Source: Bradyrhizobium sp. NP1
GTDB lineage: Bacteria; Pseudomonadota; Alphaproteobacteria; Rhizobiales; Xanthobacteraceae
DNA: 64,000 nt
Assembly: GCF_030378205.1 (NCBI RefSeq)
Contig: NZ_CP127385.1
Span: forward strand, 2,396,001-2,460,000
Direction: 5' to 3'
A program made the position numbers and the translations under genes. How positions within the stretch are numbered: position 1 is the stretch's first letter; each line of letters opens with the position of its first letter. The notes beneath the pieces are model-generated. The model did not search any database. It saw nothing but the letters and a program-made list of their open reading frames with translations, and was not told where the DNA came from. Shown here piece by piece: positions 1-64,000 of the stretch.

Positions 1-437
1 TGAAGCACGAATTTTTCCTCGACTGGTCACCCGATCCCCGCGACCATGCGGCCCTGCTACAACGGCTGGTCAGCCACAATCTAGCTCGGAGTGGACCGAG
101 CGGCTATCGAAACATCGCCGTTATTTTGCGAGACCCTGATACTGGCGAGGCTTCCAGCGGCGTTTGGGGCAGCATCCTTTACGGCTGGCTTTTCATCGAT
201 CTGCTGTATGTCGGCGAACCCGATCGTCGCCATGGCCTCGGCTCTCGACTTTTGACAGCGGTCGAAAATGCCGCGCGCGAGCAGGGGTGCGTGGGCGCCT
301 GGCTGAGCACCTACGCTTTCCAGAGCCCCGGCTTTTACGAGAAGAACGGATATGAGCAGTTCGGAGAGCTTGCGGCCAGCCGGGCGGCGCCGGGATCTGT
401 CGACAGCCGCCTTTGTTTCTACCGCAAGCAATTCTAG
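1..437 (+). CDS. GNAT-family N-acetyltransferase
   Basis: Acetyl-CoA-dependent N-acyltransferase of unknown substrate. The reading frame is open from base 3, and bases 1-2 are TG, so the start is probably an ATG whose A lies just outside the window; that would make the protein about 145 residues, normal for a single GNAT domain. The acetyl-CoA loop is visible as DRRHGLGSRLL (R-x-x-G-x-G/A type), followed by the helix VENAAREQGC and the typical late motif FYEKNGYEQFGEL. No signal peptide is seen. It is not obviously linked to the downstream catabolic locus, from which it is separated by 243 bp holding a promoter. Family is confident; substrate is unknown. Confidence 0.8.
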   Translation, partial: KHEFFLDWSPDPRDHAALLQRLVSHNLARSGPSGYRNIAVILRDPDTGEASSGVWGSILYGWLFIDLLYVGEPDRRHGLGSRLLTAVENAAREQGCVGAWLSTYAFQSPGFYEKNGYEQFGELAASRAAPGSVDSRLCFYRKQF

Positions 438-629
438 CCGCCGCCCCACCTCGTGCCGGGGGGCGGAAATGCCTTGTTTTCCCGCGCTTGCCGGCCGAGT
501 GCTGCGCTTCGCCGCGCGCTCACCCCTGGCCACTTGCAGTGTCAGCGCGATGCTGCAACATCCAGGGGCATGCGCATCAAGAGCTGCATGAGCATCGACG
601 GGGCGAATTCTGCAGAATGCAGGCCCGGC

Positions 630-657
630 TTGACAGTGTAAGTAAAAACATTATTAC
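630..657 (+). promoter_or_regulatory. Promoter with operator copy A of the ureide locus
   Basis: TTGACA at 630-635 is a good -35 box and TATTAC at 652-657 a plausible -10. The 16-bp element GTAAAAACATTATTAC (642-657) covers the spacer and -10. The same element occurs at 5526-5541 and 11363-11378. It has GTAA/TTAC ends, as expected for a dimeric regulator, most simply the TetR-family protein encoded at 2353-3060 (inference). A bound repressor here would block RNA polymerase. Confidence 0.6.
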
Positions 658-680
658 AAAAAGGATCGAAAGGCATAGCG

Positions 681-2273
681 ATGTTGCAGACAAAGCGAAG
701 CTATGGCGGCATGGTGACTGCGCCGCACCACCTTGCGGCGCAGGCCGGGCTCGGCGTGCTGTCGGAAGGGGGCAATGCCATCGAGGCCATGATCGCGGCT
801 GCGGCCGCGATCGCGGTCGTTTATCCGCACATGAATGGTCTCGGCGGTGACAGCTTCTGGCTGGTCGGTCGTGCCGGCTCGACGCCGATTGGAATCCAGG
901 CCTGCGGGCGCTCTGCGCTAACGGCCAGTCGCACCTGGTATCGCGAGCAGGGATACAGCAGCATTCCAAGCCGCGGGCCCCTGGCGGCGCTCACCGTCGC
1001 CGGCACGGTCGACGGCTGGCAAAAGGCCTTCGACCTCAGCCGGGACCGCCACGCAGGGCGGTTGCCGCTGTCGCGCCTTCTCGAACCCGCGATCGCTCAT
1101 GCCGCCGAGGGCGTTGCGGTCACTCAAACGCTGCACAACAATATCGGCAACAAGCGCGCTGAGCTCGAGAATGTGCCGGGCTTTGCCGAAGTCTATCTGC
1201 AGCAAGGTGCGCCGCTGGCCGTCGGTACGCGGCTGCGTCAGCCGCGTGTGGCCGAGACGCTGAAGCGATTGTCGCAAGCAGGCCTCTCCGATTTCTATCG
1301 CGGCGATCTGGCTCGCTCGCTGGCCGCCGATCTCGAACGGCTGGGCAGCCCGCTCCGGCTTTCCGATCTTGAGCGCCACCAGGCATCGCTGGTGACGCCG
1401 CTCTCCGTTGCGGTGGCCGGCCACAAGGTCTTCAACATGCCGCCGCCGACGCAGGGCCTCGCCTCGCTCCTCATTCTCGCGCTCTATGCCCGGCAGATGG
1501 CGAAAGCGGCGGATGGCGTCGATCATCTTCACCGGCTCGTGGAGTGCACGAAGGCTGCCTTCCGCATCCGCAACCGCTACGTGACCGACCCCGACCACAT
1601 GGCCCGAGCGGCCGCCGAGTTTCTCACCGACGGCGCCATTGCCGCACTTGAGAAGACGGTAGCGATCGAGCGGGCGGCGCCCTGGCCCGATCCGCCCAGC
1701 CAGGGCGACACGGTATGGCTCGCTGCGACCGACCGCAGCGGTCTCAGCGTTAGCTTCATTCAGAGTGTCTACTGGGAGTTCGGATCGGGCGTCATCCTGC
1801 CGCAAAGCGGGGTCACCTGGCAGAACCGCGGGACGAGCTTCAGCCTCGCCGAGACGGACGTGAACAGGCTGGAGCCCGGCCGGCTGCCGTTTCACACCAT
1901 CCAGCCTGCGATGGCTGAACTCAGCGATGGCCGCCTGATGTCCTATGGCACGATGGGCGGGGAGGGGCAGCCGCAGACGCAAGCGGCGGTCTTCACGCGC
2001 TACGCGTTGCATGGTCAGGACCTGCAATCCGCGGTCACCGCGCCGCGCTGGCTGCTCGGCCGCACCTGGGGCGAGGAAAACAACAACCTCAAGATCGAAG
2101 CCCGCTTCGACCCCGCCGTCATCGATTCGCTGCGCAAGCTTGGTCACGACATTCAAACCGTCGGCCCGTTCGAGGAATTCATGGGCCATGCGGGTGCGAT
2201 CGTCTGGCATCCGGATGGCCTGCTCGAGGGGGCGAGCGATCCGCGCAGCGACGGCGCTGTTGCCGCGCGCTGA
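681..2273 (+). CDS. Gamma-glutamyltransferase-family amidase, probable oxamate amidohydrolase (HpxW-like)
   Basis: N-terminal-nucleophile hydrolase of the gamma-glutamyltransferase fold, 530 residues. These enzymes self-cleave before a Thr that becomes the nucleophile; here it is T344 in the motif GDTVWLAATD. Other family features are the N-terminal GGNAIEAMIAAAAAIAV and NGLGGDSF segments and the C-terminal GTMGGEGQPQTQ. No secretion signal is seen, unlike most periplasmic Ggt proteins. A cytoplasmic GGT-family member beside FdrA, DUF1116, DUF2877 and carbamate kinase fits HpxW, which hydrolyses oxamate to oxalate and ammonia. The family is certain; the oxamate specificity is inferred from context and from sharing an operator with the carbamoyltransferase operon. 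An ordinary glutathione hydrolase is the alternative. Confidence 0.85.
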   Translation: MLQTKRSYGGMVTAPHHLAAQAGLGVLSEGGNAIEAMIAAAAAIAVVYPHMNGLGGDSFWLVGRAGSTPIGIQACGRSALTASRTWYREQGYSSIPSRGPLAALTVAGTVDGWQKAFDLSRDRHAGRLPLSRLLEPAIAHAAEGVAVTQTLHNNIGNKRAELENVPGFAEVYLQQGAPLAVGTRLRQPRVAETLKRLSQAGLSDFYRGDLARSLAADLERLGSPLRLSDLERHQASLVTPLSVAVAGHKVFNMPPPTQGLASLLILALYARQMAKAADGVDHLHRLVECTKAAFRIRNRYVTDPDHMARAAAEFLTDGAIAALEKTVAIERAAPWPDPPSQGDTVWLAATDRSGLSVSFIQSVYWEFGSGVILPQSGVTWQNRGTSFSLAETDVNRLEPGRLPFHTIQPAMAELSDGRLMSYGTMGGEGQPQTQAAVFTRYALHGQDLQSAVTAPRWLLGRTWGEENNNLKIEARFDPAVIDSLRKLGHDIQTVGPFEEFMGHAGAIVWHPDGLLEGASDPRSDGAVAAR

Positions 2274-2352
2274 GGCAATCGCGATCGGGCGCGGCCACGC
2301 CTGCGCGCGGAAAACGGCCGGCGGGTATCAGGGTTAGCGCGCGCTCAGGGGC

Positions 2353-3060
2353 CTAGCCCCTGCCGGCCCTGTGCTTCCGCTGGCCGCCCGCAGGTGCCGT
2401 CAGCCAGGTGAGGATCATGTCCTGTGCGTGCGCGCGGCGTCGCTCCAGCCAGCCCGGTTCCCCCAGATCCTTGTCGAACATCGCCGACAGGGTGTACCGG
2501 TTCGAGACGTGAAAATAGCTCATCGCGGTGATCGTGACGTAAAGCTGGATTGGATCGACGTCATTGCGAAATAGCCCGGCCGCCACGCCGCGGCGCAGGA
2601 TGCTTTCGATGCTCGCGACCAGGGGTAGCGTGAGCTCGGCGATCTTGCGCGACTTGCGCAGGTTGCGGCCGCGCTGGAGGTTCTCGTTGTTGATCAGCGC
2701 GATGTAGTTCTGGTGGTCTCCGAAGAAGGTGAAGGTGAAATTGATCAGCTCGCGCATCGCGGCGACGGGTTCGCGGTCGTCCAGGTTGAGCTGCTGCTCC
2801 GCCGCGCGAATCTCGGTGTAGACGTGCTCGAGCACCGCAATGTAGAGCCCGTGCTTGTCGCCGAAATAGGCATACAGCAGGCGCATGTTGGCCTTGGCGC
2901 GTTGCGCGATGGCCTCCACGCGGGCGCCGCCAATGCCGTTGCGGCAGAATTCGAACGTCGCCGCACGCAGGATTGATTCCTTGGTGAGCGCCGAATCGCG
3001 CGGACGTCTGCCGCGCGTGGCGCTGCGGGCCGGGCTCGCTGGTACTGTCGTTTCAGTCAC
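2353..3060 (-). CDS. TetR/AcrR-family transcriptional regulator
   Basis: One-component DNA-binding repressor. The N-terminal helix-turn-helix is clear: ILRAATFEFCRNGIGGARVEAIAQRAKANMRLLYAYFGDKHGLY, ending in the usual YxYFxxKxxLY signature, followed by an all-helical ligand domain. The GTG at 3060 (preceded by AAGG) gives 235 residues beginning VTETTVPASP; the frame also stays open to a TTG at 3162. It is the last gene of the minus-strand operon deacetylase-amidohydrolase-tetR, so it probably controls its own operon and the facing transporter. It is the best candidate to bind the three GTAAAAAC-type operators of the locus (inference). The effector is probably a ureide. Confidence 0.85.
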   Translation of the reverse strand: MTETTVPASPARSATRGRRPRDSALTKESILRAATFEFCRNGIGGARVEAIAQRAKANMRLLYAYFGDKHGLYIAVLEHVYTEIRAAEQQLNLDDREPVAAMRELINFTFTFFGDHQNYIALINNENLQRGRNLRKSRKIAELTLPLVASIESILRRGVAAGLFRNDVDPIQLYVTITAMSYFHVSNRYTLSAMFDKDLGEPGWLERRRAHAQDMILTWLTAPAGGQRKHRAGRG

Positions 3061-3205
3061 GGGGCAACCTTGCTCAAATGTCGGCGTGTCCGCGCGGGCG
3101 ATCCGCAGTCTGCGGAATGTCCGCCGCGGAGGCTGGCGCGATTGAGATCGCGATTGCGGCAACTCGTCAAGGGGGACATCGCTTCCGCTACGTTCCTTCC
3201 TGCTC

Positions 3206-4420
3206 TTATTTGCGGGCTGCCGTCACGATTGCACCATTGCGGGCGACAAGTCGCCCCCGCTTGTAGACGTCGCGCGGTTTCGGCCGCGCCACCACGGCTT
3301 CCTGGACATGTCGCGCATCGAGCACGACGAAATCCGCCGGCCCGCCCTCGACCACGCCATACCCGGCAAGGCCGAGCGCGCGCGCTGCGTCCGCCGTCAC
3401 CATGTCGAACGCCGTCGCCAGTTCTGAGTCCGTGCTGAAGCCCGAGCGGTAGCCGATGATCATGGCGCGTTCGAGCAGGTCGCCGTCGCCATAAGGCCAC
3501 CAGGAATCGCGGATGTTGTCGTTGCCGGCGAACACGTTGACGCCGGCCTGGCGCAGCAGCAGCACGGGCGGAAACGCATGTGCGCCCGGCGCGTTGGTCA
3601 ATATCGCAACCCCCGCCTCGGCGAGCAGGTGCGCGGTGCGCTGGACGATGTCGCGCGGCACTTCGCCGAGCGCATAAGCATGGCTGATCGTGACCTTGCC
3701 GCCGTGCCCCAGGGCTTTCGTGCGCCGTGCAATTTGCTCGATCTCGAAGATGCCGAGCTGGCCGCCGTCGTGCAGGTGGATGTCGATACCGACGCCACGG
3801 CGATCGGCGATGCCGAAGATGGCGTCGAGATGTCCGTCGATGTCGGCATCGTGACCTGCAGGATCAAGTCCGCCGACGAGATCGGCTCCGGCGCGAACCG
3901 CCTCGTCGAGCAGTTCGGCCGTACCCGGCGACGTCACGATGCCGCTTTGCGGGAAGGCGACGATCTGAACCGACACCTTGTCGCGGTGGTCATCACGGGC
4001 GGCCACGACCTGTTCGAAGTTGCGCAACCCGACCTGCGCATCGATATCGACATGGCTGCGCATCTGGGTCGTGCCGTGCGCAACGCAGAGATCGATCAAC
4101 GCCGCCGCCCGCACCGCGATCGGCCGCGCCCCGGCGAGCGCCTCCTTTTCGAACCGCACGCGCTCGCGCACGCTGAAGCCGGCGGTGCAAGGGCGATGCG
4201 GCTTCCATTCGTCGCCGATAAACCCCTTGTCCAGATGGATATGTCCGTCGACCAGGCCCGGCAGCACCAGGCGCTGGCCGAGATCGCGGGTTTCGCCGAC
4301 CGCGCCATGGGCCTGCGGCGTCGCCGCGATGGAAACGATGTCGCCGTCACCAACCGCGATATCGACGACACGTCCATCGGTCAGACGGGCATTTCGAAAC
4401 AGCGTGTCGATGGCGGTCAA
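3206..4420 (-). CDS. Amidohydrolase family protein, cytosine-deaminase (CodA/AtzC) type
   Basis: Metal-dependent TIM-barrel amidohydrolase, 404 residues, that hydrolyses a C-N bond in a ring or imine. The metal ligands are visible in order: HIHLDK near residue 60, RSHVDID near residue 117, DIHLHDGGQ, ISHAYALG and the late Asp in GNDNIRDSWWPYG, a set typical of cytosine deaminase and N-isopropylammelide hydrolase relatives. The start is TTG at 4420, preceded by GGAG at good spacing; no ATG lies nearby. It lies 62 bp downstream of the PuuE-like deacetylase and upstream of tetR in one operon. In a ureide locus it may open a ring or remove an amino group; the exact substrate cannot be read from sequence. 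Confidence 0.85.
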   Translation of the reverse strand: MTAIDTLFRNARLTDGRVVDIAVGDGDIVSIAATPQAHGAVGETRDLGQRLVLPGLVDGHIHLDKGFIGDEWKPHRPCTAGFSVRERVRFEKEALAGARPIAVRAAALIDLCVAHGTTQMRSHVDIDAQVGLRNFEQVVAARDDHRDKVSVQIVAFPQSGIVTSPGTAELLDEAVRAGADLVGGLDPAGHDADIDGHLDAIFGIADRRGVGIDIHLHDGGQLGIFEIEQIARRTKALGHGGKVTISHAYALGEVPRDIVQRTAHLLAEAGVAILTNAPGAHAFPPVLLLRQAGVNVFAGNDNIRDSWWPYGDGDLLERAMIIGYRSGFSTDSELATAFDMVTADAARALGLAGYGVVEGGPADFVVLDARHVQEAVVARPKPRDVYKRGRLVARNGAIVTAARK

Positions 4421-4482
4421 TGGAAATCTCCGAGATCGTTGCAGGGCAGGGGGTCGAAGCGCGGCATCTCCGGATGGCCTCG

Positions 4483-5478
4483 CTATGTCGGTACGACGCC
4501 GTCGGGCAAGCCACGCGAAAATGCCGCGATGCCGCCGGCGGTGGTGATCCAGATGTCATCGCGCCGCGCCACGATCGCCTGCAGCGCGCGCCGCAGCGGC
4601 CGCAGGCGGTGCGGCTGGCCAACCAGATAGGGATGGAGCGCGATGCCCATCACCAGCGATTGCCTCCTGGATTGCGTCAGCATCTCCTCAAAGGTGTCCG
4701 TGATCATGGTGGCAAACTGTTCCCCGGAGTCCTTGCGTCCCACGATCGAGGGAATGTCGTTCAATTCCTGTGGATAGGGCACCGACAGGATCCGCCCGCC
4801 GTTTCGCGTCGAGAACCACACCGGCTGGTCGTCCATGCACCAGTCGAGCAGATAGTGGTAACCCGCTTCGGCGAGCAGGTCCGGCGTAACCGGCGACTGC
4901 GAAATCCACGGGCCGAGCCAGCCAAGCGGCGGCCGGCCCTCCGCACACGTGATGATCTCAGTTGCTTCCTTGATCAGCCGCCGCTCCTCCTCCTGCGAGA
5001 GCACCCCTTGGCGCTCGGAATTGGTCCGGCCGTGGCCGACGATCTCATCGCCGCGCGCGCGAAAGGCATCCATGACCTCAGCGCAGTAGTGGTAGATGCT
5101 GCTGTTCGCGAGCACGGAGAGCGGCAGCGCCAGTTCGTCGAAAAGCTCGATCAGCCTCCACACGCCGACCCGGTTGCCATAATCGCGCCAGGCGTAGTTG
5201 AGGACATCTGGCTGCGGACCGCCCGGACAGAGCTCGGCGCCCAGTCCGTCGCCAAACGCGAAATGCTCGAGGTTGAGCCCGACATAGACGGCAAGGCGCC
5301 GTCCGCCAGGCCAGCTGAAATCCGGACGGCGCGTAATCGCGCTGTAGCGATAGCGATCATGGGAGACGAGCCCGGGCGCGAATTGTCGTGGCCGATCCGC
5401 CTGTTGGCGGGGCGCGGTGCCGTCGTTTAGCTCTCGCGAGGCCGTCCGCTCGAACCCTGCACCGACATTCTCGCGCAT
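4483..5478 (-). CDS. Polysaccharide-deacetylase-family hydrolase, PuuE-like (allantoinase type)
   Basis: NodB/carbohydrate-esterase-4 fold hydrolase of 331 residues. Members of this PuuE-like branch act on amides such as allantoin rather than on sugars. Visible motifs are YVGLNLEHFAFG near the N-terminus, GDEIVGHGRTNSERQ (metal-binding His region), GWLGPWISQSPVTPDLL and LHPYLVGQPHRLRPL near the C-terminus. The ATG at 5478 follows GGGGAG, and there is no signal peptide, as expected for a cytoplasmic ureide hydrolase. It is first in the minus-strand operon and faces the ABC transporter across a shared operator region. Ring opening of an imported cyclic ureide is the likely role (inference). Confidence 0.8.
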   Translation of the reverse strand: MRENVGAGFERTASRELNDGTAPRQQADRPRQFAPGLVSHDRYRYSAITRRPDFSWPGGRRLAVYVGLNLEHFAFGDGLGAELCPGGPQPDVLNYAWRDYGNRVGVWRLIELFDELALPLSVLANSSIYHYCAEVMDAFRARGDEIVGHGRTNSERQGVLSQEEERRLIKEATEIITCAEGRPPLGWLGPWISQSPVTPDLLAEAGYHYLLDWCMDDQPVWFSTRNGGRILSVPYPQELNDIPSIVGRKDSGEQFATMITDTFEEMLTQSRRQSLVMGIALHPYLVGQPHRLRPLRRALQAIVARRDDIWITTAGGIAAFSRGLPDGVVPT

Positions 5479-5507
5479 GCGAATCTCCCCGGCATCGTCG
5501 ATCACGC

Positions 5508-5550
5508 TTGACATTCCCCAATTTGTGAAGAAAGTTTTTACTTCCGTCAA
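5508..5550. promoter_or_regulatory. Divergent promoter region with operator copy B
   Basis: Between the PuuE-like operon (minus) and the ABC transporter operon (plus). A plus-strand TTGACA lies at 5508-5513 and a minus-strand TTGACG at 5545-5550. Between them, TGAAGAAAGTTTTTAC (5526-5541) is the reverse complement of the GTAAAAACTTTCTTAC element with two end mismatches. One bound dimer could control both directions. Confidence 0.6.
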
Positions 5551-5626
5551 GATCGCGAAAACGCGGCGACGGGAGCGGAGGCGGCGTCCGAGCCGGACGG
5601 CCGCCATCAGTGGGAGGACTGCAGAA

Positions 5627-6835
5627 ATGGATCCTGTACGTATCGTTTTCGCCGGACGTGTGCATCGTCGCCCGATCGTGGCGGCCGTGGCTGCCCTTGT
5701 TCTGGGCGCGCTGCCGCTCGCACCGGGCGCGCGGGCAGCGGAACCGATCAAGATCGGGCTTGTCACGGCATTGTCGGGCCAGTCGGCGCGCGCCGGTGAG
5801 GCGCTGACCCGCGGAGCCACCATCGCGATCGAGGAGATCAATGCGAGGGGCGGGGTGCTTGGCCGTCCGCTCGAACTGGTGCGCCGCGACGACGAGAGCA
5901 ATCCGGCCAAGGGGTTGACCGCCGCGCGCGAACTGATCCAGCGCGAGAAGGTCGCAGTGCTTCTCGGCGGTCTCGATACGCCGGTCGAGCTTGCGATCGT
6001 GCCCTTCGTCAACAACGTCAAGGTGCCTTTCGTGGTGCCGTGGGCCGCGGGGACCAACATCACGCAGAATGGCGCCGCGTCCAACTACGTGTTTCGCGTC
6101 TCCGCCATGGATGATGAGGTGGACAAGGCGATCGTTCAGTTCTCGCGAAAGACCTACGGCGCGAAGAAGCCGGGGCTCATCCTTGTCAACAACCCCTGGG
6201 GCGAATCGAACGAGCATGGCCTGAAGGCGGCGCTGAAGGCCGCTGGAATGGAGCCTGCCGGCGTCGAGAAGTTCGAGCCCAACGACGTCGACGTCGTCTC
6301 CCAGCTGTCGCGGCTGAAGCAGGCGGGCGCCGACACGTTGTATCTGGTGGGCAATGTCGGCCCGGCTTCCCAGGTGGTGAAGTCGCTCGATCGCATGGGC
6401 TGGGCGCCACCGATCGTGTCGCACTGGGGGCCGGCCGGCGGCCGCTTCACCGAACTCGCCGGGCCCAACGCGAAGAACGTCATCTTCGTGCAGACCTACA
6501 GCTTCTTCGGCGACCTCTCGCCGGTCGGCAAGCGGGTGATGTCAGAGCTGCAGGCGAAGTATGCCGACGTCAAGGGGCCGGTGGATGTGACGCCGGCGGT
6601 CGGCGTCGCCAATGCCTATGACAGCATCCTGGTGATCGCGCGCGCGATCGAGAAGGGCGGCAGCACCGAGCCGACCGCGATTCGCGACGGCTTCTACGCC
6701 ATCGACCGCGTCGATGGGCTGATCAAGACCTATGAGAGGCCGTTTACGAAGGACAAGCACGATGCGCTGACGGCGAACGACTACATCTGGGCCCGCTTCG
6801 AGGACAACCACATCATGCCGTTCGTCCAGAACTGA
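5627..6835 (+). CDS. LIV-type ABC transporter substrate-binding protein
   Basis: Periplasmic binding protein of the branched-chain amino acid/amide family, 402 residues. The ATG at 5627 follows GGAGG and begins a signal peptide: positively charged start, hydrophobic stretch VAAVAALVLGALPL, cleavage after GARAA. The mature part starts IKIGLVTALSGQSA and has INARGGVLGRPLELVRRDDESNP, the hallmark of the LivK/amide-binding family. It is first in an operon with the permease and the fused permease-ATPase protein. In this locus the ligand is probably a ureide or amide rather than leucine. Family is confident; ligand is inference. Confidence 0.88.
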   Translation: MDPVRIVFAGRVHRRPIVAAVAALVLGALPLAPGARAAEPIKIGLVTALSGQSARAGEALTRGATIAIEEINARGGVLGRPLELVRRDDESNPAKGLTAARELIQREKVAVLLGGLDTPVELAIVPFVNNVKVPFVVPWAAGTNITQNGAASNYVFRVSAMDDEVDKAIVQFSRKTYGAKKPGLILVNNPWGESNEHGLKAALKAAGMEPAGVEKFEPNDVDVVSQLSRLKQAGADTLYLVGNVGPASQVVKSLDRMGWAPPIVSHWGPAGGRFTELAGPNAKNVIFVQTYSFFGDLSPVGKRVMSELQAKYADVKGPVDVTPAVGVANAYDSILVIARAIEKGGSTEPTAIRDGFYAIDRVDGLIKTYERPFTKDKHDALTANDYIWARFEDNHIMPFVQN

Positions 6836-6870
6836 CGGCGCCGTCGTCCAACACAAGCAGGGTGCTCGCG

Positions 6871-7746
6871 ATGTCGTTTCTTCCAGCGGTCATAACCGGG
6901 TTGGCGCTCGGGAGCATGTACGGGCTGCTCGCGCTCGGCTTCCATGTCACCTATGCCGTATCGGGCACGGTCAATTTTTCCCAGGGCAGTTCAATGACCC
7001 TGGGCGCCGTGGCCGGATATTTCTTCCTGGTGCTGTGGGGCTGGCCTGCCGCGGCCGGCATTCCCGCGGTGCTGCTCGTATGCGCGGTCTACGGCCTCGT
7101 CATCGAACGTTATGCCGTTCGCCCCTTCGTGCAGCGCGGCTCCGACAACTGGCTGATGGCGACCGTTGCGGTCGGCATCATCGTCGACAATTTGATGCTG
7201 TTCGTGTTCGGCAAGGAGCCGCGCAGCTTTCCGTCCATGCTCGCGGCCAAGCCGATCCAGATCGCGCAGGACGCGGGCGTCTATCCGCTGCAGCTCCTGA
7301 TTCCCGTCGTCGGCCTGCTGCTGGCGCTGGCGCTGCATCTGGTCAGCCGGCGGACGCGGCACGGCGTCGCCATGCTCGCGGTGGTGCAAAACCCCGGCAC
7401 CGCGCGGCTGATGGGTGTCAATGTCAATGGCGCCATCGCCGCGAGCTATGCGGTGTCGGCTGTGCTGGCGGGCGTAGCGGCGCTGCTGATCGCGCCCCTG
7501 TTCAATGTGTCCTCCGAGATGGGCACGCTGTTCGGGATCAAGGCGTTCGCCGCGGCGATCATCGGAGGGTTGGGCAGCGCCTGGGGCGTGATGCTGGCCG
7601 GACTGTGCCTCGGCCTGATCGAGGTGTTCGCGACCAACTATCTCGGCTCGGTCTATACCCAGATCATCACGTTCGCTTCCGTGATCCTCATTCTCGTCGT
7701 CCTGCCTCACGGGCTGCTCGGCCGAGCCGGAGTTAAGAAGGTATGA
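6871..7746 (+). CDS. LIV-type ABC transporter permease (LivH type)
   Basis: Inner-membrane permease of the branched-chain-type ABC importer, 291 residues, mostly hydrophobic with about eight membrane segments. It begins SFLPAVITGLALGSMYGLLALGF and carries the family motif region FGIKAFAAAIIGGLGSAWG near the C-terminus, where the ATPase docks. The ATG at 6871 is preferred over the in-frame GTG at 6862 because AGCAGGG lies at normal spacing. The stop codon overlaps the start of the next gene (ATGA), so the two are translationally coupled. Confidence 0.88.
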   Translation: MSFLPAVITGLALGSMYGLLALGFHVTYAVSGTVNFSQGSSMTLGAVAGYFFLVLWGWPAAAGIPAVLLVCAVYGLVIERYAVRPFVQRGSDNWLMATVAVGIIVDNLMLFVFGKEPRSFPSMLAAKPIQIAQDAGVYPLQLLIPVVGLLLALALHLVSRRTRHGVAMLAVVQNPGTARLMGVNVNGAIAASYAVSAVLAGVAALLIAPLFNVSSEMGTLFGIKAFAAAIIGGLGSAWGVMLAGLCLGLIEVFATNYLGSVYTQIITFASVILILVVLPHGLLGRAGVKKV

Positions 7747-10289
7747 CCTCCCGCGTCTCCGTTTTCGCCCTGACTGCCGCGCTCGTGGTTGCGCTCGGCT
7801 ACGCCGCCGTCGCCGACAGCTATGCCGTATTCCTGATCGCAACCATCTCGCTGACAGCGATCGCCTGCATCGGCCTCAACGTACTGCTCGGCCTTGCGGG
7901 CCAGATCTCGCTCGGGCATATCGGCTTCATGGCGATCGGAGCCTACACGACCGTGCTTCTGATGGAGAAGGCGGGCTGGCCCTATCTCGCTTCCACCGCT
8001 GCGGCCATTGTTCTCGTCAGCATCGTCGGCGGTCTCCTCGCGATGCCGGCCTTGCGCGTGCGCGGTCCCTATCTGGCGATGGTGACGATTGCCTTCGGCT
8101 TCATCGTCGAGCATGGCACGATCGAATGGCGTGACCTGACCGGCGGCGGCAATGGCCTGGTCCTGACCGCGCCGCCGAGCGTTTTCGGTTTCCAGTTGGC
8201 GGAGCGGCATCTTGCGATCGCGGGCATCCTCCTCGTCTTTGCCGGCCTCGTCCTGTTCGAGCGGCTGAAGCGGAGCGGCTGGGGCTATGCGATGCGTGCG
8301 GCCCGCGATGCGGAGGTCGCGACCCGGTCGGTCGGCATTGATCTCGTGCGCGTGCGCTCCGTGGCCTTTGTCATTTCGGCGGCCGCGATGGCTTTGGCGG
8401 GAGCCTTGTTCGCGCCGCTTCAGGGCTATATCAGCCCAAGCTCGTTTCCCTTCCTGCAGTCGATCCTGCTGCTGTTCGCCGTGATGGTCGGCGGCGCCGG
8501 CTCGACGCTGGGTCCGGTGATTGGCGCCGCACTCGTGGTGCTGTTGCCGGAACTGCTGTCTGATCTGGCGGAATATCGCCTGCTGGCGTTCGGCGTGTTG
8601 CTGTTCGTGGTGCTGCGGCTCGCGCCGTCGGGCATTGTGGGGCTCATCGAACAGCTCGCGGCCAAATTCCTGCCGGCAGGGTCGAAGGCCGACGCTGCCA
8701 TCGTCGATATCGAGCCCGTGGCCGACCTCGGCATCGAGAACCGCAGCCCGCGGCGCCTTGCCGTCACAGACCTCTCGATCTCTTTCGGCGGCGTTCGCGC
8801 CGTCCAGGATGTGTCATTCACGGCCGAGCCGGGTGCCGTGACCAGCGTCATCGGTCCCAACGGAGCAGGGAAAACCAGCGCGCTGAACCTGCTCTGTGGC
8901 TTCTATCGTCCCAAGTCCGGAACGGTGATGCTTGGCGAGCGTGATGTCACCGGGATGCCGTCGCACCGGCTGGCGCGTGTCGGCGTGGCGCGCACGTTCC
9001 AGACCACGCAACTGTTCGGCTCGCTCTCCATCATCGAAAATGTCCTGCTGGCCGCGACGGTAGGCAAGCTCGGCGGTATCATCTCCGCGCTTCGCAACGA
9101 CCCGGCGGATCGCTTCGCGCGTTCGCTGCTGTATTTTGCCGGCGTCGACGGCGACCTCGACCGGCGGGCCGACTCGCTGTCCCATGGCGAGAAGCGGCTA
9201 GTCGAGATTGCCCGCGCGCTCGCGCTGCGCCCGAAGGTCCTGCTGCTCGACGAACCGGCGGCAGGTCTCTCGAAGGGCGACAAGCAACGGCTGACGGTTC
9301 TGCTGCGGCGTATCGCGGATCTCGGGATCGCGGTCATCATCGTCGAGCACGACATGCCGATGATCATGTCGCTCAGTGACCTCGTCGTCGTGCTCGACGG
9401 GGGCAAGCGCATTGCGATGGGCGACGCAGCTGCGATCCGCAGCGACCCGCTGGTCCGCAAGGCCTATCTGGGCGACGCTCCCTCGGGAGAGCGAAGCCGC
9501 GCGCCACGTCCTGCAAGGCAAGGCACGGTGCTGGAAATCAAGGCGCTCGATTCCTTCTATGGCCAGTCGCGGGCGCTCGCCGGGATCGATGTCAGGGTTG
9601 CTCCGGGCGAGGCGGTTGCCGTGCTTGGGGCCAATGGCGCGGGGAAAACCACCCTGATGCGCTTGATCGCCGGTCTCGAACCGCCGCGCTCGACGGGAGA
9701 AATCCGCCTGTTTGAGGCACGCATCGACAAGATGCCGGCCCATATCCGGGCGCGTGCCGGCGTCGTGCTGGTGCCCGAGGGGAGGCAGGTATTTCCCGAG
9801 TTGACGGTGCGGCAGAACCTGCAGCTCGGCGCCTATTCACGCAAGGACATTGATCTTGACGCCGCGATCGAAGCGATGTTTGTCCGCTTTCCCCGCCTGA
9901 GGGAGCGGGTCAATCATCGTGCGGGCCTGTTGTCCGGCGGCGAGCAGCAAATGCTCGCGGTCGCGCGCGGGCTTTTGACCGCGCCGAAGGTCTTCATGCT
10001 TGACGAGCCGTCGCTCGGGCTGGCGCCGCTCGTCGTCGACGAGCTGTTCGCCTCGTTCGAGCAGCTGCGTGCCGAAGGGATGACCCTGATCGTGGTCGAC
10101 CAGATGGCCGGGCAGGCCCTCGCCCTCGCCGACAGGGCCTACCTGCTGGAGACCGGCGTGATCCTGAAAAGCGGCGCGGCGGAAATCATCGCGGAGGATC
10201 CCTCGCTCGAGGCTGCCTATCTTGGCGGCGAAGCCCAGGCGAGTACCATGGCGCGATCCGCGGTGGCTCGTATCGTGAGCCATGGATGA
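7743..10289 (+). CDS. Triple-fused LIV-type ABC transporter protein: LivM permease + LivG ATPase + LivF ATPase
   Basis: One 848-residue polypeptide holds three units that are usually separate. Residues 1 to about 310 are a LivM permease (GLNVLLGLAGQISLGHIGFMAIGAY). The LivG-type ATPase follows, with Walker A GPNGAGKTS from residue 371 and signature LSHGEKRLVEIARAL. The LivF-type ATPase has Walker A GANGAGKTT from residue 629 and signature LSGGEQQMLAVARGL. A linker of roughly 40 residues joins permease and first ATPase. With the upstream LivH and binding protein the importer is complete in three genes. All motifs look intact, so the fusion is real rather than a degraded remnant. Confidence 0.92.
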   Translation: MTSRVSVFALTAALVVALGYAAVADSYAVFLIATISLTAIACIGLNVLLGLAGQISLGHIGFMAIGAYTTVLLMEKAGWPYLASTAAAIVLVSIVGGLLAMPALRVRGPYLAMVTIAFGFIVEHGTIEWRDLTGGGNGLVLTAPPSVFGFQLAERHLAIAGILLVFAGLVLFERLKRSGWGYAMRAARDAEVATRSVGIDLVRVRSVAFVISAAAMALAGALFAPLQGYISPSSFPFLQSILLLFAVMVGGAGSTLGPVIGAALVVLLPELLSDLAEYRLLAFGVLLFVVLRLAPSGIVGLIEQLAAKFLPAGSKADAAIVDIEPVADLGIENRSPRRLAVTDLSISFGGVRAVQDVSFTAEPGAVTSVIGPNGAGKTSALNLLCGFYRPKSGTVMLGERDVTGMPSHRLARVGVARTFQTTQLFGSLSIIENVLLAATVGKLGGIISALRNDPADRFARSLLYFAGVDGDLDRRADSLSHGEKRLVEIARALALRPKVLLLDEPAAGLSKGDKQRLTVLLRRIADLGIAVIIVEHDMPMIMSLSDLVVVLDGGKRIAMGDAAAIRSDPLVRKAYLGDAPSGERSRAPRPARQGTVLEIKALDSFYGQSRALAGIDVRVAPGEAVAVLGANGAGKTTLMRLIAGLEPPRSTGEIRLFEARIDKMPAHIRARAGVVLVPEGRQVFPELTVRQNLQLGAYSRKDIDLDAAIEAMFVRFPRLRERVNHRAGLLSGGEQQMLAVARGLLTAPKVFMLDEPSLGLAPLVVDELFASFEQLRAEGMTLIVVDQMAGQALALADRAYLLETGVILKSGAAEIIAEDPSLEAAYLGGEAQASTMARSAVARIVSHG

Positions 10290-10308
10290 GCGGCGGGAGA
10301 TCGACGTG

Positions 10309-11310
10309 ATGTGGCCAGCAGACAGTCAGCTTCGCGTCCCCGGCGCCGGCACGTCCGAGCGACTCGGTGGCGGCGTGGTGATCGAGGCGGGTGTACTGGC
10401 GCACCGCGCGTTGCGCGGCGGATGTCGCGGTCGCATCGCCGCGGTGTTCGAGCGCAGTCTCTATGCGGCGCTCGACGATTGCTGGATCTGCATCGGCTCG
10501 GCTGAACTCGGTTCGGGGCCGCTGCATCTTCTGTGCCGGGGCATCGAACCGCGGCGGTTCGAGGCCGGGCAAGAAGTCGCTGTTGCCGACAGGACAATCC
10601 TCGTGGACGGCCTGCCGCTTGCCGGTTTCGAAGCGGCGTCCGTGTGGGCGCCGCCGCCGTCGCCGGATTGGACGCGCGAAAGCTTGCGCGCGGGGCTCGC
10701 GGCGGTCGACCAGATCTGGTGCCTCCTGCCGACGGATCAGGGGCTGGCGGCGTCGGGCGGCGCAACGTCTCCCGCGCGGCCGTCTCGTGTTCTGGTGGCC
10801 GCGTTGCCGGGGCTCGCGACGCTCAGGCGATTGATCGAGGCCGGGCTTTGCGGGCATCGGTCCTCGCCACACCGCTACAGGCAGATCGTCGAACTGATCG
10901 GCCTTGGTCCCGGGCTGACGCCATCCGGTGATGACCTGATCGGCGGCGCATTGGTGGCGCTCGCCAGCATCGGTCGTCTCGCGACGCGGGATGCGCTATG
11001 GAGAGCCTGCCGCAGCCATCTTGCCCGGACCAACGAGATCAGCGCCGCGCATCTACGCAGCGCGGCCCTCGGTTACGCAGCGGCGGCCCTGCACGAGGCG
11101 ATTGACGCGACGATTGGCGGGCAGGCGGGACGGGTCAAGCCCGCTCTCGCCGCGCTGTCCGGGATCGGACACAGTTCGGGACTCGACGCGTTTGCAGGAG
11201 TATTGATGGTGCTGCGTGCGGCCGAATATCGGCTGTTCTGCGACGGCGCGCGGCGTCACTCCGCTCTGGCCGGACGCGACCCGCAGCAGCGTTTCGCTGC
11301 CGGGGTCTGA
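10309..11310 (+). CDS. allH: DUF2877 protein, AllH subunit of oxamate carbamoyltransferase
   Basis: DUF2877 (YlbF/AllH) protein of 333 residues. The family signature LIGLGPGLTPSGDDLIGGALVAL is present in the C-terminal half. In E. coli, FdrA (AllF), YlbE (AllG) and YlbF (AllH) are reported to form the oxamate carbamoyltransferase that converts oxalurate and phosphate to oxamate and carbamoyl phosphate. The ATG at 10309 follows GGGAGA at good spacing; an earlier in-frame ATG at 10282 overlaps the transporter gene and has no ribosome-binding site. It is thus coupled to the transporter operon, while AllG and FdrA lie in the next transcription unit 100 bp downstream. Confidence 0.85.
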   Translation: MWPADSQLRVPGAGTSERLGGGVVIEAGVLAHRALRGGCRGRIAAVFERSLYAALDDCWICIGSAELGSGPLHLLCRGIEPRRFEAGQEVAVADRTILVDGLPLAGFEAASVWAPPPSPDWTRESLRAGLAAVDQIWCLLPTDQGLAASGGATSPARPSRVLVAALPGLATLRRLIEAGLCGHRSSPHRYRQIVELIGLGPGLTPSGDDLIGGALVALASIGRLATRDALWRACRSHLARTNEISAAHLRSAALGYAAAALHEAIDATIGGQAGRVKPALAALSGIGHSSGLDAFAGVLMVLRAAEYRLFCDGARRHSALAGRDPQQRFAAGV

Positions 11311-11354
11311 AACGATTGGGCGCCGCGGCGGCCGCGCGCAGAGCTGCAGGCGAT

Positions 11355-11378
11355 TTGACAAAGTAAAAACTTTCTTAC
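11355..11378 (+). promoter_or_regulatory. Promoter with operator copy C of the ureide locus
   Basis: TTGACA at 11355-11360 is followed after two bases by GTAAAAACTTTCTTAC (11363-11378), the best-formed copy of the 16-bp operator, placed where it would overlap the -35/-10 spacer. The downstream 63-codon gene starts at 11413 after GAGGAGG (11401-11407). This marks a second start of transcription within the plus-strand gene series. Confidence 0.6.
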
Positions 11379-11412
11379 TAATCTTGGTGCATCCGATGTC
11401 GAGGAGGCTGGA

Positions 11413-11604
11413 ATGGTGATCAAGCAGGAAGGGGCGCCGTACCAGCGTCTGCTCATGGACAAGGTCAGTGTCGTGAACGTCGGGCTGGAAGGCTTCGTGA
11501 AGGATTTGCGCGATTGCGACATCGAGGTCGTCCATGTCGACTGGGTGCCGCCTGCCGGCGGCGACCCGAAGATGGCGGCGCTGCTCGCCAAGCTCGGCGT
11601 GTGA
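11413..11604 (+). CDS. Small protein equal to the detached C-terminal module of FdrA
   Basis: A 63-residue protein with an excellent ribosome-binding site. Its core VSVVNVGLEGF...VEVVHVDWVPPAGGDPKMAALLAKL matches the extreme C-terminal segment of full-length FdrA, which in E. coli reads as a similar VINIGL...VHYQW-P-AGGN stretch (recalled family knowledge). The FdrA encoded at 12862-14397 ends without this segment. So the module is made in trans here, upstream of allG and fdrA in the same operon. It is probably a subunit or docking piece of the carbamoyltransferase complex. The existence of the gene is well supported by start site, operator and conserved motif; its separate role is inference. 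Confidence 0.8.
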   Translation: MVIKQEGAPYQRLLMDKVSVVNVGLEGFVKDLRDCDIEVVHVDWVPPAGGDPKMAALLAKLGV

Positions 11605-11614
11605 GAGCGTAGCC

Positions 11615-12865
11615 ATGAAGCTGATCGAAGATGCCAACAAGCAGGCGCTGGCTCGCATCCTCGAGGGCGAGCCCAGGCTGATCGATATCGTGCCGGCGCG
11701 CGAGGTGCTGCGCGGTCTGAAAGAGCGCATGATCCTGCACGCAGGCCCGCCGATCGGCTGGGAGCGGATGTGCGGTCCGATGCGCGGGGCGGTGGCGGGC
11801 GCCATTGTGTTCGAGGGCTGGGCTCCTGATTTGAGGGCCGCCGAGGAGCTCGCGGCGAGCGGCGCGATCGCCTTTCATCCGAACCACCATTTTGGCGCGG
11901 TCGGCCCGATGACCGGCATGACCACGGTCTCGATGCCGGTCTTCGTCGTGGAAAACGTTCGGTTCGGCAACCGTGCCTACTGCGCGATCAACGAGGGGCT
12001 CGGCAAGGTGATGCGCTTCGGCGGCAACGACGAAAGTGTGCTGGCGCGACTTGCCTGGCTGCGCGACGTGTTCGGACCGGTGCTGGCAAGGGCGATACGC
12101 GCGCAAGGAGGCGTCGATCTGAAATCGATCATCGCGCGCGGCCTGTCGATGGGCGACGAGATGCACCAGCGCAATCTCGCCTGCTCCAGCGTGTTCCTGC
12201 GCGAGATCGGCGCTTCGCTGGCGCGCACGTCGGCCGACAACGCGGTGCTTTCGGATTGCATCGCCTTCATCGCGCAGAACGACCAGTTCTTCCTCAACAT
12301 CGCGATGGCGATGGGCAAGGCGCTCACCGATCCGGCGAACGGCATTCGCGGCTCGACCGTGGTCACCGCGATGTGCCGCAACGGAACCGATTTCGGCGTG
12401 CGCGTCAGCGGCATGGGTGAACGGTGGTTCACCGCTCCGGTGGAGATGCCGGAAGGGCTGTATTTCCCGGGCTATTCGCGTGCGGACGCCAATCCCGACA
12501 TGGGAGATTCCGCGATCGTGGAGACGGTGGGACTGGGCGGCTTCGCGATGGCGGCGGCTCCTGCGGTCGCCGGATTCGTCGGCGCGGGCTCGCCGTCGAG
12601 CGCGGGCAATTTCACCCGTGCGATGGGCGAGATCACCGTCGGACAGAACCCCGAATGGACGATCCCGGCGCTCGATTTCGCCGGCGTACCGACCGGCATC
12701 GATGTCCGGCTGGTGGTGGAGACCGGGCTTGCTCCCGTCATCAACACCGGCATCGCGCATCGCGAGCCCGGCATCGGCCAGGTCGGCGCCGGCGTGGTGC
12801 GGGCGCCGATGGCCTGTTTCCGGCAGGCTGTCCTCGCGATTGCCGAAGATCTGGGGGTGTCATGA
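11615..12865 (+). CDS. allG: DUF1116 protein, AllG subunit of oxamate carbamoyltransferase
   Basis: DUF1116 (YlbE/AllG) protein, 416 residues, full length for the family. Characteristic segments are ILHAGPPIGWE (40-50), INEGLGKVMRFGG (125-137), SMGDEMHQRN (178-187), CRNGTDFGVRVSGMGERWFT (254-273), PDMGDSAIVETVGLGG (294-309) and the C-terminal PVINTGIAHREPGIGQVGAG. It works with FdrA and DUF2877 in the phosphorolysis of oxalurate to oxamate and carbamoyl phosphate. The ATG at 11615 lies 10 bp after the small gene, and its stop overlaps the fdrA start (ATGA). A distant paralogue is encoded at 38927-39991. Confidence 0.9.
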   Translation: MKLIEDANKQALARILEGEPRLIDIVPAREVLRGLKERMILHAGPPIGWERMCGPMRGAVAGAIVFEGWAPDLRAAEELAASGAIAFHPNHHFGAVGPMTGMTTVSMPVFVVENVRFGNRAYCAINEGLGKVMRFGGNDESVLARLAWLRDVFGPVLARAIRAQGGVDLKSIIARGLSMGDEMHQRNLACSSVFLREIGASLARTSADNAVLSDCIAFIAQNDQFFLNIAMAMGKALTDPANGIRGSTVVTAMCRNGTDFGVRVSGMGERWFTAPVEMPEGLYFPGYSRADANPDMGDSAIVETVGLGGFAMAAAPAVAGFVGAGSPSSAGNFTRAMGEITVGQNPEWTIPALDFAGVPTGIDVRLVVETGLAPVINTGIAHREPGIGQVGAGVVRAPMACFRQAVLAIAEDLGVS

Positions 12866-14397
12866 GCGCGCATGTCCTGAACGAAATTCGCAAGGGCTTC
12901 TATCTCGACTCGGTCGCGCTGATGCGGCTGTCGCGCGAGATCGCATCCGCAGTGGGTGTCATCGAAGCGGCGCTGATGATGGGGACGCCATCCAATCAGG
13001 CGATCATGCGGAACGCCGGACTGCTGGGCGCAGGCGTCGCCGCGCAGGGCAACGATCTGATCGTCGCGATCAAGGCGGAGAGCGAAGAGGCCGCGCGCGC
13101 TGCGCTCGGCGAGGCGCTCAAGGCGCTGGACAAGCCCAGGAGCCGGGCCTCGGGCGAAACCGAGTGGCGGCCGCGCAGCATCGCGGCGGCCGTCAAGGCC
13201 GTGCCGGCCGCCAATCTGGCGCTGATTTCCGTTCCCGGCGAGTTCGCCGCGGCCGAAGCCCGCAAGGCGCTGAACCGCGGGCTGCATGTCTTGATGTTCA
13301 GCGATAACGTCTCGATCGCCGACGAGCTGTCGCTCAAGCAGCAGGCGCGCGACGCCGGCCTTCTGATGATGGGGCCCGACTGCGGCACGGCCGTGATCGG
13401 TGGCGCGCCGCTCGCGTTTGCCAACCGGCTCGAGCGCGGCCGGATCGGGATCATCGGCGCATCCGGCACCGGCACGCAGGAAGTCTCGTGCCTTCTCTCG
13501 GAGGCCGGCGAGGGCATTTCCCACGCGATCGGCGTCGGCGGCCGCGATCTCAAGAAGGAGATCGGCGGCATCACGACGCTGATGGCGATCGATGCGCTCG
13601 ACGCCGATCCCGAAACCGATCGTGTGGTGTTGATCTCCAAGCCGCCGCATCCGGACGTTGCGAAAGCCGTGCTGGCGCGGATCGGAATGAGCCCAAAGGC
13701 CTATACGGTCTGCTTCATCGGTGCGGCCTCGGTCGATCTGCCGCCGAATGCGCGCTTTGCCGCAACGCTGAAGGAGGCCGCGGAAAAGACGCTGCACGGC
13801 GGCCGGCGTATCGGCGCCGGTTTCGACGCGGTTGCACTGGCTGCGCGCCTGACGCGACGGCGCAAGGCGTCGCATCGCATCGAAGGACTTTTCGTCGGAG
13901 GGACACTATGTGCCGAGGCGCAGGTGATCCTCACCGCCGGCGGCCGCAAGGTGGCAAGCAATGCCGCGATCCCCGGTGTTCCCCATGTCGATGCGTCGGA
14001 GGCTGCGGGGCGCGATCTTATCGTCGATCTCGGGGCCGACGAATATACCCAGGGGCGGCCGCACCCGATGATCGATCCCTCCGTCCGCGACGAGGCGCTA
14101 CGGGCGGCCCTGATCAATCCGGAGATTGCCGTCATCCTGCTCGATCTCGTGATCGGCTACGGCGCGCACGCCAATCCGGCGGCCCATCTGGCGCGGATCG
14201 TGGCTGATCGCCCGGACGATGCGCCGATCCTGGTTGCGTCCGTGACGGGAACGGAGCTCGACCACCAGGTGCGCTCAGCGCAGATCAGGCTGCTGGAGGA
14301 GGCCCGCATCGTGGTCGCGCCATCCAACGCCCAGGCCTGTGAATTGGCCCTCGCTCTTGCAACCGACGTCAGGATGCCGCGCTATGCGAACACTTAA
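12862..14397 (+). CDS. fdrA: FdrA, AllF subunit of oxamate carbamoyltransferase (lacking its usual C-terminal tail)
   Basis: A 511-residue protein related to succinyl-CoA ligase alpha/beta subunits. Visible motifs are MMGTPSNQAIMRNAGL, MMGPDCGTAVIGGAPLAFAN, IGIIGASGTGTQEVSC, GVGGRDLKKEIGG, RPHPMIDPS and LLDLVIGYGAHANPAAHL. Together with DUF1116 and DUF2877 it is assigned to oxamate carbamoyltransferase. The start ATG overlaps the allG stop. The protein ends after the ligase-like second domain and lacks the terminal NVGL...HVDW...AGG module, which is encoded separately at 11413-11604. Its stop overlaps the carbamate kinase start by 14 bp, so the genes are coupled. Confidence 0.9.
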   Translation: MSAHVLNEIRKGFYLDSVALMRLSREIASAVGVIEAALMMGTPSNQAIMRNAGLLGAGVAAQGNDLIVAIKAESEEAARAALGEALKALDKPRSRASGETEWRPRSIAAAVKAVPAANLALISVPGEFAAAEARKALNRGLHVLMFSDNVSIADELSLKQQARDAGLLMMGPDCGTAVIGGAPLAFANRLERGRIGIIGASGTGTQEVSCLLSEAGEGISHAIGVGGRDLKKEIGGITTLMAIDALDADPETDRVVLISKPPHPDVAKAVLARIGMSPKAYTVCFIGAASVDLPPNARFAATLKEAAEKTLHGGRRIGAGFDAVALAARLTRRRKASHRIEGLFVGGTLCAEAQVILTAGGRKVASNAAIPGVPHVDASEAAGRDLIVDLGADEYTQGRPHPMIDPSVRDEALRAALINPEIAVILLDLVIGYGAHANPAAHLARIVADRPDDAPILVASVTGTELDHQVRSAQIRLLEEARIVVAPSNAQACELALALATDVRMPRYANT

Positions 14398-15343
14398 AGA
14401 GATCCCGCGCCGGCTCGTGATCGCGATCGGCGGCAACGCTGTCCACCCCGAAGACATCAGCGGCACCTCGGAAGAGCAGAAAACCGTCGCCCGGCATACG
14501 GCCGAGGCGCTGCTGCCGCTGGCCGAGCTCGACAACGAGCTGGTGATCACCCACGGCAACGGACCCGTCGTGGGCAAGATCATGATGCGCCAGATGCTGA
14601 CCATGAGCCGCATTCCGCCGATGTCGATGGACATCTGCGTCGCGCACAGCCAGGGCGGCATCGGCTATCTCCTGATGCAGGCGATCGAGAATGCCTTGCG
14701 CGAACGCGGCAATGGCCGCCACGTCGCGAGCCTCTTGACCCAGGTCGAGGTCGACGCCAACGATCCGGCATTTGGCAACCCGACCAAGTTCGTCGGACCG
14801 TTCTTCACCGAGGAGGAAGCCAGCCGCATCAGCGCCGAGCTCAACTGGAAAATGCGCGAGGATTCCGGGCGCGGCTGGCGCCATGTGGTGCCGTCGCCGA
14901 AACCGAAGCATGTCTGCGACATCTCGCTGGTGGAGGCGCTGGTCACGCGCGGCACCATCGTCATCGCCGGCGGTGGCGGGGGCATGCCGGTGATCCGCGA
15001 CGCGCGCGGTGTTCGCACCGGCGTGCCGGCCGTCATCGATAAGGATCTGACGTCGGCCCACATAGCCAACGTGCTCGGTATCGACGAGCTTCTGATCCTG
15101 ACTGCGGTGCCGCGCGTCGCGGTGAACTACGGCAAGCCCGGTCAGATGGAGCTCGCAGAGGTGACGCTCGAGGAGATCAAGGCTTTCCACCGCGAGGGGC
15201 ACTTTCCGCCCGGCAGCATGGGACCCAAGGTTGACGCCGCGATTCGCTTTCTCGAGGGGGGTGGCAAGCGTGCGATCATCAGCCATCTCGACCACGCGGT
15301 GCCGGCCCTGCGCGGCGAGACCGGCACCCACATCGTGCACTAG
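14384..15343 (+). CDS. arcC: Carbamate kinase
   Basis: Carbamate kinase of 319 residues: carbamoyl phosphate + ADP gives ATP, CO2 and ammonia. Amino-acid-kinase motifs are LVIAIGGNAVHP, ELVITHGNGPVVGKI, VIAGGGGGMPVI and VIDKDLTSAHIANVLGIDELLILTAV. The ATG at 14384 overlaps the end of fdrA. It completes the oxalurate pathway by cashing in the carbamoyl phosphate made by the carbamoyltransferase. No arginine deiminase genes are nearby, so an arginine-fermentation role is unlikely. It is the last gene of the operon; the next gene starts 66 bp later and is unrelated. Confidence 0.92.
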   Translation: MRTLKEIPRRLVIAIGGNAVHPEDISGTSEEQKTVARHTAEALLPLAELDNELVITHGNGPVVGKIMMRQMLTMSRIPPMSMDICVAHSQGGIGYLLMQAIENALRERGNGRHVASLLTQVEVDANDPAFGNPTKFVGPFFTEEEASRISAELNWKMREDSGRGWRHVVPSPKPKHVCDISLVEALVTRGTIVIAGGGGGMPVIRDARGVRTGVPAVIDKDLTSAHIANVLGIDELLILTAVPRVAVNYGKPGQMELAEVTLEEIKAFHREGHFPPGSMGPKVDAAIRFLEGGGKRAIISHLDHAVPALRGETGTHIVH

Positions 15344-15409
15344 CTGGAAGGCGGCGCCGCGCGCTAGAATTGGACTGTTGGTCTCGTCCCTTTTCCGAAG
15401 GCGACATAG

Positions 15410-16852
15410 ATGACAGTTCACGCCTCCTGTACTCGTGGTTGCTTCGCGCTCGCGGTCGTTTCGGCGGCCTGCGCATTCAGTGCCGCGCATGCCGCCTCGC
15501 CATCGCCTGATAGTGTGTCTCTCAGCAAGTCCACGATCACGTGGAGCACCGTCAAATATGCGACCGATGCGGAGAACGGACTGGTCAGCGGGTCGCTCGA
15601 CAAGAACACCATCGTCGGCCGCACGTTCAAGACCTATGTGCTCGAGAACCGCTACCTAAAGGTGACGCTCGTGCCCGACTTTGGTGGGCGCATTCTCTCC
15701 ATCATCTACAAGCCGACCGGCCACGAGCAACTCTACCGGACGGAAGTAGGCGTGCCCTACGGGATCCAGGGCGGCATTTTCTACTACGACTGGCTGATGG
15801 TGTATGGCGGCATCTTCCCCACCTTCCCGGATGCCGAGCACGGCAAGACCTGGCTGAAGCCCTGGCATTTCAAGGTGGTGACGGAAAGCGCCGGCGAAGT
15901 GACGGTGTCGATGTCCCTCAAGGACGATTTCGCGTATGCCGCGGCGCCGGGGCAGTTCTTGCGGGGCTCGACGGGTATGGAGGCGACCTATTATGTCACG
16001 CTGAAGGCCGATCGCGCCGCGGTCGATGCGCGCATGGTGTTGAAAAATCCGCAACCCAAGGCGATCAAATACGAGTACTGGACCTGCACGACGCTCGCGC
16101 CGGGATCGGACCCGAAAATTCCCAAAGCGACCGGCGGCGCCGAAATCATCGCGCCGATAGAGGCCTACAGCACGCCCGGCTGGTCGGCCAATCTGTCCGC
16201 CGGCGACAAGCGCCTGGGTAACGGCGCGAGCCGCTTCGAGAAGCTGCGCTACTTCAGGAACTGGCCGACGATGGGCATCGCCTACGCGGCGCCCGACATG
16301 CAGGGCGGGAATTTCTGGGGCGTGATCAACCACGACAACGAAGAGGGGATCATTCGCATCGCCGACAACACGGTCACGCCTGGCCTGAAAATGTGGACCT
16401 GGGGATACCCGTCCTTCACCAACGAAACCGACGCGCGCAAGGATCCGAACCCGCAGCGGCCATACGTCGAATTGTGGGCGGGCGTGTCAGACCAGTTTTT
16501 CCATAGCGCCAGCCTTCCTGCGCTGGGGGAAGTGTCGATTCCGGAGACTTATAGTCCGACCGTCGGCATGAGCAACGTGACGCACGCGAACGAGAACATG
16601 CTGGTCAATCTCTCGGCCGAGGCATCGGGCGTGGACCTGCAGTTCTTCAGTATCGAACCGGCGACGCCGTTGCGCGTGACGTTGAGGCGTGGCGACGCGA
16701 TATTGTTCGACGCTGGCGTGAAAGCCGACCCCAAGAGTGGAAATCATCTTTCCGCGGCGCTTGCCGCCGGTGGCAGCGCCGAACAGGTCAAGCTGACGAT
16801 CAGCACCGCGGAAGGCAAGGAGCTGATCGCGGCCGAGGCACGAATAAGATAG
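15410..16852 (+). CDS. Secreted DUF5107 domain-containing protein
   Basis: A 480-residue exported protein. The signal peptide is clear: basic start, hydrophobic LAVVSAACAFSAAHA, cleavage after AHA. The mature part (ENRYLKVTLVPDFGGRILSIIYKPTGHEQLY) matches the DUF5107 / galactose-mutarotase-like beta-sandwich region seen in carbohydrate-active proteins, with further aromatic-rich strands (GIQGGIFYYDWLMVYGG). The usual TPR repeats found after DUF5107 in larger proteins are missing; the C-terminal 100 residues are a separate beta-rich domain. No catalytic residue can be named. A periplasmic sugar-binding or processing role is possible. It stands alone between carbamate kinase and a convergent dehydrogenase. 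Confidence 0.75.
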   Translation: MTVHASCTRGCFALAVVSAACAFSAAHAASPSPDSVSLSKSTITWSTVKYATDAENGLVSGSLDKNTIVGRTFKTYVLENRYLKVTLVPDFGGRILSIIYKPTGHEQLYRTEVGVPYGIQGGIFYYDWLMVYGGIFPTFPDAEHGKTWLKPWHFKVVTESAGEVTVSMSLKDDFAYAAAPGQFLRGSTGMEATYYVTLKADRAAVDARMVLKNPQPKAIKYEYWTCTTLAPGSDPKIPKATGGAEIIAPIEAYSTPGWSANLSAGDKRLGNGASRFEKLRYFRNWPTMGIAYAAPDMQGGNFWGVINHDNEEGIIRIADNTVTPGLKMWTWGYPSFTNETDARKDPNPQRPYVELWAGVSDQFFHSASLPALGEVSIPETYSPTVGMSNVTHANENMLVNLSAEASGVDLQFFSIEPATPLRVTLRRGDAILFDAGVKADPKSGNHLSAALAAGGSAEQVKLTISTAEGKELIAAEARIR

Positions 16853-16917
16853 GCACTGGCGAATCCGTCCGGGTCGCGCACGCCAGCGTTCTCGGGCGCG
16901 GCCTGTGGTCAGCGATT

Positions 16918-17799
16918 TCAGGTCCGCTTCGTCCAATTCTGGTACATGGCGAGCAGTGAAACGATATCCTGGCCGCGAAATCCCTCAGCCAGTGCCAGCG
17001 CGTAGAGCTCGCGGGTGGCGGATGCGGACGGGGTCGGCATCTGCATCGCCCGTCCGAGCTCGATACCTAGCGCCAGGTCCTTCTCGCCGAGCTCCATCTT
17101 GAATCCCGGCGAGAAGTCGCCCTTGAGCGCGTTGGGGAAGCGCTTGGTGAAATGGTGCGAGCGTCCGCCGCTGACCGACAACACGTCGTACAGCTTCTGC
17201 GGCTCGACGCCGGCCGCGACGCCGAGCGCGAAAGCTTCCGCCGCGACGAGCACATTGCCCATTGACATCATGTTGTTGACGATCTTGACGACCTTCGCCG
17301 TTCCAACGCCGCCGGTGTATTTCCAGTCGGTGCCAAGCAGCCTCAGAATGGGCTCGGCACGCGCCACGTCGGCCGCTTCGCCGCCGGCAATCAGAATCAG
17401 TTTGCCTGAGCGCGCCTCGTTCGGGCTGCCGCTGACCGGACAATCGACGACCGCAATCCCGCGTGACGCAGCCGCCTCGGCGACCTGCCGCATCGTTTGC
17501 GGATCGATGGTGCTGAGCTCGATGCACAATGTGCCCCTCGCGGCGTGGGCCACGATGCCGTCGGCTCCAAGCCACGCGCTCGTCACCGCCTTCGGATCCG
17601 GCAGGCTGGTCAGCACGAGCTCGCGGCCGGCGAGCGCCTCCGCAATGCTCGGCGCCATCTGAAAGCCGTCGCTGGAAAGACGGGCGCGCTGATCGGGATC
17701 AAGATCATATCCGGCGACATCGAGGCCGGATTCGCGCAGACGTCCGGCCATGCCTGATCCCATCTGGCCCATTCCGATCACCGCGACTTTCTCAGGCAT
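16918..17799 (-). CDS. NAD(P)-dependent beta-hydroxyacid dehydrogenase (3-hydroxyisobutyrate / tartronate-semialdehyde reductase family)
   Basis: A 293-residue member of the beta-hydroxyacid dehydrogenase family. The N-terminal Rossmann motif is VAVIGMGQMGSGMAGRL; the substrate-binding segment is VDCPVSGSPNEARSGKL and the catalytic lysine lies in GTAKVVKIVNNMM (K-x-x-x-N). The start ATG follows GGGAGGATC. Possible substrates are 3-hydroxyisobutyrate, tartronate semialdehyde or sulfolactaldehyde; sequence alone does not decide. Tartronate semialdehyde reductase would connect to glyoxylate from ureidoglycolate, which is attractive here, but the gene is not in that operon. Confidence 0.85.
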   Translation of the reverse strand: MPEKVAVIGMGQMGSGMAGRLRESGLDVAGYDLDPDQRARLSSDGFQMAPSIAEALAGRELVLTSLPDPKAVTSAWLGADGIVAHAARGTLCIELSTIDPQTMRQVAEAAASRGIAVVDCPVSGSPNEARSGKLILIAGGEAADVARAEPILRLLGTDWKYTGGVGTAKVVKIVNNMMSMGNVLVAAEAFALGVAAGVEPQKLYDVLSVSGGRSHHFTKRFPNALKGDFSPGFKMELGEKDLALGIELGRAMQMPTPSASATRELYALALAEGFRGQDIVSLLAMYQNWTKRT

Positions 17800-18245
17800 C
17801 TGATCCTCCCTTCACTCGATGGCTGCGCCACCCGCGCACAACGAGATGAGGCGCCGCGGAGCTGTCCCGGCGGACCACGCATCCGAATTTCGGCGTCATT
17901 ACGTATCTACAACGACCGGCGGCTCCGCGCCATCCGCGGGCAGGGGGCGCGGCGCCTGCGTCGTCCCGGGGCGTATTCCGTCTCGCGGGGAGCGGACACG
18001 ATGCGGCGTGGCGCTTGCCGGCCATGCAAACGGCTCATTTGCGCCAGCTGCGTGGTCTGATGAGGGCGCGGCCGGATCGCTCAGCGAAGAACGACGGAGG
18101 GGCCAAATTGCGCGAACGCCAGAAGCACGATGACGATGAGAGCGGCGAGAGCGATGAGCTTGCGCATCTTGATCATCCCCTTGTTCGGACCACGGGCAAC
18201 TCGCGGAGACTGCAGCCGGCCGGTCCGCGAGGTCCCTTGCACCGG
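17800..18245. other. Intergenic stretch without an established gene
   Basis: About 450 bp between two minus-strand genes. The left 280 bp shows no convincing coding frame, repeat or hairpin. The right part contains one candidate small membrane-protein gene at 18081-18167 on the minus strand, listed separately. Nothing else is seen. Confidence 0.4.
18081..18167 (-). CDS. Candidate small single-pass membrane protein (28 residues)
   Basis: Minus-strand frame from ATG 18167 to TGA 18081-18083 encodes 28 residues: a basic start MRK, a long hydrophobic run LIALAALIVIVLLAFAQ, and a short tail ending VVLR. AAGGGG lies about 10 bases before the ATG; another ATG at 18176 would give 31 residues but sits on that site. 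The composition is that of a small inner-membrane protein. It lies downstream of the alpha/beta hydrolase gene on the same strand. There is no homology evidence, so confidence is low. Confidence 0.35.
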   Translation of the reverse strand: MRKLIALAALIVIVLLAFAQFGPSVVLR

Positions 18246-19301
18246 TTACGCTTCGGCCGTCACGTTGATGACCGCCTCGGCAAAGGCTTGGGGCGCCTCC
18301 TGGGGCAGGTTGTGGCCGATGCCGCCCTTGATGGTCCGGTGCGCATATTTGCCCGAGAACATCTTGGCATAGGCGGCGGGCTCCGGATGCGGAGCGCCGT
18401 TGGCGTCGCCCTCCATGGTGATGGTGGGCACGCTGATGACGGGGGCCTGGGCGAGCCGCTTCTCGAACTCGTCATATCTCGCTTCACCCTCGGCAAGCCC
18501 GAGCCGCCAGCGATAGTTGTGGATCACGACCGCGACATGGTCCGGATTGTCGAAGGATTTCGCGCTGCGGTCGAAGGTCGCGTCGTCGAAATTCCACTTC
18601 GGCGAGGCGAGCTGCCAGATCAGCTTCGAGAAATCGTGACGGTACTTGTCGTAACCGGCGCGGCCGCGCTCGGTCGCGAAATAGAATTGGTACCACCATT
18701 GCAGCTCGGCCTTCGGCGGCAGCGGCATCCGGCCCGACTCCTGGCTGCCGATCAGGTAGCCGCTGACGGAGACCATGGCCTTGCAGCGCTCGGGCCAGAG
18801 CGCGGCGATGATGTTGGCCGTTCGTGCACCCCAGTCGAATCCGGCAAGCGTCGCCTTCTGGATCTTGAGCGCATCCATCAGCGCGATGGTATCGACGGCG
18901 ATCGCCGAGGGCTGGCCGTTGCGCACCGTTGCATCGGAAAGAAACCGCGTGGTGCCGTAGCCGCGCAGATACGGCACGATCACCCTGTAGCCTGCCGACG
19001 CCAGCACTGGGGCGACGTCGGCAAAGCTGTAGATGTCGTAGGGCCAGCCGTGGAGCAGGATCGCGGGTTCGCCGCTGGCGGGGCCTGTCTCGACATAGCC
19101 CACGTTGAGGAGGCCGGCATCGATCTGCTTCGGCGAAGCGAACGCGGCGTTCGCCTCCGGCCTGACCGGTCGCGGGCTTGCGGATTTTGTCTTGCCCGGC
19201 CGCGCCTCGGCGGACCGATTGAAGGTGAGCTGGGATGCGGCAAAGGCAGCCGCGGCGGTGCCGAGCAAGCGGCGGCGCTGGTGATTGAACTCGTCTGACA
19301 T
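18246..19301 (-). CDS. Tat-exported alpha/beta hydrolase, epoxide-hydrolase/dehalogenase type
   Basis: Alpha/beta-fold hydrolase of 351 residues. The ATG at 19301 follows GGAGAGAAGG and begins a twin-arginine signal: NHQRRRLLGTAAAAFAASQL. The oxyanion segment is LLHGWPYDIYSFADV, the nucleophile is Asp in LAGFDWGARTANI, and the catalytic His is in GGIGHNLPQEAP. Asp as nucleophile points to epoxide hydrolase or haloalkane dehalogenase rather than an esterase. Upstream of it lies a CTAAC-type direct-repeat box shared with two other genes near the STAND regulator. The substrate is unknown. Confidence 0.82.
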   Translation of the reverse strand: MSDEFNHQRRRLLGTAAAAFAASQLTFNRSAEARPGKTKSASPRPVRPEANAAFASPKQIDAGLLNVGYVETGPASGEPAILLHGWPYDIYSFADVAPVLASAGYRVIVPYLRGYGTTRFLSDATVRNGQPSAIAVDTIALMDALKIQKATLAGFDWGARTANIIAALWPERCKAMVSVSGYLIGSQESGRMPLPPKAELQWWYQFYFATERGRAGYDKYRHDFSKLIWQLASPKWNFDDATFDRSAKSFDNPDHVAVVIHNYRWRLGLAEGEARYDEFEKRLAQAPVISVPTITMEGDANGAPHPEPAAYAKMFSGKYAHRTIKGGIGHNLPQEAPQAFAEAVINVTAEA

Positions 19302-19404
19302 CCTTCTCTCCGGTTGGCTCGTTGACAGCCGCATGATGCGACCGTCGCGTGGACTCTCGATGTTGGTTCTGCCGTACTCTGCACCTTGGCGGAGCCCATG
19401 GCTC

Positions 19405-19431
19405 GTTAAGTGTTGTTAGACGTTGCGAGCG
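19405..19431 (-). promoter_or_regulatory. Regulator box 1 (10-bp-spaced CTAAC repeats)
   Basis: Read toward the hydrolase gene (minus strand) the site has CGCTCGCAAC, then CTAAC and TTAAC spaced 10 bp apart. The same layout, in the same orientation to its gene, is found at 20255-20281 and 26039-26075. Direct repeats one helical turn apart suit an OmpR/PhoB-type winged helix, such as the one in the nearby STAND regulator (inference). Confidence 0.5.
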
Positions 19432-19473
19432 AGAACCTTGGCATAACCGGACGGGCGCCCGGGATTTGCCTCG

Positions 19474-20190
19474 CTACTCGAATGAGGCGTCGAAGATCTC
19501 GACGTCGAGGAGGACCGGCCTGGGCGTAACCGTTCCGTCGGGCTGCAGGGGCAGTGATCGCCGCAGCGTGGGAAGCACGATGCCGGAGAATGCCTGATGC
19601 GCCCATGAAAAGTGTGCGACCCTGGTACCGAGGAGATCATGGTCTGTCCGCCGCTGCAGACCCTTGTCGTCGAAGTAGAAAATCTGTTCCGCAGAGTGGG
19701 TGACGACGGTTGGCGGAAATATGGCCTTGAGGCGTCGCCACGCATGGCCGTGCTCCTGTACCGGCGGCAGTTCACCCGTCCTGACGTCGGGGTGGGTGAG
19801 AAGGAATGGCGTCGTCAGGTAGTTCCAGAGCGAAAAGCCGCAAAAGAAGATCAGATATGGCTCATCCCACGGAGCGTCCGCGGCGTGGTCGCGGAACGAC
19901 AGCTGTGGGCTGCGCCAGGTGCGCAGCACCTGGCCGTCCGCGCCTTCGATCATGACGCAGTCCGGCTGGTAGAGGCCGCAGGTATCGGGGCCATTGAATC
20001 CTGTGAACCGCACGAGCTGCGTCTGGGTGGCTCCTTCCGCCACGATGTCCTTGAAGCGGCCGGTTCGGCCCGCGCGGGACAACAATGTGCCGTCGATTGA
20101 AAGCTGGAGCGTGAATCGCTTCAAACTGTTCCAGCGCGTCATGCTGCCGCTGGCTTCGATCACCTCGTCGAGCAGTGTCATACGTCGCAT
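19474..20190 (-). CDS. Conserved hypothetical protein, possibly beta-rich
   Basis: A 238-residue protein without signal peptide or membrane segment. It starts TLLDEVIEASGSMTRWNSLKRFTLQLSIDG and has alternating hydrophobic strands and many aromatic residues (YLIFFCGFSLWNYLTTPFLL; AEQIFYFDDKGLQRRTDHDLLG). This pattern recalls LolA/lipoprotein-carrier-like beta folds, but that is a weak impression and no catalytic motif can be named. It lies between the STAND regulator gene and the alpha/beta hydrolase on the same strand. It has its own CTAAC-type box at 20255-20281, so it is probably part of the same regulon. Function unknown. Confidence 0.7.
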   Translation of the reverse strand: MRRMTLLDEVIEASGSMTRWNSLKRFTLQLSIDGTLLSRAGRTGRFKDIVAEGATQTQLVRFTGFNGPDTCGLYQPDCVMIEGADGQVLRTWRSPQLSFRDHAADAPWDEPYLIFFCGFSLWNYLTTPFLLTHPDVRTGELPPVQEHGHAWRRLKAIFPPTVVTHSAEQIFYFDDKGLQRRTDHDLLGTRVAHFSWAHQAFSGIVLPTLRRSLPLQPDGTVTPRPVLLDVEIFDASFE

Positions 20191-20254
20191 ATTCCGTCAG
20201 GTGCCGGACCCCTCTGGTCCTTCTCACCATGACGGCGCCGATGCGATTTGGCGC

Positions 20255-20281
20255 GTTAGAAGTTGTTAGGAGTTGCAAGCG
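20255..20281 (-). promoter_or_regulatory. Regulator box 2 (10-bp-spaced CTAAC repeats)
   Basis: Read toward the hypothetical gene (minus strand) it has CGCTTGCAAC, then CTAAC and CTAAC spaced 10 bp. It lies in the gap between the regulator's stop and the hypothetical gene's start. Match to the boxes at 19405-19431 and 26039-26075 covers GC(A)AC plus the repeats at identical spacing. Confidence 0.5.
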
Positions 20282-20298
20282 CGTTGCGCGATTCTATC

Positions 20299-23160
20299 TT
20301 ATTGACGTGGCGCGCGATTTTCTGCCTCAAGCAGGGTCCTTGCAGCAATCAGGTCGAGGCTGGCGAGGCCTTCGGTGTATCGGGCATGAAGCGGGGCGAT
20401 CAAGGCGCACGCCTCGGCGCCGCGGCCGCTCTGCCGCCAAAGCCGTCCGAGCGTGAGTGCCGCGCGCAATTCCCACCCGAGCGCAGATTGCTTGCGGGCA
20501 ATCTCGATCGCCCGCAGCAGCCAGCTTTCGGCCTCGGCGGTGCGACCGCACAAGCCCAGGATATGACCCTTGACCCGGAGCATTTCGGGCAGATCGAAGG
20601 ACTCCCCGCTATCGCCGATCTGGGCCATGGCGCCGTCGATCGTATGCAGCGCCTCGTCGAACTGGTTCAGCGACGTCAGGCCTTCGGCCAGCGCAGTTGC
20701 AAACACCGTCGTCATGATCCGGTGGCGCGTCTCGTACAGTGTCGCCTGACTGCGGCGCAGATGCTCGATTCCGGCGCGGACTTCGCCGCGGCGGACCAGA
20801 AGTTCTCCCTTCTGACCGATGCCGACCGCGTGGTACGGCCCGAGAAAATGCTTCGCCGCGTGATCGATCAATCGTTCGATCAGGTTTTCGGCGTTGGTCC
20901 AGTCCCCGGTCCAGAGAAACACGTAGATCGTCCAGATCAGGGAAATGCCGAGCGTCAGCGGCTGCTCGAGGCGCTCCGCTTCGCCGATCGTATATCGCGC
21001 GGCCTCCACGGCTCGATCGGGGTGCCCGGTCAGCCACAGGCTCCGCGCGAATGCCACCAGCGCAATGAGGCGGTCGTCATATCCCAGCCGAAGAATGTTG
21101 AGGCGCTGCGAGCTCGGATTATGGGTCATCGCGCTCTCGCAGAGCTCGACGGCCTTGTCCTGGTTGCCGATCAGGTGGTGGGCGACGCCGAGCATCCATT
21201 CGACGTTCAGCGTGCTGGCAGGATCATCCAATGCCCTGGCAACAGCCTCACCCTGCTCGCCCATGTGCAGCGCGCCGCGGAAGTCGCCGATCCGGGTCAG
21301 GTAGATATGAAGCCCCCGCAACAGCCACAATTGCCAATGCAGATCGTCAAGCGACCTGGCAAGGGCGAGGCTGCGCGTGAAGGCCGACCGGACCGCCTCG
21401 GCATTGCCTTGCGTAAACATCACGGACACGCCGAGCGCGGCTTGCAGCTCCATCTCCCGGCGAGGGCCGGTCGATCCCCCCTCGAGCGAGGCAAGCGCCT
21501 GCCTGGTCCAGCGATTGCATTCGGTCAACAGCGAAAGCTCGAGAAAGAATTGAGCGGCTGCCGCGGCGAGATCCACCGCGATGCGGCGATCTCCGTGTTC
21601 GGAAAAGCTCCAGTCGAGCGCGGCGCGCACATTGGCGAGATGTTCGGCGTGAGGAAGGAAGCTTTCTCCTGTCGGAACGCGCGTGGAGTCGGCGGGAATG
21701 TCGGCGAGCAGGTCGATGAAGTGTTCTGCATGGACGCGGTGGACGCGATCCGCCTCGCCGCTTGTCGCGAGCTTCTCGGCCGCAAAGGCGCGCGTCGTAT
21801 CGAGCAGGCGATACCGCAGCGGTCGCACCGAATAGGGCGTCGCGATCAGTGACTTCACCACCAGGCCCGCGATCGCTTCGATGACCTCCGGCTCGCCGAG
21901 GCCTTCGCCGGTTGCAACCGCAAGCGCTGCGTCGAGCGTAAACGGGCCGACAAATACCGACAAGCGGCGCAACGTGGCGCTCTCGGCTGCCGGCAGCAGG
22001 TCGTAGCTCCAGCCGAGCGCGGCGCTCAGGGTCTGATGTCTGGGTATCGCCGTGCGTCTGCCTTGCCACAACAGCGAAAAGCGGCTGTTGAGCAGCGATG
22101 CGATGCCTGCAATGCCATAGGCATTGACCCTGCCGGCGGCGAGCTCGATCGCCAGCGCGATGCCGTCCAGCTTGGTGCAGATCTCCGCAACCAGCGGCGC
22201 CTCGTCGTCGCTGAGCTTGAACTCGCCGAGGCTCGCGGTGACGCGATCGACGAAAAGCTGCACCGCGGGATAGGTAAGCGCCTCGGCTGCATTCAAGCCG
22301 TCACGCCGGGGCGGACAATCGAGCGGGAACAGCCGGTAGACCTGTTCGCTTTCGATGCGAAAGGATTCGCGGCTGGTTGCCAGGATATGGAGTTCGCCAG
22401 CCTCCCTGACAATGCTTTCTGTGAGCGGCGCCAGTGTGTCCAGCACATGCTCGCAACTATCGAAGATCAGCAGCATCCGCTTGTTGCGCAGGAAGGTGAT
22501 CAGCCCTGGCATAGGGTTGTCAGAGCTGACGGTCAGGCCCAGACCCGATGCGATCGCGCTTGGTACAAGCTGGATGTCCCGGAGCGCGCTGAAATCGATG
22601 AAGAAGACCTGGCCGCCGAACGCCGCAAGCTGGCGGTGCGCCACGGCGACGGCAACCGACGTCTTCCCGATGCCGCCGGGCCCCACGATTGCGACGAGGC
22701 GATGAAGTTGAAGCTCGGCCGAAATCCTGTCGATCGATTCCGTCCGACCGATCATCTTGGAAAGCTGGGCGGGCAGGGAATGGCCGGTGGTGTGTCCGTT
22801 GACGGATGGCGCGGTACGCGATACGGCGGTCGCCGCGATCGGCGCGGCGAAACAATAGCCGCGTCCTGGAACGTTCACGACATAGCGCGCGTCGGACTCT
22901 CCATTGCGGAGCGCCTTGCGCAGCGCGGTGACATGGAATCGGAGACTGCCTTCATCCACGTTCACGCCGGCCCAGACTCGTTCGACCAACTCTCTCTTGT
23001 TGACGATCTCGCCGGCTCGCTCGGCGAGGAAGATGAGGATATCGAGCGCACGGCCGCCGATGTGGACGGGGGCGCCATCCTTTTCCAGCAGCCTTGCCTT
23101 CGGGAGCAGCTTGAACGGGCCGAAGGATATGGCGGCGTCCTCAGTATTTTCGCGGGGCAC
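20299..23160 (-). CDS. STAND-type ATPase transcriptional regulator with N-terminal OmpR-like winged helix
   Basis: A 953-residue signal-transduction ATPase. Residues 10-105 are an OmpR/PhoB-type DNA-binding winged helix (ISFGPFKLLPKARLL; LRFHVTALRKAL; RYVVNVPGRGYCF). A STAND NTPase follows, with Walker A GPGGIGKT at 160-167, Walker B LLIFDSCEHV and the sensor region LHILATSRESF. The C-terminal half is helical and TPR-like (NVRAALDWSF; many paired helices). This layout is like the AfsR/SARP-related regulators. Ligand sensing by the C-terminal repeats and ATP-driven switching are expected from the family. It likely controls the neighbouring hydrolases through the CTAAC repeats; a single GTTAG half-site lies just upstream of its own start (23176-23180). 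Confidence 0.88.
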   Translation of the reverse strand: MPRENTEDAAISFGPFKLLPKARLLEKDGAPVHIGGRALDILIFLAERAGEIVNKRELVERVWAGVNVDEGSLRFHVTALRKALRNGESDARYVVNVPGRGYCFAAPIAATAVSRTAPSVNGHTTGHSLPAQLSKMIGRTESIDRISAELQLHRLVAIVGPGGIGKTSVAVAVAHRQLAAFGGQVFFIDFSALRDIQLVPSAIASGLGLTVSSDNPMPGLITFLRNKRMLLIFDSCEHVLDTLAPLTESIVREAGELHILATSRESFRIESEQVYRLFPLDCPPRRDGLNAAEALTYPAVQLFVDRVTASLGEFKLSDDEAPLVAEICTKLDGIALAIELAAGRVNAYGIAGIASLLNSRFSLLWQGRRTAIPRHQTLSAALGWSYDLLPAAESATLRRLSVFVGPFTLDAALAVATGEGLGEPEVIEAIAGLVVKSLIATPYSVRPLRYRLLDTTRAFAAEKLATSGEADRVHRVHAEHFIDLLADIPADSTRVPTGESFLPHAEHLANVRAALDWSFSEHGDRRIAVDLAAAAAQFFLELSLLTECNRWTRQALASLEGGSTGPRREMELQAALGVSVMFTQGNAEAVRSAFTRSLALARSLDDLHWQLWLLRGLHIYLTRIGDFRGALHMGEQGEAVARALDDPASTLNVEWMLGVAHHLIGNQDKAVELCESAMTHNPSSQRLNILRLGYDDRLIALVAFARSLWLTGHPDRAVEAARYTIGEAERLEQPLTLGISLIWTIYVFLWTGDWTNAENLIERLIDHAAKHFLGPYHAVGIGQKGELLVRRGEVRAGIEHLRRSQATLYETRHRIMTTVFATALAEGLTSLNQFDEALHTIDGAMAQIGDSGESFDLPEMLRVKGHILGLCGRTAEAESWLLRAIEIARKQSALGWELRAALTLGRLWRQSGRGAEACALIAPLHARYTEGLASLDLIAARTLLEAENRAPRQ

Positions 23161-23313
23161 GCGCGCTTGCTTCTTGTTAGAGGATGGTTCCGGACCGCTT
23201 TTTTACTAGCCCGGGGCGAACCGGCGGTAAACAAGGTGTGATCGTATAATCGCTTGTCTTACCTCTCTTTTATGTCACGAGGCGCAACGCATAGTCGGCC
23301 TGCGAATGTCGTT

Positions 23314-23667
23314 TCAGCCACTTCTCGCGGCCTGACCCTTCAGCGAAAGCGGCGAGCACGCCCCGAGGTTTATCGCGGGATCGACAACACGCTTTTTTGC
23401 AGGATCATCGTCAGGCGCCCCGCGGAGGCTTGCGATGTGAAATCGCAGGCTGCCCCCCTCGACGGTGACATTGGGCCAGACCTGTGTGCGCAGATCGTCC
23501 TTGCCGACGACTTCGTTGGGGCATGACACCAGGACGACCAAAATATCGAAGGCCCGCTCGCTCAATTCGGCGGCAGCTCCGTCCTTGGTCAGCCGTCTCT
23601 CGTTCGCGACGAGGCTGAAAGGACCGAACGAGATGACCTCGTTGGTTTGCGCTGCCGGCGTCTTCAT
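23314..23667 (-). pseudogene. Truncated winged-helix domain, remnant of a second STAND-type regulator
   Basis: From ATG 23667 the frame encodes 117 residues. The first 80 or so (VISFGPFSLVANERRL; WPNVTVEGGSLRFHIASLR) match the DNA-binding domain of the neighbouring 953-residue regulator. After that the expected YVVNVPGRGYCF wing is replaced by unrelated sequence (KRVVDPAINLGACSPLSL), as after a frameshift or deletion, and no ATPase domain follows. It looks like the 5' stump of a duplicated regulator. It could still make a small DNA-binding protein, but the wing that contacts DNA is damaged. Confidence 0.55.
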
Positions 23668-23940
23668 TGGCGTCGTCTCTTGTAGCGCACTGTCTGCGCG
23701 ACATTTTATGCCAATCGCGAGGCCCGCACCATAGCGAAGCCGTCGCGGCCGCGACCCTTCGACCTGCCCGACGACTGGAATACCATGGCTCCTCTCAAGA
23801 GATGACGGGCAATGCAATTGAGCCCTTGGCCATCGACTCCGTGCGGACGAGACCGCTCGCACGAGCACCTACGACATCGTGAACGGAAGAAACCTGGTTG
23901 CGGAGGGGTTATGCAGGTCGTGTGCTGAGCAACGGAATTT

Positions 23941-25029
23941 GTGGCTTCAATGCAAAACGAATTGACGATGTCGACGTCGGTGCGGCGATCTTCATTCCTG
24001 CTGGAGGGACCAGCTGTCGATTATCTCGCGCCGGTCGCTGCCCTGATTTATCCGGTTACGCTGTGGTGCTTTCACTGGTCGGTGAACGCATTCGAGACCG
24101 GCGGAAGATCGCCGATCGCGATCGTCGCGGCGGCCGCTTCATTTGCCTCGTTGTTTCTCCTGCCGGGTCTGATCCTGCTTGCGGCCCTGCATCTCGCCAG
24201 CATCGACAAGCCAAATGCACGACAGCTTCGCGCTCGGCGCGTTGCATTCATCTCGGTTGCCGCGCCGACCATTCTTGTCTTTCTCGGTGTCCTGCTCTTC
24301 ATGGCCCACAATCCAATTCCGGACAGCGTGGCGTGGGTGGCCATCTGGATGGGAGCCATCGCCTTTGTTGGCCTCGGCGGCCTATCCGGGGGAGAGCCCC
24401 ATGAGACAGCTCCCTCGCAGCGAGTCTCAACCGTTCGGGTCGTGCATGGGATCTCCGCTTCGGTGATCATTCTCTTGTTTCCTGCCCTGCATCTCAGCAA
24501 CCACCTGATGGGCCTGTTCGGCGCGGAAGCTCACGCTGCCTTCATGAAGGTGGCGCGCAACCTCTACCGGGCAAAACTCGTTGAGCCGTTGCTGGTGGGC
24601 CTGCTGCTGTTCCAGGCGGCGTCGGGCCTCTGGCTGAGCCGGAAATACGTGGCAGGGCGAATGGACCTGTTTCGTGCCTTCCAGCTCGCCTCAGGAACGT
24701 ATCTCGCATTCTACGTGGTCGGCCACATGGATTCCGTTTTCATTCTTGCCCGAACCTATCTTGGAATAGACACGAACTGGGCGTTTGCCACGGGTGCGCC
24801 TGCAGGGCTTATCCGGGACCCTCGCAACATTCGTCTCGTCCCGCACTACTGGCTTGGGGTATTTTTTGTTCTGTCTCATTTGTCGTCCGGGCTGAGGCTC
24901 GTGCTCCTCGCCCATGGGTGGCGCAAGGCGATCGCTGATCGAGTCATGATCGGCGGTTCGTTGGTCGGTGGCCTCGTGGCGACGCTTATCCTGCTCGGAA
25001 TGTGCGGAATGCGTATCCAGTTTGCGTGA
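23941..25029 (+). CDS. Multi-pass membrane protein with cytochrome-b558-like histidines
   Basis: Integral membrane protein of about 360 residues with eight or nine hydrophobic segments. The start is uncertain: GTG 23941 or ATG 23950, neither with a strong ribosome-binding site. In the C-terminal half the pattern VVHGISASVIILLFPALHLSNHLMG, then LVEPLLVGLLLFQAASGLWLS, then ASGTYLAFYVVGHMDSV resembles the order of helices and heme-ligand histidines in Bacillus-type succinate dehydrogenase cytochrome b558. This is a by-eye similarity, not a search result, and one expected histidine is replaced. A heme-b membrane protein is possible; otherwise it is an uncharacterised membrane protein. An alpha/beta hydrolase gene follows on the same strand. 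Confidence 0.7.
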   Translation: MASMQNELTMSTSVRRSSFLLEGPAVDYLAPVAALIYPVTLWCFHWSVNAFETGGRSPIAIVAAAASFASLFLLPGLILLAALHLASIDKPNARQLRARRVAFISVAAPTILVFLGVLLFMAHNPIPDSVAWVAIWMGAIAFVGLGGLSGGEPHETAPSQRVSTVRVVHGISASVIILLFPALHLSNHLMGLFGAEAHAAFMKVARNLYRAKLVEPLLVGLLLFQAASGLWLSRKYVAGRMDLFRAFQLASGTYLAFYVVGHMDSVFILARTYLGIDTNWAFATGAPAGLIRDPRNIRLVPHYWLGVFFVLSHLSSGLRLVLLAHGWRKAIADRVMIGGSLVGGLVATLILLGMCGMRIQFA

Positions 25030-25141
25030 CCGGCCCCGGATCGAATTGCTATGATGAGGATGGCGCCGATATCGTCCGTGCTTTCCGTGGTACTCGCATC
25101 AGTTGTGCTGGTTGCCCCTTGCCCAAGGAAAGGATTCCGCC

Positions 25142-26005
25142 ATGCGACGCCCGACGCGTTATCTCAGAAAGCAGGTCGACGGGTTATCGATCTTCTATCG
25201 CGAGGCAGGCCCGGAAGATGCGCCGACGCTGTTGTTGCTGCACGGATTTCCTTCCTCATCGCGGATGTTCGAGCCGCTTTTTGCCCGACTTTCCGGGCGC
25301 TACCATCTTGTGGCGCCGGACTATCCCGGTTTCGGCCACAGCGACTGGCCCAAGCCGAAAGAGTTCGCCTACACGTTCGATCATCTCGCCGACGTCATGA
25401 ATCATTTCACTGAAGCGCTCGGCCTTTCGCGCTACACGCTCTACATGCAGGACTACGGCGGCCCGGTCGGCTTTCGCATGGCGCTCGCCCATCCGGAGCG
25501 GGTCGAGGCCCTCATCGTCCAGAATGCCGTCGCGCATAACGGGGGTCTGGGTGAGCTTTGGAAGCCGCGGCGCGCCTTTTGGGTCGACCGGGCGGCCCAC
25601 GAGGGTGCGCTTCGCTCGAATTTTCTGTCGCTTGCCGCGACGAAAACGCGGCACGTCGGCAGCGACCCGAATGTCGAACGCTATGATCCGGATTTGTGGA
25701 CCGACGAATTTGCGTTCCTCAGCCAGCCGGGGCAGGCTGACATTCAGACCGACCTGTTCTACGATTATCGGACCAACGTGGAAACCTACCCCAGGTGGCA
25801 GGGCTGGATGCGCGCACATCAGCCGCGTCTCCTTGTGGTCTGGGGCAAATACGACCCTTCGTTCGACATCTCGGAACCGGAGGCTTATCGCCGCGACGTG
25901 CCGACCGCCCAGGTTCACGTGCTTGATGCCGGTCATTTTGCGCTGGACACGGCCGCCGACGAGATTGCGGCACTGGTTTGCAGCTTCGTCAATGCTCCAC
26001 ATTGA
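25142..26005 (+). CDS. Alpha/beta hydrolase (haloalkane dehalogenase/epoxide hydrolase type)
   Basis: Cytoplasmic alpha/beta hydrolase of 287 residues from ATG 25142, which follows AAGGAAAGG. The oxyanion region is LLLHGFPSSSRMFEPL, the nucleophile Asp lies in YMQDYGGPVGFRMAL, and the catalytic His in VLDAGHFALDTAADE. The G-x-D-x-G-G type nucleophile elbow (QDYGGP) is typical of dehalogenase-like hydrolases. It sits between a membrane protein and a Tat-exported epoxide hydrolase, all plus strand. Substrate unknown. Confidence 0.85.
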   Translation: MRRPTRYLRKQVDGLSIFYREAGPEDAPTLLLLHGFPSSSRMFEPLFARLSGRYHLVAPDYPGFGHSDWPKPKEFAYTFDHLADVMNHFTEALGLSRYTLYMQDYGGPVGFRMALAHPERVEALIVQNAVAHNGGLGELWKPRRAFWVDRAAHEGALRSNFLSLAATKTRHVGSDPNVERYDPDLWTDEFAFLSQPGQADIQTDLFYDYRTNVETYPRWQGWMRAHQPRLLVVWGKYDPSFDISEPEAYRRDVPTAQVHVLDAGHFALDTAADEIAALVCSFVNAPH

Positions 26006-26038
26006 CCGAGCTCAGCTCACAGGGCCGGTAACGACCGC

Positions 26039-26075
26039 CGCTCGCAACGGCTAACGACCTCTAACAACACATAAC
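26039..26075 (+). promoter_or_regulatory. Regulator box 3 (three 10-bp-spaced CTAAC-type repeats)
   Basis: CGCTCGCAAC is followed by CTAAC, CTAAC and ATAAC, each 10 bp from the next. It is the longest of the three boxes and points toward the epoxide hydrolase gene at 26170, about 95 bp downstream. It is the same orientation to the gene as boxes 1 and 2. Confidence 0.55.
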
Positions 26076-26169
26076 GGGCTATTTCCCGGCCTTTGCGCGA
26101 ATGTCGTCTCCAGCAGCGGCCAGACCCAAGCGGGGTCGGGACGCTCAATCGAGTCAGGGAGATACAGCT

Positions 26170-27480
26170 ATGCGTTCGCAATCAAGCTCCGACGTCGTCG
26201 ATCGGAACCGGCGCCAGCTCTTGAGCACGGCCGCAATGGGCATCGCCGCGGCCGGCGCCGCCAGCCTGTTTCCCCTGGGTTCGGCGCCGGCGGCCACCGG
26301 CGACGCCATTCGCCCGTTCCGTATCAATGTACCGGCGGACGATCTCGTCGACCTGCGCCGCCGCCTCGCGGCGACGCGGTTGCCGGAGAAGGAGACTGTC
26401 GCCGATCAGTCCCAAGGGGTGCAACTGGCGACCATCCGAGAACTCGTACGCTATTGGCAGACGGAGCATGATTGGCGGAAGGTCGAGGCGCAGCTCAACG
26501 CCTTGCCGCAGTTCGTCACCGAGATCGACGGGCTCGACATTCATTTCATTCACGTTCGTTCGAAACACGACAACGCGCTGCCGCTCATCGTCACGCACGT
26601 TTGGCCCGGCTCGATCATCGAGCAGCTCAAGATCGTCGCTCCGCTGACCGATCCCACGGCGTACGGCGCGAGCGCGTCGGACGCGTTCCATCTGGTGATC
26701 CCGTCGCTGCCGGGTTACGGCTTTTCGGGCAAGCCGACCGCGACCGGCTGGGATCCCATTCGCGTCGCGCGTGCCTGGATCGTGCTGATGCGGCGCCTCG
26801 GATACACGCGATTTGTCGCGCAAGGCGGCGACTGGGGGAATGCGGTCACGGAGCAGATGGCCCTGCTGGCGCCACCGGAATTGATCGGCATCCACACCAA
26901 CATGCCCGCCACTGTTCCGGATGACGTGGAAAGCGCGCTCCATGGCGGCCCGCCGGTGTCCGGCCTCTCGAGCGACGAGAAGCACGCCTACGACCAACTC
27001 GACTTCTTCTACAAGCACGGCCTGGGCTACGCCCAGGAGATGGCGAACCGGCCGCAGACGTTATACGGTCTCGTGGATTCACCCGTTGGCCTCGCCGCCT
27101 GGATGCTCGACCACGACGCGCGCAGTTACGCACTCATCGCACGCGTCTTCGACGGCCAGTCCGAAGGCCTCACGCGAGACGACATCCTCGACAACATCAC
27201 GCTCTACTGGCTGACCAACACGGCGGTTTCTTCGGCTCGCTTGTATTGGGAAAGCAAGCTGGCCTTCTTCAAGCCCAAGAACGTCACGATCCCGGTCGCC
27301 GTCAGCGCCTTTCCTGACGAGCTCTATCAGGCGCCGCGAAGCTGGACTGAGCGCGCCTATCCCAAACTCATCCATTACAACAAGCTCGACAAGGGCGGTC
27401 ACTTCGCGGCCTGGGAGCAGCCGCAGCTCTTTTCACAGGAGGTTCGTGCGGGCTTCCGGCCGCTCCGCAAATCGACGTGA
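26170..27480 (+). CDS. Epoxide hydrolase with EHN domain, probably Tat-exported
   Basis: A 436-residue epoxide hydrolase family protein. The ATG at 26170 follows AGGGAG. An RR-containing signal is present ([22 protein letters not shown]). The N-terminal epoxide-hydrolase domain ([37 protein letters not shown]) precedes the alpha/beta fold with [10 protein letters not shown], nucleophile Asp in [13 protein letters not shown] and catalytic His in [11 protein letters not shown]. It is under the third CTAAC-repeat box and so may respond to the STAND regulator. It probably opens an epoxide to a diol in the periplasm; substrate unknown. Confidence 0.88.
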
Positions 27481-27566
27481 AGGCTGCATCGCGCCGGCGA
27501 TGTCGAGACGAATTCCCGCGTGGCCGTCACGTCGCGCGGGGCCAACCGCAACAGAGGAGAGGCACT

Positions 27567-28040
27567 ATGGCCTTTACCATCAAAGTCAATGGAAACGCCC
27601 ACAGCGTCGATGTCGATGGCGATACGCCGCTGCTCTGGGTGCTGCGCGACGTGCTGGGCATGACAGGCACGAAATTCGGCTGCGGCGTGGCGCTATGCGG
27701 TGCCTGCACCGTGCATATCGATGGTGTCGCGACGCGCTCCTGCGTTACCCCGATCGACAGCGTCGGCGAGTCTCAGGTCATGACGATCGAGGCGATCGGT
27801 ACGACGCCCGCCGGCGCAAAGATCCAGAAGGCCTGGCTCGACCATGAGGTCGTTCAGTGCGGCTACTGCCAATCGGGACAAATCATGTCGGCTTCGGCGC
27901 TGCTGGCAAGCAATTCTCAGCCCACCGATTCCGACATCGACGACGCCATGAGTGGGAATATCTGCCGCTGTGGGACCTACATGCGCATCCGCGAAGCGAT
28001 CAAGATCGCTGCCGCGGAATCCAGCAAGAAGGGAGGCTGA
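27567..28040 (+). CDS. Molybdenum hydroxylase small subunit with two [2Fe-2S] clusters (IorA/CoxS type)
   Basis: A 157-residue iron-sulfur subunit. The ferredoxin-type cluster ligands are in [18 protein letters not shown] with a later Cys in TRSCVTP, and the second cluster has [11 protein letters not shown] and [11 protein letters not shown]. The start ATG follows GAGGAGAGG. It carries electrons from the molybdopterin subunit encoded 2 bp downstream to an acceptor such as a cytochrome; no FAD subunit is encoded here, as in isoquinoline 1-oxidoreductase-type enzymes. Substrate unknown; aldehydes or N-heterocycles are usual. Confidence 0.92.
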
Positions 28041-28042
28041 CC

Positions 28043-30220
28043 ATGACCTTCAATCGCATCATGCCTCGCGCGTCTGACGCCAGCCTGTCGCGGCGGACCT
28101 TCCTCGCAACCAGTGCAGCTGTCAGCGGCGGCCTGATTGTGAGCCTCTGCCTGCCGTTTGGTCGAAGCGATGCCGCCGGCTCCGAGGCCTTTGCGCCGAA
28201 TGCGTTCGTTCGGATCGGCAGTGACGGCCAGGTTGTTCTCACCATGCCCTATGTCGAAATGGGGCAGGGCACCTACACCTCGATCCCGATGCTGATTGCC
28301 GAAGAGCTCGACGTCAGTCTGAATCAGGTGCGGCTCGAGCATGCGCCGCCGAATGAAAAGCTTTATGCCAACCCGCTGCTCGGCGTGCAGGCGACCGGCA
28401 ATTCGAACGCCATGCGCGGCGCCTGGAAGCCGTTGCGCGAAGCCGGTGCCACCGCACGGATGATGCTGGTCGCCGCGGCGGCCAAGCGTTGGGAAGTCGA
28501 CGCGAAATCGTGCCGCGCGCAGGACGGCGAGGTGATCCACACGCCGACCGGACGACGCCTGAAATATGGCGAGCTCGCCGCTGAGGCGGCAAAGATGCCT
28601 GCGCCCACGGGCGTCGCGCTCAAATCGCCGGACGAGTTCAAGCTGATCGGCACGCCCGCGAAGCGGCTCGATGCGCCGGGCAAGGTCAATGGAACGGCGC
28701 TTTATGGCCTCGATGCGAGGCCGGCGGGCGTGAAGATCGCGACGCTTGCGCAATCGCCTACCTTCGGCGGTCGCGTCAAGAATCTCGACGACACCGCGGC
28801 GAAGGCCGTGAAGGGCGTGCGCCAGATCGTGCGGCTCGATGATGCAGTTGCTGTCGTCGCCGACCATATGGGCGCCGCGAAAAAGGGGCTCGAGGCGCTC
28901 AAGATCGAATGGGACGATGGCCCGCATGCCGCGCTCGCCACCGATGAGATCGCCCGCCAGCTCGATCAGGCGACGCTCGGCTCCGGCGCGGTGGCGCAGA
29001 ACATCGGGGATGCTGACAAGGCGATGGCCGGCGCCGCTACCAAGGTGGAGGCGACCTATCAGGTTCCGTTCCTGGCGCACGCCACGATGGAGCCGATGAA
29101 CTGCACGGTGCATGTGCGCAAGGATGCGTGCGACATCTGGATCGGCAGCCAGGCCGTGGCACGGGTCCAGGCAATGGCTGCGCAGGCCGCAGGCCTGCCG
29201 GTCGAGAAGGTCATCGTGCACAATCATCTGATCGGCGGCGGTTTCGGCCGGCGACTTGAGGCGGACGGTGCGGTGCGTGCGGTCGAGATCGGCAAACATG
29301 TCGATGGTCCGGTCAAGGTGGTGTGGACGCGCGAAGAGGACATCCAGCACGACATGTATCGGCCTTATTGGTTCGATCGCATTTCCGCAGGGCTTGACCA
29401 GCAGGGCAGGCTGGTTGCCTGGAAAAATCGCTTCGCCGGATCCTCGGTGATCGCGCGCTGGCTGCCGCCGGGATTCAAGGACGGCCTCGATCCGGACTCG
29501 ACGGAAGGCGCGATCGATCTGGTCTATGACCTTCCGAACTTCCACGTCGAATATGTGCGGGCGGAGCCTCCGGCTATTCCGACCGCATTCTGGCGCAGCG
29601 TCGGTCCCTCCCACAATGTCTTCGTCACCGAAAGCTTTATCGACGAACTGGCCGCAGCCGCAAAGCAGGATCCGGTCGACTTCCGGCGATCTCTCCTCGG
29701 CAAGAACCCGCGCGCGAAGGCGGTGCTCGATCTGGCGGCGGAAAAGGCCGGCTGGGGTCAGCCTCTGCCCAAGGGGCGCGGCCGCGGCGTCTCGCTGCAA
29801 AACGCGTTCGGCAGCCTTTTGGCGCAGGTCGCCGAGGTCGAGGTATCGAAGGATGGCGCGGTGCGTGTTCGCCGCGTTGTCTGCGCGATGGATTGCGGCA
29901 CCGTCGTCAATCCCGACACGGTGCAGGCTCAGCTCATGAGCGGCATCGTCTTTGGTGCGACGGCGGCGCTCTATGGCGAGATCACGCTCAAGAACGGGCG
30001 CGTCGAACAGAGCAACTTTGACACCTACCAGGTGCTGCGCATGAACGAGGCTCCGGTGGTCGAGGTCCACCTCGTCAAGAGCACGGAGCCGCCCGGCGGC
30101 ATGGGCGAGACCGGGACGTCGGCGATCGTTCCCGCGATCGCCAACGCGATCTTTGCCGCGACCGGAAAGCGCCTGCGCAAGATGCCGGTTGACGCCAGCG
30201 CACTGAAGCAGCCCGTGTAG
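28043..30220 (+). CDS. Molybdopterin-binding subunit of an IorB-type aldehyde/N-heterocycle oxidoreductase
   Basis: A 725-residue catalytic subunit of the xanthine-oxidase family. It starts with a Tat signal (SLSRRTFLATSAAVSGG), so the enzyme is folded before export. Family segments include YVEMGQGTYTSIPMLIAEEL, GGGFGRRLEADG, VGPSHNVF and the catalytic-Glu region PGGMGETGTSAIVPA near the C-terminus. Together with the preceding subunit it forms a periplasmic two-subunit dehydrogenase. A role in purine (xanthine-like) or aldehyde oxidation is possible; context does not settle it. Three small genes for redox or stress proteins follow on the same strand. Confidence 0.9.
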   Translation: MTFNRIMPRASDASLSRRTFLATSAAVSGGLIVSLCLPFGRSDAAGSEAFAPNAFVRIGSDGQVVLTMPYVEMGQGTYTSIPMLIAEELDVSLNQVRLEHAPPNEKLYANPLLGVQATGNSNAMRGAWKPLREAGATARMMLVAAAAKRWEVDAKSCRAQDGEVIHTPTGRRLKYGELAAEAAKMPAPTGVALKSPDEFKLIGTPAKRLDAPGKVNGTALYGLDARPAGVKIATLAQSPTFGGRVKNLDDTAAKAVKGVRQIVRLDDAVAVVADHMGAAKKGLEALKIEWDDGPHAALATDEIARQLDQATLGSGAVAQNIGDADKAMAGAATKVEATYQVPFLAHATMEPMNCTVHVRKDACDIWIGSQAVARVQAMAAQAAGLPVEKVIVHNHLIGGGFGRRLEADGAVRAVEIGKHVDGPVKVVWTREEDIQHDMYRPYWFDRISAGLDQQGRLVAWKNRFAGSSVIARWLPPGFKDGLDPDSTEGAIDLVYDLPNFHVEYVRAEPPAIPTAFWRSVGPSHNVFVTESFIDELAAAAKQDPVDFRRSLLGKNPRAKAVLDLAAEKAGWGQPLPKGRGRGVSLQNAFGSLLAQVAEVEVSKDGAVRVRRVVCAMDCGTVVNPDTVQAQLMSGIVFGATAALYGEITLKNGRVEQSNFDTYQVLRMNEAPVVEVHLVKSTEPPGGMGETGTSAIVPAIANAIFAATGKRLRKMPVDASALKQPV

Positions 30221-30245
30221 GCAAACTGGTTCTGGAGGAGCCCCG

Positions 30246-30836
30246 ATGCGATCCGACATGGTGCCAGGTGCGGTTTTTCCCGATTACGAGCTGTCCGACC
30301 ACACCGGAAAGCACCGGAAGCTGTCCGAGCTGCAAGGACACGACCCGATGATCGTCGTGCTGAGCCGCGGCAGCTTCTGCCCGAAGGATCGTCGGCAGGC
30401 TGAAGGCCTCCTCCAGCTCCACCGCGAGATGGAAGTCGGCTACTGCCGGCTGGTTACGATCTCGACCGACAATATCACCGAGACCAATGAAAACCGCAGC
30501 GGTATCGGCGCGCACTGGACTTTCCTCTCTGACCCACGGCGGATCGTTCAGAAGGATCTCGACATCGCCGAATACACCGACCCCAAGCACAATCCCATGA
30601 TCCCGCATGTGATTGTGCTCGAGCCGGGGCTCGTCATCTACAGGATCTACAATGGCTACTGGTTCTTTGGCCGGCCGACCGTGGAAGAACTCCGTCAGGA
30701 CCTGCGCGTCGTCAGCATGAAGTGCCGGCCGGACTGGGACATCACCACGCCCGAGCTGAAGGCCGCGTGGCAACAAGGCCGCAAGGAGCTATTTTATCCT
30801 TACGGCAAGACCTTCGTCGAAACGCTGAGCGAATAG
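30246..30836 (+). CDS. Peroxiredoxin-like (AhpC/TSA, redoxin-domain) protein
   Basis: A 196-residue thioredoxin-fold protein. MVPGAVFPDYELSDHTGKHRKLSEL is the typical N-terminal part, and the probable active cysteine lies in LSRGSFCPKDRRQ. Only one conserved Cys is placed as the peroxidatic residue; a second Cys (EVGYCRL) lies later. It follows the molybdenum hydroxylase by 25 bp with GGAGGAG before the start. It probably removes peroxides or organic hydroperoxides that arise from oxidase side reactions (inference). Confidence 0.8.
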   Translation: MRSDMVPGAVFPDYELSDHTGKHRKLSELQGHDPMIVVLSRGSFCPKDRRQAEGLLQLHREMEVGYCRLVTISTDNITETNENRSGIGAHWTFLSDPRRIVQKDLDIAEYTDPKHNPMIPHVIVLEPGLVIYRIYNGYWFFGRPTVEELRQDLRVVSMKCRPDWDITTPELKAAWQQGRKELFYPYGKTFVETLSE

Positions 30837-30858
30837 AAATGGCAAAAGGAGGCGTAAC

Positions 30859-31284
30859 ATGATCCGCAAGGCAAAGGCAGTCTGGCATGGTAACGGCCGC
30901 ACCGGCAGCGGCAATCTTTCCAGCGAGTCCGGCGTGCTCGCCGAGACACCTTATTCCTTCAAGACCCGCTTCGAGAACGAGAAGGGCACCAATCCCGAAG
31001 AGCTGATCGCGGCGGCACATGCCGGCTGCTTCACCATGGCGCTGGCCTTTGGTCTACAGGCTGCGGGCTTTACGCCGACGGAGCTCGCGACCGAGGCGGC
31101 CGTCGCGCTCGAGCCGGAAGGCCAGGGCTTTCGCATCAGCCGTTCCGCGCTGACGTTGCGCGCGAAGGTGCCGAATCTGGACGAAGCTGCCTTTGCCCGC
31201 CTCGCCGGCGAAGCCGAGAAGAACTGCCCGGTCTCAAAAGTCCTCAACGCCGCCATCACGCTGGACGCCAAGCTAGTCCAGTAG
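30859..31284 (+). CDS. OsmC/Ohr-family peroxidase
   Basis: OsmC-type organic hydroperoxide reductase, 141 residues, normal length. Motifs: TNPEELIAAAHAGCFTMALAFGL contains the first catalytic Cys, and EKNCPVSKVLNA the second. A strong AAAGGAGG precedes the start. It is in the same series as the peroxiredoxin-like gene and the molybdenum hydroxylase, forming a small oxidative-stress block. Confidence 0.9.
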   Translation: MIRKAKAVWHGNGRTGSGNLSSESGVLAETPYSFKTRFENEKGTNPEELIAAAHAGCFTMALAFGLQAAGFTPTELATEAAVALEPEGQGFRISRSALTLRAKVPNLDEAAFARLAGEAEKNCPVSKVLNAAITLDAKLVQ

Positions 31285-31344
31285 GTACGGACTTGCGAAA
31301 CGTCGTCCGCGTTCTCATGCCCACTGAGATCAGGGAGGAGCGCA

Positions 31345-31779
31345 ATGGCCCGCACGCATCAGCCGGATGAGGCGACTTTCAGATCGATCCTGCCCGAAGA
31401 TATCGACTGGAAACCGTTCCCCGCGTTTTCGCCGGGGGCGCGCCTGGCCGTCCTGGTCGGTCATCCCAGTGAACCCGGTCCTTATATGATCAGGGTGAAG
31501 GTGCCTGCCGGCACGAAACTGATGCCGCACAAGCACCCCGAGGATCGCATCTACACCGTCATGTCGGGCGTCTTCTACATCGGGCTTGGCGAAGCGTTCG
31601 ACGGCGACAAGGTGAAGGCCTATCCGCCGGGCAGCGTCATCGTCTTGCCCGGCGAGACTTGGCATTTTCATTGGGCGAAGTCCGGTGAATATGTCACGCA
31701 GGTGACCGCGGTTGGCCCGCTCGGTCTCGAATATCACGATCTGCAGGATGACCCGCGCGAGCAGGCCGCGCCCCGATGA
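31345..31779 (+). CDS. Cupin-domain protein
   Basis: A 144-residue single-domain cupin. The metal-binding motif is clear: GTKLMPHKHPEDRIYTVMSGVFYIGLGE, with the second motif PGSVIVLPGETWHFHW. GGGAGGAG precedes the start. It may be a small metal-dependent enzyme or sensor; no substrate can be named. It closes the block that begins with the molybdenum hydroxylase. Confidence 0.82.
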   Translation: MARTHQPDEATFRSILPEDIDWKPFPAFSPGARLAVLVGHPSEPGPYMIRVKVPAGTKLMPHKHPEDRIYTVMSGVFYIGLGEAFDGDKVKAYPPGSVIVLPGETWHFHWAKSGEYVTQVTAVGPLGLEYHDLQDDPREQAAPR

Positions 31780-31906
31780 TCTCGCCGCAGGGGGATCAGG
31801 ATGATCGCTGAAACCCGAACCAGGTCGGATTTCCGTTGCTCAGAGGAGTAGTCCTCGGAATTGAACCGATCCGCATCTGATCAGGACTTATCTTCGGAAA
31901 TGAGGG

Positions 31907-33703
31907 ATGACGGAAGCTTACGAGCTCATCGAGCATAGCTATGACGTCGTCATCGTCGGCGCCGGCGGCGCGGGCCTGCGCGCGGCGCTCGGGATGGCGG
32001 CTTCAGGGCTGAAAACGGCCTGCGTCACAAAGGTGTTTCCGACGCGCAGCCACACCGTGGCGGCGCAGGGCGGCATGGCGGCCTCGCTCGGCAACATGGG
32101 CGACGGCGACAACTGGCGTTTCCACATGTACGACACGGTCAAGGGCTCCGACTGGCTCGGGGACCAGGACGCGATCGAATATATGTGCCGCCAGGCCGTG
32201 CCTGCCGTGCTTGAGCTTGAGCATTACGGCGTGCCGTTCTCGCGGACCAATGAGGGCAAGATCTATCAGCGTCCGTTCGGCGGCCAGACCATCGGCTATG
32301 GCAAGCAGATGGCGCAACGCACCTGCGCGGCAGCCGATCGCACCGGCCATGCCATCCTGCACACGCTCTACCAGCAGTGCCTGAAGCACGATACCGAGTT
32401 CTTCGTCGAATATTTCGCGCTCGACCTGCTGATGGACGATGACGGCACCTGCCGCGGCCTGTTGGCCTGGAACATGGAAGATGGCACGCTGCATCGCTTC
32501 CGGGCGCATCAGACGGTGCTGGCAACCGGCGGCTATGGCCGCGTCTACTTCTCCTGCACCGCCGCCCATACCTGTACCGGCGACGGCAACGCCATGGTGC
32601 TGCGCGCGGGCCTTCCGCTCGAGGACATGGAGTTCACGCAATTCCACCCGAGCGGCATCTACGGTTCGGGCTGTCTGATCACCGAAGGCGCGCGCGGCGA
32701 GGGCGGCTATTTCACCAATTCGCAAGGCGAGCGGTTCATGGAACGCTACGCGCCGAGCGCCAAGGATCTCGCGGGCCGCGACGTGGTCTGCCGTGCGATG
32801 ACGATCGAGATCAACGAGGGTCGCGGCTGCGGGCCGCGCAAGGATTATATCGAGCTGCATCTGGAGCATCTCGGCGCCAATATCCTGCATGAGCGCCTGC
32901 CGGGGATCAGCGAGACCGCGAGGATCTTCGCCGGCGTCGATGTGACGCGCGAGCCGATTCCGGTCCTGCCGACCGTCCACTACAACATGGGCGGCGTACC
33001 GACCAATCTCCACGGCGAGGCCATCACCAAGCGCGACGGCAATCCGGACGCGGTAGTGCCGGGATTGATGGCGATCGGCGAAGCGGCGTGCGTTTCGGTC
33101 CACGGCGCCAACCGGCTCGGATCCAATTCGCTGCTCGATATCATCGTGTTCGGCCGCGCCGCGGCGCACCGCGTCACCGAGACCCTTCGTCCCGGCGAGG
33201 GCCATGCTCCGGCTTCCGAAGCGGCGACTGACCGCGCGATCGGCCGTCTCGACCGGATCAGGTGGTCGAAGGGCAAGACAGGAGCGGGCGCGATCAGGCT
33301 CGCGATGCAACGGACCATGCAGCGGCATTGCGCGGTTTTTCGCACCGGGTCGCTGCTGGAGGAGGGGTCGCGCAGGCTCGACGAAGTCATCGGGATGATG
33401 CAGTCTGATCTCGCCGTGGCCGATCATTCGATGATTTTCAATACCGATCTCGCCGAAGCCCTGGAGCTCGACAACATGCTGGCACAGGCGAGCGTCAGCC
33501 TGCACTCGGCTATTGGGCGGACCGAAAGCCGCGGCGCGCATGCGCGCGAGGATTTTCCGAAGCGGGACGACGAGAATTGGCTCAAGCACACCCTGTCCTG
33601 GCTCGACGACGGCGGCCATGTCCGGCTCGACTACCGGCCGGTCCATCTGCAGCCGCTGTCGAACGAGGTGTCGACGATCCCGCCCAAGGAACGCGTGTAC
33701 TGA
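31907..33703 (+). CDS. Succinate dehydrogenase/fumarate reductase flavoprotein subunit (orphan SdhA)
   Basis: A 598-residue SdhA of the alphaproteobacterial type. All key residues are seen: covalent-FAD His in [11 protein letters not shown], active-site QFHPSGI, catalytic Arg in [22 protein letters not shown] and [10 protein letters not shown]. Yet no iron-sulfur SdhB or membrane SdhC/D gene lies next to it, so it is a paralogue outside the usual sdhCDAB operon. It is followed by poxB and a small membrane protein in one operon. It may exchange into the housekeeping complex or work with another electron carrier (inference). Confidence 0.9.
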
Positions 33704-33754
33704 TTGCGGAGCCGATAGCCGGATATCGGGACAAGAAACAAGCTGGAGAGAGCG

Positions 33755-35497
33755 ATGGCGAGCAGCATAAATAACGTGGCCGACCTCCTGGTTGCGACAC
33801 TGGCTCAGGCGGGCGTGAAGCGAATATTTGGCATTGTCGGCGACAGCCTGAACGGGCTCACCGAAGCGCTCCGCGTCCAGGAGATGATCGAGTGGGTACA
33901 CGTGCGGCATGAGGAAGTTGCGGCTTTCGCCGCAGCCGGCGAAGCTCAGACCACGGGCCAACTGGCGGTGTGCGCCGGCTCCTGCGGTCCCGGCAATCTT
34001 CATCTCATCAACGGCCTGTTCGATGCTCACCGCAGCCGGACGCCGGTGCTCGCCATCGCTGCCCAAATCCCCTCCGCGGAGATCGGCGGCGGCTATTTCC
34101 AGGAGACGCATCCGCAAAACCTCTTCCGGGAATGCAGCCATTATTGCGAGCTCGTCTCGGACCCGAGCCAGTTGCCATACGTCATCGAGAACGCGATCCG
34201 CGCCGCCGTGGGATTGCGTGGCGTCGCCGTCGTCGCCATCCCGGGCGATGTCGCACTGCGCAAGCCGGTCACGCGGGCACTGTCCACCTCGCGCGGCTTG
34301 CTGCCTCCGGCCCCAAACGTCGTACCGAGGGCCGAGGAGCTGAAGTCGCTTGCGGACCTCCTCAATGGCGCCGGGCGCATCACGCTGTTCTGCGGCAGGG
34401 GATGCGCGGGCGCGCACGCCTCGCTTTTGAAGCTCGCGGAGGCCCTGAAGAGCCCGATCGTGCATGCGTTAGGCGGCAAGGAATTTGTCGAGTACGACAA
34501 TCCCTACGACGTCGGGATGACCGGCTTCATCGGCTTTTCGTCGGGCTACGCCGCCATGCACGCCTGCGACGCCCTGGTGCTGCTCGGCACCGATTTTCCC
34601 TACAAGCAGTTTCTGCCTGATGACTGTCAGATCGCGCAGGTCGACATCCGGCCGGAAAATCTCGGCAGGCGGTGCAAGCTCGACCTTGGGCTCGTGGGCG
34701 ATATCGGCGCAACGATCGACGCGCTGTTGCCGTTGCTGAAAACGAAGGCGGATCGGCGGCACCTTGATGACGCCATCGCGCACTACAGGAAGGCGCGTCA
34801 GGGTCTTGATGACCTTGCCAGGGGAAAGCCGGGGCAAAGGCCGATCCATCCGCAGTATCTCGCCAAGCTGGTCAGCGATCTGGCGACCGATGACGCCATC
34901 TTCACAGCCGACGTCGGCACGCCGACGATCTGGGCCGCGCGCTATCTCAAGATGAACGGGCGCCGCAGGCTGATCGGCTCCTGGGTCCATGGGTCCATGG
35001 CGAACGCCATGCCGCACGCGATCGGCGCCCAGGCGGCTGATCCGCGGCGGCAGGTCATCTCGCTTTCCGGTGACGGCGGGTTCACGATGTTGATGGGCGA
35101 TCTCATCACGTTGACGCAGATGAAGCTCCCGGTGAAAGTCGTGATCTTCAACAATGGCGTGCTGGGATTCGTCGCGCTCGAGATGAAAGCCGCGGGATAC
35201 CTGGACACCTATGTCGACCTGAAGAATCCCGACTTCGCCGCGATGGCGAACGCCATGGGAATTCACGCGCGCCGGGTCGAGGACCCCGGCGAATTGCAGG
35301 GTGCGCTGGGCGATATTCTCGCCCATGACGGCCCTGCGCTATTGGACGTCGTCACAGCCAAGCAGGAGTTGTCGATGCCGCCGACGATCGCCGTCGAGCA
35401 GGTGAAGGGCTTCAGCATCTGGGTGCTGAAGGCGGTCATGAGCGGCCGCGGCGACGAGGTCCTCGATCTCGCCAAGACAAATCTCCTGCCGCGCTGA
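33755..35497 (+). CDS. poxB: Pyruvate dehydrogenase (quinone), PoxB
   Basis: Thiamine-diphosphate and FAD enzyme that converts pyruvate to acetate and CO2 and passes electrons to ubiquinone at the membrane; 580 residues, as in E. coli. The N-terminal region ([70 protein letters not shown]) closely follows PoxB. The TPP-binding segment is [32 protein letters not shown]. The C-terminal [16 protein letters not shown] matches the membrane-binding tail region of PoxB. It lies 51 bp behind the orphan SdhA. Confidence 0.92.
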
Positions 35498-35531
35498 GAA
35501 CGGTCCATGCCGCCAATGAGGAGCATTTCCC

Positions 35532-35867
35532 ATGAGCGATGGCACCGATGATGACGCGGCAACCGGCGCATCAAATCCACGTCGCAAGCGTCTCGCGACA
35601 TGGACCGTCATCGCCGTGCTGTCGCTGCTTTTGATCGCGGCTGGCGTGCTTGCCTATCAGGGCTGGACGAGTACTGACGCCGACGTGCCGGCTTCAGGTT
35701 ACGTCGCCCTGGCATTGGGCGTGCTGTTCTCCCTGGCCTTCGGCATCGGGCTGATGGCGCTTGTCTTCTACAGCAGCCGCGCAGGCTATGACGAACCGGC
35801 GACGCTGGTCCGAGAACCCGACGATGCCGAGAACAGCGAAGAAACCCCGCGCAAGGACGCTCCATGA
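35532..35867 (+). CDS. Small two-helix membrane protein
   Basis: A 111-residue protein with two hydrophobic helices, WTVIAVLSLLLIAAGVLAY and GYVALALGVLFSLAFGIGLMALVFYSS, between acidic/polar ends. GAGGAG precedes the start. It lies 34 bp downstream of poxB in the same operon. Function unknown; because PoxB works at the membrane surface, a link to it is possible but unproven. Confidence 0.75.
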   Translation: MSDGTDDDAATGASNPRRKRLATWTVIAVLSLLLIAAGVLAYQGWTSTDADVPASGYVALALGVLFSLAFGIGLMALVFYSSRAGYDEPATLVREPDDAENSEETPRKDAP

Positions 35868-35900
35868 TGCCGGCGCTTCTGCCTCAGACGCGTGCTGCCG

Positions 35901-35919
35901 CCCGGCGGTGATGCCGCCG
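35901..35919 (+). terminator. GC-rich hairpin after the sdhA-poxB operon
   Basis: CCGGCGG, loop TGATG, CCGCCGG: a perfect 7-bp stem 34 bp after the stop of the small membrane protein. No T run follows, so it is only a possible terminator. Confidence 0.35.
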
Positions 35920-36141
35920 GTTGCGGCGCGGGCATGACAACGCCATGCGTCACAGCCTGTCGTCATGCGTGGGGTCGTTTGGGCTTTCGGCCGGAAATTC
36001 AGTGCGGCCGGCTGTCGTTTTCGGCTCACATCAAGCAGCAATACTCTTCGCCATAGTGGTCGGACGCCGTTGCAAAGGGCAGCAAATTGCGTAATACCTG
36101 CCGGGACATATCGTTCGGTCCGCCGTACCTAAAGTTGTTCG

Positions 36142-36909
36142 ATGGCCAAGCAGATCTTCAACTACGACCTCAGCCGGATACCCCTTTATATCCAGGTCGC
36201 CTCGGTCATGCGGCAACGCATCGAATCGGGCCTCTGGAAAGAGGGCGACAAGATTTCGACGATCGAGGAGCTCGAGACCGAGTTCGGCGTCGCCCGCATC
36301 ACCATCCGGCAGGCGATCGAGATCTTGAGCGAGGAAGGCCTGCTCGATGCCCGCCAGGGCAGGGGCACCTTCGTCTCGGGACGGCCCAAGGGCAGGCATT
36401 GGTTCAACCTCGCGAGCGATCTCGACGCCGTCGTCAGCTCGATCAAGAACAACGTTCTGCGCATTGTCCATATCGAGGAGGACGCGATGCCTCCGATGCT
36501 CGAGGACAACGAGGGCGTGCTGGCGGACGGCTATACGATGCTGCGCAGCGTGCAGTATCACGCCGACGAACCGTTTGCCGTCGTCAACCTCCATCTCGCC
36601 CGCGACATCTTCAATCGCGACCGCAAGCGTTTCACGCGGCAGCCGGCGTTGCCGCGCCTGCTGGAGATGAGCGACGTCGCGATCTCCCACGCGCTTCAGA
36701 TCGTCACGATCGGCGTTGCCGGGCCTGAAACATCCGAGTTGCTCAAGATCGGCCTCGGCGAGCCGACGGCCGATTGCCGGCTGGTGCTGGTCGATGACAA
36801 CGGCACCGCCATCTACGTGGCGAAGTTCCACTATCACCGAAACTGTTTTGCCCTTCGCCGGGACCTGGTCGATCCGCGGAAGGGTGTTCGCCCTGCGGGA
36901 TCGCGTTGA
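36142..36909 (+). CDS. GntR-family regulator, HutC/UTRA type
   Basis: A 255-residue regulator. The N-terminal GntR winged helix is clear: PLYIQVASVMRQRIESGLWKEGDKISTIEELETEFGVARITIRQAIEILSEEGLLDARQGRGTFV. The rest is a UTRA ligand domain (DGYTMLRSVQYHADEPFAVVNLHLARDIF). It is convergent with the Rieske-oxygenase operon and is the only GntR protein nearby, so it is the natural candidate to bind the 25-bp palindromes at 40060-40084 and 43067-43091 (inference). The effector would be the imported substrate or an intermediate. Confidence 0.9.
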   Translation: MAKQIFNYDLSRIPLYIQVASVMRQRIESGLWKEGDKISTIEELETEFGVARITIRQAIEILSEEGLLDARQGRGTFVSGRPKGRHWFNLASDLDAVVSSIKNNVLRIVHIEEDAMPPMLEDNEGVLADGYTMLRSVQYHADEPFAVVNLHLARDIFNRDRKRFTRQPALPRLLEMSDVAISHALQIVTIGVAGPETSELLKIGLGEPTADCRLVLVDDNGTAIYVAKFHYHRNCFALRRDLVDPRKGVRPAGSR

Positions 36910-36986
36910 AGCCTGGGCGATAGCGCCGTTCCGACGCAGGCCCATTCAACCGTTCGGATTCCAAACCTCTTCAAAATGAAAGAGGA

Positions 36987-37007
36987 CCCCGAAGCCAGGC
37001 TTCGGGG
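36987..37007. terminator. Bidirectional terminator hairpin
   Basis: CCCCGAAGCC and GGCTTCGGGG form a perfect 10-bp inverted repeat around one central base. It lies between the convergent GntR gene (plus) and Rieske oxygenase operon (minus), the expected place for a shared terminator. There is an A-rich stretch to its left and no long T run. Confidence 0.5.
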
Positions 37008-37038
37008 CCAGTCAGGAGGAACCCCTCCGTCCGCATGA

Positions 37039-38121
37039 TCAAACCGCGGGCCGGGCCGTTTTCCGTGCTCCGGACGCGGTCGCGCCGCCCTCTTGGCGGG
37101 CGGCCGACTCCGCCTCGATCAGCTTGTCGACCATGCGGCGCATCTTCATCGGTGCGGCATCGATCCCCAGAATGATGCGCTTGAAGTCGGGATCGCGCTC
37201 TTCCTCGATCTGGATACGCTCAAGAATGACCTTGTCTTCCTTGAAGGCCATATCCAGGCTCGACGTCAGCTCGGCGTCCATGTCGTGCTCCTCGGTGCGG
37301 AAGTTGCGCACGTGGAACCAATGCTGCAGCACGGTTCGCTCGTCGACCGGGGTCAGCACGTGACAGGCGTACATCTGGACGCCCTCGGAGCGCTGTTCCA
37401 TGTCGGGGATGCTGCCGGCAGGGCACGAACCCATGTCGATCGCGAAATAGCAGGGCGTCGAATAGTTGTAGTAGTGCCAGCGATCGACCATGCCGCTCAG
37501 CTTGCCGAACTTGGCGAACAAGGGAATCGCGGGCGCATTGCGGATCCAGCGCCAGACCGTGATCTCGTTGTTGCGATACTCGTTGTTGACCGGCACCGTC
37601 GCGCCGGCCGGCGTGCCGAGCGTGGTGGTGTGCACGAAGGTGACGTGGGCGGGATCGAGCAGGTTGTCGCACAGGCTCAGATAGTTGCACTCGATGCGCA
37701 GCGTGTCGCCCTGCACCGCGTGCCAGCCGTCCTGTCCATATTGCGGCAAATGGAAGATCTTGCCCGGATCGGCATTCTTGGCGTCACCCATCCAGACCCA
37801 GACCAGCCCGTATTTGACCTGGAGCGGATAAGAGCGGACCAGCGCGCTGCCCGGAATGATGTCCTGCCCGGGAATGCGCACGCACTTTCCGCTGCAGTCA
37901 AAGGTCATGCCGTGATAGCCGCATTCGATCGTGTCGCCCTTCAGCTTGCCGAGCGAGAGCGGCGCCAGGCGGTGCGGGCAGGCGTCCTGAAGTGCCGCGA
38001 TGTCCCCGTTCTCCAGCCGGTAGATGACGAGCGGCTCCTCGAGCACGACATGCCGTGTCAGTTCGCGGCCGACGCGATCGGCCCATACCACGGGATACCA
38101 TGCCTCTTTGACGTATTTCAT
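37039..38121 (-). CDS. Rieske non-heme iron oxygenase, oxygenase subunit (VanA-like)
   Basis: A 360-residue ring-hydroxylating/demethylating oxygenase component. The Rieske cluster ligands are in QDACPHRLAPLSLG and ECGYHGMTF, and the mononuclear iron ligands in DNLLDPAHVTFVH. The N-terminal MKYVKEAWYPVVWADRVGREL is typical of the vanillate-demethylase group. The ATG at 38121 follows GAGGAGA. It is last in an operon behind the DUF1116-like and SDR genes. Electrons probably come from the ferredoxin (42732-43055) and its reductase (41497-42744), or from the VanB-type reductase (47346-48299). O- or N-demethylation is the best guess because formaldehyde genes are close. Confidence 0.88.
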   Translation of the reverse strand: MKYVKEAWYPVVWADRVGRELTRHVVLEEPLVIYRLENGDIAALQDACPHRLAPLSLGKLKGDTIECGYHGMTFDCSGKCVRIPGQDIIPGSALVRSYPLQVKYGLVWVWMGDAKNADPGKIFHLPQYGQDGWHAVQGDTLRIECNYLSLCDNLLDPAHVTFVHTTTLGTPAGATVPVNNEYRNNEITVWRWIRNAPAIPLFAKFGKLSGMVDRWHYYNYSTPCYFAIDMGSCPAGSIPDMEQRSEGVQMYACHVLTPVDERTVLQHWFHVRNFRTEEHDMDAELTSSLDMAFKEDKVILERIQIEEERDPDFKRIILGIDAAPMKMRRMVDKLIEAESAARQEGGATASGARKTARPAV

Positions 38122-38167
38122 TGTCGATCTCCTCTGCAGGAAAATGGAAACAGGTTTCGGCCGCTGC

Positions 38168-38923
38168 TCAGTGGTAGTAGGCGCCGCCGTCAACGACGAG
38201 CGTCTGGCCGGTGATGAATGCCGCATGCGGACCCGCAAAGAAGGTGACCGCGCCGACGACGTCGGCCGGGACCATGTCGCGCTTGAGCGCGCGGTTGCGC
38301 ACGGAGAAGCCCGAGACGGTCTTGGCCAGTTCGGGGTTCTGATGAACGCCGTCGCTCAGCGTGAAGCCGGGCGCGACGCTGTTCACGAGCACGCCATGCT
38401 CGCCGAGCTCCGTGGCGAGCGTCCGCGTCATCGACACGATGGCGCCTTTCGATGCGACGTAGTGCAGCATTCCGGGATTGCCCTTGAAGGCGACGCCCGA
38501 GGAGATGTTGATGATCCGGCCCGAGCCCTGCTTCTTGAACGTCGGCAACACCGCCTTGCAGCACAGGAACTGCCCGATGACGTTGACGTCGAGCATCTTG
38601 CGCCAGTCGGTCACCGTGAGCTGTTCGAAGGGTTTCAGCGACAGTGCCGAATAAATGGCGGCGTTGTTGACGAGAATGTCGATCCGCCCGAACGCCTTGA
38701 GGGTGGCCTCGGCCATCCGGTGACTGTCGTCCTCGACGGAGACATCGATATCCGCGTGCGCTGCCTTGTATCCCCTGGCGCGCAACTTTTCGGCCGCCGC
38801 GGCGGCGCCCTTGAGGTCGGCGATGACGATGGCGGCGCCCTGGGCGGCCAGCGCCTCGCAGGTCGCGAAGCCTATCCCCATCGCGCCGCCGGTGACGATC
38901 GCCACCTTGTCTACGAGGTCCAT
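38168..38923 (-). CDS. Short-chain dehydrogenase/reductase
   Basis: Classical SDR, 251 residues. NAD(P)-binding TGGAMGIGFATCEAL, structural NNAAIYSA, catalytic Ser in ISSGVAFKG and YVASKGAIV (Y-x-x-x-K), with VDGG near the C-terminus. An acidic residue after the second strand (VIADLKG) suggests NAD. CAGGAGAC precedes the start. It lies 3 bp after the DUF1116-like gene and 46 bp before the Rieske gene. It probably oxidises the hydroxylated product or prepares the substrate (inference). Confidence 0.9.
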   Translation of the reverse strand: MDLVDKVAIVTGGAMGIGFATCEALAAQGAAIVIADLKGAAAAAEKLRARGYKAAHADIDVSVEDDSHRMAEATLKAFGRIDILVNNAAIYSALSLKPFEQLTVTDWRKMLDVNVIGQFLCCKAVLPTFKKQGSGRIINISSGVAFKGNPGMLHYVASKGAIVSMTRTLATELGEHGVLVNSVAPGFTLSDGVHQNPELAKTVSGFSVRNRALKRDMVPADVVGAVTFFAGPHAAFITGQTLVVDGGAYYH

Positions 38924-38926
38924 GGT

Positions 38927-39991
38927 CTAGTCTCCTGTTGAGAAAAGGGTTGGCGGAACGATCACGACCCCGCGGCCCAGCGGGGCGGCTGCACCGTCCC
39001 GATCGAGAATGGCGAGATTGATGATCGGTTCGATCCGGCTGTCCCTGATACGGGCAATGTCGACGATGCCGGAGTGGGAATCGACGATGCGGTCGCGGCG
39101 CTGCTTCAAATCCGACGGCAAGACGTCGGCCCATTCCTGCATGAGCGCCGGCGCGCAATGAAGCGCCTGGCCGCCAAAGCCGCAGATGTCGACGATGGCG
39201 CTGTCTCCGACCGCGCCGAGCGCATGCGCCGCGCGATCGGGCTGGAAATACTTTCCTGTCGGCGGCGGAGCCGGCATCGTTCGCCAGGCCGCCTGGTCGC
39301 GCGGCCGCCAGCCGAATTCGCGGCCGTTGCCGCCGATCGCGGCGATCATCGCCTGGCTGGTTTGCAGCTTCCAGCCTGCCCAGGCCATCCAGACCCCGAG
39401 CACGAAGCCGGCATTGCCCGATATCGCCGCCTTTATCTCCGCCGGCAGCGGGCCGAGCTGCTCGATGAACAGCCGATTGCCGGCGGCCGTGATGGCGTGG
39501 CACTCGTCGCCCTGCTGCAAGGCGGCCGACATCAGCGGCTCGACCGCGAGACCATTCGCCAGCAGCGGATTGATGGCGCCGGCCGCCTCGGCGCACCAAT
39601 CGCGCGCCCGCGTGGCGCATGCCGGATCGTCCGAGCCGAAGCGCAGCGCCGGCGGCGGCCCCTCGCCGACCGGCGAGTGGAAGACGCGCGTGTCGTCGCC
39701 GACTTCGAAGCACCACATCTGCGCGGACAGCACCATGCCGAGCGGAACCGCGATGCCGTGGTCCTGGGCCGGCAGCAGGTCGAGCTCGCTCCGCTCGATC
39801 ATGCGCCGCGCCTGTTCGGCGGTTTCGGCGAGGCCGCTGACGACCGCAGCCTGCGCTGCGGCATTCGTGACCGCTTTCGGGGGTGTTCCCCGGTAGGGCG
39901 GGCCCGCATGGAACAGTGTTCGGATGGAGAGATCCGGCCTGGCATCGTGCAATCGAACGAGGCGGCGGAGGCGCGCGTGCGTGTCTGTCAT
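38927..39991 (-). CDS. Divergent DUF1116 (AllG-like) family protein
   Basis: A 354-residue protein that at first sight looks hypothetical but aligns along its whole length with the AllG encoded at 11615-12865. Matching blocks in order: LFHAGPP (26-32; AllG LHAGPP 41-46), PPPALRFGS (112-120; AllG KVMRFGG), GDECH (161-165; AllG GDEMH), GNGREFGWRP (221-230; AllG RNGTDFGVRV), VGDSAIVDICGFGG (261-274; AllG MGDSAIVETVGLGG) and EPIINLAILD (321-330; AllG APVINTGIAH). It is shorter mainly in the middle. No FdrA or DUF2877 partner lies nearby. It is first in an operon with an SDR and a Rieske oxygenase. Homology is seen in the sequence; a carbamoyl- or acyl-transfer role is inference. Confidence 0.8.
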   Translation of the reverse strand: MTDTHARLRRLVRLHDARPDLSIRTLFHAGPPYRGTPPKAVTNAAAQAAVVSGLAETAEQARRMIERSELDLLPAQDHGIAVPLGMVLSAQMWCFEVGDDTRVFHSPVGEGPPPALRFGSDDPACATRARDWCAEAAGAINPLLANGLAVEPLMSAALQQGDECHAITAAGNRLFIEQLGPLPAEIKAAISGNAGFVLGVWMAWAGWKLQTSQAMIAAIGGNGREFGWRPRDQAAWRTMPAPPPTGKYFQPDRAAHALGAVGDSAIVDICGFGGQALHCAPALMQEWADVLPSDLKQRRDRIVDSHSGIVDIARIRDSRIEPIINLAILDRDGAAAPLGRGVVIVPPTLFSTGD

Positions 39992-40059
39992 TCTTGTCGT
40001 TTTCTCCTTGGGCCGCCCATCGTCTCGCGGGCGCCAAAGAGGGCCTCTCCCTCTGCTAA

Positions 40060-40084
40060 ATCATCCTATAAATAGCATGATAGG
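40060..40084. promoter_or_regulatory. 25-bp palindromic operator, copy 1
   Basis: ATCATCCTAT, 7 bp, ATGATAGG: ATCAT pairs with ATGAT and CCTAT with ATAGG. It lies in an AT-rich divergent promoter region between the DUF1116-like operon and the LIV-binding protein gene. It agrees at 21 of 25 positions with the site at 43067-43091. A further half-site ATCATCCTA occurs at 40145-40153. Probable binding site of the GntR-family regulator encoded at 36142-36909 (inference). Confidence 0.6.
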
Positions 40085-40215
40085 TTTTTAAAGCAAGGCA
40101 CTTGTGCCCATTCTATAAGCATATTTGATCGCAGTTGAAAGACTATCATCCTAATGTTATGCTTTTAGGGTGTCGAGCGGTCCGGCTCGACCGGGGGAAA
40201 CCAAGGAGGAGTTTT

Positions 40216-41370
40216 ATGAAGTCGTGTTTGCCGCGGGTCGCCGCTGGAATCATCGTCGCTTGTCTGGGGCAGGGCGCCCTGGCGCAGGACGCGACGATCA
40301 AGATCGGAATCAACCAGCCGCTGACCGGCGTGGTTGCCGCATCCGGCAATATGGTCACGGCAGGCGCCAAGATCGCGGCCGAGGATATCAATGCGAACGG
40401 CGGCATTCTCGGAAAGAAGATCCAGCTCGTCATCGAGGATAACAAGAGCAACCCGACTGAGGCTGCAAGTGTCGCCGAGAAGCTGATCACCAGCGACAAG
40501 GTGTCCGCGCTCGTCGGAGCCTGGAGCTCGACCTACACGCTCGCCGTCATGCCCAAGCTGATGGAATACAAGGTGCCGATGATCGTCGAGACGTCGAGCG
40601 CCGACAAGATCACGAGCTCGGGCAATCCCTATATTTTCCGCATCAGCCCCACCAACAGCACGGAAGCCAAGGCCTTTACGCGCTTTGTCGAGCCGCTCGG
40701 CATCAAGAAGGCCGACTTCCTGGTCGTGAACAACGACTGGGGGCTCGGCGCCGCGGCCGAGTTTTCCAAGATGCTGAAGGAAAAGGGCGCCACCGTGAAC
40801 CGTTCGCTGCAGATGGATGCAGCTGCACAGGACCTCTCGGCCCAGCTTTCCTCGATCAAGAGCTCCGACAGCGATACGCTGTTCATCACCACCAGCGTCG
40901 AGCAGATGACGCTTCTGATGAAGCAGGCCCAGGGCCTCGGCATCAAGCGCAAGATCGTCACCACCGGCGGCACCCTGCCGGACCAGCTGATCGAGCAGGC
41001 GGGCTCCGCCGCCAACGATTCCTATCACGACGCGATGTTCGCGCCCTGGTTCCCGGACACCGCTGGTGATCCCGATATTGCCAAGAAGTTCATCGCGACC
41101 TGGACCAAGGCCGGATTGAAGCCGGCCGGCATGCCGGAGGGCGCGCGGGGCTACGATGCCGTTCGCATTCTTGCCAAGGCGATCGAGAAGGCGGGCGCGG
41201 CCGACCCGGAGAAGATCCGGGCCGCGCTCTGGCAGGTCAGCTACGCAGGTCTCACCGGCAACATCAAGTTCGAGAAGGTTGGCCCCGAGGGCAAGGAAAG
41301 CGGGCAGAGCCCGGCCAGCACCCATCTCGTCAAGATCGAAGACGGCAAGGTGTCGCTGGTCAGCAAGTGA
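40216..41370 (+). CDS. LIV-type ABC transporter substrate-binding protein (no transporter genes nearby)
   Basis: Periplasmic binding protein, 384 residues. The ATG at 40216 follows AAGGAGGA and starts a signal peptide (VAAGIIVACLGQGALA, cut before QDATIK). The mature part begins IKIGINQPLTGVVAASGN and has INANGGILGKKIQLVIEDNKSNP, hallmark of the LivK/amide family. It faces the Rieske/DUF1116-like operon across the shared operator, so it probably binds that pathway's substrate. No permease or ATPase is encoded with it; it must use one made elsewhere. It is a close paralogue of the protein encoded at 46144-47304. Confidence 0.9.
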   Translation: MKSCLPRVAAGIIVACLGQGALAQDATIKIGINQPLTGVVAASGNMVTAGAKIAAEDINANGGILGKKIQLVIEDNKSNPTEAASVAEKLITSDKVSALVGAWSSTYTLAVMPKLMEYKVPMIVETSSADKITSSGNPYIFRISPTNSTEAKAFTRFVEPLGIKKADFLVVNNDWGLGAAAEFSKMLKEKGATVNRSLQMDAAAQDLSAQLSSIKSSDSDTLFITTSVEQMTLLMKQAQGLGIKRKIVTTGGTLPDQLIEQAGSAANDSYHDAMFAPWFPDTAGDPDIAKKFIATWTKAGLKPAGMPEGARGYDAVRILAKAIEKAGAADPEKIRAALWQVSYAGLTGNIKFEKVGPEGKESGQSPASTHLVKIEDGKVSLVSK

Positions 41371-41496
41371 TCGATGCATGCGGGCCTGGACGCGCAACGT
41401 CCGGGCCCGCAGCGGACTTGCGCGCGGACCAATCTGTTCAGCAATCCCGGTGTCGGGGGTTGGCCGTTCCTGGAACGCGACGGTCGCTTTGCAACG

Positions 41497-42744
41497 TCAG
41501 GCTGGCCGCAGCCGGCCGAGATCGAAGGAGATATCGCTGACCTGGTCGATGGTGGGCGACACGCCCACACCGATCAGCTGTCGCGCAATGACGTGATCCC
41601 TGGCGGCATTGATCGAATCGACGGCGACGAGGCGGTCGACGGCATAGTGGAAGATCGAAAAGGACTTGCCGGCCATGTCGCCCCTCGCGACGCTGCGATC
41701 CGCGCTGCGCGACAGGCCCGCGATCTGCAGTTTGGCATCATACTGGTCCGACCAGAACCACGGCGTTCCCGTGAACGGCTTCTCCATGCCGAGCAGCGTG
41801 TAGGCGGCGGCGCGGCCCTGCTCGACGGCGCTCTGCACCGACTCGAGCCGCCTCATGGAACCGTCGGGCAGGCGGCACACCGTGCAATCGCCGGCAGCGA
41901 CGATCCCTGCGATCGAGGTGCGGCTGCAGGCGTCCACGATGATGCCATTGTCGCAGGCAATGCCGGCGCGGCGCGCCAGTTCGTCGTTGGGGATGATGCC
42001 GACGCCGACCAGGACGAGGCCAGCCTCCCAGCGCCGGCCATCGATCAGGCGGACCTGCGCGGTCGATCCCGACGTCTCGACCTTGTCGATCCGGGCGTCG
42101 AGCACGAGGGTGACGCCATGCGAGGCGTGCAGCCGGGCGTACCAGTCGGAGAGTTCGCGCGAGAGGGCGCGCTGGAGCAGCCGCGGCGCGGCTTCCAGCA
42201 CGACGACATCAGCGCCGAGCTTGCGGGCGCTGGCCGCGACCTCAAGGCCGATGAATCCGCCGCCGATAACCACGAGCGGGAGCCGCGCTTGCAGGCAGTT
42301 CCGCAGTCCTTTCGCAATCGCGCTGGCGTCCTCGCGCGAGCGGAGCGCGCATATCGTGCCGTCCGCGGGCGCGGCGTTGCCGAGCATTCGTGGCGTGGCG
42401 CCGGTTGCGAGCACGAGCCCGCTATAGGCGATCCTGCTGTCGTCCTGCAGTCGGACGGCTCGGGCGTTGGCGTCGATTTCGGCGACATGGGATGCGACGC
42501 GCAGGTCGATGTTCTTGCGCTCCAGCGCGGATACGTCGCGGATCGCGAGCTGCCGCGCATCCAGCGCTTCGCTCAACCAGCCCTTCGACAGCGGCGGCCG
42601 GTGATAGGGAGCGTGCGGCTCGCTGCCAACAAGCGTGACTCTCCCTTCGAAGCCGCCGGCGCGCAAGGTTTCCGCGGCCTGCAGGCCGGCCTGTCCGGCG
42701 CCGACGACAACGATGTGCGCGTCGGCCTCCGTCAAGTCTGACAC
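41497..42744 (-). CDS. FAD-dependent ferredoxin reductase (oxygenase electron-transfer component)
   Basis: A 415-residue FAD/NADH reductase of the rubredoxin/putidaredoxin-reductase family. FAD motif VVVGAGQAGLQAAETLR, HAPYHRPPLSKGWL, NAD motif LVVIGGGFIGLEVAASAR and the late FAD segment VAAGDCTVCRLP. A GTG start at 42744 overlaps the ferredoxin gene by 13 bp, so the two are coupled. It passes electrons from NADH to the ferredoxin and on to an oxygenase; the shared operator ties it to the Rieske operon. Confidence 0.9.
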   Translation of the reverse strand: MSDLTEADAHIVVVGAGQAGLQAAETLRAGGFEGRVTLVGSEPHAPYHRPPLSKGWLSEALDARQLAIRDVSALERKNIDLRVASHVAEIDANARAVRLQDDSRIAYSGLVLATGATPRMLGNAAPADGTICALRSREDASAIAKGLRNCLQARLPLVVIGGGFIGLEVAASARKLGADVVVLEAAPRLLQRALSRELSDWYARLHASHGVTLVLDARIDKVETSGSTAQVRLIDGRRWEAGLVLVGVGIIPNDELARRAGIACDNGIIVDACSRTSIAGIVAAGDCTVCRLPDGSMRRLESVQSAVEQGRAAAYTLLGMEKPFTGTPWFWSDQYDAKLQIAGLSRSADRSVARGDMAGKSFSIFHYAVDRLVAVDSINAARDHVIARQLIGVGVSPTIDQVSDISFDLGRLRPA

Positions 42745-43055
42745 GGCGGTATCGTGACGACGAGGCCAGCGAGTTCGGGCGTTGCCGTGATCTGGCAGGA
42801 AAGCCGGCTGTTGGGACGGCGCTCGGCCTTCACCTCCTCCAGCAGTTCGAGCTCGATCTCGCCTGGGGCGGGAAGCGCTGCAAGTCGGGTCTCATCCACA
42901 TAGACGTGGCAGGTGGCGCATACGCAGGAGCCGCCGCATTCGGCGACAATGCCGTCGACGCCGTTGGCGACTGCGGCCTGCATCAGGCTCCAGCCCTCGG
43001 TCGCATCCACTGCCACTTCGGCTCCAGCCGGCTCCACGAAGGTGATCTGAACCAT
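42732..43055 (-). CDS. [2Fe-2S] ferredoxin
   Basis: A 107-residue plant/adrenodoxin-type ferredoxin. Cluster ligands are in AECGGSCVCATCHVYVD (C-x5-C-x2-C) and the late SRLSCQI. The ATG at 43055 follows GGGAGAGG. The operator at 43067-43091 lies immediately upstream. It is the electron carrier between the following reductase and probably the Rieske oxygenase at 37039-38121, though a Rieske oxygenase with adrenodoxin-type ferredoxin is one of several known pairings. Confidence 0.9.
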   Translation of the reverse strand: MVQITFVEPAGAEVAVDATEGWSLMQAAVANGVDGIVAECGGSCVCATCHVYVDETRLAALPAPGEIELELLEEVKAERRPNSRLSCQITATPELAGLVVTIPPCQT

Positions 43056-43066
43056 TCCTCTCCCCA

Positions 43067-43091
43067 ATCATCCTATTAACGGAATGATAGG
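43067..43091. promoter_or_regulatory. 25-bp palindromic operator, copy 2
   Basis: ATCATCCTAT, 7 bp, ATGATAGG, just 12 bp upstream of the ferredoxin start. Same length and arms as the copy at 40060-40084. Its position over the translation-initiation upstream region fits repression of the ferredoxin-reductase operon. Confidence 0.6.
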
Positions 43092-43221
43092 TTATTTGAA
43101 TCGGGAGCGCAAGCGGCTAGCGGCGTGCACGTGATTGGAGGGTCAATGGAATTGGCGCAGCGGCGCCGGCAGCCGCTTTGGCGCGGCGCAGTTCTGTCCG
43201 CGGCCGATCGGATTCGGCCGG

Positions 43222-44160
43222 TCAGCCCCTGGACTGCTGCGCGTCCGGCGGATGATCCTGGCTGCGCGCCAATCCGATCAGCCAGCGCTGAAAATCGCGC
43301 GCACCATGTTTGTCGAAGACGCCGGCGCGCCATGCCAGGAAATAGGGGGATGGCAGCATCAGTCGATGGGAGAAGGGCACGACCAGCCGGCCGGCGCGAA
43401 TATCTTCCGAGACGAGCGAGGACTGCGCCAGCGCCACGCCACGCCCGTCGATCGCGGCCTCGATGGCCAGGCTCGACAGCGAGAAGACGAAAGTATCGCG
43501 CAGCGCCGCACTGGGCGTGACCCCGGCGCTAGCGAACCAGTCCTTCCAGCTCGGCGAGGGCGACAGCAGGGGCTTCCAGTCGATGGTCAACAGCCGATAC
43601 AGGGCCAGGTCGCCCGGGCTCTCCAAAGGTGATCCATTCCTGAGCAGATCGGGGCTGCACACCGGCACCAGCGAATCCGTGTAGAGCGGAACGCCGCTCT
43701 CGAAATGGCGGATGCGGTCGCGGTATGAAATCCGGAAATCGACCTGCCCGGATTCGAGCGACGGCTCGATGATCGATCCTTCCAGATGCAGGCTGATGTC
43801 GGGATGGAGCGCCTGCCATTCCAGCATGCGGGGCGCCAGCCACTTGCTGGTGAGCAGCGGCAGGCCGCTGACGATCAGGCCGCTGGAGGCACGCGTCGCG
43901 GCGAGCTCGCGATGCGTGCGGCGCAGATCGGCGAGGATGCGCGAAGTCTCGCGGTGGTAGCGCTCGCCGAATTCGGTGAGGCGAAGTCCGGCGGTGTTGC
44001 GTGCGACAAGCTGAAGGCCGAGTGCCTCCTCGAGGATCTTGATCTGCTGGCTGACGGCGCCCGGCGAGACGCCGAGCTCGTCGGCCGCCCGCTTCATGCT
44101 TGAACAACGGCCGACGACGTCGAACACCAGCAACGCACGAAACGGCGGCAAATCGTTCAT
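43222..44160 (-). CDS. LysR-family regulator, GcvA-like
   Basis: A 312-residue LysR-type regulator. The N-terminal helix-turn-helix is FRALLVFDVVGRCSSMKRAADELGVSPGAVSQQIKILEEALGLQLV, followed by the substrate-binding-like domain (SGLIVSGLPLLTSKWLAPRMLEWQALHPDISLHLEG). The ATG at 44160 starts directly with the DNA-binding domain. It is downstream of the formaldehyde genes on the same strand and not divergent from any gene, so its target is unclear. Confidence 0.9.
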   Translation of the reverse strand: MNDLPPFRALLVFDVVGRCSSMKRAADELGVSPGAVSQQIKILEEALGLQLVARNTAGLRLTEFGERYHRETSRILADLRRTHRELAATRASSGLIVSGLPLLTSKWLAPRMLEWQALHPDISLHLEGSIIEPSLESGQVDFRISYRDRIRHFESGVPLYTDSLVPVCSPDLLRNGSPLESPGDLALYRLLTIDWKPLLSPSPSWKDWFASAGVTPSAALRDTFVFSLSSLAIEAAIDGRGVALAQSSLVSEDIRAGRLVVPFSHRLMLPSPYFLAWRAGVFDKHGARDFQRWLIGLARSQDHPPDAQQSRG

Positions 44161-44307
44161 CGTCGTCTCATCGTTTCCGCTGCCTCGACCTCCCTTGTCA
44201 TGGTTCGAAATCTGACGGAGCGCGAGCCGCCTGGCAAGCCCGCGGCGCTCCGGTCGGGGCCGCGAGCCTGGTTCCATTTCCGGCGCGCTTGGAACGCCGG
44301 AACGGCG

Positions 44308-44886
44308 CTAGGGCGTCAAAACCCCGGATTTCTTCGCAACGTGTGTTGCGATCGCATCCATCAGAGGCGGCGACAGGCAATCATAGGGGGCAAGGCCCGC
44401 ATCCTTCAGCGTCCTGCGCACGGATTCCATCCTGTCCGGTCTGACGCCCGACTCGATCACCGACGACACGAAGGCCGCGAATGCGGGCGGCGCCCAACCC
44501 TCATCCTTCGACAGCTCGGTATGGATGAAGTCGAGACCGTAGAACGGATGATCCTTGTTCTCGATGCGGCCGTACATGTGGACACCGCAGTCCTTGCAGG
44601 CGTGGCGCTGGATGGCCGCGCCTTCATCGACCACGTAGAGCTTGGCAGCATTGGCGCCGACCCGCAGCCCGTCGCGCGGCACCACGCCGACCACCGAGAA
44701 CATGGCGCCATCCGGCTTCCAGCATTTGGTGCAGCCGCAGGCGTGGTTGTGCGCGACCTGGCCCTTGATCTCGACCGTGACCGGCGCGCTCGCGCAGGAG
44801 CAGGAGAGCGTGCCGCCGGCAAAATCCGGCTTCGCCGGGCGCATGCCGCCGTCGATGGAGGGATGAATACGGATAGCGTCGGACAT
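44308..44886 (-). CDS. gfa: Glutathione-dependent formaldehyde-activating enzyme (Gfa)
   Basis: A 192-residue Gfa/CENP-V-fold protein that speeds the addition of formaldehyde to glutathione. Zinc-binding cysteines are seen in [21 protein letters not shown] and [12 protein letters not shown]. The ATG at 44886 follows AGAGGAG. It is downstream of class III alcohol dehydrogenase, with which it forms the first two steps of glutathione-dependent formaldehyde oxidation. This indicates that the surrounding oxygenase genes produce formaldehyde by demethylation (inference). Confidence 0.9.
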
Positions 44887-44934
44887 CAATGGCTCCTCTG
44901 GTCCTTCAAGATGAACGAACTTGGCCGGCTCGCG

Positions 44935-46047
<1,113 letters not shown>

Positions 46048-46143
46048 CCTGTTGTCCTTGACGTTTTCCATGCGGACGGCGCGGCTCGCTGGGCCCGCCG
46101 TCCGTCTCGTTGCTGGTGAGGGTGCTTGAGGTTCTGAAAAGAT

Positions 46144-47304
46144 CTACTCGACGAGCTTGATCTTCCCGCCGTCGACCTTGACGAAGTAGATTTGCGGGAT
46201 GCTCTGGCCGCTTTCCTTGCCGGCCGGCCCGGCCTTGTTGAACGTCACCGTGCCGTTCAGTCCGGGAACGGAGACGTTCCACAGCGCCTGACGGATCGCC
46301 TCGGGCTCGTCCGATCCCGCCTTGCGGATCGCTGCCGCGATCACCTGAATGCCGTCATAGCCGCGGAAGCTTTCGGTCAGCCCCGCGGGCGCAAATCCAC
46401 GGCGCGCCCAGGCGTCGATGAAGGCTTTCGCCTTCTCGGGGTGGGCTGTCCTGTCCGGCGTCCAGGGCGAGAAGAACACGAGATGGACCGAGCCATCGGC
46501 CGCCGCGCCGGCATGTTCGACGAGCTGATCCGGGCTCTGCGAGCCGCCGGTCGTGATCACCTGCTTGCCGAGATTGAGCGCCTTGACCTGCTTGAGCACC
46601 AACGTGAGCTGCTCGACCGCCGTGGTCACGATCAGCGTGTCGGAATCCGACGACTTGATCTTGGCGATCTGCGCGCTCATGTCCTGCGCCGCCTGGTCCA
46701 TGATCTCGGTCAGGCCGACCTGGATGCCGTTCTCCTTGAACATCTTGCTGAAGTCGGCTGCGGTGCTGCGGCCCCAGTCGTTGTTGATGATGAGGAAGTC
46801 GGCCTTCCTGATCTTGAACGTATCGAGCTTGCGCTTGAGGCCCTCGGCCTCGAGGTAGGCGGGCGCGGCGATTCGGAATATGTAGGGGTTGCCGCTCTCG
46901 GTGATCTTGTTGGCGCCGGAGGTCTCGACCAGCATAGGCACCTTGTATTGCATGACGACGGGAAGTGCCGCGAGCGTCAGGGTCGAGCCCCAGGCGCCCA
47001 TCACCACATGGACGTTGTCGCGCGAGATCAGCTTTTCGGCGACGGATGCGGACTCCGTCGGATTGCTCTTGTTGTCCTCGACGACGAGCTTCAGCTTCTG
47101 GCCGAGCACGCCGCCATCGGCATTGATCTCGTCGGCGGCGATCCTGGCTCCGTTCAGCACATAATTGCCCGACGCGGCAAACGGACCGGTCAACGGCATG
47201 CTCACGCCGATCGCGATCTCGGACGCGTGGCCTGACGCGATCGCGCCCAGCATCAAGGCGAGACCCGCAGCTATCGAGCGCTTTATGTTTTCTGTCTTGC
47301 GCAT
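46144..47304 (-). CDS. LIV-type ABC transporter substrate-binding protein
   Basis: Periplasmic binding protein of 386 residues with signal peptide (SIAAGLALMLGAIASGHA). The mature part EIAIGVSMPLTGPFAASGNYV and INADGGVLGQKLKLVVEDNKSNP closely matches the protein encoded at 40216-41370, so the two are paralogues, probably binding related compounds. AGGAGGGG sits at correct distance from ATG 47304; the GTG at 47310 is too close. No permease or ATPase genes accompany it. It lies between the VanB-type reductase and frmA. Confidence 0.9.
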   Translation of the reverse strand: MRKTENIKRSIAAGLALMLGAIASGHASEIAIGVSMPLTGPFAASGNYVLNGARIAADEINADGGVLGQKLKLVVEDNKSNPTESASVAEKLISRDNVHVVMGAWGSTLTLAALPVVMQYKVPMLVETSGANKITESGNPYIFRIAAPAYLEAEGLKRKLDTFKIRKADFLIINNDWGRSTAADFSKMFKENGIQVGLTEIMDQAAQDMSAQIAKIKSSDSDTLIVTTAVEQLTLVLKQVKALNLGKQVITTGGSQSPDQLVEHAGAAADGSVHLVFFSPWTPDRTAHPEKAKAFIDAWARRGFAPAGLTESFRGYDGIQVIAAAIRKAGSDEPEAIRQALWNVSVPGLNGTVTFNKAGPAGKESGQSIPQIYFVKVDGGKIKLVE

Positions 47305-47345
47305 TTTCACTCCCCTCCTGTTTTTCGTTCATCGAGAACGTGACG

Positions 47346-48299
47346 TCACAATTGCAAAACCAGCCTCTTTGTTTTTGATCGAGAAACGCATGGCAGGATC
47401 ATCGCGTTGCTCGCGCGCTGCTCGTCGTCCAGCAGGTCGTCGCGATGGTCCGGTTCGCCCGCCGCGACCTTGAGCAGGCACGTGCCGCAGATGCCGGCGC
47501 GGCAGGAATTGGTGACCTGGTAGCCGGCGTTTTCCAGCACTTCGAGCAGGCTGTCATCCTCGCCGACGACAAGAACCTGGCCGGAAAGCGCCAGTTCGAC
47601 CTCGAAGCTGTCGCCGGCAGCAGGCTCGGCGACCAGCTTCGGCGCAAAGCGCTCACGGTGCAGGGAGGCTGGCGGCCAGCACCGCGATGCGCCCTCGACC
47701 GCGTCGATCAGCGGGCCGGGGCCGCAGCAATAGATCAGCGTGCCGCGCTGCGGGACCGACAGGTGCCGGTCGAGATCGATCAAGCCGAACTCGTCCTGCG
47801 GCACGATGGAGATGTCGGCATCCTGATGGCCTGCGATCTCGTCGAGAAACGCCATCGAGCCGCGCGTGCGACCGCCATAGACCAGTGTCCAGGGGCGCCC
47901 GTGGCGCGACGCCTCCTTCAGCATGGGCAGGATCGGCGTGATCCCGATGCCGCCGGCGATGAACAAATAGCGGTTCGCATCGGTCAACGCGAAGTTGTTG
48001 CGCGGCCCCGACACCGGTATCACGTCGCCGGCACGCAGGGCGTCGTGAACATAGGCGGAGCCGCCGCGGCTGTTCGGCTCGCGCAACACCGCAATCCGCC
48101 AGGTCTCGCGGTCAGCGAGCTCGCCGCACAGCGAATATTGTCGGGCGATGCCGTTGGGCAGTTTCAGATCGATATGCGCGCCCGCGTCCCAGGCGGGCAG
48201 GAGGCCGCCGTCGGCATGACCAAGCTCGATCGCGAGCACGCCGTCCGCGACCGCGGAGAGGCGGCGTACCCTGGCGTTGAATGTCGAGCTTGCGTCCAT
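47346..48299 (-). CDS. VanB-type oxygenase reductase (FNR-like plus C-terminal [2Fe-2S])
   Basis: A 317-residue single-chain reductase of the phthalate-dioxygenase-reductase/VanB family. It has an FMN/flavin segment RQYSLCGELAD, an NAD(P)H domain (FIAGGIGITPILPMLKEA; LIYCCGPGPLIDAV) and a C-terminal ferredoxin with NSCRAGICGTCLLKV. The ATG at 48299 starts MDASSTFNARV. It supplies electrons to a Rieske or di-iron oxygenase. It lies 94 bp downstream of the ferritin-like gene, which may be its partner. Confidence 0.9.
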   Translation of the reverse strand: MDASSTFNARVRRLSAVADGVLAIELGHADGGLLPAWDAGAHIDLKLPNGIARQYSLCGELADRETWRIAVLREPNSRGGSAYVHDALRAGDVIPVSGPRNNFALTDANRYLFIAGGIGITPILPMLKEASRHGRPWTLVYGGRTRGSMAFLDEIAGHQDADISIVPQDEFGLIDLDRHLSVPQRGTLIYCCGPGPLIDAVEGASRCWPPASLHRERFAPKLVAEPAAGDSFEVELALSGQVLVVGEDDSLLEVLENAGYQVTNSCRAGICGTCLLKVAAGEPDHRDDLLDDEQRASNAMILPCVSRSKTKRLVLQL

Positions 48300-48393
48300 C
48301 GTGTTGCCTTGCAGCGGGTGTCCCGCGACGACCCGTATGAACGGGTCGCGCGAGCAATGGCGGCGCATGGCGGCGCCGGATCGATGATCTGCG

Positions 48394-49113
48394 TCAGACG
48401 GCGGCGGCCGTCTTGCCTTCCCTGGCGCGCATCGTTGCGGCCACCACTTCGGGCGTGAACGTCTTCCAGGCGATGTCGCGCATGCCGATCATCGCGCGCA
48501 GGATTTCCTCGCGATCCTCGTCGGTCTTGGCGTAGGTGCTGAGGATCTGCCGGCCGAGCCCGGTGTGGAATTTCTCGTCGATCTCGATCTGCTTGTAGAT
48601 CTTCACCACCTCGGTGTGGCCCTGGCGCGCGGCGCCGATGAAGGTCGGCTCGAAGCTGCCCGAGGCGGAGGTTTCCGAGACGTACCAGGCCGCTATTCCC
48701 GCGAGATGATGACGGTCCATGCAACCCCAGAGCCAGCTGCTCCAGGGCACGGAAGAGTCAGGCACGCTGGTCGGCACGGTGCCGCCGAGCGACTCGACGG
48801 CCCGGCCGACGTCCTCATAGTGTTCGGCCTCCTGAAACGACTGCTTGGCAAGCAGCGTGATGTGATTGCGCTTGAAGCGCATGCCGTAGCGGCGGATCTG
48901 CTCGTTCAGCAGGAAGACATAATCGATTTCCCGCCACGCCCGCGTTTCAAGCCAGGTCGCCAATACCTTCGGATTCGGGTTCTCGTTGTAGGCGTCGAAG
49001 AAGGCCGTCGTGGCCTTCCGCGTGGTCTCGAAAACCGACTCCAGGATTTCGTCGACCTGCGTGCTGATCGGTGCCAGACCATCGCCGCCGCGTACTTTGT
49101 TGACGTCAAGCAT
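48394..49113 (-). CDS. Ferritin-like di-iron protein, possible oxygenase
   Basis: A 239-residue all-helical protein. Carboxylate and histidine residues placed like di-iron ligands are seen: the Glu in REIDYVFLLNEQ, E-x-x-H in SFQEAEHYEDV and E-x-x-x-x-H in IEIDEKFHTGLG. The helix spacing is that of a ferritin/MiaE-type four-helix bundle. It is followed by the VanB-type reductase, so it may be a reductase-fed di-iron oxygenase rather than an iron store. That role is inference; no family name can be given with certainty. Confidence 0.75.
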   Translation of the reverse strand: MLDVNKVRGGDGLAPISTQVDEILESVFETTRKATTAFFDAYNENPNPKVLATWLETRAWREIDYVFLLNEQIRRYGMRFKRNHITLLAKQSFQEAEHYEDVGRAVESLGGTVPTSVPDSSVPWSSWLWGCMDRHHLAGIAAWYVSETSASGSFEPTFIGAARQGHTEVVKIYKQIEIDEKFHTGLGRQILSTYAKTDEDREEILRAMIGMRDIAWKTFTPEVVAATMRAREGKTAAAV

Positions 49114-49211
49114 TCCAGTTTCCCCTGTCTCTTCGAGTGAAGCGTTGCTCTCCTTCGATGAGACTAGGGGAGGTGGTGGGGCGCCGGGAACGCGGCTTGA
49201 ACTATCGCAGC

Positions 49212-49228
49212 CTTTAGAGATTCTAAAG
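49212..49228. promoter_or_regulatory. Palindrome CTTTAGA-GAT-TCTAAAG
   Basis: Perfect 7-bp inverted repeat with a 3-bp spacer about 100 bp upstream of the ferritin-like gene. Probable operator; no other copy was found in the window. Confidence 0.4.
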
Positions 49229-49274
49229 CGGGGTCTGGCGGCAGCTACCGCTGGAACCAGCGACGGGCGATACG

Positions 49275-49443
49275 CTAGTGGTCCGATTCTAACATTCGCA
49301 TCCCGTTCTAGCAGGCATGTTTGCGAATGTTAGAATCAAAGGACCACTAGCAAATATAGATTTCTAGTGGAGTTTTGGATTTGACATTCGCTTTGCGGGC
49401 TCGTGGTTAGGATGGGTAGCGAATGTCAAATCCACTCCACTAG
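49275..49443. repeat. Twin-hairpin repeat element, copy 1
   Basis: Two successive long hairpins. Hairpin 1 (49275-49350) has arms CTAGTGGTCC plus GATTCTAACATTCGC; hairpin 2 (49364-49443) has arms CTAGTGGAGT plus GGATTTGACATTCGC. In hairpin 1 a 3-base bulge is on the right arm, in hairpin 2 on the left, so the whole element is itself roughly palindromic about AAAT-ATAG-ATTT. A second copy lies at 61609-61775. The stop codon of the dctA gene falls in its last CTAG. Confidence 0.85.
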
Positions 49444-50759
49444 CCGGTCGTCACATCGACCAGCTCGCGGCCGTCGAGCACGGCGCTGGCCTTGGCGCGA
49501 TCGAGATCGCCCTCCCAGGCCGCGACCACGACGGTTGCGACGCAATTGCCGATCAGATTGCCGAGCGCCCGCGCCATGCCGATGAACCAGTCGACCGAGA
49601 GCACGAGCACAAGCCCGATGGCGGGAATGCTCGGTACCGCATTCAAGGTGGCAGCCAGAATGACGATGGCCGATCCGGGAACGCCGTGCGCGCCCTTCGA
49701 GGTGATCAGCGACACCGCCAGGATGAGCAGAAGGTCCCCGAACGAGAGCGGCGTGTTGGTGGCCTGCGCAATGAATACCACGGCAAGCGTCAGGTAGATC
49801 GAAAACGCATCGAGGTTGAAGGAATAGCCGGTGGGAATGACGAGGCCGACGACGGAATCCTTGACACCGAGCCGTTCGAGCTTGCGCATGACCTGCGGCA
49901 GCACTGCGTCCGAGGAGGCGGTAGCGAGCACGATCGTCAGCTCCTCGCGCAGGTAGTTCAGGAACTTGAGGATGTTCAGGCCGGCAAGCGCCAGCACGCC
50001 GCCGAGGACAGCGAGTACGAAGATCGCGACCGAAACATAGAACAGCGCAACCAGCGAGATCAGTTGCTTCAGCGAGCCGACGCCATATTTCCCGACCGTG
50101 TAGGCAACGGCGCCGAGGACGCCGAGCGGTGCGACGCGAACGATCAGGCCCATGGCGCGGAACAGCACGGTCGATACCGCATCGATCAGGGAGCCGATGC
50201 GCTCGCCTTTCTCGCCGCCGACCAGCGCGAGGCTGACGCCGAAGATGATGGCGAAGAACAGCACCTGCAGCACGTCATTGCGCGCCAGCGCGTCGAAGGA
50301 GGTGGTGGGGATGATGTTCATCAGGAAGCTGCCGATGCCGCCGCCCTGCAGCCTGTGCGCGTTGTCGGCGTAGCTGCTGAGCGCCTTGGCGTCGAGCGTC
50401 GAGGTGTCGATGTTCATGCCGTGGCCGGGGCCGAACAGATAGGCGAGCAGGAGACCTATGATCAGTGCGACCGTCGTCATCACCTCGAAATAGACCAGTG
50501 CCTTGACCCCGACCCGGCCGACCTTCTTCAGGTCGCCCGCGCCCGCGATGCCGTGAACGACGACGCAGAACACGATCGGCGCGACGATCATCGAGATCAG
50601 CTTCAGGAAGGCGTCGCTCAGGATTTTCAGGCTGACGGCAAATTCGGGTGCGGTCACGCCCAGCACGATGCCGAGGATCAGGCCCGCCAGCACCTGCACG
50701 AACAGCGAGGTGTAGATCGGCTTCCGCGCGCCGACCGCTGTCGCTGACATCGTGGCCAT
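49440..50759 (-). CDS. dctA: C4-dicarboxylate/proton symporter DctA
   Basis: A 439-residue DAACS-family transporter with eight membrane helices. Family motifs are seen: LKLISMIVAPIVFCVVVHGIAG, SSDAVLPQVMRKLERLG (serine-rich region), VIPTGYSFNLDAFSIYLTLAVVFIAQA and SKGAHGVPGSAIVILAATL. It imports succinate, malate, fumarate or oxalate-like acids at the inner membrane. GGGGAG precedes the ATG at 50759. The TAG stop is formed by the end of the twin-hairpin repeat, so the last codons may have been reset by repeat insertion. It follows the allantoin genes on the same strand after 135 bp. Confidence 0.92.
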   Translation of the reverse strand: MATMSATAVGARKPIYTSLFVQVLAGLILGIVLGVTAPEFAVSLKILSDAFLKLISMIVAPIVFCVVVHGIAGAGDLKKVGRVGVKALVYFEVMTTVALIIGLLLAYLFGPGHGMNIDTSTLDAKALSSYADNAHRLQGGGIGSFLMNIIPTTSFDALARNDVLQVLFFAIIFGVSLALVGGEKGERIGSLIDAVSTVLFRAMGLIVRVAPLGVLGAVAYTVGKYGVGSLKQLISLVALFYVSVAIFVLAVLGGVLALAGLNILKFLNYLREELTIVLATASSDAVLPQVMRKLERLGVKDSVVGLVIPTGYSFNLDAFSIYLTLAVVFIAQATNTPLSFGDLLLILAVSLITSKGAHGVPGSAIVILAATLNAVPSIPAIGLVLVLSVDWFIGMARALGNLIGNCVATVVVAAWEGDLDRAKASAVLDGRELVDVTTG

Positions 50760-50894
50760 GGCGTGCTCCCCCTCGTTCGGCGCATGTTAGCGGAAGCGCA
50801 AGCAACACGCATGCCATTTCCGAGAACCGGGAGGCACCGGCCGGGCTTTATCCTTGGCACGTCGCTTGCTTAGTCTTTCGAATGAGCGCGTCGT

Positions 50895-51719
50895 TCAACC
50901 GCGCAGCAGGCGGGGGTGCCGGTTGACGTCCTTGTAGAGGAGGTAGCGGAAGCGACCTGGGCCGCCCGCGTAGCATGCCTGCGGACAGAATGCGCGCAGC
51001 CACATGTAGTCGCCGGCCTCCACCTCGACCCAATCCCGATTGAGCCGGTAGACCGCCTTGCCTTCGAGCACGTAGAGACCGTGTTCCATCACATGCGTTT
51101 CCATGAACGGGATCACGGCGCCGGGCTCCAGGCTGACGATGTTGACGTGCATGTCGTGGCGCAGGTCGGCGGGATCGACGAAGCGTTGCGTCCCCCATTT
51201 GCCGTCCGTGCCGGGCATGCCGTGCAATTCGGCCAGCTTTTCGTTCGTGACGAAAGGGTCCGGCGCGGCAAGGCCGGCGACCGGCTCATAGGCCTTCCTG
51301 ATCCAGTGGAATTTGGCCAATGCGGCGCTGCGGTTGTGCAGGGCCCACTGCGCGCCGGCTGGAATATAGGCGTAGCCGCCGGCCGCGAGCGTGTGGGCCG
51401 AGCCGCCGAGCCAGAGACGCACCTCGCCTTCGACGACAAACAGCACGCTCTCGGCCTGTGCGTCGGCGTCGGGCTTGTCGCTGCCGCCGCCCGGCGCCAC
51501 TTCCATGATGTAGTGCGAGAACGTCTCGGCAAAGCCGGACAGCGGGCGGGCGATGATCCACAGCCGCGTCTGCTCCCAGTACGGCAGGTAGCTCGTCACG
51601 ATATCGCGCATCACGCCGCGCGGGATGACGGCGTAAGCCTCGGTGAAGACGGCGCGGTCGGTCAGGAGGTCGGTCTGCGGCGGATGTCCGCCCATGCCCG
51701 AATAGTAGTGGTTTGTCAT
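50895..51719 (-). CDS. allE: (S)-ureidoglycine aminohydrolase AllE
   Basis: A 274-residue bicupin that converts (S)-ureidoglycine to (S)-ureidoglycolate and ammonia, binding manganese. Family features are DRAVFTEAYAVIPRGVMRDIVTS near the N-terminus, the first cupin with SVLFVVEGEVRLWLGG, and the metal-binding second cupin with VIPFMETHVMEHGLYVLEGKAVYRL. The ATG at 51719 begins TNHYYSGMGGHPPQ. It follows AllA by 16 bp. Its product can go to glyoxylate through AllA or, after oxidation, to oxalurate for the carbamoyltransferase of the first locus. Confidence 0.92.
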   Translation of the reverse strand: MTNHYYSGMGGHPPQTDLLTDRAVFTEAYAVIPRGVMRDIVTSYLPYWEQTRLWIIARPLSGFAETFSHYIMEVAPGGGSDKPDADAQAESVLFVVEGEVRLWLGGSAHTLAAGGYAYIPAGAQWALHNRSAALAKFHWIRKAYEPVAGLAAPDPFVTNEKLAELHGMPGTDGKWGTQRFVDPADLRHDMHVNIVSLEPGAVIPFMETHVMEHGLYVLEGKAVYRLNRDWVEVEAGDYMWLRAFCPQACYAGGPGRFRYLLYKDVNRHPRLLRG

Positions 51720-51735
51720 GCAACGCCTCCGATGG

Positions 51736-52230
51736 TCATGCCGCAAGCGCCATCTGCCCGGCCGTGCCGAGTTCGACTTCTTCGAGGTTGTTTCCAGGGC
51801 CCATCCGGTCGACCACGAGAAAGCGACTGTCCGGATCGAGCACGAGCAGGGGATGGTGCCAGACATTGCGCGCATAGTTGACGCCCTGTCGGCCCGAGGC
51901 GCGGAAGGCACGGTAGCTCTGCGCCTCGCGTGGGTTTGCGCACACGACGACGAGCCAGGGCCTGTCCTGCATCGGCGCAAAGAGCTGGCTGCCGAGCGGA
52001 TGGCGCTCCATCAGCGCGATGACGACCGGCGAGGGACGCGGCTGCGCCGTGAACAGGCTGACATTGAGGTTGCCGCCTTCGCTTGCGACATCGATCGTCG
52101 CAAGGCCGTTGCAGCGCTCCGCAAAGCCCTGGTTGATCGGTATGGCCTGCGCGCCGGCGGCGTCGATGACGTCGCCGAACGGTGCGAAGGCCTCGCGCGT
52201 CAGCGGTTCGATGGGGATCGTCTTCATCAT
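51736..52230 (-). CDS. allA: Ureidoglycolate lyase AllA
   Basis: A 164-residue enzyme that splits ureidoglycolate to glyoxylate and urea. Family segments: LTREAFAPFGDVID, LNVSLFTAQPR, LMERHPLGSQLFAPM and the metal/active-site region VNYARNVWHHPLLVLDPDSRFLVVDR. The start overlaps the stop of the upstream puuD remnant (ATGA), a relic of translational coupling. AllE follows. Confidence 0.93.
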   Translation of the reverse strand: MMKTIPIEPLTREAFAPFGDVIDAAGAQAIPINQGFAERCNGLATIDVASEGGNLNVSLFTAQPRPSPVVIALMERHPLGSQLFAPMQDRPWLVVVCANPREAQSYRAFRASGRQGVNYARNVWHHPLLVLDPDSRFLVVDRMGPGNNLEEVELGTAGQMALAA

Positions 52231-52487
52231 CGCCGTTCGATCCAGGATGCGAGAACCCTGCGCTCGTCGTCGGTTATCTCGGTGATGTTGTTCGGCGGCA
52301 TAGCGCCGGTCAGCACGGCCTGCAGATAGATGAGCGGCGCGTTATGGGCGATTGCGCCGGACGAGTCCAGAAGAATCGCGGTTCTGCTCGGCATCATCGT
52401 TGGCGCTGTTGTCGCGGCACTCACGGGCAAGATGAGCTTTGCCACCGTCGGAAGCTGTTGGCTGTGCCGAGCTTGCGGCCGCCGCAA
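52227..52487 (-). pseudogene. C-terminal remnant of urate hydroxylase PuuD (cytochrome c domain)
   Basis: The last about 45 residues (IAHNAPLIYLQAVLTGAMPP then NNITEITDDERRVLASWIERR) read like the end of the cytochrome c domain of PuuD, the membrane urate oxidase that usually precedes allA. The heme-binding CxxCH and the whole membrane part are missing; upstream residues are out of character. The stop still overlaps the allA start. So the 5' part of puuD was lost by deletion. Similarity is from memory of the family. Confidence 0.5.
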
Positions 52488-52517
52488 AGCAGGCGCCAGG
52501 CGAGCATTGAGGGCTGA

Positions 52518-52967
52518 TCAGCCCGGCTTTGGGGCCGGGATCGCGTAACTGCAGGTCGAAGTGCAAAGGATCGTCTCTGGATTGGTGGCCGGGAATACGA
52601 TGCAACGTCCCACGGACGTGGCCTCGCTGGCATGGAGCATTCGGCATTCCGCGAGCAGGTCCGTTGCGGCCGGCCGTTGAAGAAACTGCACGGCAAGCTG
52701 GGTTGTGAGGGCGCCCGTGCTGTCTGCGTCCAAGGAAAGGACGACCGCATACATGGCAAGATCAATCAGCGCCATCATCGATGGTCCGCCATGCGTTCCA
52801 CCGGGTCTCAGGATCTTGGGACTGTAGTCGAGTCGGAGCAGCGCGACCCCCGGATCAATCCTTTCCGCCTGAATGCCGAAGAAGATCGCGGCCGGCATTG
52901 TGGCGCGGAGGATATCGTTGAATTCCGACGTTGAGATGCCTGATTTGTGCGCGGACATCGTGCCCAT
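52518..52967 (-). CDS. PaaI-type hotdog thioesterase
   Basis: A 149-residue acyl-CoA thioesterase of the hotdog fold: FFGIQAERIDPGVALLRLDYSPKILRPGGTHGGPSMMALIDLAMYAVV has the conserved GGxxxAxxD-type helix. It starts 12 bp after the stop of the acyl-CoA ligase gene, so the two are one operon. It probably releases or edits CoA thioesters made by the ligase. Confidence 0.8.
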   Translation of the reverse strand: MGTMSAHKSGISTSEFNDILRATMPAAIFFGIQAERIDPGVALLRLDYSPKILRPGGTHGGPSMMALIDLAMYAVVLSLDADSTGALTTQLAVQFLQRPAATDLLAECRMLHASEATSVGRCIVFPATNPETILCTSTCSYAIPAPKPG

Positions 52968-52978
52968 GTGAGCGCTCG

Positions 52979-54670
52979 TCACGCCGTCTGTTCTTCCCGA
53001 AGGCCGAGTTCCTCGCGCATCATTGCCCGCATTTCGACCTTGCGGACCTTCCCAGTGACCGTCATGGGAAACTCCTCCACGAACTTGACATAGTGTGGCG
53101 CCTTGAAATGGGCGAGCCGCGCGCGGCAATAGTCACGGACGTCGTTGGCCGTCAGTTCCCACCCGGAGCGCAGCCTGACCCACACGCAAATCTGCTCGCC
53201 GAATTTGGCATCGGGAACACCGAATGCGCAGGCCGCCTCGATGCCGGGATGCCCGTGGAGCGTCTCCTCGATCTCGCGCGGATAGATATTTTCGCCACCG
53301 CGTATGATCATGTCTTTGAGTCTGCCAACGATGTTGCAATAGCCCTCCGCATCCATCGTTGCGAGATCGCCGGTGTGCAGCCAGCCGGCGGTATCGATAG
53401 TCTCGGCTGTCTTTTCGGGGTCGCCCCAGTAGCACTGCATGACCGAATAGCCCCGGACCAGCAGCTCCCCGATGCTCCCGCGCGGCACGGTCGTGCCTTG
53501 TCGATCGACGATCTTGATTTCGACATGCGGATGAGCGCGACCGACCGTGCCGACACGGCGCTCGATCGGATCATCGGGCGAGCCCTGACAGCTCAGCGGG
53601 CTGGTCTCGGTCATACCATAGCCGATCGTAAGCTCGCGCAAGTTCATTCGTTCGATGACGCGGCGCATGACCTCCAGAGGGCAGGGGCTGCCTGCCATGA
53701 TGCCTGTGCGAAGCGATCGCAGGTCGAAGCGGGAAAATTGCGGATGCTCCATCTCGCCGATGAACATGGTGGGGACGCCGTACAGGACGGTGCATCGTTC
53801 AGCTTCAACCGCCTGAAGGACACGCAGAGGGTCAAACGACGCGTCCGGATAAACCAGTGTTGCGCCATACAACACGGCCATCAGGTTGCCGAGCACCATG
53901 CCGAAGCAATGATAGAGTGGAACAGGGAGGCAAATGCGATCGGTGCATGAAAGCTTCAGCGGCCGGCCGCTGAAATAGGCGTTGTTGAGAACATTGTGAT
54001 GGGTGAGCGTTGCGCCCTTTGGCGGCCCGGTTGTCCCGCTGGTAAACTGGATATTGGTCGCGTCGTCGAAGCCGAATGCCGCGGCGATGTCATGCAGTTC
54101 CCGTTCGCCGGTCGCGACGCCGAGTTCGATTACGTTGTCGAACGCGAGGGCGCCGGGCATCGCTTCACCGATCTGGACGATGATCTCGAGCTTGGGAAGC
54201 CGTGATGCCTTCAGCCGTCCCGGCTCGGAACCAGCAAGTTCGGGCGCCAGTTCGTTCAGCATGCCCGCATAGTTGCTGCCCTTGTGGGACGTCGCGATGA
54301 CGAGAGCTTTGCAGCCGACCTTGTCGAGCGCATAGCCGGCTTCCTCGACACGGTAGGCCGGATTGATGGTCACCAGAATAAGACCGGCTTTGGCGGCCGC
54401 GAACTGCGCAACCACCCATTCCGCGTTGTTGGGGGACCATATGCCGATGCGGTCGCCCGGACGAAGCCCCAAGGCGAGCAGGCCGGCGGCGAAAGCATTC
54501 ACCTTGTCCGATAGCTCGCGATAGGTCCAGCGTACATTCTGATAGGGGACGACGAGTGCTTCGCGCGAAGACCAAAGTGCGACCGCGAGATCGAAACGAG
54601 CGCCTATGGTCTCGCCGATCAGCGGTTCGTCGCAAGCACCGTGCGCATAGCTGGTCGCGGCTTGAAGCAT
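52979..54670 (-). CDS. AMP-dependent acyl-CoA synthetase
   Basis: A 563-residue ANL-family ligase that activates an acid to its CoA ester with ATP. Core motifs: [20 protein letters not shown] (phosphate loop), [48 protein letters not shown] and catalytic Lys in [11 protein letters not shown]. Closest in style to medium-chain/FadD-like ligases. GGGAG precedes the ATG. It lies between the TetR gene and the thioesterase, all minus strand. Confidence 0.92.
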
Positions 54671-54726
54671 CTGGTTGACTCCCTTCGTCCTGGTTGACTG
54701 GCGCGAGGCCGGAGCAACGAACGCAG

Positions 54727-55362
54727 CTAGGAGCGTTTTCGCGCCTTCGGCAGTCGCAGTGCCAGGTTTGTGGTGTGACGATCGACGACGCTTGCGAGGT
54801 CGGTACCGATCACGCGCAAACGGCCCGTATGGGCGGCGACCAGCGAGCCGATCATCTCGTCGAAGATCACCGCGACCTCGACGTTAAGCTGCGTGTCGGG
54901 TATTCCGGCACGCGACAGTTCGGTCCGGAACACGTCAAGCACCGTCAGCAGCTTTTCGTTGAGCTCCCGGTTCAGCTTGGGCGTCAGGCCTCGTGGCCGG
55001 GCGCCGTTGAGGAGATAGAGGCTGAGGTCGAGATCGCGCGGGTTCTGGTCGTAGAAGCGGACCAGCGCCCGGAAGGCGGCCGCGAGCCTTTCAAGCGGCT
55101 CTCCGTTTGGAGCGACCGATCGCTCGACCTCCATAAAGAGCTGATCGAGCGAGGCGCGGAGGATGTCGGCGTACAGCTCTTCCTTGTTGGCATAGTGAAA
55201 ATAGATCGCGCCGGTGGTGTAGCCCGCCAGTCGCGCAATTTCGCGCACCGAGGTTCGCTCCAGCCCGAAATCGGCAAAAAGCTTCTTTGCCGCCGAACGG
55301 ATCAGTTCGCGCTTGGTCGCATCCACTGCAAGTTTGCGGTTTTTCCTCTCGGGATCGTCCAT
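54727..55362 (-). CDS. TetR/AcrR-family regulator
   Basis: A 211-residue regulator. The helix-turn-helix is [49 protein letters not shown]. The ATG at 55362 follows AGGA. It is divergent from the enoyl-CoA hydratase gene, with a perfect palindrome between them, and precedes the acyl-CoA ligase. It probably represses both sides in the absence of an acyl-CoA or acid effector. Confidence 0.9.
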
Positions 55363-55401
55363 GATCAATCCTGTCCAGCGGAACTGCGCTCGAAGCTTGC
55401 G

Positions 55402-55420
55402 TACATAACGATGTTATGTA
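55402..55420. promoter_or_regulatory. Operator TACATAAC-GAT-GTTATGTA
   Basis: Perfect 8-bp inverted repeat with a 3-bp centre in the divergent promoter between tetR and the enoyl-CoA hydratase gene. Size and symmetry suit a TetR dimer. Confidence 0.65.
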
Positions 55421-55468
55421 TTTATAACTTCGTGATGTTCAAAGTCAACACCGAATGGGAGTTCACAC

Positions 55469-56275
55469 ATGGCCGTGCTGGAAATCGAAAAACGCAATAG
55501 GATCGCTTACCTCAGGCTCAATCGCCCGGAAGCGAAGAACGCGATCAATCTTGAACTGCATAATGCGCTTTGCGCCGCCTGGGATGATCTCGAACGCGAC
55601 GATCTGACTGACGTGGTGATTATCACCGGCACGGGCGATGCCTTCTGCGCCGGGATGGATCTCAAGACGCACGTCTCCGCCTATGTCGGCGCCTCGCCCG
55701 GAAAACTTGCCGATTGGGTGAAGTTGGGGCTTGGTGGCGCGACGCGGGGCAAGCACCGTTTTCCAAAGCCCGTCATCGCTGCAGTGAACGGCTGGGCGCT
55801 GGCCGGCGGGTTCGAGACGGCGCTTGCTGCGGACATTCGCATTGCTTCAGAGCGCGCCCAATTCGGGTCGTTCGAAGCGCGCCGGGGCTTCCACCATGGC
55901 GACGGCGGCATCGCCCGGCTGGTCAATTTCTGCGGAGTCGGGATTGCGCTGGAGATGCTGCTGACCGCAGAGCCGATTGATGCGTACCGAGCCTTTCAGA
56001 TCAACCTGGTTTCGCAGGTCGTGCCGCATGAAAAGCTGATGGAGACGGCTGAAGCTGTGGCCAGAACCATCCTCCGCAACGATCAGGCATCCATCCGGTC
56101 GGCAAAGCGGGTGACTCTCGACATGGTCGGGCGCAGCCTTGACGACCAGCTCTACAGGGAAGCGTATGCCGCCTATACGCTGATGGCGAGCAACCCGACC
56201 GTGCCCGAGCTTCTGAAGAACTTCTACGAGAAGACCGACAAGGGACGACACGGCGTCAGTGCGACGCGCCTGTAG
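55469..56275 (+). CDS. Enoyl-CoA hydratase/isomerase (crotonase family)
   Basis: A 268-residue crotonase. The oxyanion-hole segments are TGTGDAFCAGMDLK and AVNGWALAGGFETALAADIRIAS, and the acid-base region FGSFEARRGFHHGDGGIARL. It acts on a CoA ester, probably one formed by the divergent acyl-CoA ligase. No other beta-oxidation genes are nearby, so the set may serve one specific side-chain. Confidence 0.9.
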   Translation: MAVLEIEKRNRIAYLRLNRPEAKNAINLELHNALCAAWDDLERDDLTDVVIITGTGDAFCAGMDLKTHVSAYVGASPGKLADWVKLGLGGATRGKHRFPKPVIAAVNGWALAGGFETALAADIRIASERAQFGSFEARRGFHHGDGGIARLVNFCGVGIALEMLLTAEPIDAYRAFQINLVSQVVPHEKLMETAEAVARTILRNDQASIRSAKRVTLDMVGRSLDDQLYREAYAAYTLMASNPTVPELLKNFYEKTDKGRHGVSATRL

Positions 56276-56366
56276 CCGAGCAAACCGCTCAACCTTCAGG
56301 CCTGGGAAGCGCGGCCCGAGCGGGCCACGCTTTCCGGGGACGGGTGCGACCTCGCTCGACGCACGC

Positions 56367-56996
56367 CTACATCCCTTCGAGCTTGCCGCCGCCGAACAGC
56401 GTCGGGATGTAGCGCGGCGCGCCGATCGCCGCCATGAAGCGCTGCTTGGTCATGATGGGATCGAGCGCGACCGGCGGATGCACCACTTCGATGTCGGGCT
56501 CGGTCGCGAGCACCAGAAACTCCGCGCCGTCGCGCTTTGAGCTGGCCCGCATTTTCGCACCCAGCGCTTCCGGCTTGGCGAGGTTCTCGGCGCGCGCAAT
56601 GCCTGACGCTCGGGCAAGTGCGGCAAGGTCGAGCCCGGCATTGGTCAGCGCCTGACCGCCGGAGGCCGCGTGAACGCCGTTCTGGATCAAGAGCATCGTG
56701 AGGTTGGGCGGATTGACGGCGCCGATCGTGACCAGCGCGCCCATATGCATCAACAACGCACCGTCGCCCTCGACCGCGATCACCGGCCGCTTCGGCTGCG
56801 CCACCGCAAGACCAAGCGCGAGCGGCAGCGCAAGCCCCATCGCATCCTCGAAGTAGAAATTTTCCGGCGCGTGATGCAGCGCGGCCCACAGATAGGACGC
56901 GTTGCCAAGGCACGTCACCACGAGTGCTTCAGGCGGCAGGGTCGCGGCGAGCGCCTTGTAATAGTCGGCCCTGGTCGGATGAGCGGTCTTCACCAT
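56367..56996 (-). CDS. TPP-dependent decarboxylase, TPP-binding (beta) subunit
   Basis: A 209-residue TPP-binding half of a split decarboxylase, similar in layout to sulfopyruvate decarboxylase ComE or phosphonopyruvate decarboxylase. The TPP-pyrophosphate motif is VEGDGALLMHMGALVTIGAVNPPNLTMLLIQNG (GDG...N). Cofactor-region EDAMGLALPLALGLAVAQP precedes it. The start overlaps the alpha-subunit stop by 7 bp. Substrate could be sulfopyruvate, phosphonopyruvate or another 2-oxo acid. Confidence 0.82.
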   Translation of the reverse strand: MVKTAHPTRADYYKALAATLPPEALVVTCLGNASYLWAALHHAPENFYFEDAMGLALPLALGLAVAQPKRPVIAVEGDGALLMHMGALVTIGAVNPPNLTMLLIQNGVHAASGGQALTNAGLDLAALARASGIARAENLAKPEALGAKMRASSKRDGAEFLVLATEPDIEVVHPPVALDPIMTKQRFMAAIGAPRYIPTLFGGGKLEGM

Positions 56997-57517
56997 TGGA
57001 CGTCCTCCCGTGACACCAGCAGCGCAAATGGGCACGATCCCTCTTCGGCATAGGTCGCGGCCTGCTCGACCTGCGGGCCGATCGGCCGGTAGCGATCCGA
57101 GCGTGTGTGCGCGAGGCCAAGGCCGGTGAAGACCGGCTCCGTCGCGCGCCCCTTGGGGATGTGATAGAAGACGGGGTCTTCCGGCGCGCCGCGATACGAC
57201 ACCAGCATCAGAAGCGGAAACTGGTAGCGCTGTGCCAGGGAGACCATGCCGGCCCCCATGCTGAGCACGCCGGCGTTCTGCACCAGTAGCGCCGTGCGCA
57301 CGCCGCCGAGGCGGATGCCGCAGGCGATCGCCAGCGCTTCCTCCTCATGGGTTGCCCGCACCAGCTGCATCGTCGGCTCCTGCTCGATGCGAACCAGCAG
57401 CTCGCCGAGCCATCCGTCCGGCACCGAAACGACGGCGCGGAAGCCGAGACGCTTGAGCGTCGCCAGCATTTCCGACGGCCGATGCGCATCTGGGCGTTCT
57501 GCACCCGTCTTGGTCAT
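56990..57517 (-). CDS. TPP-dependent decarboxylase, PYR (alpha) subunit
   Basis: A 175-residue PYR-domain partner of the preceding entry, like ComD. It has VVSVPDGWLGELLVRIEQE, the catalytic Glu in RATHEEEALAIACGIRLGG, and QNAGVLSMGAGMVSLAQRYQFPLLMLVSYRG. ATG 57517 is preferred because AGGAG abuts the earlier ATG 57526. It is divergent from a polyamine-type ABC transporter across a palindromic site. Confidence 0.82.
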   Translation of the reverse strand: MTKTGAERPDAHRPSEMLATLKRLGFRAVVSVPDGWLGELLVRIEQEPTMQLVRATHEEEALAIACGIRLGGVRTALLVQNAGVLSMGAGMVSLAQRYQFPLLMLVSYRGAPEDPVFYHIPKGRATEPVFTGLGLAHTRSDRYRPIGPQVEQAATYAEEGSCPFALLVSREDVQW

Positions 57518-57631
57518 CAATTGCATCTCCTGGTGGCACGCGGTTGGATCGGGGCGCGCCTCGACGGTTCCCGGCCGAAAACCGGCGGACTATCCCGTCG
57601 CGGGCGCGGACGATATCGGCATAAGGTTCTA

Positions 57632-57646
57632 TTGTCGATAAGACAA
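57632..57646. promoter_or_regulatory. Operator TTGTC-GATAA-GACAA with flanking repeat
   Basis: Inverted repeat with 5-bp arms in the divergent promoter between the TPP enzyme genes and the ABC transporter. CTATTGTCG recurs as a direct repeat at 57630 and 57649. No regulator gene is adjacent. Confidence 0.45.
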
Positions 57647-57734
57647 ACCTATTGTCGGCACCGTTTTGTTGGTGCAGGATCGCCGTTGCTGGGGAAACGA
57701 TCCGGCGGCGCCCGGCGCCGCGAGGGGGATAAAA

Positions 57735-58748
57735 ATGGCTCGCTTTTGGCTCGTGCTCTTTTCTCTTATCATTGCGCTGCCGGCGCATGCGCAGGACAAG
57801 CTCGTCGTCAGCATCTGGGGCGGCAGCTGGCGCGACCTCGTCGCCGAAACCGTGGCCAAGAAATTCACCGCCGACACCGGGGTGCCGGTCGAGTTCATCA
57901 CCGGCGGCACGATCGACCGGCTCAACAAGGAGAAGCTCGCCAAGGGCAATCCCGAGAGCGACATCACCTTCACCACCTCGCATGTCGGCTGGCTCTATGC
58001 CAATGACGGCCTGTTCGAGACGCTCGACACGTCAAAGATCCCGAACGCCCAGAACCTCGCCGACGAGGCGCGCATCAGCCCCTATCATCTCGGCGCGTGG
58101 GCCTACGTCTACACCATCGGCTATCGCCCCGACCTGCTCAAGGGCGTCAAGTTCGAGAGCTGGAACGACCTCTGGAGCCCTGACCTGAAGGCGAAGCTGG
58201 CGGCGCCCGATTTCGATCCGAGCCATATCATCGCGGTCGCGGCGATGCTGTCGGGCGCGGACGCGGCGCACTGGGAGAAGGGCCAGGACAAGCTCAAGGC
58301 GCTGAAGCCCAACTTCAAGGCGTTCTACACCAACGACGCCAACAGCCAACAGTTGCTTGCCTCCGGCGAAACGCCGGTGCAGATCGTGCTTTCCATGAAC
58401 GCCTATTACATGATCGGGCAGGGCGTTCCGATCGCACTCGCGATTCCGAAGGAGGGCGCGGTGCTCGGCATCGACACCGTCGCCATCATGAAGGGGTCGA
58501 AGAAGGCGGATCTCGCCTACAAGTTCATCAACACGCTGTACGATCCCGATATCCAGGCCGAGATCGCCAAGATCAAGAAGGGCAGCCCGGCCGTGCTCAA
58601 CGCCAAGCTCGATCCCGAGATCGCCAAGCTGCCCGGTGTCTTCACCACCGCGGCGCAGTGGAAGCAGCAGATCAACATCGATTCCAAGCTGCGCGCGGAG
58701 AAGACCGCGGAATGGCGCAAATGGTTTGCCGAGAACATCATGAACTGA
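57735..58748 (+). CDS. PotD/Fbp-type ABC transporter substrate-binding protein
   Basis: Periplasmic binding protein of 337 residues in the spermidine/putrescine-type class. The signal peptide is WLVLFSLIIALPAHA with cleavage before QDKLV. The mature start VVSIWGGSWRDLVAETVAKKFTADTGVPVEF is typical. It is first of a four-gene importer operon. As the neighbouring enzymes act on 2-oxo-sulfonates, phosphonates or similar acids, the ligand may be an amino-sulfonate or aminophosphonate rather than a polyamine (inference). Confidence 0.88.
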   Translation: MARFWLVLFSLIIALPAHAQDKLVVSIWGGSWRDLVAETVAKKFTADTGVPVEFITGGTIDRLNKEKLAKGNPESDITFTTSHVGWLYANDGLFETLDTSKIPNAQNLADEARISPYHLGAWAYVYTIGYRPDLLKGVKFESWNDLWSPDLKAKLAAPDFDPSHIIAVAAMLSGADAAHWEKGQDKLKALKPNFKAFYTNDANSQQLLASGETPVQIVLSMNAYYMIGQGVPIALAIPKEGAVLGIDTVAIMKGSKKADLAYKFINTLYDPDIQAEIAKIKKGSPAVLNAKLDPEIAKLPGVFTTAAQWKQQINIDSKLRAEKTAEWRKWFAENIMN

Positions 58749-58810
58749 GCCGGCACGAACCGACCTGACATGAACCGGCCTGATCCGCTTCGGCGCCTGA
58801 TGCCCGTCCG

Positions 58811-59662
58811 ATGAACCAGCAGCCTTTCCTTCGCCCCTTCACGGCGCCGGCCGCGCTCTGCGCGTTCGCCTTCGTCGCCGCCATGGCCGCGGTGCTGCAA
58901 TACAGCCTGCGTGCCTATGTGCCGGGTTCGCTCGATCCCGGCGGCTTCACGCTCGCCAATTTTGCCGACCTGTTGAAGCCGCTCTACGCGCGGGTGTTTC
59001 TCGATACCGTGTGGATCTGTGCGCTGACGGCGGCGGCGACGCTGGTCGTCGGCTATCCGCTGGCCTACGCGCTGGTGCGCGTCGAGAACGCGGTTGCGAA
59101 ATCGGCGCTGCTGGTCATCGTCGTCACGCCATTGTTCCTTGGCGAAGTGGTGCGGACCTATTCCTGGATCATCGTGCTCGGCAACAATGGCTTCATCAAT
59201 TCGGTGCTGCGCGGCCTTGGACTGATCGATCAGCCGGTGCAGTTCATGTTCACCACCTTCGGCGTGGTGGTGGCGCTGGTCCATGTCACGCTGCCGGTCA
59301 TGGTGATCATGTTGGCGGCCGGGCTGTCGCACATCGATCGCGACTACCTGCGGGCCGCCGAGAGTCTCGGCGCCGGCCCGATCCGCGTGTTTCTCACCGT
59401 GACCCTGCCGCTGTCGATGCCGGGCGTGATCGCCGGCGTCACGACGGCATTCGCCTGGACGTTTTCCGCCTTCGCCACGCCGCAACTGATCGGCGGCGGC
59501 CGCGTCAACATGATCTCGAACCTGGTCTATCAGCTCGGCTTCGCCAGCTTCAACTTCCCGTTCGCCGCGACGCTCTGCGTCGCGGGGCTGGCGCTCACCA
59601 TCGCGGTCTTGTTCCTGCTGCGGCTTGCGGCAAAGCCGCTCGAAAACATCGAGTCTCATTAG
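58811..59662 (+). CDS. ABC transporter permease (PotB type)
   Basis: A 283-residue inner-membrane permease with six helices. The EAA loop that contacts the ATPase is RDYLRAAESLGAGPIRVFLTVTLPLSMPGVIAG. Stop TAG directly abuts the next gene's ATG. Confidence 0.9.
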   Translation: MNQQPFLRPFTAPAALCAFAFVAAMAAVLQYSLRAYVPGSLDPGGFTLANFADLLKPLYARVFLDTVWICALTAAATLVVGYPLAYALVRVENAVAKSALLVIVVTPLFLGEVVRTYSWIIVLGNNGFINSVLRGLGLIDQPVQFMFTTFGVVVALVHVTLPVMVIMLAAGLSHIDRDYLRAAESLGAGPIRVFLTVTLPLSMPGVIAGVTTAFAWTFSAFATPQLIGGGRVNMISNLVYQLGFASFNFPFAATLCVAGLALTIAVLFLLRLAAKPLENIESH

Positions 59663-60484
59663 ATGATCCCGCGCTCGACCTATCAGCGGATGCTTGGGCT
59701 CGCCGGCAAGGTGGCCGTGATCCTGATCCTCGGCTTCCTGATCCTGCCGGCCGCGGTCGTCACCATCGCCGCCTTCAACGACAAGGCGATCCTGTCGTTC
59801 CCGCCGCAGGCCTGGTCGTGGCGCTGGTTCGGCAGGGCTCTGGCCTACCAGGACTTCCGCGACGGCTTCCGCAACGGCCTGATCGTGACCGCCTGGAGCT
59901 CGACGATCGCGCTCGCCGTCGGCGCCATGTTCGCCTTCGTGATCGACCGCTACCGCCTTCCGTTCAAGAAGGCGATCGAAGGCATATTGGTATCGCCGCT
60001 CGTCATCCCGCACTTCACTGTCGGCCTCGGCTTCCTCATCCTCGCGGCGCAGATCGGGCTGAGCCGCGGCTTTGCGGTCGTCGTCGCCTGCCACGTCATT
60101 CTGGTGCTGCCCTTCGTGCTGCGCAGCGTCTACGTTTCGCTGAAAAACCTCGATGAGAGCTACGAGCTTGCCGCGGCGAGCCTCGGCGCGACGCCGCTGC
60201 GCGTGCTCCTGACGGTCACGCTGCCGCTGTTGCTGCCGGGTCTGGTGAGCGGCTGGCTGTTCGCCGCGATCCTGTCGTTCAACGAATTCACCGCATCCCT
60301 GTTCGTCACCTCGCAGCGTACGCAGACCCTGCCGGTTGCGATGTACAACTATGTCCGCGAGTTCGCCGATCCGTCGATGGCGGCGCTCTCGGTGATGTAT
60401 ATCGTCGGCACCGCCGCCCTGATCGCGTTCGCGAACGCCTTCCTGGGGTTAGGCAAGGTGCTCAACATCGAACAGAGCCACTGA
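59663..60484 (+). CDS. ABC transporter permease (PotC type)
   Basis: A 273-residue permease, second of the pair. The EAA loop is ESYELAAASLGATPLRVLLTVTLPLLLPGLVSG. N-terminal FLILPAAVVTIAAFNDKAILSFPPQAWSWRWF is typical of PotC-type subunits. Confidence 0.9.
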   Translation: MIPRSTYQRMLGLAGKVAVILILGFLILPAAVVTIAAFNDKAILSFPPQAWSWRWFGRALAYQDFRDGFRNGLIVTAWSSTIALAVGAMFAFVIDRYRLPFKKAIEGILVSPLVIPHFTVGLGFLILAAQIGLSRGFAVVVACHVILVLPFVLRSVYVSLKNLDESYELAAASLGATPLRVLLTVTLPLLLPGLVSGWLFAAILSFNEFTASLFVTSQRTQTLPVAMYNYVREFADPSMAALSVMYIVGTAALIAFANAFLGLGKVLNIEQSH

Positions 60485-60494
60485 CGGAGAAGGC

Positions 60495-61607
60495 ATGGCG
60501 CAGCCAGTTTCAAGCACGGCTCAGCACGACGCGGCGGTCAGCTTCGACGGCGTCACCAAGCGCTTCGGCGATGTAACCGCGCTCAACGACGTTTCGCTCT
60601 CGATCCGGCGCGGCGAATTCATGACCCTGCTCGGACCCTCCGGCTGCGGCAAGACCACGCTGTTGAAACTTGCGGCCGGCTTCCTGGGGCCGGATGGTGG
60701 CTCGATCTCGATCGACGGGCGGCTCGTCAACGACATGCCGACCTACAAGCGCGAAATCGGCATGATGTTTCAGAACTACGCCCTGTTTCCCCACATGAGC
60801 GTGGCTGAAAACGTGGCCTATGGCCTGAAGACGCGTCGCGTGCCGAAGCAGGAGTGCTACAAGCGTGTCGCCGACGCGCTGGCGCTGGTCAAGCTCAAGG
60901 GCATGGAGGACCGCAAGCCGCGGCAGTTGTCGGGCGGCCAGCAGCAGCGCGTTGCGCTGGCGCGCGCGCTCGTCATCAATCCGACCGTGCTGCTGCTCGA
61001 CGAGCCGTTCTCCGCGCTCGACAAGAACCTGCGCGCCTCGATGCAGGTGGAATTGCGCGAGATCCAGCGCAAGCTCGGATTGACCACGATCTTCGTCACC
61101 CACGACCAGAGCGAGGCCCTGAGCATGTCGGACCGGGTAGCGGTCATGTCGGACGGCCGGATCCGCCAGCTCGCGACCCCGATCGAGATCTATCGCCGGC
61201 CGAGCGACCGCTTCGTGGCTTCCTTCGTCGGCGATACCAACCGGCTGCGCGGCACGCTGGTCAGCGTCAGTTCGACGGATGCGTTGATCGCATTGGGGAC
61301 GACGCAATTGAAGGTGCCCGGCGAGTCGCTGTCCGGCGCTGGCGTTGCCGCGCCGGTCGACCTGTTCGTCCGGCCAGAGCAGCTTCGCCTGGTGGGCGCG
61401 AGCGAGCCCTGCGCGCTGACCGGTAATGTCGTGGCGCAGGTCTACCAGGGTGGCCATGTCGACCTGCAGGTCGAATGTGCGGCTTCCGGTTACGACCGGC
61501 TGCTGGTGCGTTCCAGCGGCGACCAGGCCATGACGCTCTGGCCGCTCGGCGCCAAGGTCGGGATTTCCATCCACAGTGACGGCTGCTCGGCGTTCCCCGC
61601 CGAATAG
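60495..61607 (+). CDS. ABC transporter ATP-binding protein (PotA type)
   Basis: A 370-residue ATPase with C-terminal TOBE domain. Walker A LLGPSGCGKTTLL, signature QLSGGQQQRVALARAL, Walker B VLLLDEPFSALD, then the regulatory TOBE part (VDLFVRPEQLRLVG). It energises the two permeases before it. The stop lies 2 bp before the second twin-hairpin repeat. Confidence 0.93.
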   Translation: MAQPVSSTAQHDAAVSFDGVTKRFGDVTALNDVSLSIRRGEFMTLLGPSGCGKTTLLKLAAGFLGPDGGSISIDGRLVNDMPTYKREIGMMFQNYALFPHMSVAENVAYGLKTRRVPKQECYKRVADALALVKLKGMEDRKPRQLSGGQQQRVALARALVINPTVLLLDEPFSALDKNLRASMQVELREIQRKLGLTTIFVTHDQSEALSMSDRVAVMSDGRIRQLATPIEIYRRPSDRFVASFVGDTNRLRGTLVSVSSTDALIALGTTQLKVPGESLSGAGVAAPVDLFVRPEQLRLVGASEPCALTGNVVAQVYQGGHVDLQVECAASGYDRLLVRSSGDQAMTLWPLGAKVGISIHSDGCSAFPAE

Positions 61608-61608
61608 G

Positions 61609-61775
61609 CTAGTGGTCCGATTCTAACATTCGCATCCCGTCGTGGCAGGCTCCTTTGCGAATGTTAGAATCAAAGGACCACTAGCAAATTATTGTTTCTA
61701 GTGGAGCTTTGGATTTGACGTTCGCATCAAGGAATCGCGGTGAGGAGGTAGCGAACGTCAAATCCGCTCCACTAG
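61609..61775. repeat. Twin-hairpin repeat element, copy 2
   Basis: Same two-hairpin design as at 49275-49443. Hairpin 1 (61609-61684) has identical arms; hairpin 2 (61698-61775) has arms CTAGTGGAGC plus GGATTTGACGTTCGC. Both arms of hairpin 2 changed together relative to copy 1 (T-A to C-G pairs), while the loops differ freely. It lies between convergent genes, so it may end transcription from both sides. Confidence 0.85.
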
Positions 61776-61776
61776 C

Positions 61777-63204
61777 TCAGTTGGCAAGCGTGCTGAGGTA
61801 GCGGATCGCGGGAATGCTCGGCAGGAAGGTGTAGGCGCCGCCGCGCGTCGTCACGAAACGCGGAAAGCCGCGAAGCCGGATCGGCGCACCCTTCTCAAGC
61901 GGCAGGTCGAGCCAGCTCGTCGTTGTCTCGTTGTATCCGACCAGCGGATCGTTGGAGCCGGTGATGCGCGGATCCTGCAGCCCGAGATTGAGCCAGTCGC
62001 ACGACATCGCCTCGAATTGCGCGCCGAGATTGGCGCCGATGAAATTGCCGAGCAGGCCGCGCTCCTGGTTGTCCGGCTTCTTCGGGTCGAAGGGGTCCCC
62101 ATAGGGCATGCCGCGGCGGATCAGGCGCCGGCTGTAATTGGCGACGCGCTGCACGATCTGCCCGCCGCGCGGGTTGCAGCGGCGGATATGGGCGCCGTAG
62201 GGGCAGGCTGAATTACTGCTGTAATCGAATTCCGTGAGGTCGACCGGCGCTTTCGGGTTGGGCGTGGTGGGCGACAGCGCGAGCGGCACCCCGTTGCGCC
62301 AGCGTCCGCACATGGCCGCGGCGACGACCTCGCGAAGGGCTTCGTGGCGCGAGACGCCATCGCCGAAGCTGGCCTCAGTGCCCGGCGGCAGCAGCGCGTT
62401 GACGTCGGGATGGTCGGACAGCTCCGTCGCGGCTTGCGTGAGATAGTCCTCGAACGCGGCCGCGTCCTGCGCTAGCACGCGGAAGGCGTTGAAGCTGCCG
62501 TTCAGGCCGAGCGCCGCAGGCTCTGGCACGTGAAAGAACAGCCCCTCGAAATTGGTCTCATAGCCCAGCAAGACGGTACCGAGCGGCGCGAAAGGCTGAT
62601 CGTCGGGCAGGTCGCTGGAGGAATGGATCTCGCGAAACCGCGGCTGCGAGATGTTGTCGCGATAGCCGAAGTGAACGTAGTCCTTCTTGAAGAAGAAGCC
62701 GTCGCGGCTGCCGCGCAAATCGAGACCGGAGCCGCCTCTGAGGGCGGCGGCCTGGACGCGATCGAGCTGGTCCTCCTCGTCGGCATGGATCGAGGCGATC
62801 AGGTGGACGCGATCCGGCTCATCGAACGGCTTTGCCCAGTTCTCCGGCGCGCTCGGCCCGGCGTCGCCGAGCTTCAGTGCGCGCGCAGTCATGCCTTCCT
62901 TGAACTCGGTGGGGAAGCTGTCGAGCGAGGACGAGGGCGCACCCAGCGCGCGCAGCCCCTCGAATGTGAGGGCGATGTTGAAACAGGTATCCGGCTTGGT
63001 CTTCCAACGCTCCGGCGTTTCGGTGGTGATGGCGGGAAAGCCGTCGCGGCCGGCGAGACAGGCCGCGAGCCAGCGCCGCGCCGCGCCGCGGTCCTTGACC
63101 TCGAGGAGGAGATAGCGCACGCGCGGCTTGTTGTAGCCGCGCAGGATATTGCCCTGGACGTCAGCGTGGTTGAAGTCAGCGGAGTTTGCCACGGTGCTCA
63201 CCAT
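61777..63204 (-). CDS. DyP-type peroxidase family protein
   Basis: A 475-residue heme peroxidase-like protein. The N-terminal NHADVQGNILRGYNKPRVRYLLLEV is characteristic; the catalytic Asp lies in HFGYRDNISQPRF (GxxD motif with Asn after it) and the probable heme-ligand His in CPYGAHIRRCNPRG. No export signal is seen. The start overlaps the stop of the upstream gene by 7 bp, so the pair is co-translated. Substrate unknown. Confidence 0.85.
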   Translation of the reverse strand: MVSTVANSADFNHADVQGNILRGYNKPRVRYLLLEVKDRGAARRWLAACLAGRDGFPAITTETPERWKTKPDTCFNIALTFEGLRALGAPSSSLDSFPTEFKEGMTARALKLGDAGPSAPENWAKPFDEPDRVHLIASIHADEEDQLDRVQAAALRGGSGLDLRGSRDGFFFKKDYVHFGYRDNISQPRFREIHSSSDLPDDQPFAPLGTVLLGYETNFEGLFFHVPEPAALGLNGSFNAFRVLAQDAAAFEDYLTQAATELSDHPDVNALLPPGTEASFGDGVSRHEALREVVAAAMCGRWRNGVPLALSPTTPNPKAPVDLTEFDYSSNSACPYGAHIRRCNPRGGQIVQRVANYSRRLIRRGMPYGDPFDPKKPDNQERGLLGNFIGANLGAQFEAMSCDWLNLGLQDPRITGSNDPLVGYNETTTSWLDLPLEKGAPIRLRGFPRFVTTRGGAYTFLPSIPAIRYLSTLAN

Positions 63205-63926
63205 CCGATTCCGAACTTGTCGCGCACTTGCGCCGCGGAGTAGCCGGGATAGGCGCGATAGCCGCTGCCGAGCGAGACATTGGGGTTGACGTTGAGCTGC
63301 AGGATCAGTTCGCGCGGCAGCAGCGTCAGGTCGTCCTTGCCGGTGTCGCCGTTCACGGATTCCTGGTCGCGCAGGATGTCGGTCGCCATGTCGGGCACCT
63401 GGTAGAGGTCATGGGCATGCACCCAGTCGATGAATTTCTCGATGTTCTTTTCGGACGGGATCACCTTGTCGCCGCCTTCGACCAACTCCACCACGGCATT
63501 GAAGACGCTGCCGATGGTGGCGATGAAGTCGCGGATGTAGTTGGTGAAGTCGCCGTCATAGACGGAGAACATGCAGATATTGTCGTCGACGATCACGAAG
63601 CGCGCGAAATGCACGGTGCCGACATTGTCGAGCCCCGCATAGATCTCGTCTTTGTTCTGCGCGATCGCGAGCGCCGCCTTGGCGCGTCCGATCGGCGACT
63701 TGTCCTTGAGCGGCATCACGAGGTTCATCATGCGCTGGATGTTGTCGCCCGCCTGCACGGAGAAGCGCGGACCGCCGGGCTGGGGCTTGACCGGCGTCTT
63801 CCAGGCCCAATAGGGCACCAGGATTCGCGCCGCGACGAACTGGAAGAAGCCCGTATCCGGCAGCTTGTTGACCAGATCATTCAGCGTGTCTTCAAATCGA
63901 CCAAACCAATTTTTCTTTTCCGGCAT
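63198..63926 (-). CDS. Conserved hypothetical partner of the DyP-type peroxidase
   Basis: A 242-residue cytoplasmic protein. Its middle part (GDNIQRMMNLVMPLKDKSP; VGTVHFARFVIVDDNICMFSVYDGDFTNYIRDFIA) recalls the N-terminal domain of DyP-related proteins, in which such a stretch precedes the heme domain, so it may be a split or related half. GGAG precedes the ATG. It overlaps the DyP gene by 7 bp. Function unknown. Confidence 0.7.
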   Translation of the reverse strand: MPEKKNWFGRFEDTLNDLVNKLPDTGFFQFVAARILVPYWAWKTPVKPQPGGPRFSVQAGDNIQRMMNLVMPLKDKSPIGRAKAALAIAQNKDEIYAGLDNVGTVHFARFVIVDDNICMFSVYDGDFTNYIRDFIATIGSVFNAVVELVEGGDKVIPSEKNIEKFIDWVHAHDLYQVPDMATDILRDQESVNGDTGKDDLTLLPRELILQLNVNPNVSLGSGYRAYPGYSAAQVRDKFGIGW

Positions 63927-63931
63927 TTAGG

Positions 63932-64000
63932 TCAGCTCCGGCTGAAAGGGCAGGGCGCACCTTTGCGCATCTCGCTCGAGGCCTCATAGGCGTCCTTGCG
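63932..64000 (-). CDS. C-terminal end of a gene running off the window (partial)
   Basis: The last 22 codons of a minus-strand frame (RKDAYEASSEMRKGAPCPFS... then TGA at 63932) are open to the edge and end 5 bp before the hypothetical partner's start, as expected for the preceding operon gene. Too short to identify. Confidence 0.35.
   Translation of the reverse strand, partial: RKDAYEASSEMRKGAPCPFSRS

Follow-up and report, generated by a model that had tools for sequence, protein, structure and literature searches.

A DUF1116 gene heads a Rieske oxygenase operon

The window, the whole 64,000-nucleotide stretch of Bradyrhizobium sp. NP1 DNA analysed here, carries a three-gene operon in which a short DUF1116 protein is encoded ahead of a short-chain dehydrogenase/reductase (SDR) and a Rieske oxygenase, with a periplasmic binding protein transcribed divergently (Table 1). 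This is the arrangement described by the first-pass annotation, and all of its neighbours were recovered, the binding protein as a member of Peripla_BP_6 facing away from the operon. Its start was set at the second ATG-type position, the longest open reading frame beginning at 40135. The DUF1116 reading frame has a coding-like GC content by codon position (0.71/0.53/0.83), and the operon itself has no hydrolase gene. Terminator-like sites such as that behind the oxygenase gene number five in the window, against 2.9 expected from the consensus scan.

Both domains of the oxygenase exceed their cut-offs (Rieske, 75.8 bits; VanA_C, 160.7 bits). Its best two matches in the Protein Data Bank (PDB) are 7QWT, named merely as a Rieske protein, and, in second place, DdmC, the dicamba O-demethylase (residues 5–343, E = 9.5e-46). 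Dicamba O-demethylase consists of three components, DdmC, a ferredoxin and a reductase, and we know of no DUF1116 protein or SDR in that system. The likeness extends to the surroundings, as genes for a Fer2-type ferredoxin and an HcaD-like FAD reductase lie on the far side of the binding-protein gene; these two proteins would feed the oxygenase of the operon.

Table 1 Features of the DUF1116–SDR–Rieske locus and of the classical cluster in the window
Feature	Position	Strand	Basis and remarks
GntR/UTRA regulator	36142..36909	+	Downstream of operon
Terminator-like stem, 11 pairs (8 GC)	36985..37009	-	Directly after Rieske stop codon; consensus scan only
Rieske oxygenase, ~360 aa, VanA/DdmC-like	37039..38121	-	ATG at about 38121; Rieske 2.6e-21, VanA_C 6.2e-47
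SDR, 251 aa	38168..38923	-	adh_short_C2 1e-56; starts 3 bp past DUF1116 gene
Short DUF1116 (AllG-type) protein	38927..39991	-	354 aa, ATG start; first gene of operon; Gln-type branch
Operator-like palindrome, possible GntR site	40061..40083	.	Between DUF1116 and binding-protein genes
Second, degenerate copy of palindrome element	40146..40169	.	Alignment of 8 loci
Liv/amide-type periplasmic binding protein, divergent	40219..41370	+	Peripla_BP_6 2.2e-68
Ferredoxin reductase, HcaD-like	41497..42744	-	Pyr_redox_2 + Reductase_C; overlaps ferredoxin gene
[2Fe-2S] ferredoxin, 111 aa	42732..43067	-	Fer2 2.2e-9
Related operator-like site, 3 mismatches	43068..43090	.	Directly upstream of ferredoxin gene
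AllH of classical cluster	10282–11310		Profile match
Classical AllG, for comparison only	11615..12865	+	PF06545 5.1e-90; AllH–AllG–FdrA–carbamate kinase cluster
FdrA of classical cluster	within 12424–14397		Profile match

The focal protein is a short member of the AllG family

Residues 72–264 of the 354-residue protein match the Pfam family AllG (PF06545) with 96.3 bits (E = 2.5e-27), well above the curated cut-off of 27, which places it in the DUF1116/AllG family; the profile search on which the first-pass annotation had let its family assignment depend thus came out in favour of membership. NCBIfam has no fitting model, the two matches found there being far under their cut-offs. In a single BLASTP comparison the protein is 26% identical to the classical AllG of the window over nearly its full length (E = 3e-17). 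The sequence blocks reported earlier as common to the two proteins are all present and, in the alignment, collinear with their counterparts: HAGPP (28–32), RFG (117–119), GDECH (161–165), NGREFG (222–227), GDSAIVDICGFGG (262–274) and PIIN (322–325).

Among PDB sequences, 3CLQ alone matches the protein at E ≤1 (residues 16–350, 6.8e-19). With a 49-sequence profile of the focal protein this match strengthens to 2.1e-48, the sole other match having an E value of 0.74, and covers profile positions 17–355 of 357, so that collinearity with this solved member is nearly full-length. The 421-residue entry, which we take to be a protein of Enterococcus faecalis, is listed as ‘Uncharacterized protein’ with no function named.

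The closest known system is AllG (YlbE), a subunit of the Escherichia coli oxamic transcarbamylase AllFGH (PMC11326118). The focal protein falls into the same family, PF06545, as the window’s classical AllG and has a collinear core in common with it, with the H-A-G, R-x-G, G-D-x-x-H, N-G, W, G-D-S and G-x-G positions kept; it is about 65 residues shorter than E. coli AllG (419 residues in the available text of PMC11326118). The two differ in context: the focal locus is without FdrA and AllH, and it lies among oxygenase genes, not with a carbamate kinase gene. The earlier statement that the gene has neither partner is correct for the operon but not for its wider surroundings, as FdrA, AllH and the classical AllG are all encoded in the same genome, approximately 24–29 kb upstream of the focal gene in the window.

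The operon is conserved in related genomes

In 391 genomes of the family, the window’s own included, proteins 59–69% identical to the focal protein were found in six other genomes. The DUF1116–SDR–Rieske order with a divergent binding-protein gene recurs in 7/7 orthologous loci (L082–L087 and the window; the DUF1116 gene of L084, L086 and L087 was located by profile search), which bears out the conservation that the first-pass annotation had proposed to look for among orthologues. The uptake gene, the oxygenase, the SDR and the DUF1116 gene belong together. Identity to the window proteins in the six relatives is 88–92% for the Rieske oxygenase, 80–88% for the SDR and 76–86% for the binding protein. 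GntR relatives occupy the corresponding position in L085, L086 and L087 (67–68% identity), and L089 has one at 81%.

The last of these loci, in genome G941, encodes a Rieske oxygenase, SDR, binding protein and GntR regulator 77–81% identical to those of the window together with a DUF1116 cousin of 36% identity, a COG3964 amidohydrolase and a molybdenum hydroxylase. In genome G565 (L056), a DUF1116 protein 44% identical to the focal one neighbours an amidohydrolase, an SDR at 61% identity and a 2OG-Fe(II) oxygenase. Further DUF1116 relatives apparently share a contig with Rieske relatives (P0009/P0147, P0010/P0129, P0031/P0142 and P0038/P0138), which suggests the same pairing on additional contigs, including one from Ramlibacter. 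Among the 182 plasmid records with a match, no relative is closer than 60% to the focal protein.

The ferredoxin gene lies beside the operon in four of the six relatives; in genome G882 it is found with CoxL on another contig (L203). A CoxL gene adjoins the ferredoxin gene in five of the six, G882 included, and the window’s genome has an 81% relative at 7.29 Mb. A molybdenum hydroxylase as fixed partner of the focal operon is a lead only, and the window locus, one of 15 flagged ‘Mo’ in the branch described below, owes its flag to another gene, at 27857–30220, far from the operon.

Two further candidate components were set aside. The window holds formaldehyde-type genes at 44308–46071, among them a gene for a GFA protein and one at 44935–46071 that is presumably an alcohol dehydrogenase; because blastp matched neither of the two in the stretches fetched for the six orthologous loci, vanillate- or dicamba-type O-demethylation was rejected as the whole pathway. 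The F420 biosynthesis gene cofD occurs in 6/7 focal-gene genomes against 67/248 in the family, a count that includes some of the seven, and is absent from G904, G941 and G565; F420 genes are not claimed as part of the pathway.

An operator-like palindrome recurs in front of the ferredoxin gene

Alignment of the divergent regions of eight loci showed that they share two elements (Table 1), the first of which is a near-palindrome with the window sequence TCATCCTAT-AA-ATAGCATGATAG. The derived pattern occurs within three mismatches in six of the eight divergent regions and is absent from those of G862 and G1000. In the 64-kb window it has two matches, against 0.00 expected from 100 shuffles: its own site and that in front of the ferredoxin gene. 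As the pattern was derived from these loci, the divergent-region matches are found by construction; those at ferredoxin genes are not. G784 and G882 likewise carry the element in front of their ferredoxin genes, and it was not found at this place in L084, L086 and L087. The reversed pattern has zero matches in seven of the eight genomes and one in G904.

Elsewhere in the window’s genome, at 7.28–7.30 Mb, two sites with three mismatches precede a binding-protein/transporter operon and a CoA-transferase/M20/CoxL operon; the locus also encodes a paralogue of the window’s GntR regulator, at 66% identity. The genome scan gave a further match at G941:2027712. The surroundings of other matches (G784 C2 and C5, G862:3596723, G938 C10 and G000:4813224) have no visible pathway link, so matches with two or three mismatches are, by themselves, weak.

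One branch of DUF1116 is linked to oxygenases

Similarity to the focal protein yielded 95 loci with a usable DUF1116 row, nearly all from Pseudomonadota, for which up to about 10 kb on each side was fetched, less at contig ends (for four loci of the Gln type defined below, only 5–13 kb in all). Fourteen matches were left out (eight from one listing, and G646, G992, G1004, G1081, G1120 and G996); apart from the last five, these had E values above 1e-13. Because the search of the family’s genomes was limited to 1e-15, weaker, probably classical, members are under-counted. The loci were classed by the residue pair at positions H118 and R282 of the window’s AllG, which gave 34 Gln-type loci, to which the focal locus belongs, 51 His/Arg-type (FdrA-type) loci and 10 with neither pair.

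The gene neighbourhoods of these classes differ sharply. FdrA was found in none of the 34 fetched Gln-type stretches, and an oxygenase gene (Rieske, molybdenum or 2OG) in 33, the one branch locus without a visible oxygenase being L088. Full-length Rieske oxygenases account for 24 of these loci and a 2OG oxygenase for one; the rest have a molybdenum hydroxylase, in some cases with a small Rieske protein. Of the His/Arg-type loci, 49/51 have FdrA (48 within the stretch, plus L143, whose FdrA gene lies just past the fetched end) and 2/51 an oxygenase, both of the molybdenum type and none a Rieske protein. The difference between the two classes has a Fisher p of 4.8e-20, which, the loci sharing ancestry, is not a true probability. 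Loci with neither pair have FdrA in 0/10 cases and an oxygenase in 7/10. The Gln-type set includes near-copies (L091/L134 and L098/L099/L159), and the oxygenase gene of L098, L099 and L159 is only weakly linked, lying approximately 8 kb away from that for DUF1116.

In a careful 60-row tree, which holds 28 of the 34 Gln-type rows, the Gln type forms one side of a split with 100/100 support; rows at least 80% identical to a kept row and two long-branched rows, one of them of the Gln type (L068), had been dropped. A quick 100-row tree, from which one partial row of 251 residues was dropped, sets all 34 Gln-type rows apart from the other 66 with an SH-aLRT of 100. The diagnostic columns were among those from which both trees were built. 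The residue also prevails beyond these loci, with Gln at the diagnostic column in 117 of the 120 database relatives listed (the best 120 of 195) and a gap in the other three. The oxygenase-linked DUF1116 protein of the window is not a one-off: 34 loci form one branch, which will probably have a use other than the known one, as had been suggested from the window protein.

Several sets can be told apart within the branch: the focal loci, groups A and B, and loci with a Rieske oxygenase and an amidase. Group A, which also has a member in the window’s genome (L055), combines a phthalate-dioxygenase-like Rieske oxygenase, a 204-residue protein of no known family, a Liv transporter, a binding protein and an FNR reductase. 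Group B has CoxL/M, a CoxS–CoxG fusion, an amidohydrolase of PRK09237/COG3964, a MarR regulator and a small Rieske protein, and some of its loci also have a phosphoribosyltransferase. All eight DUF1116 proteins from seven plasmid records are of the Gln type: a Rhodococcus ruber plasmid has two DUF1116 genes with Rieske/VanB pairs, formate dehydrogenase and malate synthase; those of Paraburkholderia, Caballeronia and Azospirillum have a molybdenum hydroxylase, joined in the latter two by HpxZ and an amidase; those of Ruegeria and Paracoccus have a Rieske oxygenase and an amidase; and that of Pacificitalea has a molybdenum hydroxylase, a Rieske protein and an amidohydrolase. Amidohydrolase or amidase profiles match in 24/34 Gln-type loci against 25/51 FdrA-type loci, so that such neighbours are not specific to the branch.

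The combination of Rieske oxygenase, small protein, Liv transporter and reductase had led to the auxin (iad) locus of Variovorax as a possible identity of the cousins’ clusters. As described in the available text of PMC12633357, PMC10374108 and PMC9613470, that locus joins a solute-binding protein to a Rieske oxygenase and an amidase-type step, all serving one N-heterocycle pathway, and it uses acyl-CoA chemistry. The identification was rejected, as no DUF1116 gene is named in that text.

A conserved core and replaced FdrA-linked residues

Eighteen positions never vary among the 85 rows of the focal, A, B and FdrA-linked sets: in focal-protein numbers, H28, G30, R117, G119, D162, H165, M202, N222, G223, W236, G246, G262, D263, S264, G271, G273, G339 and G341. 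Four of them, G119, D162, H165 and W236, are invariant across all 100 aligned rows. The other 14 fail in one to eight of the 100, mostly rows of the ‘neither’ type or truncated ones; H28, for instance, is not kept in L068, L119, L120 and L160.

Set against this core are residues invariant in FdrA-linked AllG proteins and replaced in the branch (window-AllG numbers, focal residue in brackets). H118 is His in 52/52 rows scored as FdrA-linked, a scoring that predates the move of L143 to the FdrA type, and Gln in 34/34 branch rows (Q76, within the focal motif A75-Q76-D77). M126 (L84), R282 (G221), D322 (A260) and T405 (L326) are likewise replaced in 34/34, and H409 (D330) in 33/34, being kept in L097. 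The ten ‘neither’ rows fall on the FdrA side of the tree, yet R282 and D322 are lost in them as well, and the FdrA-class residues persist in L066 and L102, whose genomes have no FdrA. Because of L066, L102 and L097, the residues are not a perfect marker. A test of residues against FdrA in phylogenetically independent pairs had two supported pairs and no power.

Partner subunits are missing from most branch genomes, and carbamate kinase from most branch loci

Profile searches for FdrA (NF004760, cut-off 433 bits) and AllH (PF11392) covered 36 genomes, 33 with a Gln-type locus and three of the ‘neither’ type (G336, G321 and G371). True FdrA matches score at least 476 bits and all others at most 52.4 bits; the latter mostly cover the CoA-binding part only, in what are presumably succinyl-CoA ligase alpha chains, and a few are C-terminal pieces. 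Both proteins occur in the same five genomes (G000, G938, G904, G918 and G1051), and the profile search found neither FdrA over its cut-off nor AllH in 28/33 Gln-type genomes. The latter include four of the seven focal-gene genomes (G784, G882, G862 and G1000), of which G862 is a single contig. In the fetched stretches of the branch, the AllH profile matches in none of the 34 loci.

Loss of any one of allF, allG and allH stops oxamate formation in E. coli, according to the available text of PMC11326118; where AllF and AllH are missing, as in 28/33 genomes, the branch protein cannot be a subunit of an oxamate carbamoyltransferase. A carbamate kinase profile matches in 41/51 FdrA-type loci against 1/34 Gln-type loci, the sole Gln-type match, in L056, being 23% identical to the window kinase, which speaks against carbamoyl phosphate as the product. 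The focal protein is thus a DUF1116 family member, and neither the co-encoded FdrA and AllH nor the FdrA-linked residues that mark an AllG subunit of oxamic transcarbamylase are found at the fetched loci of the branch, apart from H409 in L097. Carbamoyl transfer, which the first-pass annotation had offered as an example of a new use, is weakened by the replaced invariants and by the kinase counts.

Proposed function and alternatives

The window protein is a true DUF1116 member in an oxygenase operon lacking FdrA and AllH, and its use probably differs from the known one. From the sequence comparisons, we favour, at a probability of roughly 40%, a DUF1116 branch that functions in oxidative catabolic operons independently of FdrA and AllH, as a single-component enzyme acting on a C–N bond of an oxidised nitrogen-containing compound. 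The binding protein would import the substrate, a nitrogen-containing carboxylate or amide, for hydroxylation or dealkylation by a Rieske system of oxygenase, ferredoxin and reductase built like dicamba O-demethylase; the SDR would turn the new alcohol into a carbonyl; and the DUF1116 protein alone would act on an amide, imide, lactam or ureide bond of the oxidised product, by hydrolysis or lyase chemistry and not by phosphorolysis to carbamoyl phosphate. The widely kept H28, R117, D162, H165, N222, W236, D263 and S264 may bind and turn over the substrate, and the residues lost from the branch (H118, M126, R282, D322, T405 and mostly H409) may have served FdrA/AllH or phosphate.

C–N chemistry is proposed because the known reaction of the family splits oxalurate, an N-acyl urea, and because amidase or amidohydrolase profiles match in most branch loci; as the focal operon has no hydrolase, the reading is carried over to it from its cousins. 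A ureide- or amide-like substrate is plausible, since an amidase, a COG3964 amidohydrolase or HpxZ adjoins cousins of the focal gene. The type of oxygenase beside the branch varies between Rieske, molybdenum and 2OG. Reading the substrate class off the binding proteins was tried and abandoned: solved relatives, listed mostly as amino-acid receptors for the window protein and as extracellular ligand-binding or amino-acid receptors for that of group A, are not decisive.

That the protein is not an enzyme, and binds or escorts the substrate or product of the oxygenase, we consider rather unlikely. The lack of partner subunits would agree with such a role, as would its fast divergence, the 59–69% identity among orthologues against 88–92% for the Rieske proteins of the same loci resembling weaker constraint. 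Arguing for an enzyme are the 18 positions identical in 85 rows, four of them in all 100, and the retention of the gene in all seven orthologous loci, to which L089 adds a same-branch cousin near its Rieske–SDR pair. Equally doubtful is a protein that handles what the SDR makes, for instance a 1,3-dicarbonyl, as an isomerase, a lyase or a hydrolase of C–C bonds, C–N chemistry playing no part. If the SDR oxidised an alcohol, the resulting carbonyl would be ready for C–C cleavage, and the open-access literature, among the matches listed, offered no test of the family’s chemistry beyond the three-subunit enzyme; against this stands the recurrence of amidases, COG3964 amidohydrolases and HpxZ beside cousins, though amidase-type neighbours are frequent at FdrA-type loci too.

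A protein that is still a transcarbamoylase, exchanging a carbamoyl group between an amide-type acceptor and phosphate by itself or together with a different partner, would fit the common family and the kept core, and is distinctly unlikely given the need for all three genes in E. coli (available text of PMC11326118), the 28/33 genomes without the other two, the 33/34 branch loci without a carbamate kinase match and the replaced class residues. Use of the classical cluster’s FdrA and AllH by the focal protein is conceivable in this genome, which has such a cluster, but is highly improbable and, for the branch, contradicted by the four of seven focal-gene genomes and 28/33 branch genomes that have neither.

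The preferred single-component C–N enzyme can be extended, more tentatively, to the whole Gln-type branch, which may be a widespread, so far unrecognised single-component family for a C–N step after O2- or molybdenum-dependent hydroxylation in N-heterocycle or ureide pathways. In that case the three-subunit transcarbamylase would represent a single offshoot of a fold that more widely serves this chemistry, and the window operon would belong to a GntR regulon reaching a molybdenum-hydroxylase locus beside F420 biosynthesis genes.

Implications for the DUF1116 family

Searches of open-access PMC found, among the matches listed, no report of a partnerless DUF1116 protein and nothing relevant on an oxygenase-linked one; PMC11326118 and PMC12625717 both deal, in their available text, with the three-subunit system. 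Databases label branch proteins ‘oxamate carbamoyltransferase subunit AllG’ (the Pfam title and the listed part of the UniRef name of P0061), a label that is very likely wrong for them. Gln in place of His, together with the absence of FdrA, offers a simple marker against such mislabelling. The chemistry of the transcarbamylase is not divided among its three subunits in the available text of PMC11326118, and the branch provides a minimal, partnerless DUF1116 system with which the part played by the AllG fold in that enzyme can be addressed. It also points to oxygenase pathways with transporters and regulators attached, in which its role is probably the breakdown of nitrogen-containing compounds.

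A second oxygenase-linked locus in the same genome

Besides the window locus, the genome of Bradyrhizobium sp. NP1 carries a second Gln-type DUF1116 locus (L055, group A), which encodes a Rieske oxygenase, a protein of about 204 residues, a Liv transporter, a binding protein and an FNR reductase. The 204-residue protein, which matched no family in Pfam or NCBIfam, is perhaps a small oxygenase subunit; a full-length Rieske oxygenase is present in all 12 loci in which it is found, two of which hold two copies of it.

Locations of the features described
Feature	Location	Strand	Remark
L055, Gln-type DUF1116 locus, group A	G000:C1 (Bradyrhizobium sp. NP1), about 662000-680000		
~204-aa protein	L055:3928-4542		relatives in 12 loci
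ORF of 63 aa	window 11413-11604	+	between AllH and AllG, upstream of AllG
Gene cluster	window 44308-49113	-	
F420 and molybdenum hydroxylase locus (L200, L201)	G000:C1:7274500-7312400		
L161/L166	Rhodococcus ruber plasmid NZ_CP145321		carries two DUF1116 genes of the Gln type
L170	Serratia plasmid NZ_OQ821180		cluster of the classical type (FdrA-DUF1116-DUF2877-carbamate kinase)

Other gene sets in the window and genome

The FdrA of the classical cluster in the window seems, from profile matches, to be split in two, since the main match spans profile positions 6-496 only and positions 502-554 (the last ~53 residues) match the separate 63-residue ORF. Similar C-terminal pieces occur in G918, G1051, G938, G904, G846 and G821, with stop codons within the match in G918 and G821.

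The minus-strand cluster of the window looks, by its predicted products, like a demethylation cluster, encoding a formaldehyde-activating (GFA) protein, a binding protein, a DmmA-like/FNR reductase, an ORF that we take to be of the alcohol dehydrogenase type and a 239-residue protein that matched no Pfam family.

The F420 locus comprises the biosynthesis genes CofGH, CofC, CofD, CofE and NADPH-F420 reductase, together with a PxpA-like protein, a diaminopropionate ammonia-lyase-like protein, a luciferase-like monooxygenase, a CoA transferase, an M20 deacylase, a CoxL/M/S-G molybdenum hydroxylase and a GntR paralogue with 66% identity to the GntR of the window. Genes similar to this set are also present in G784 and G862.

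Plasmid loci and possible substrates

A single conjugative plasmid of R. ruber carries both Gln-type genes of L161/L166 and two Rieske/VanB pairs, as well as two C-N hydrolases, a formate dehydrogenase and malate synthase G, a gene set that may hint at a substrate yielding formate and glyoxylate. On the Serratia plasmid, the classical cluster is preceded by genes for a nucleobase symporter and an amidohydrolase of the ring-opening type; judging by this context, the substrates of the three-subunit enzyme perhaps resemble barbiturate or cyanurate.
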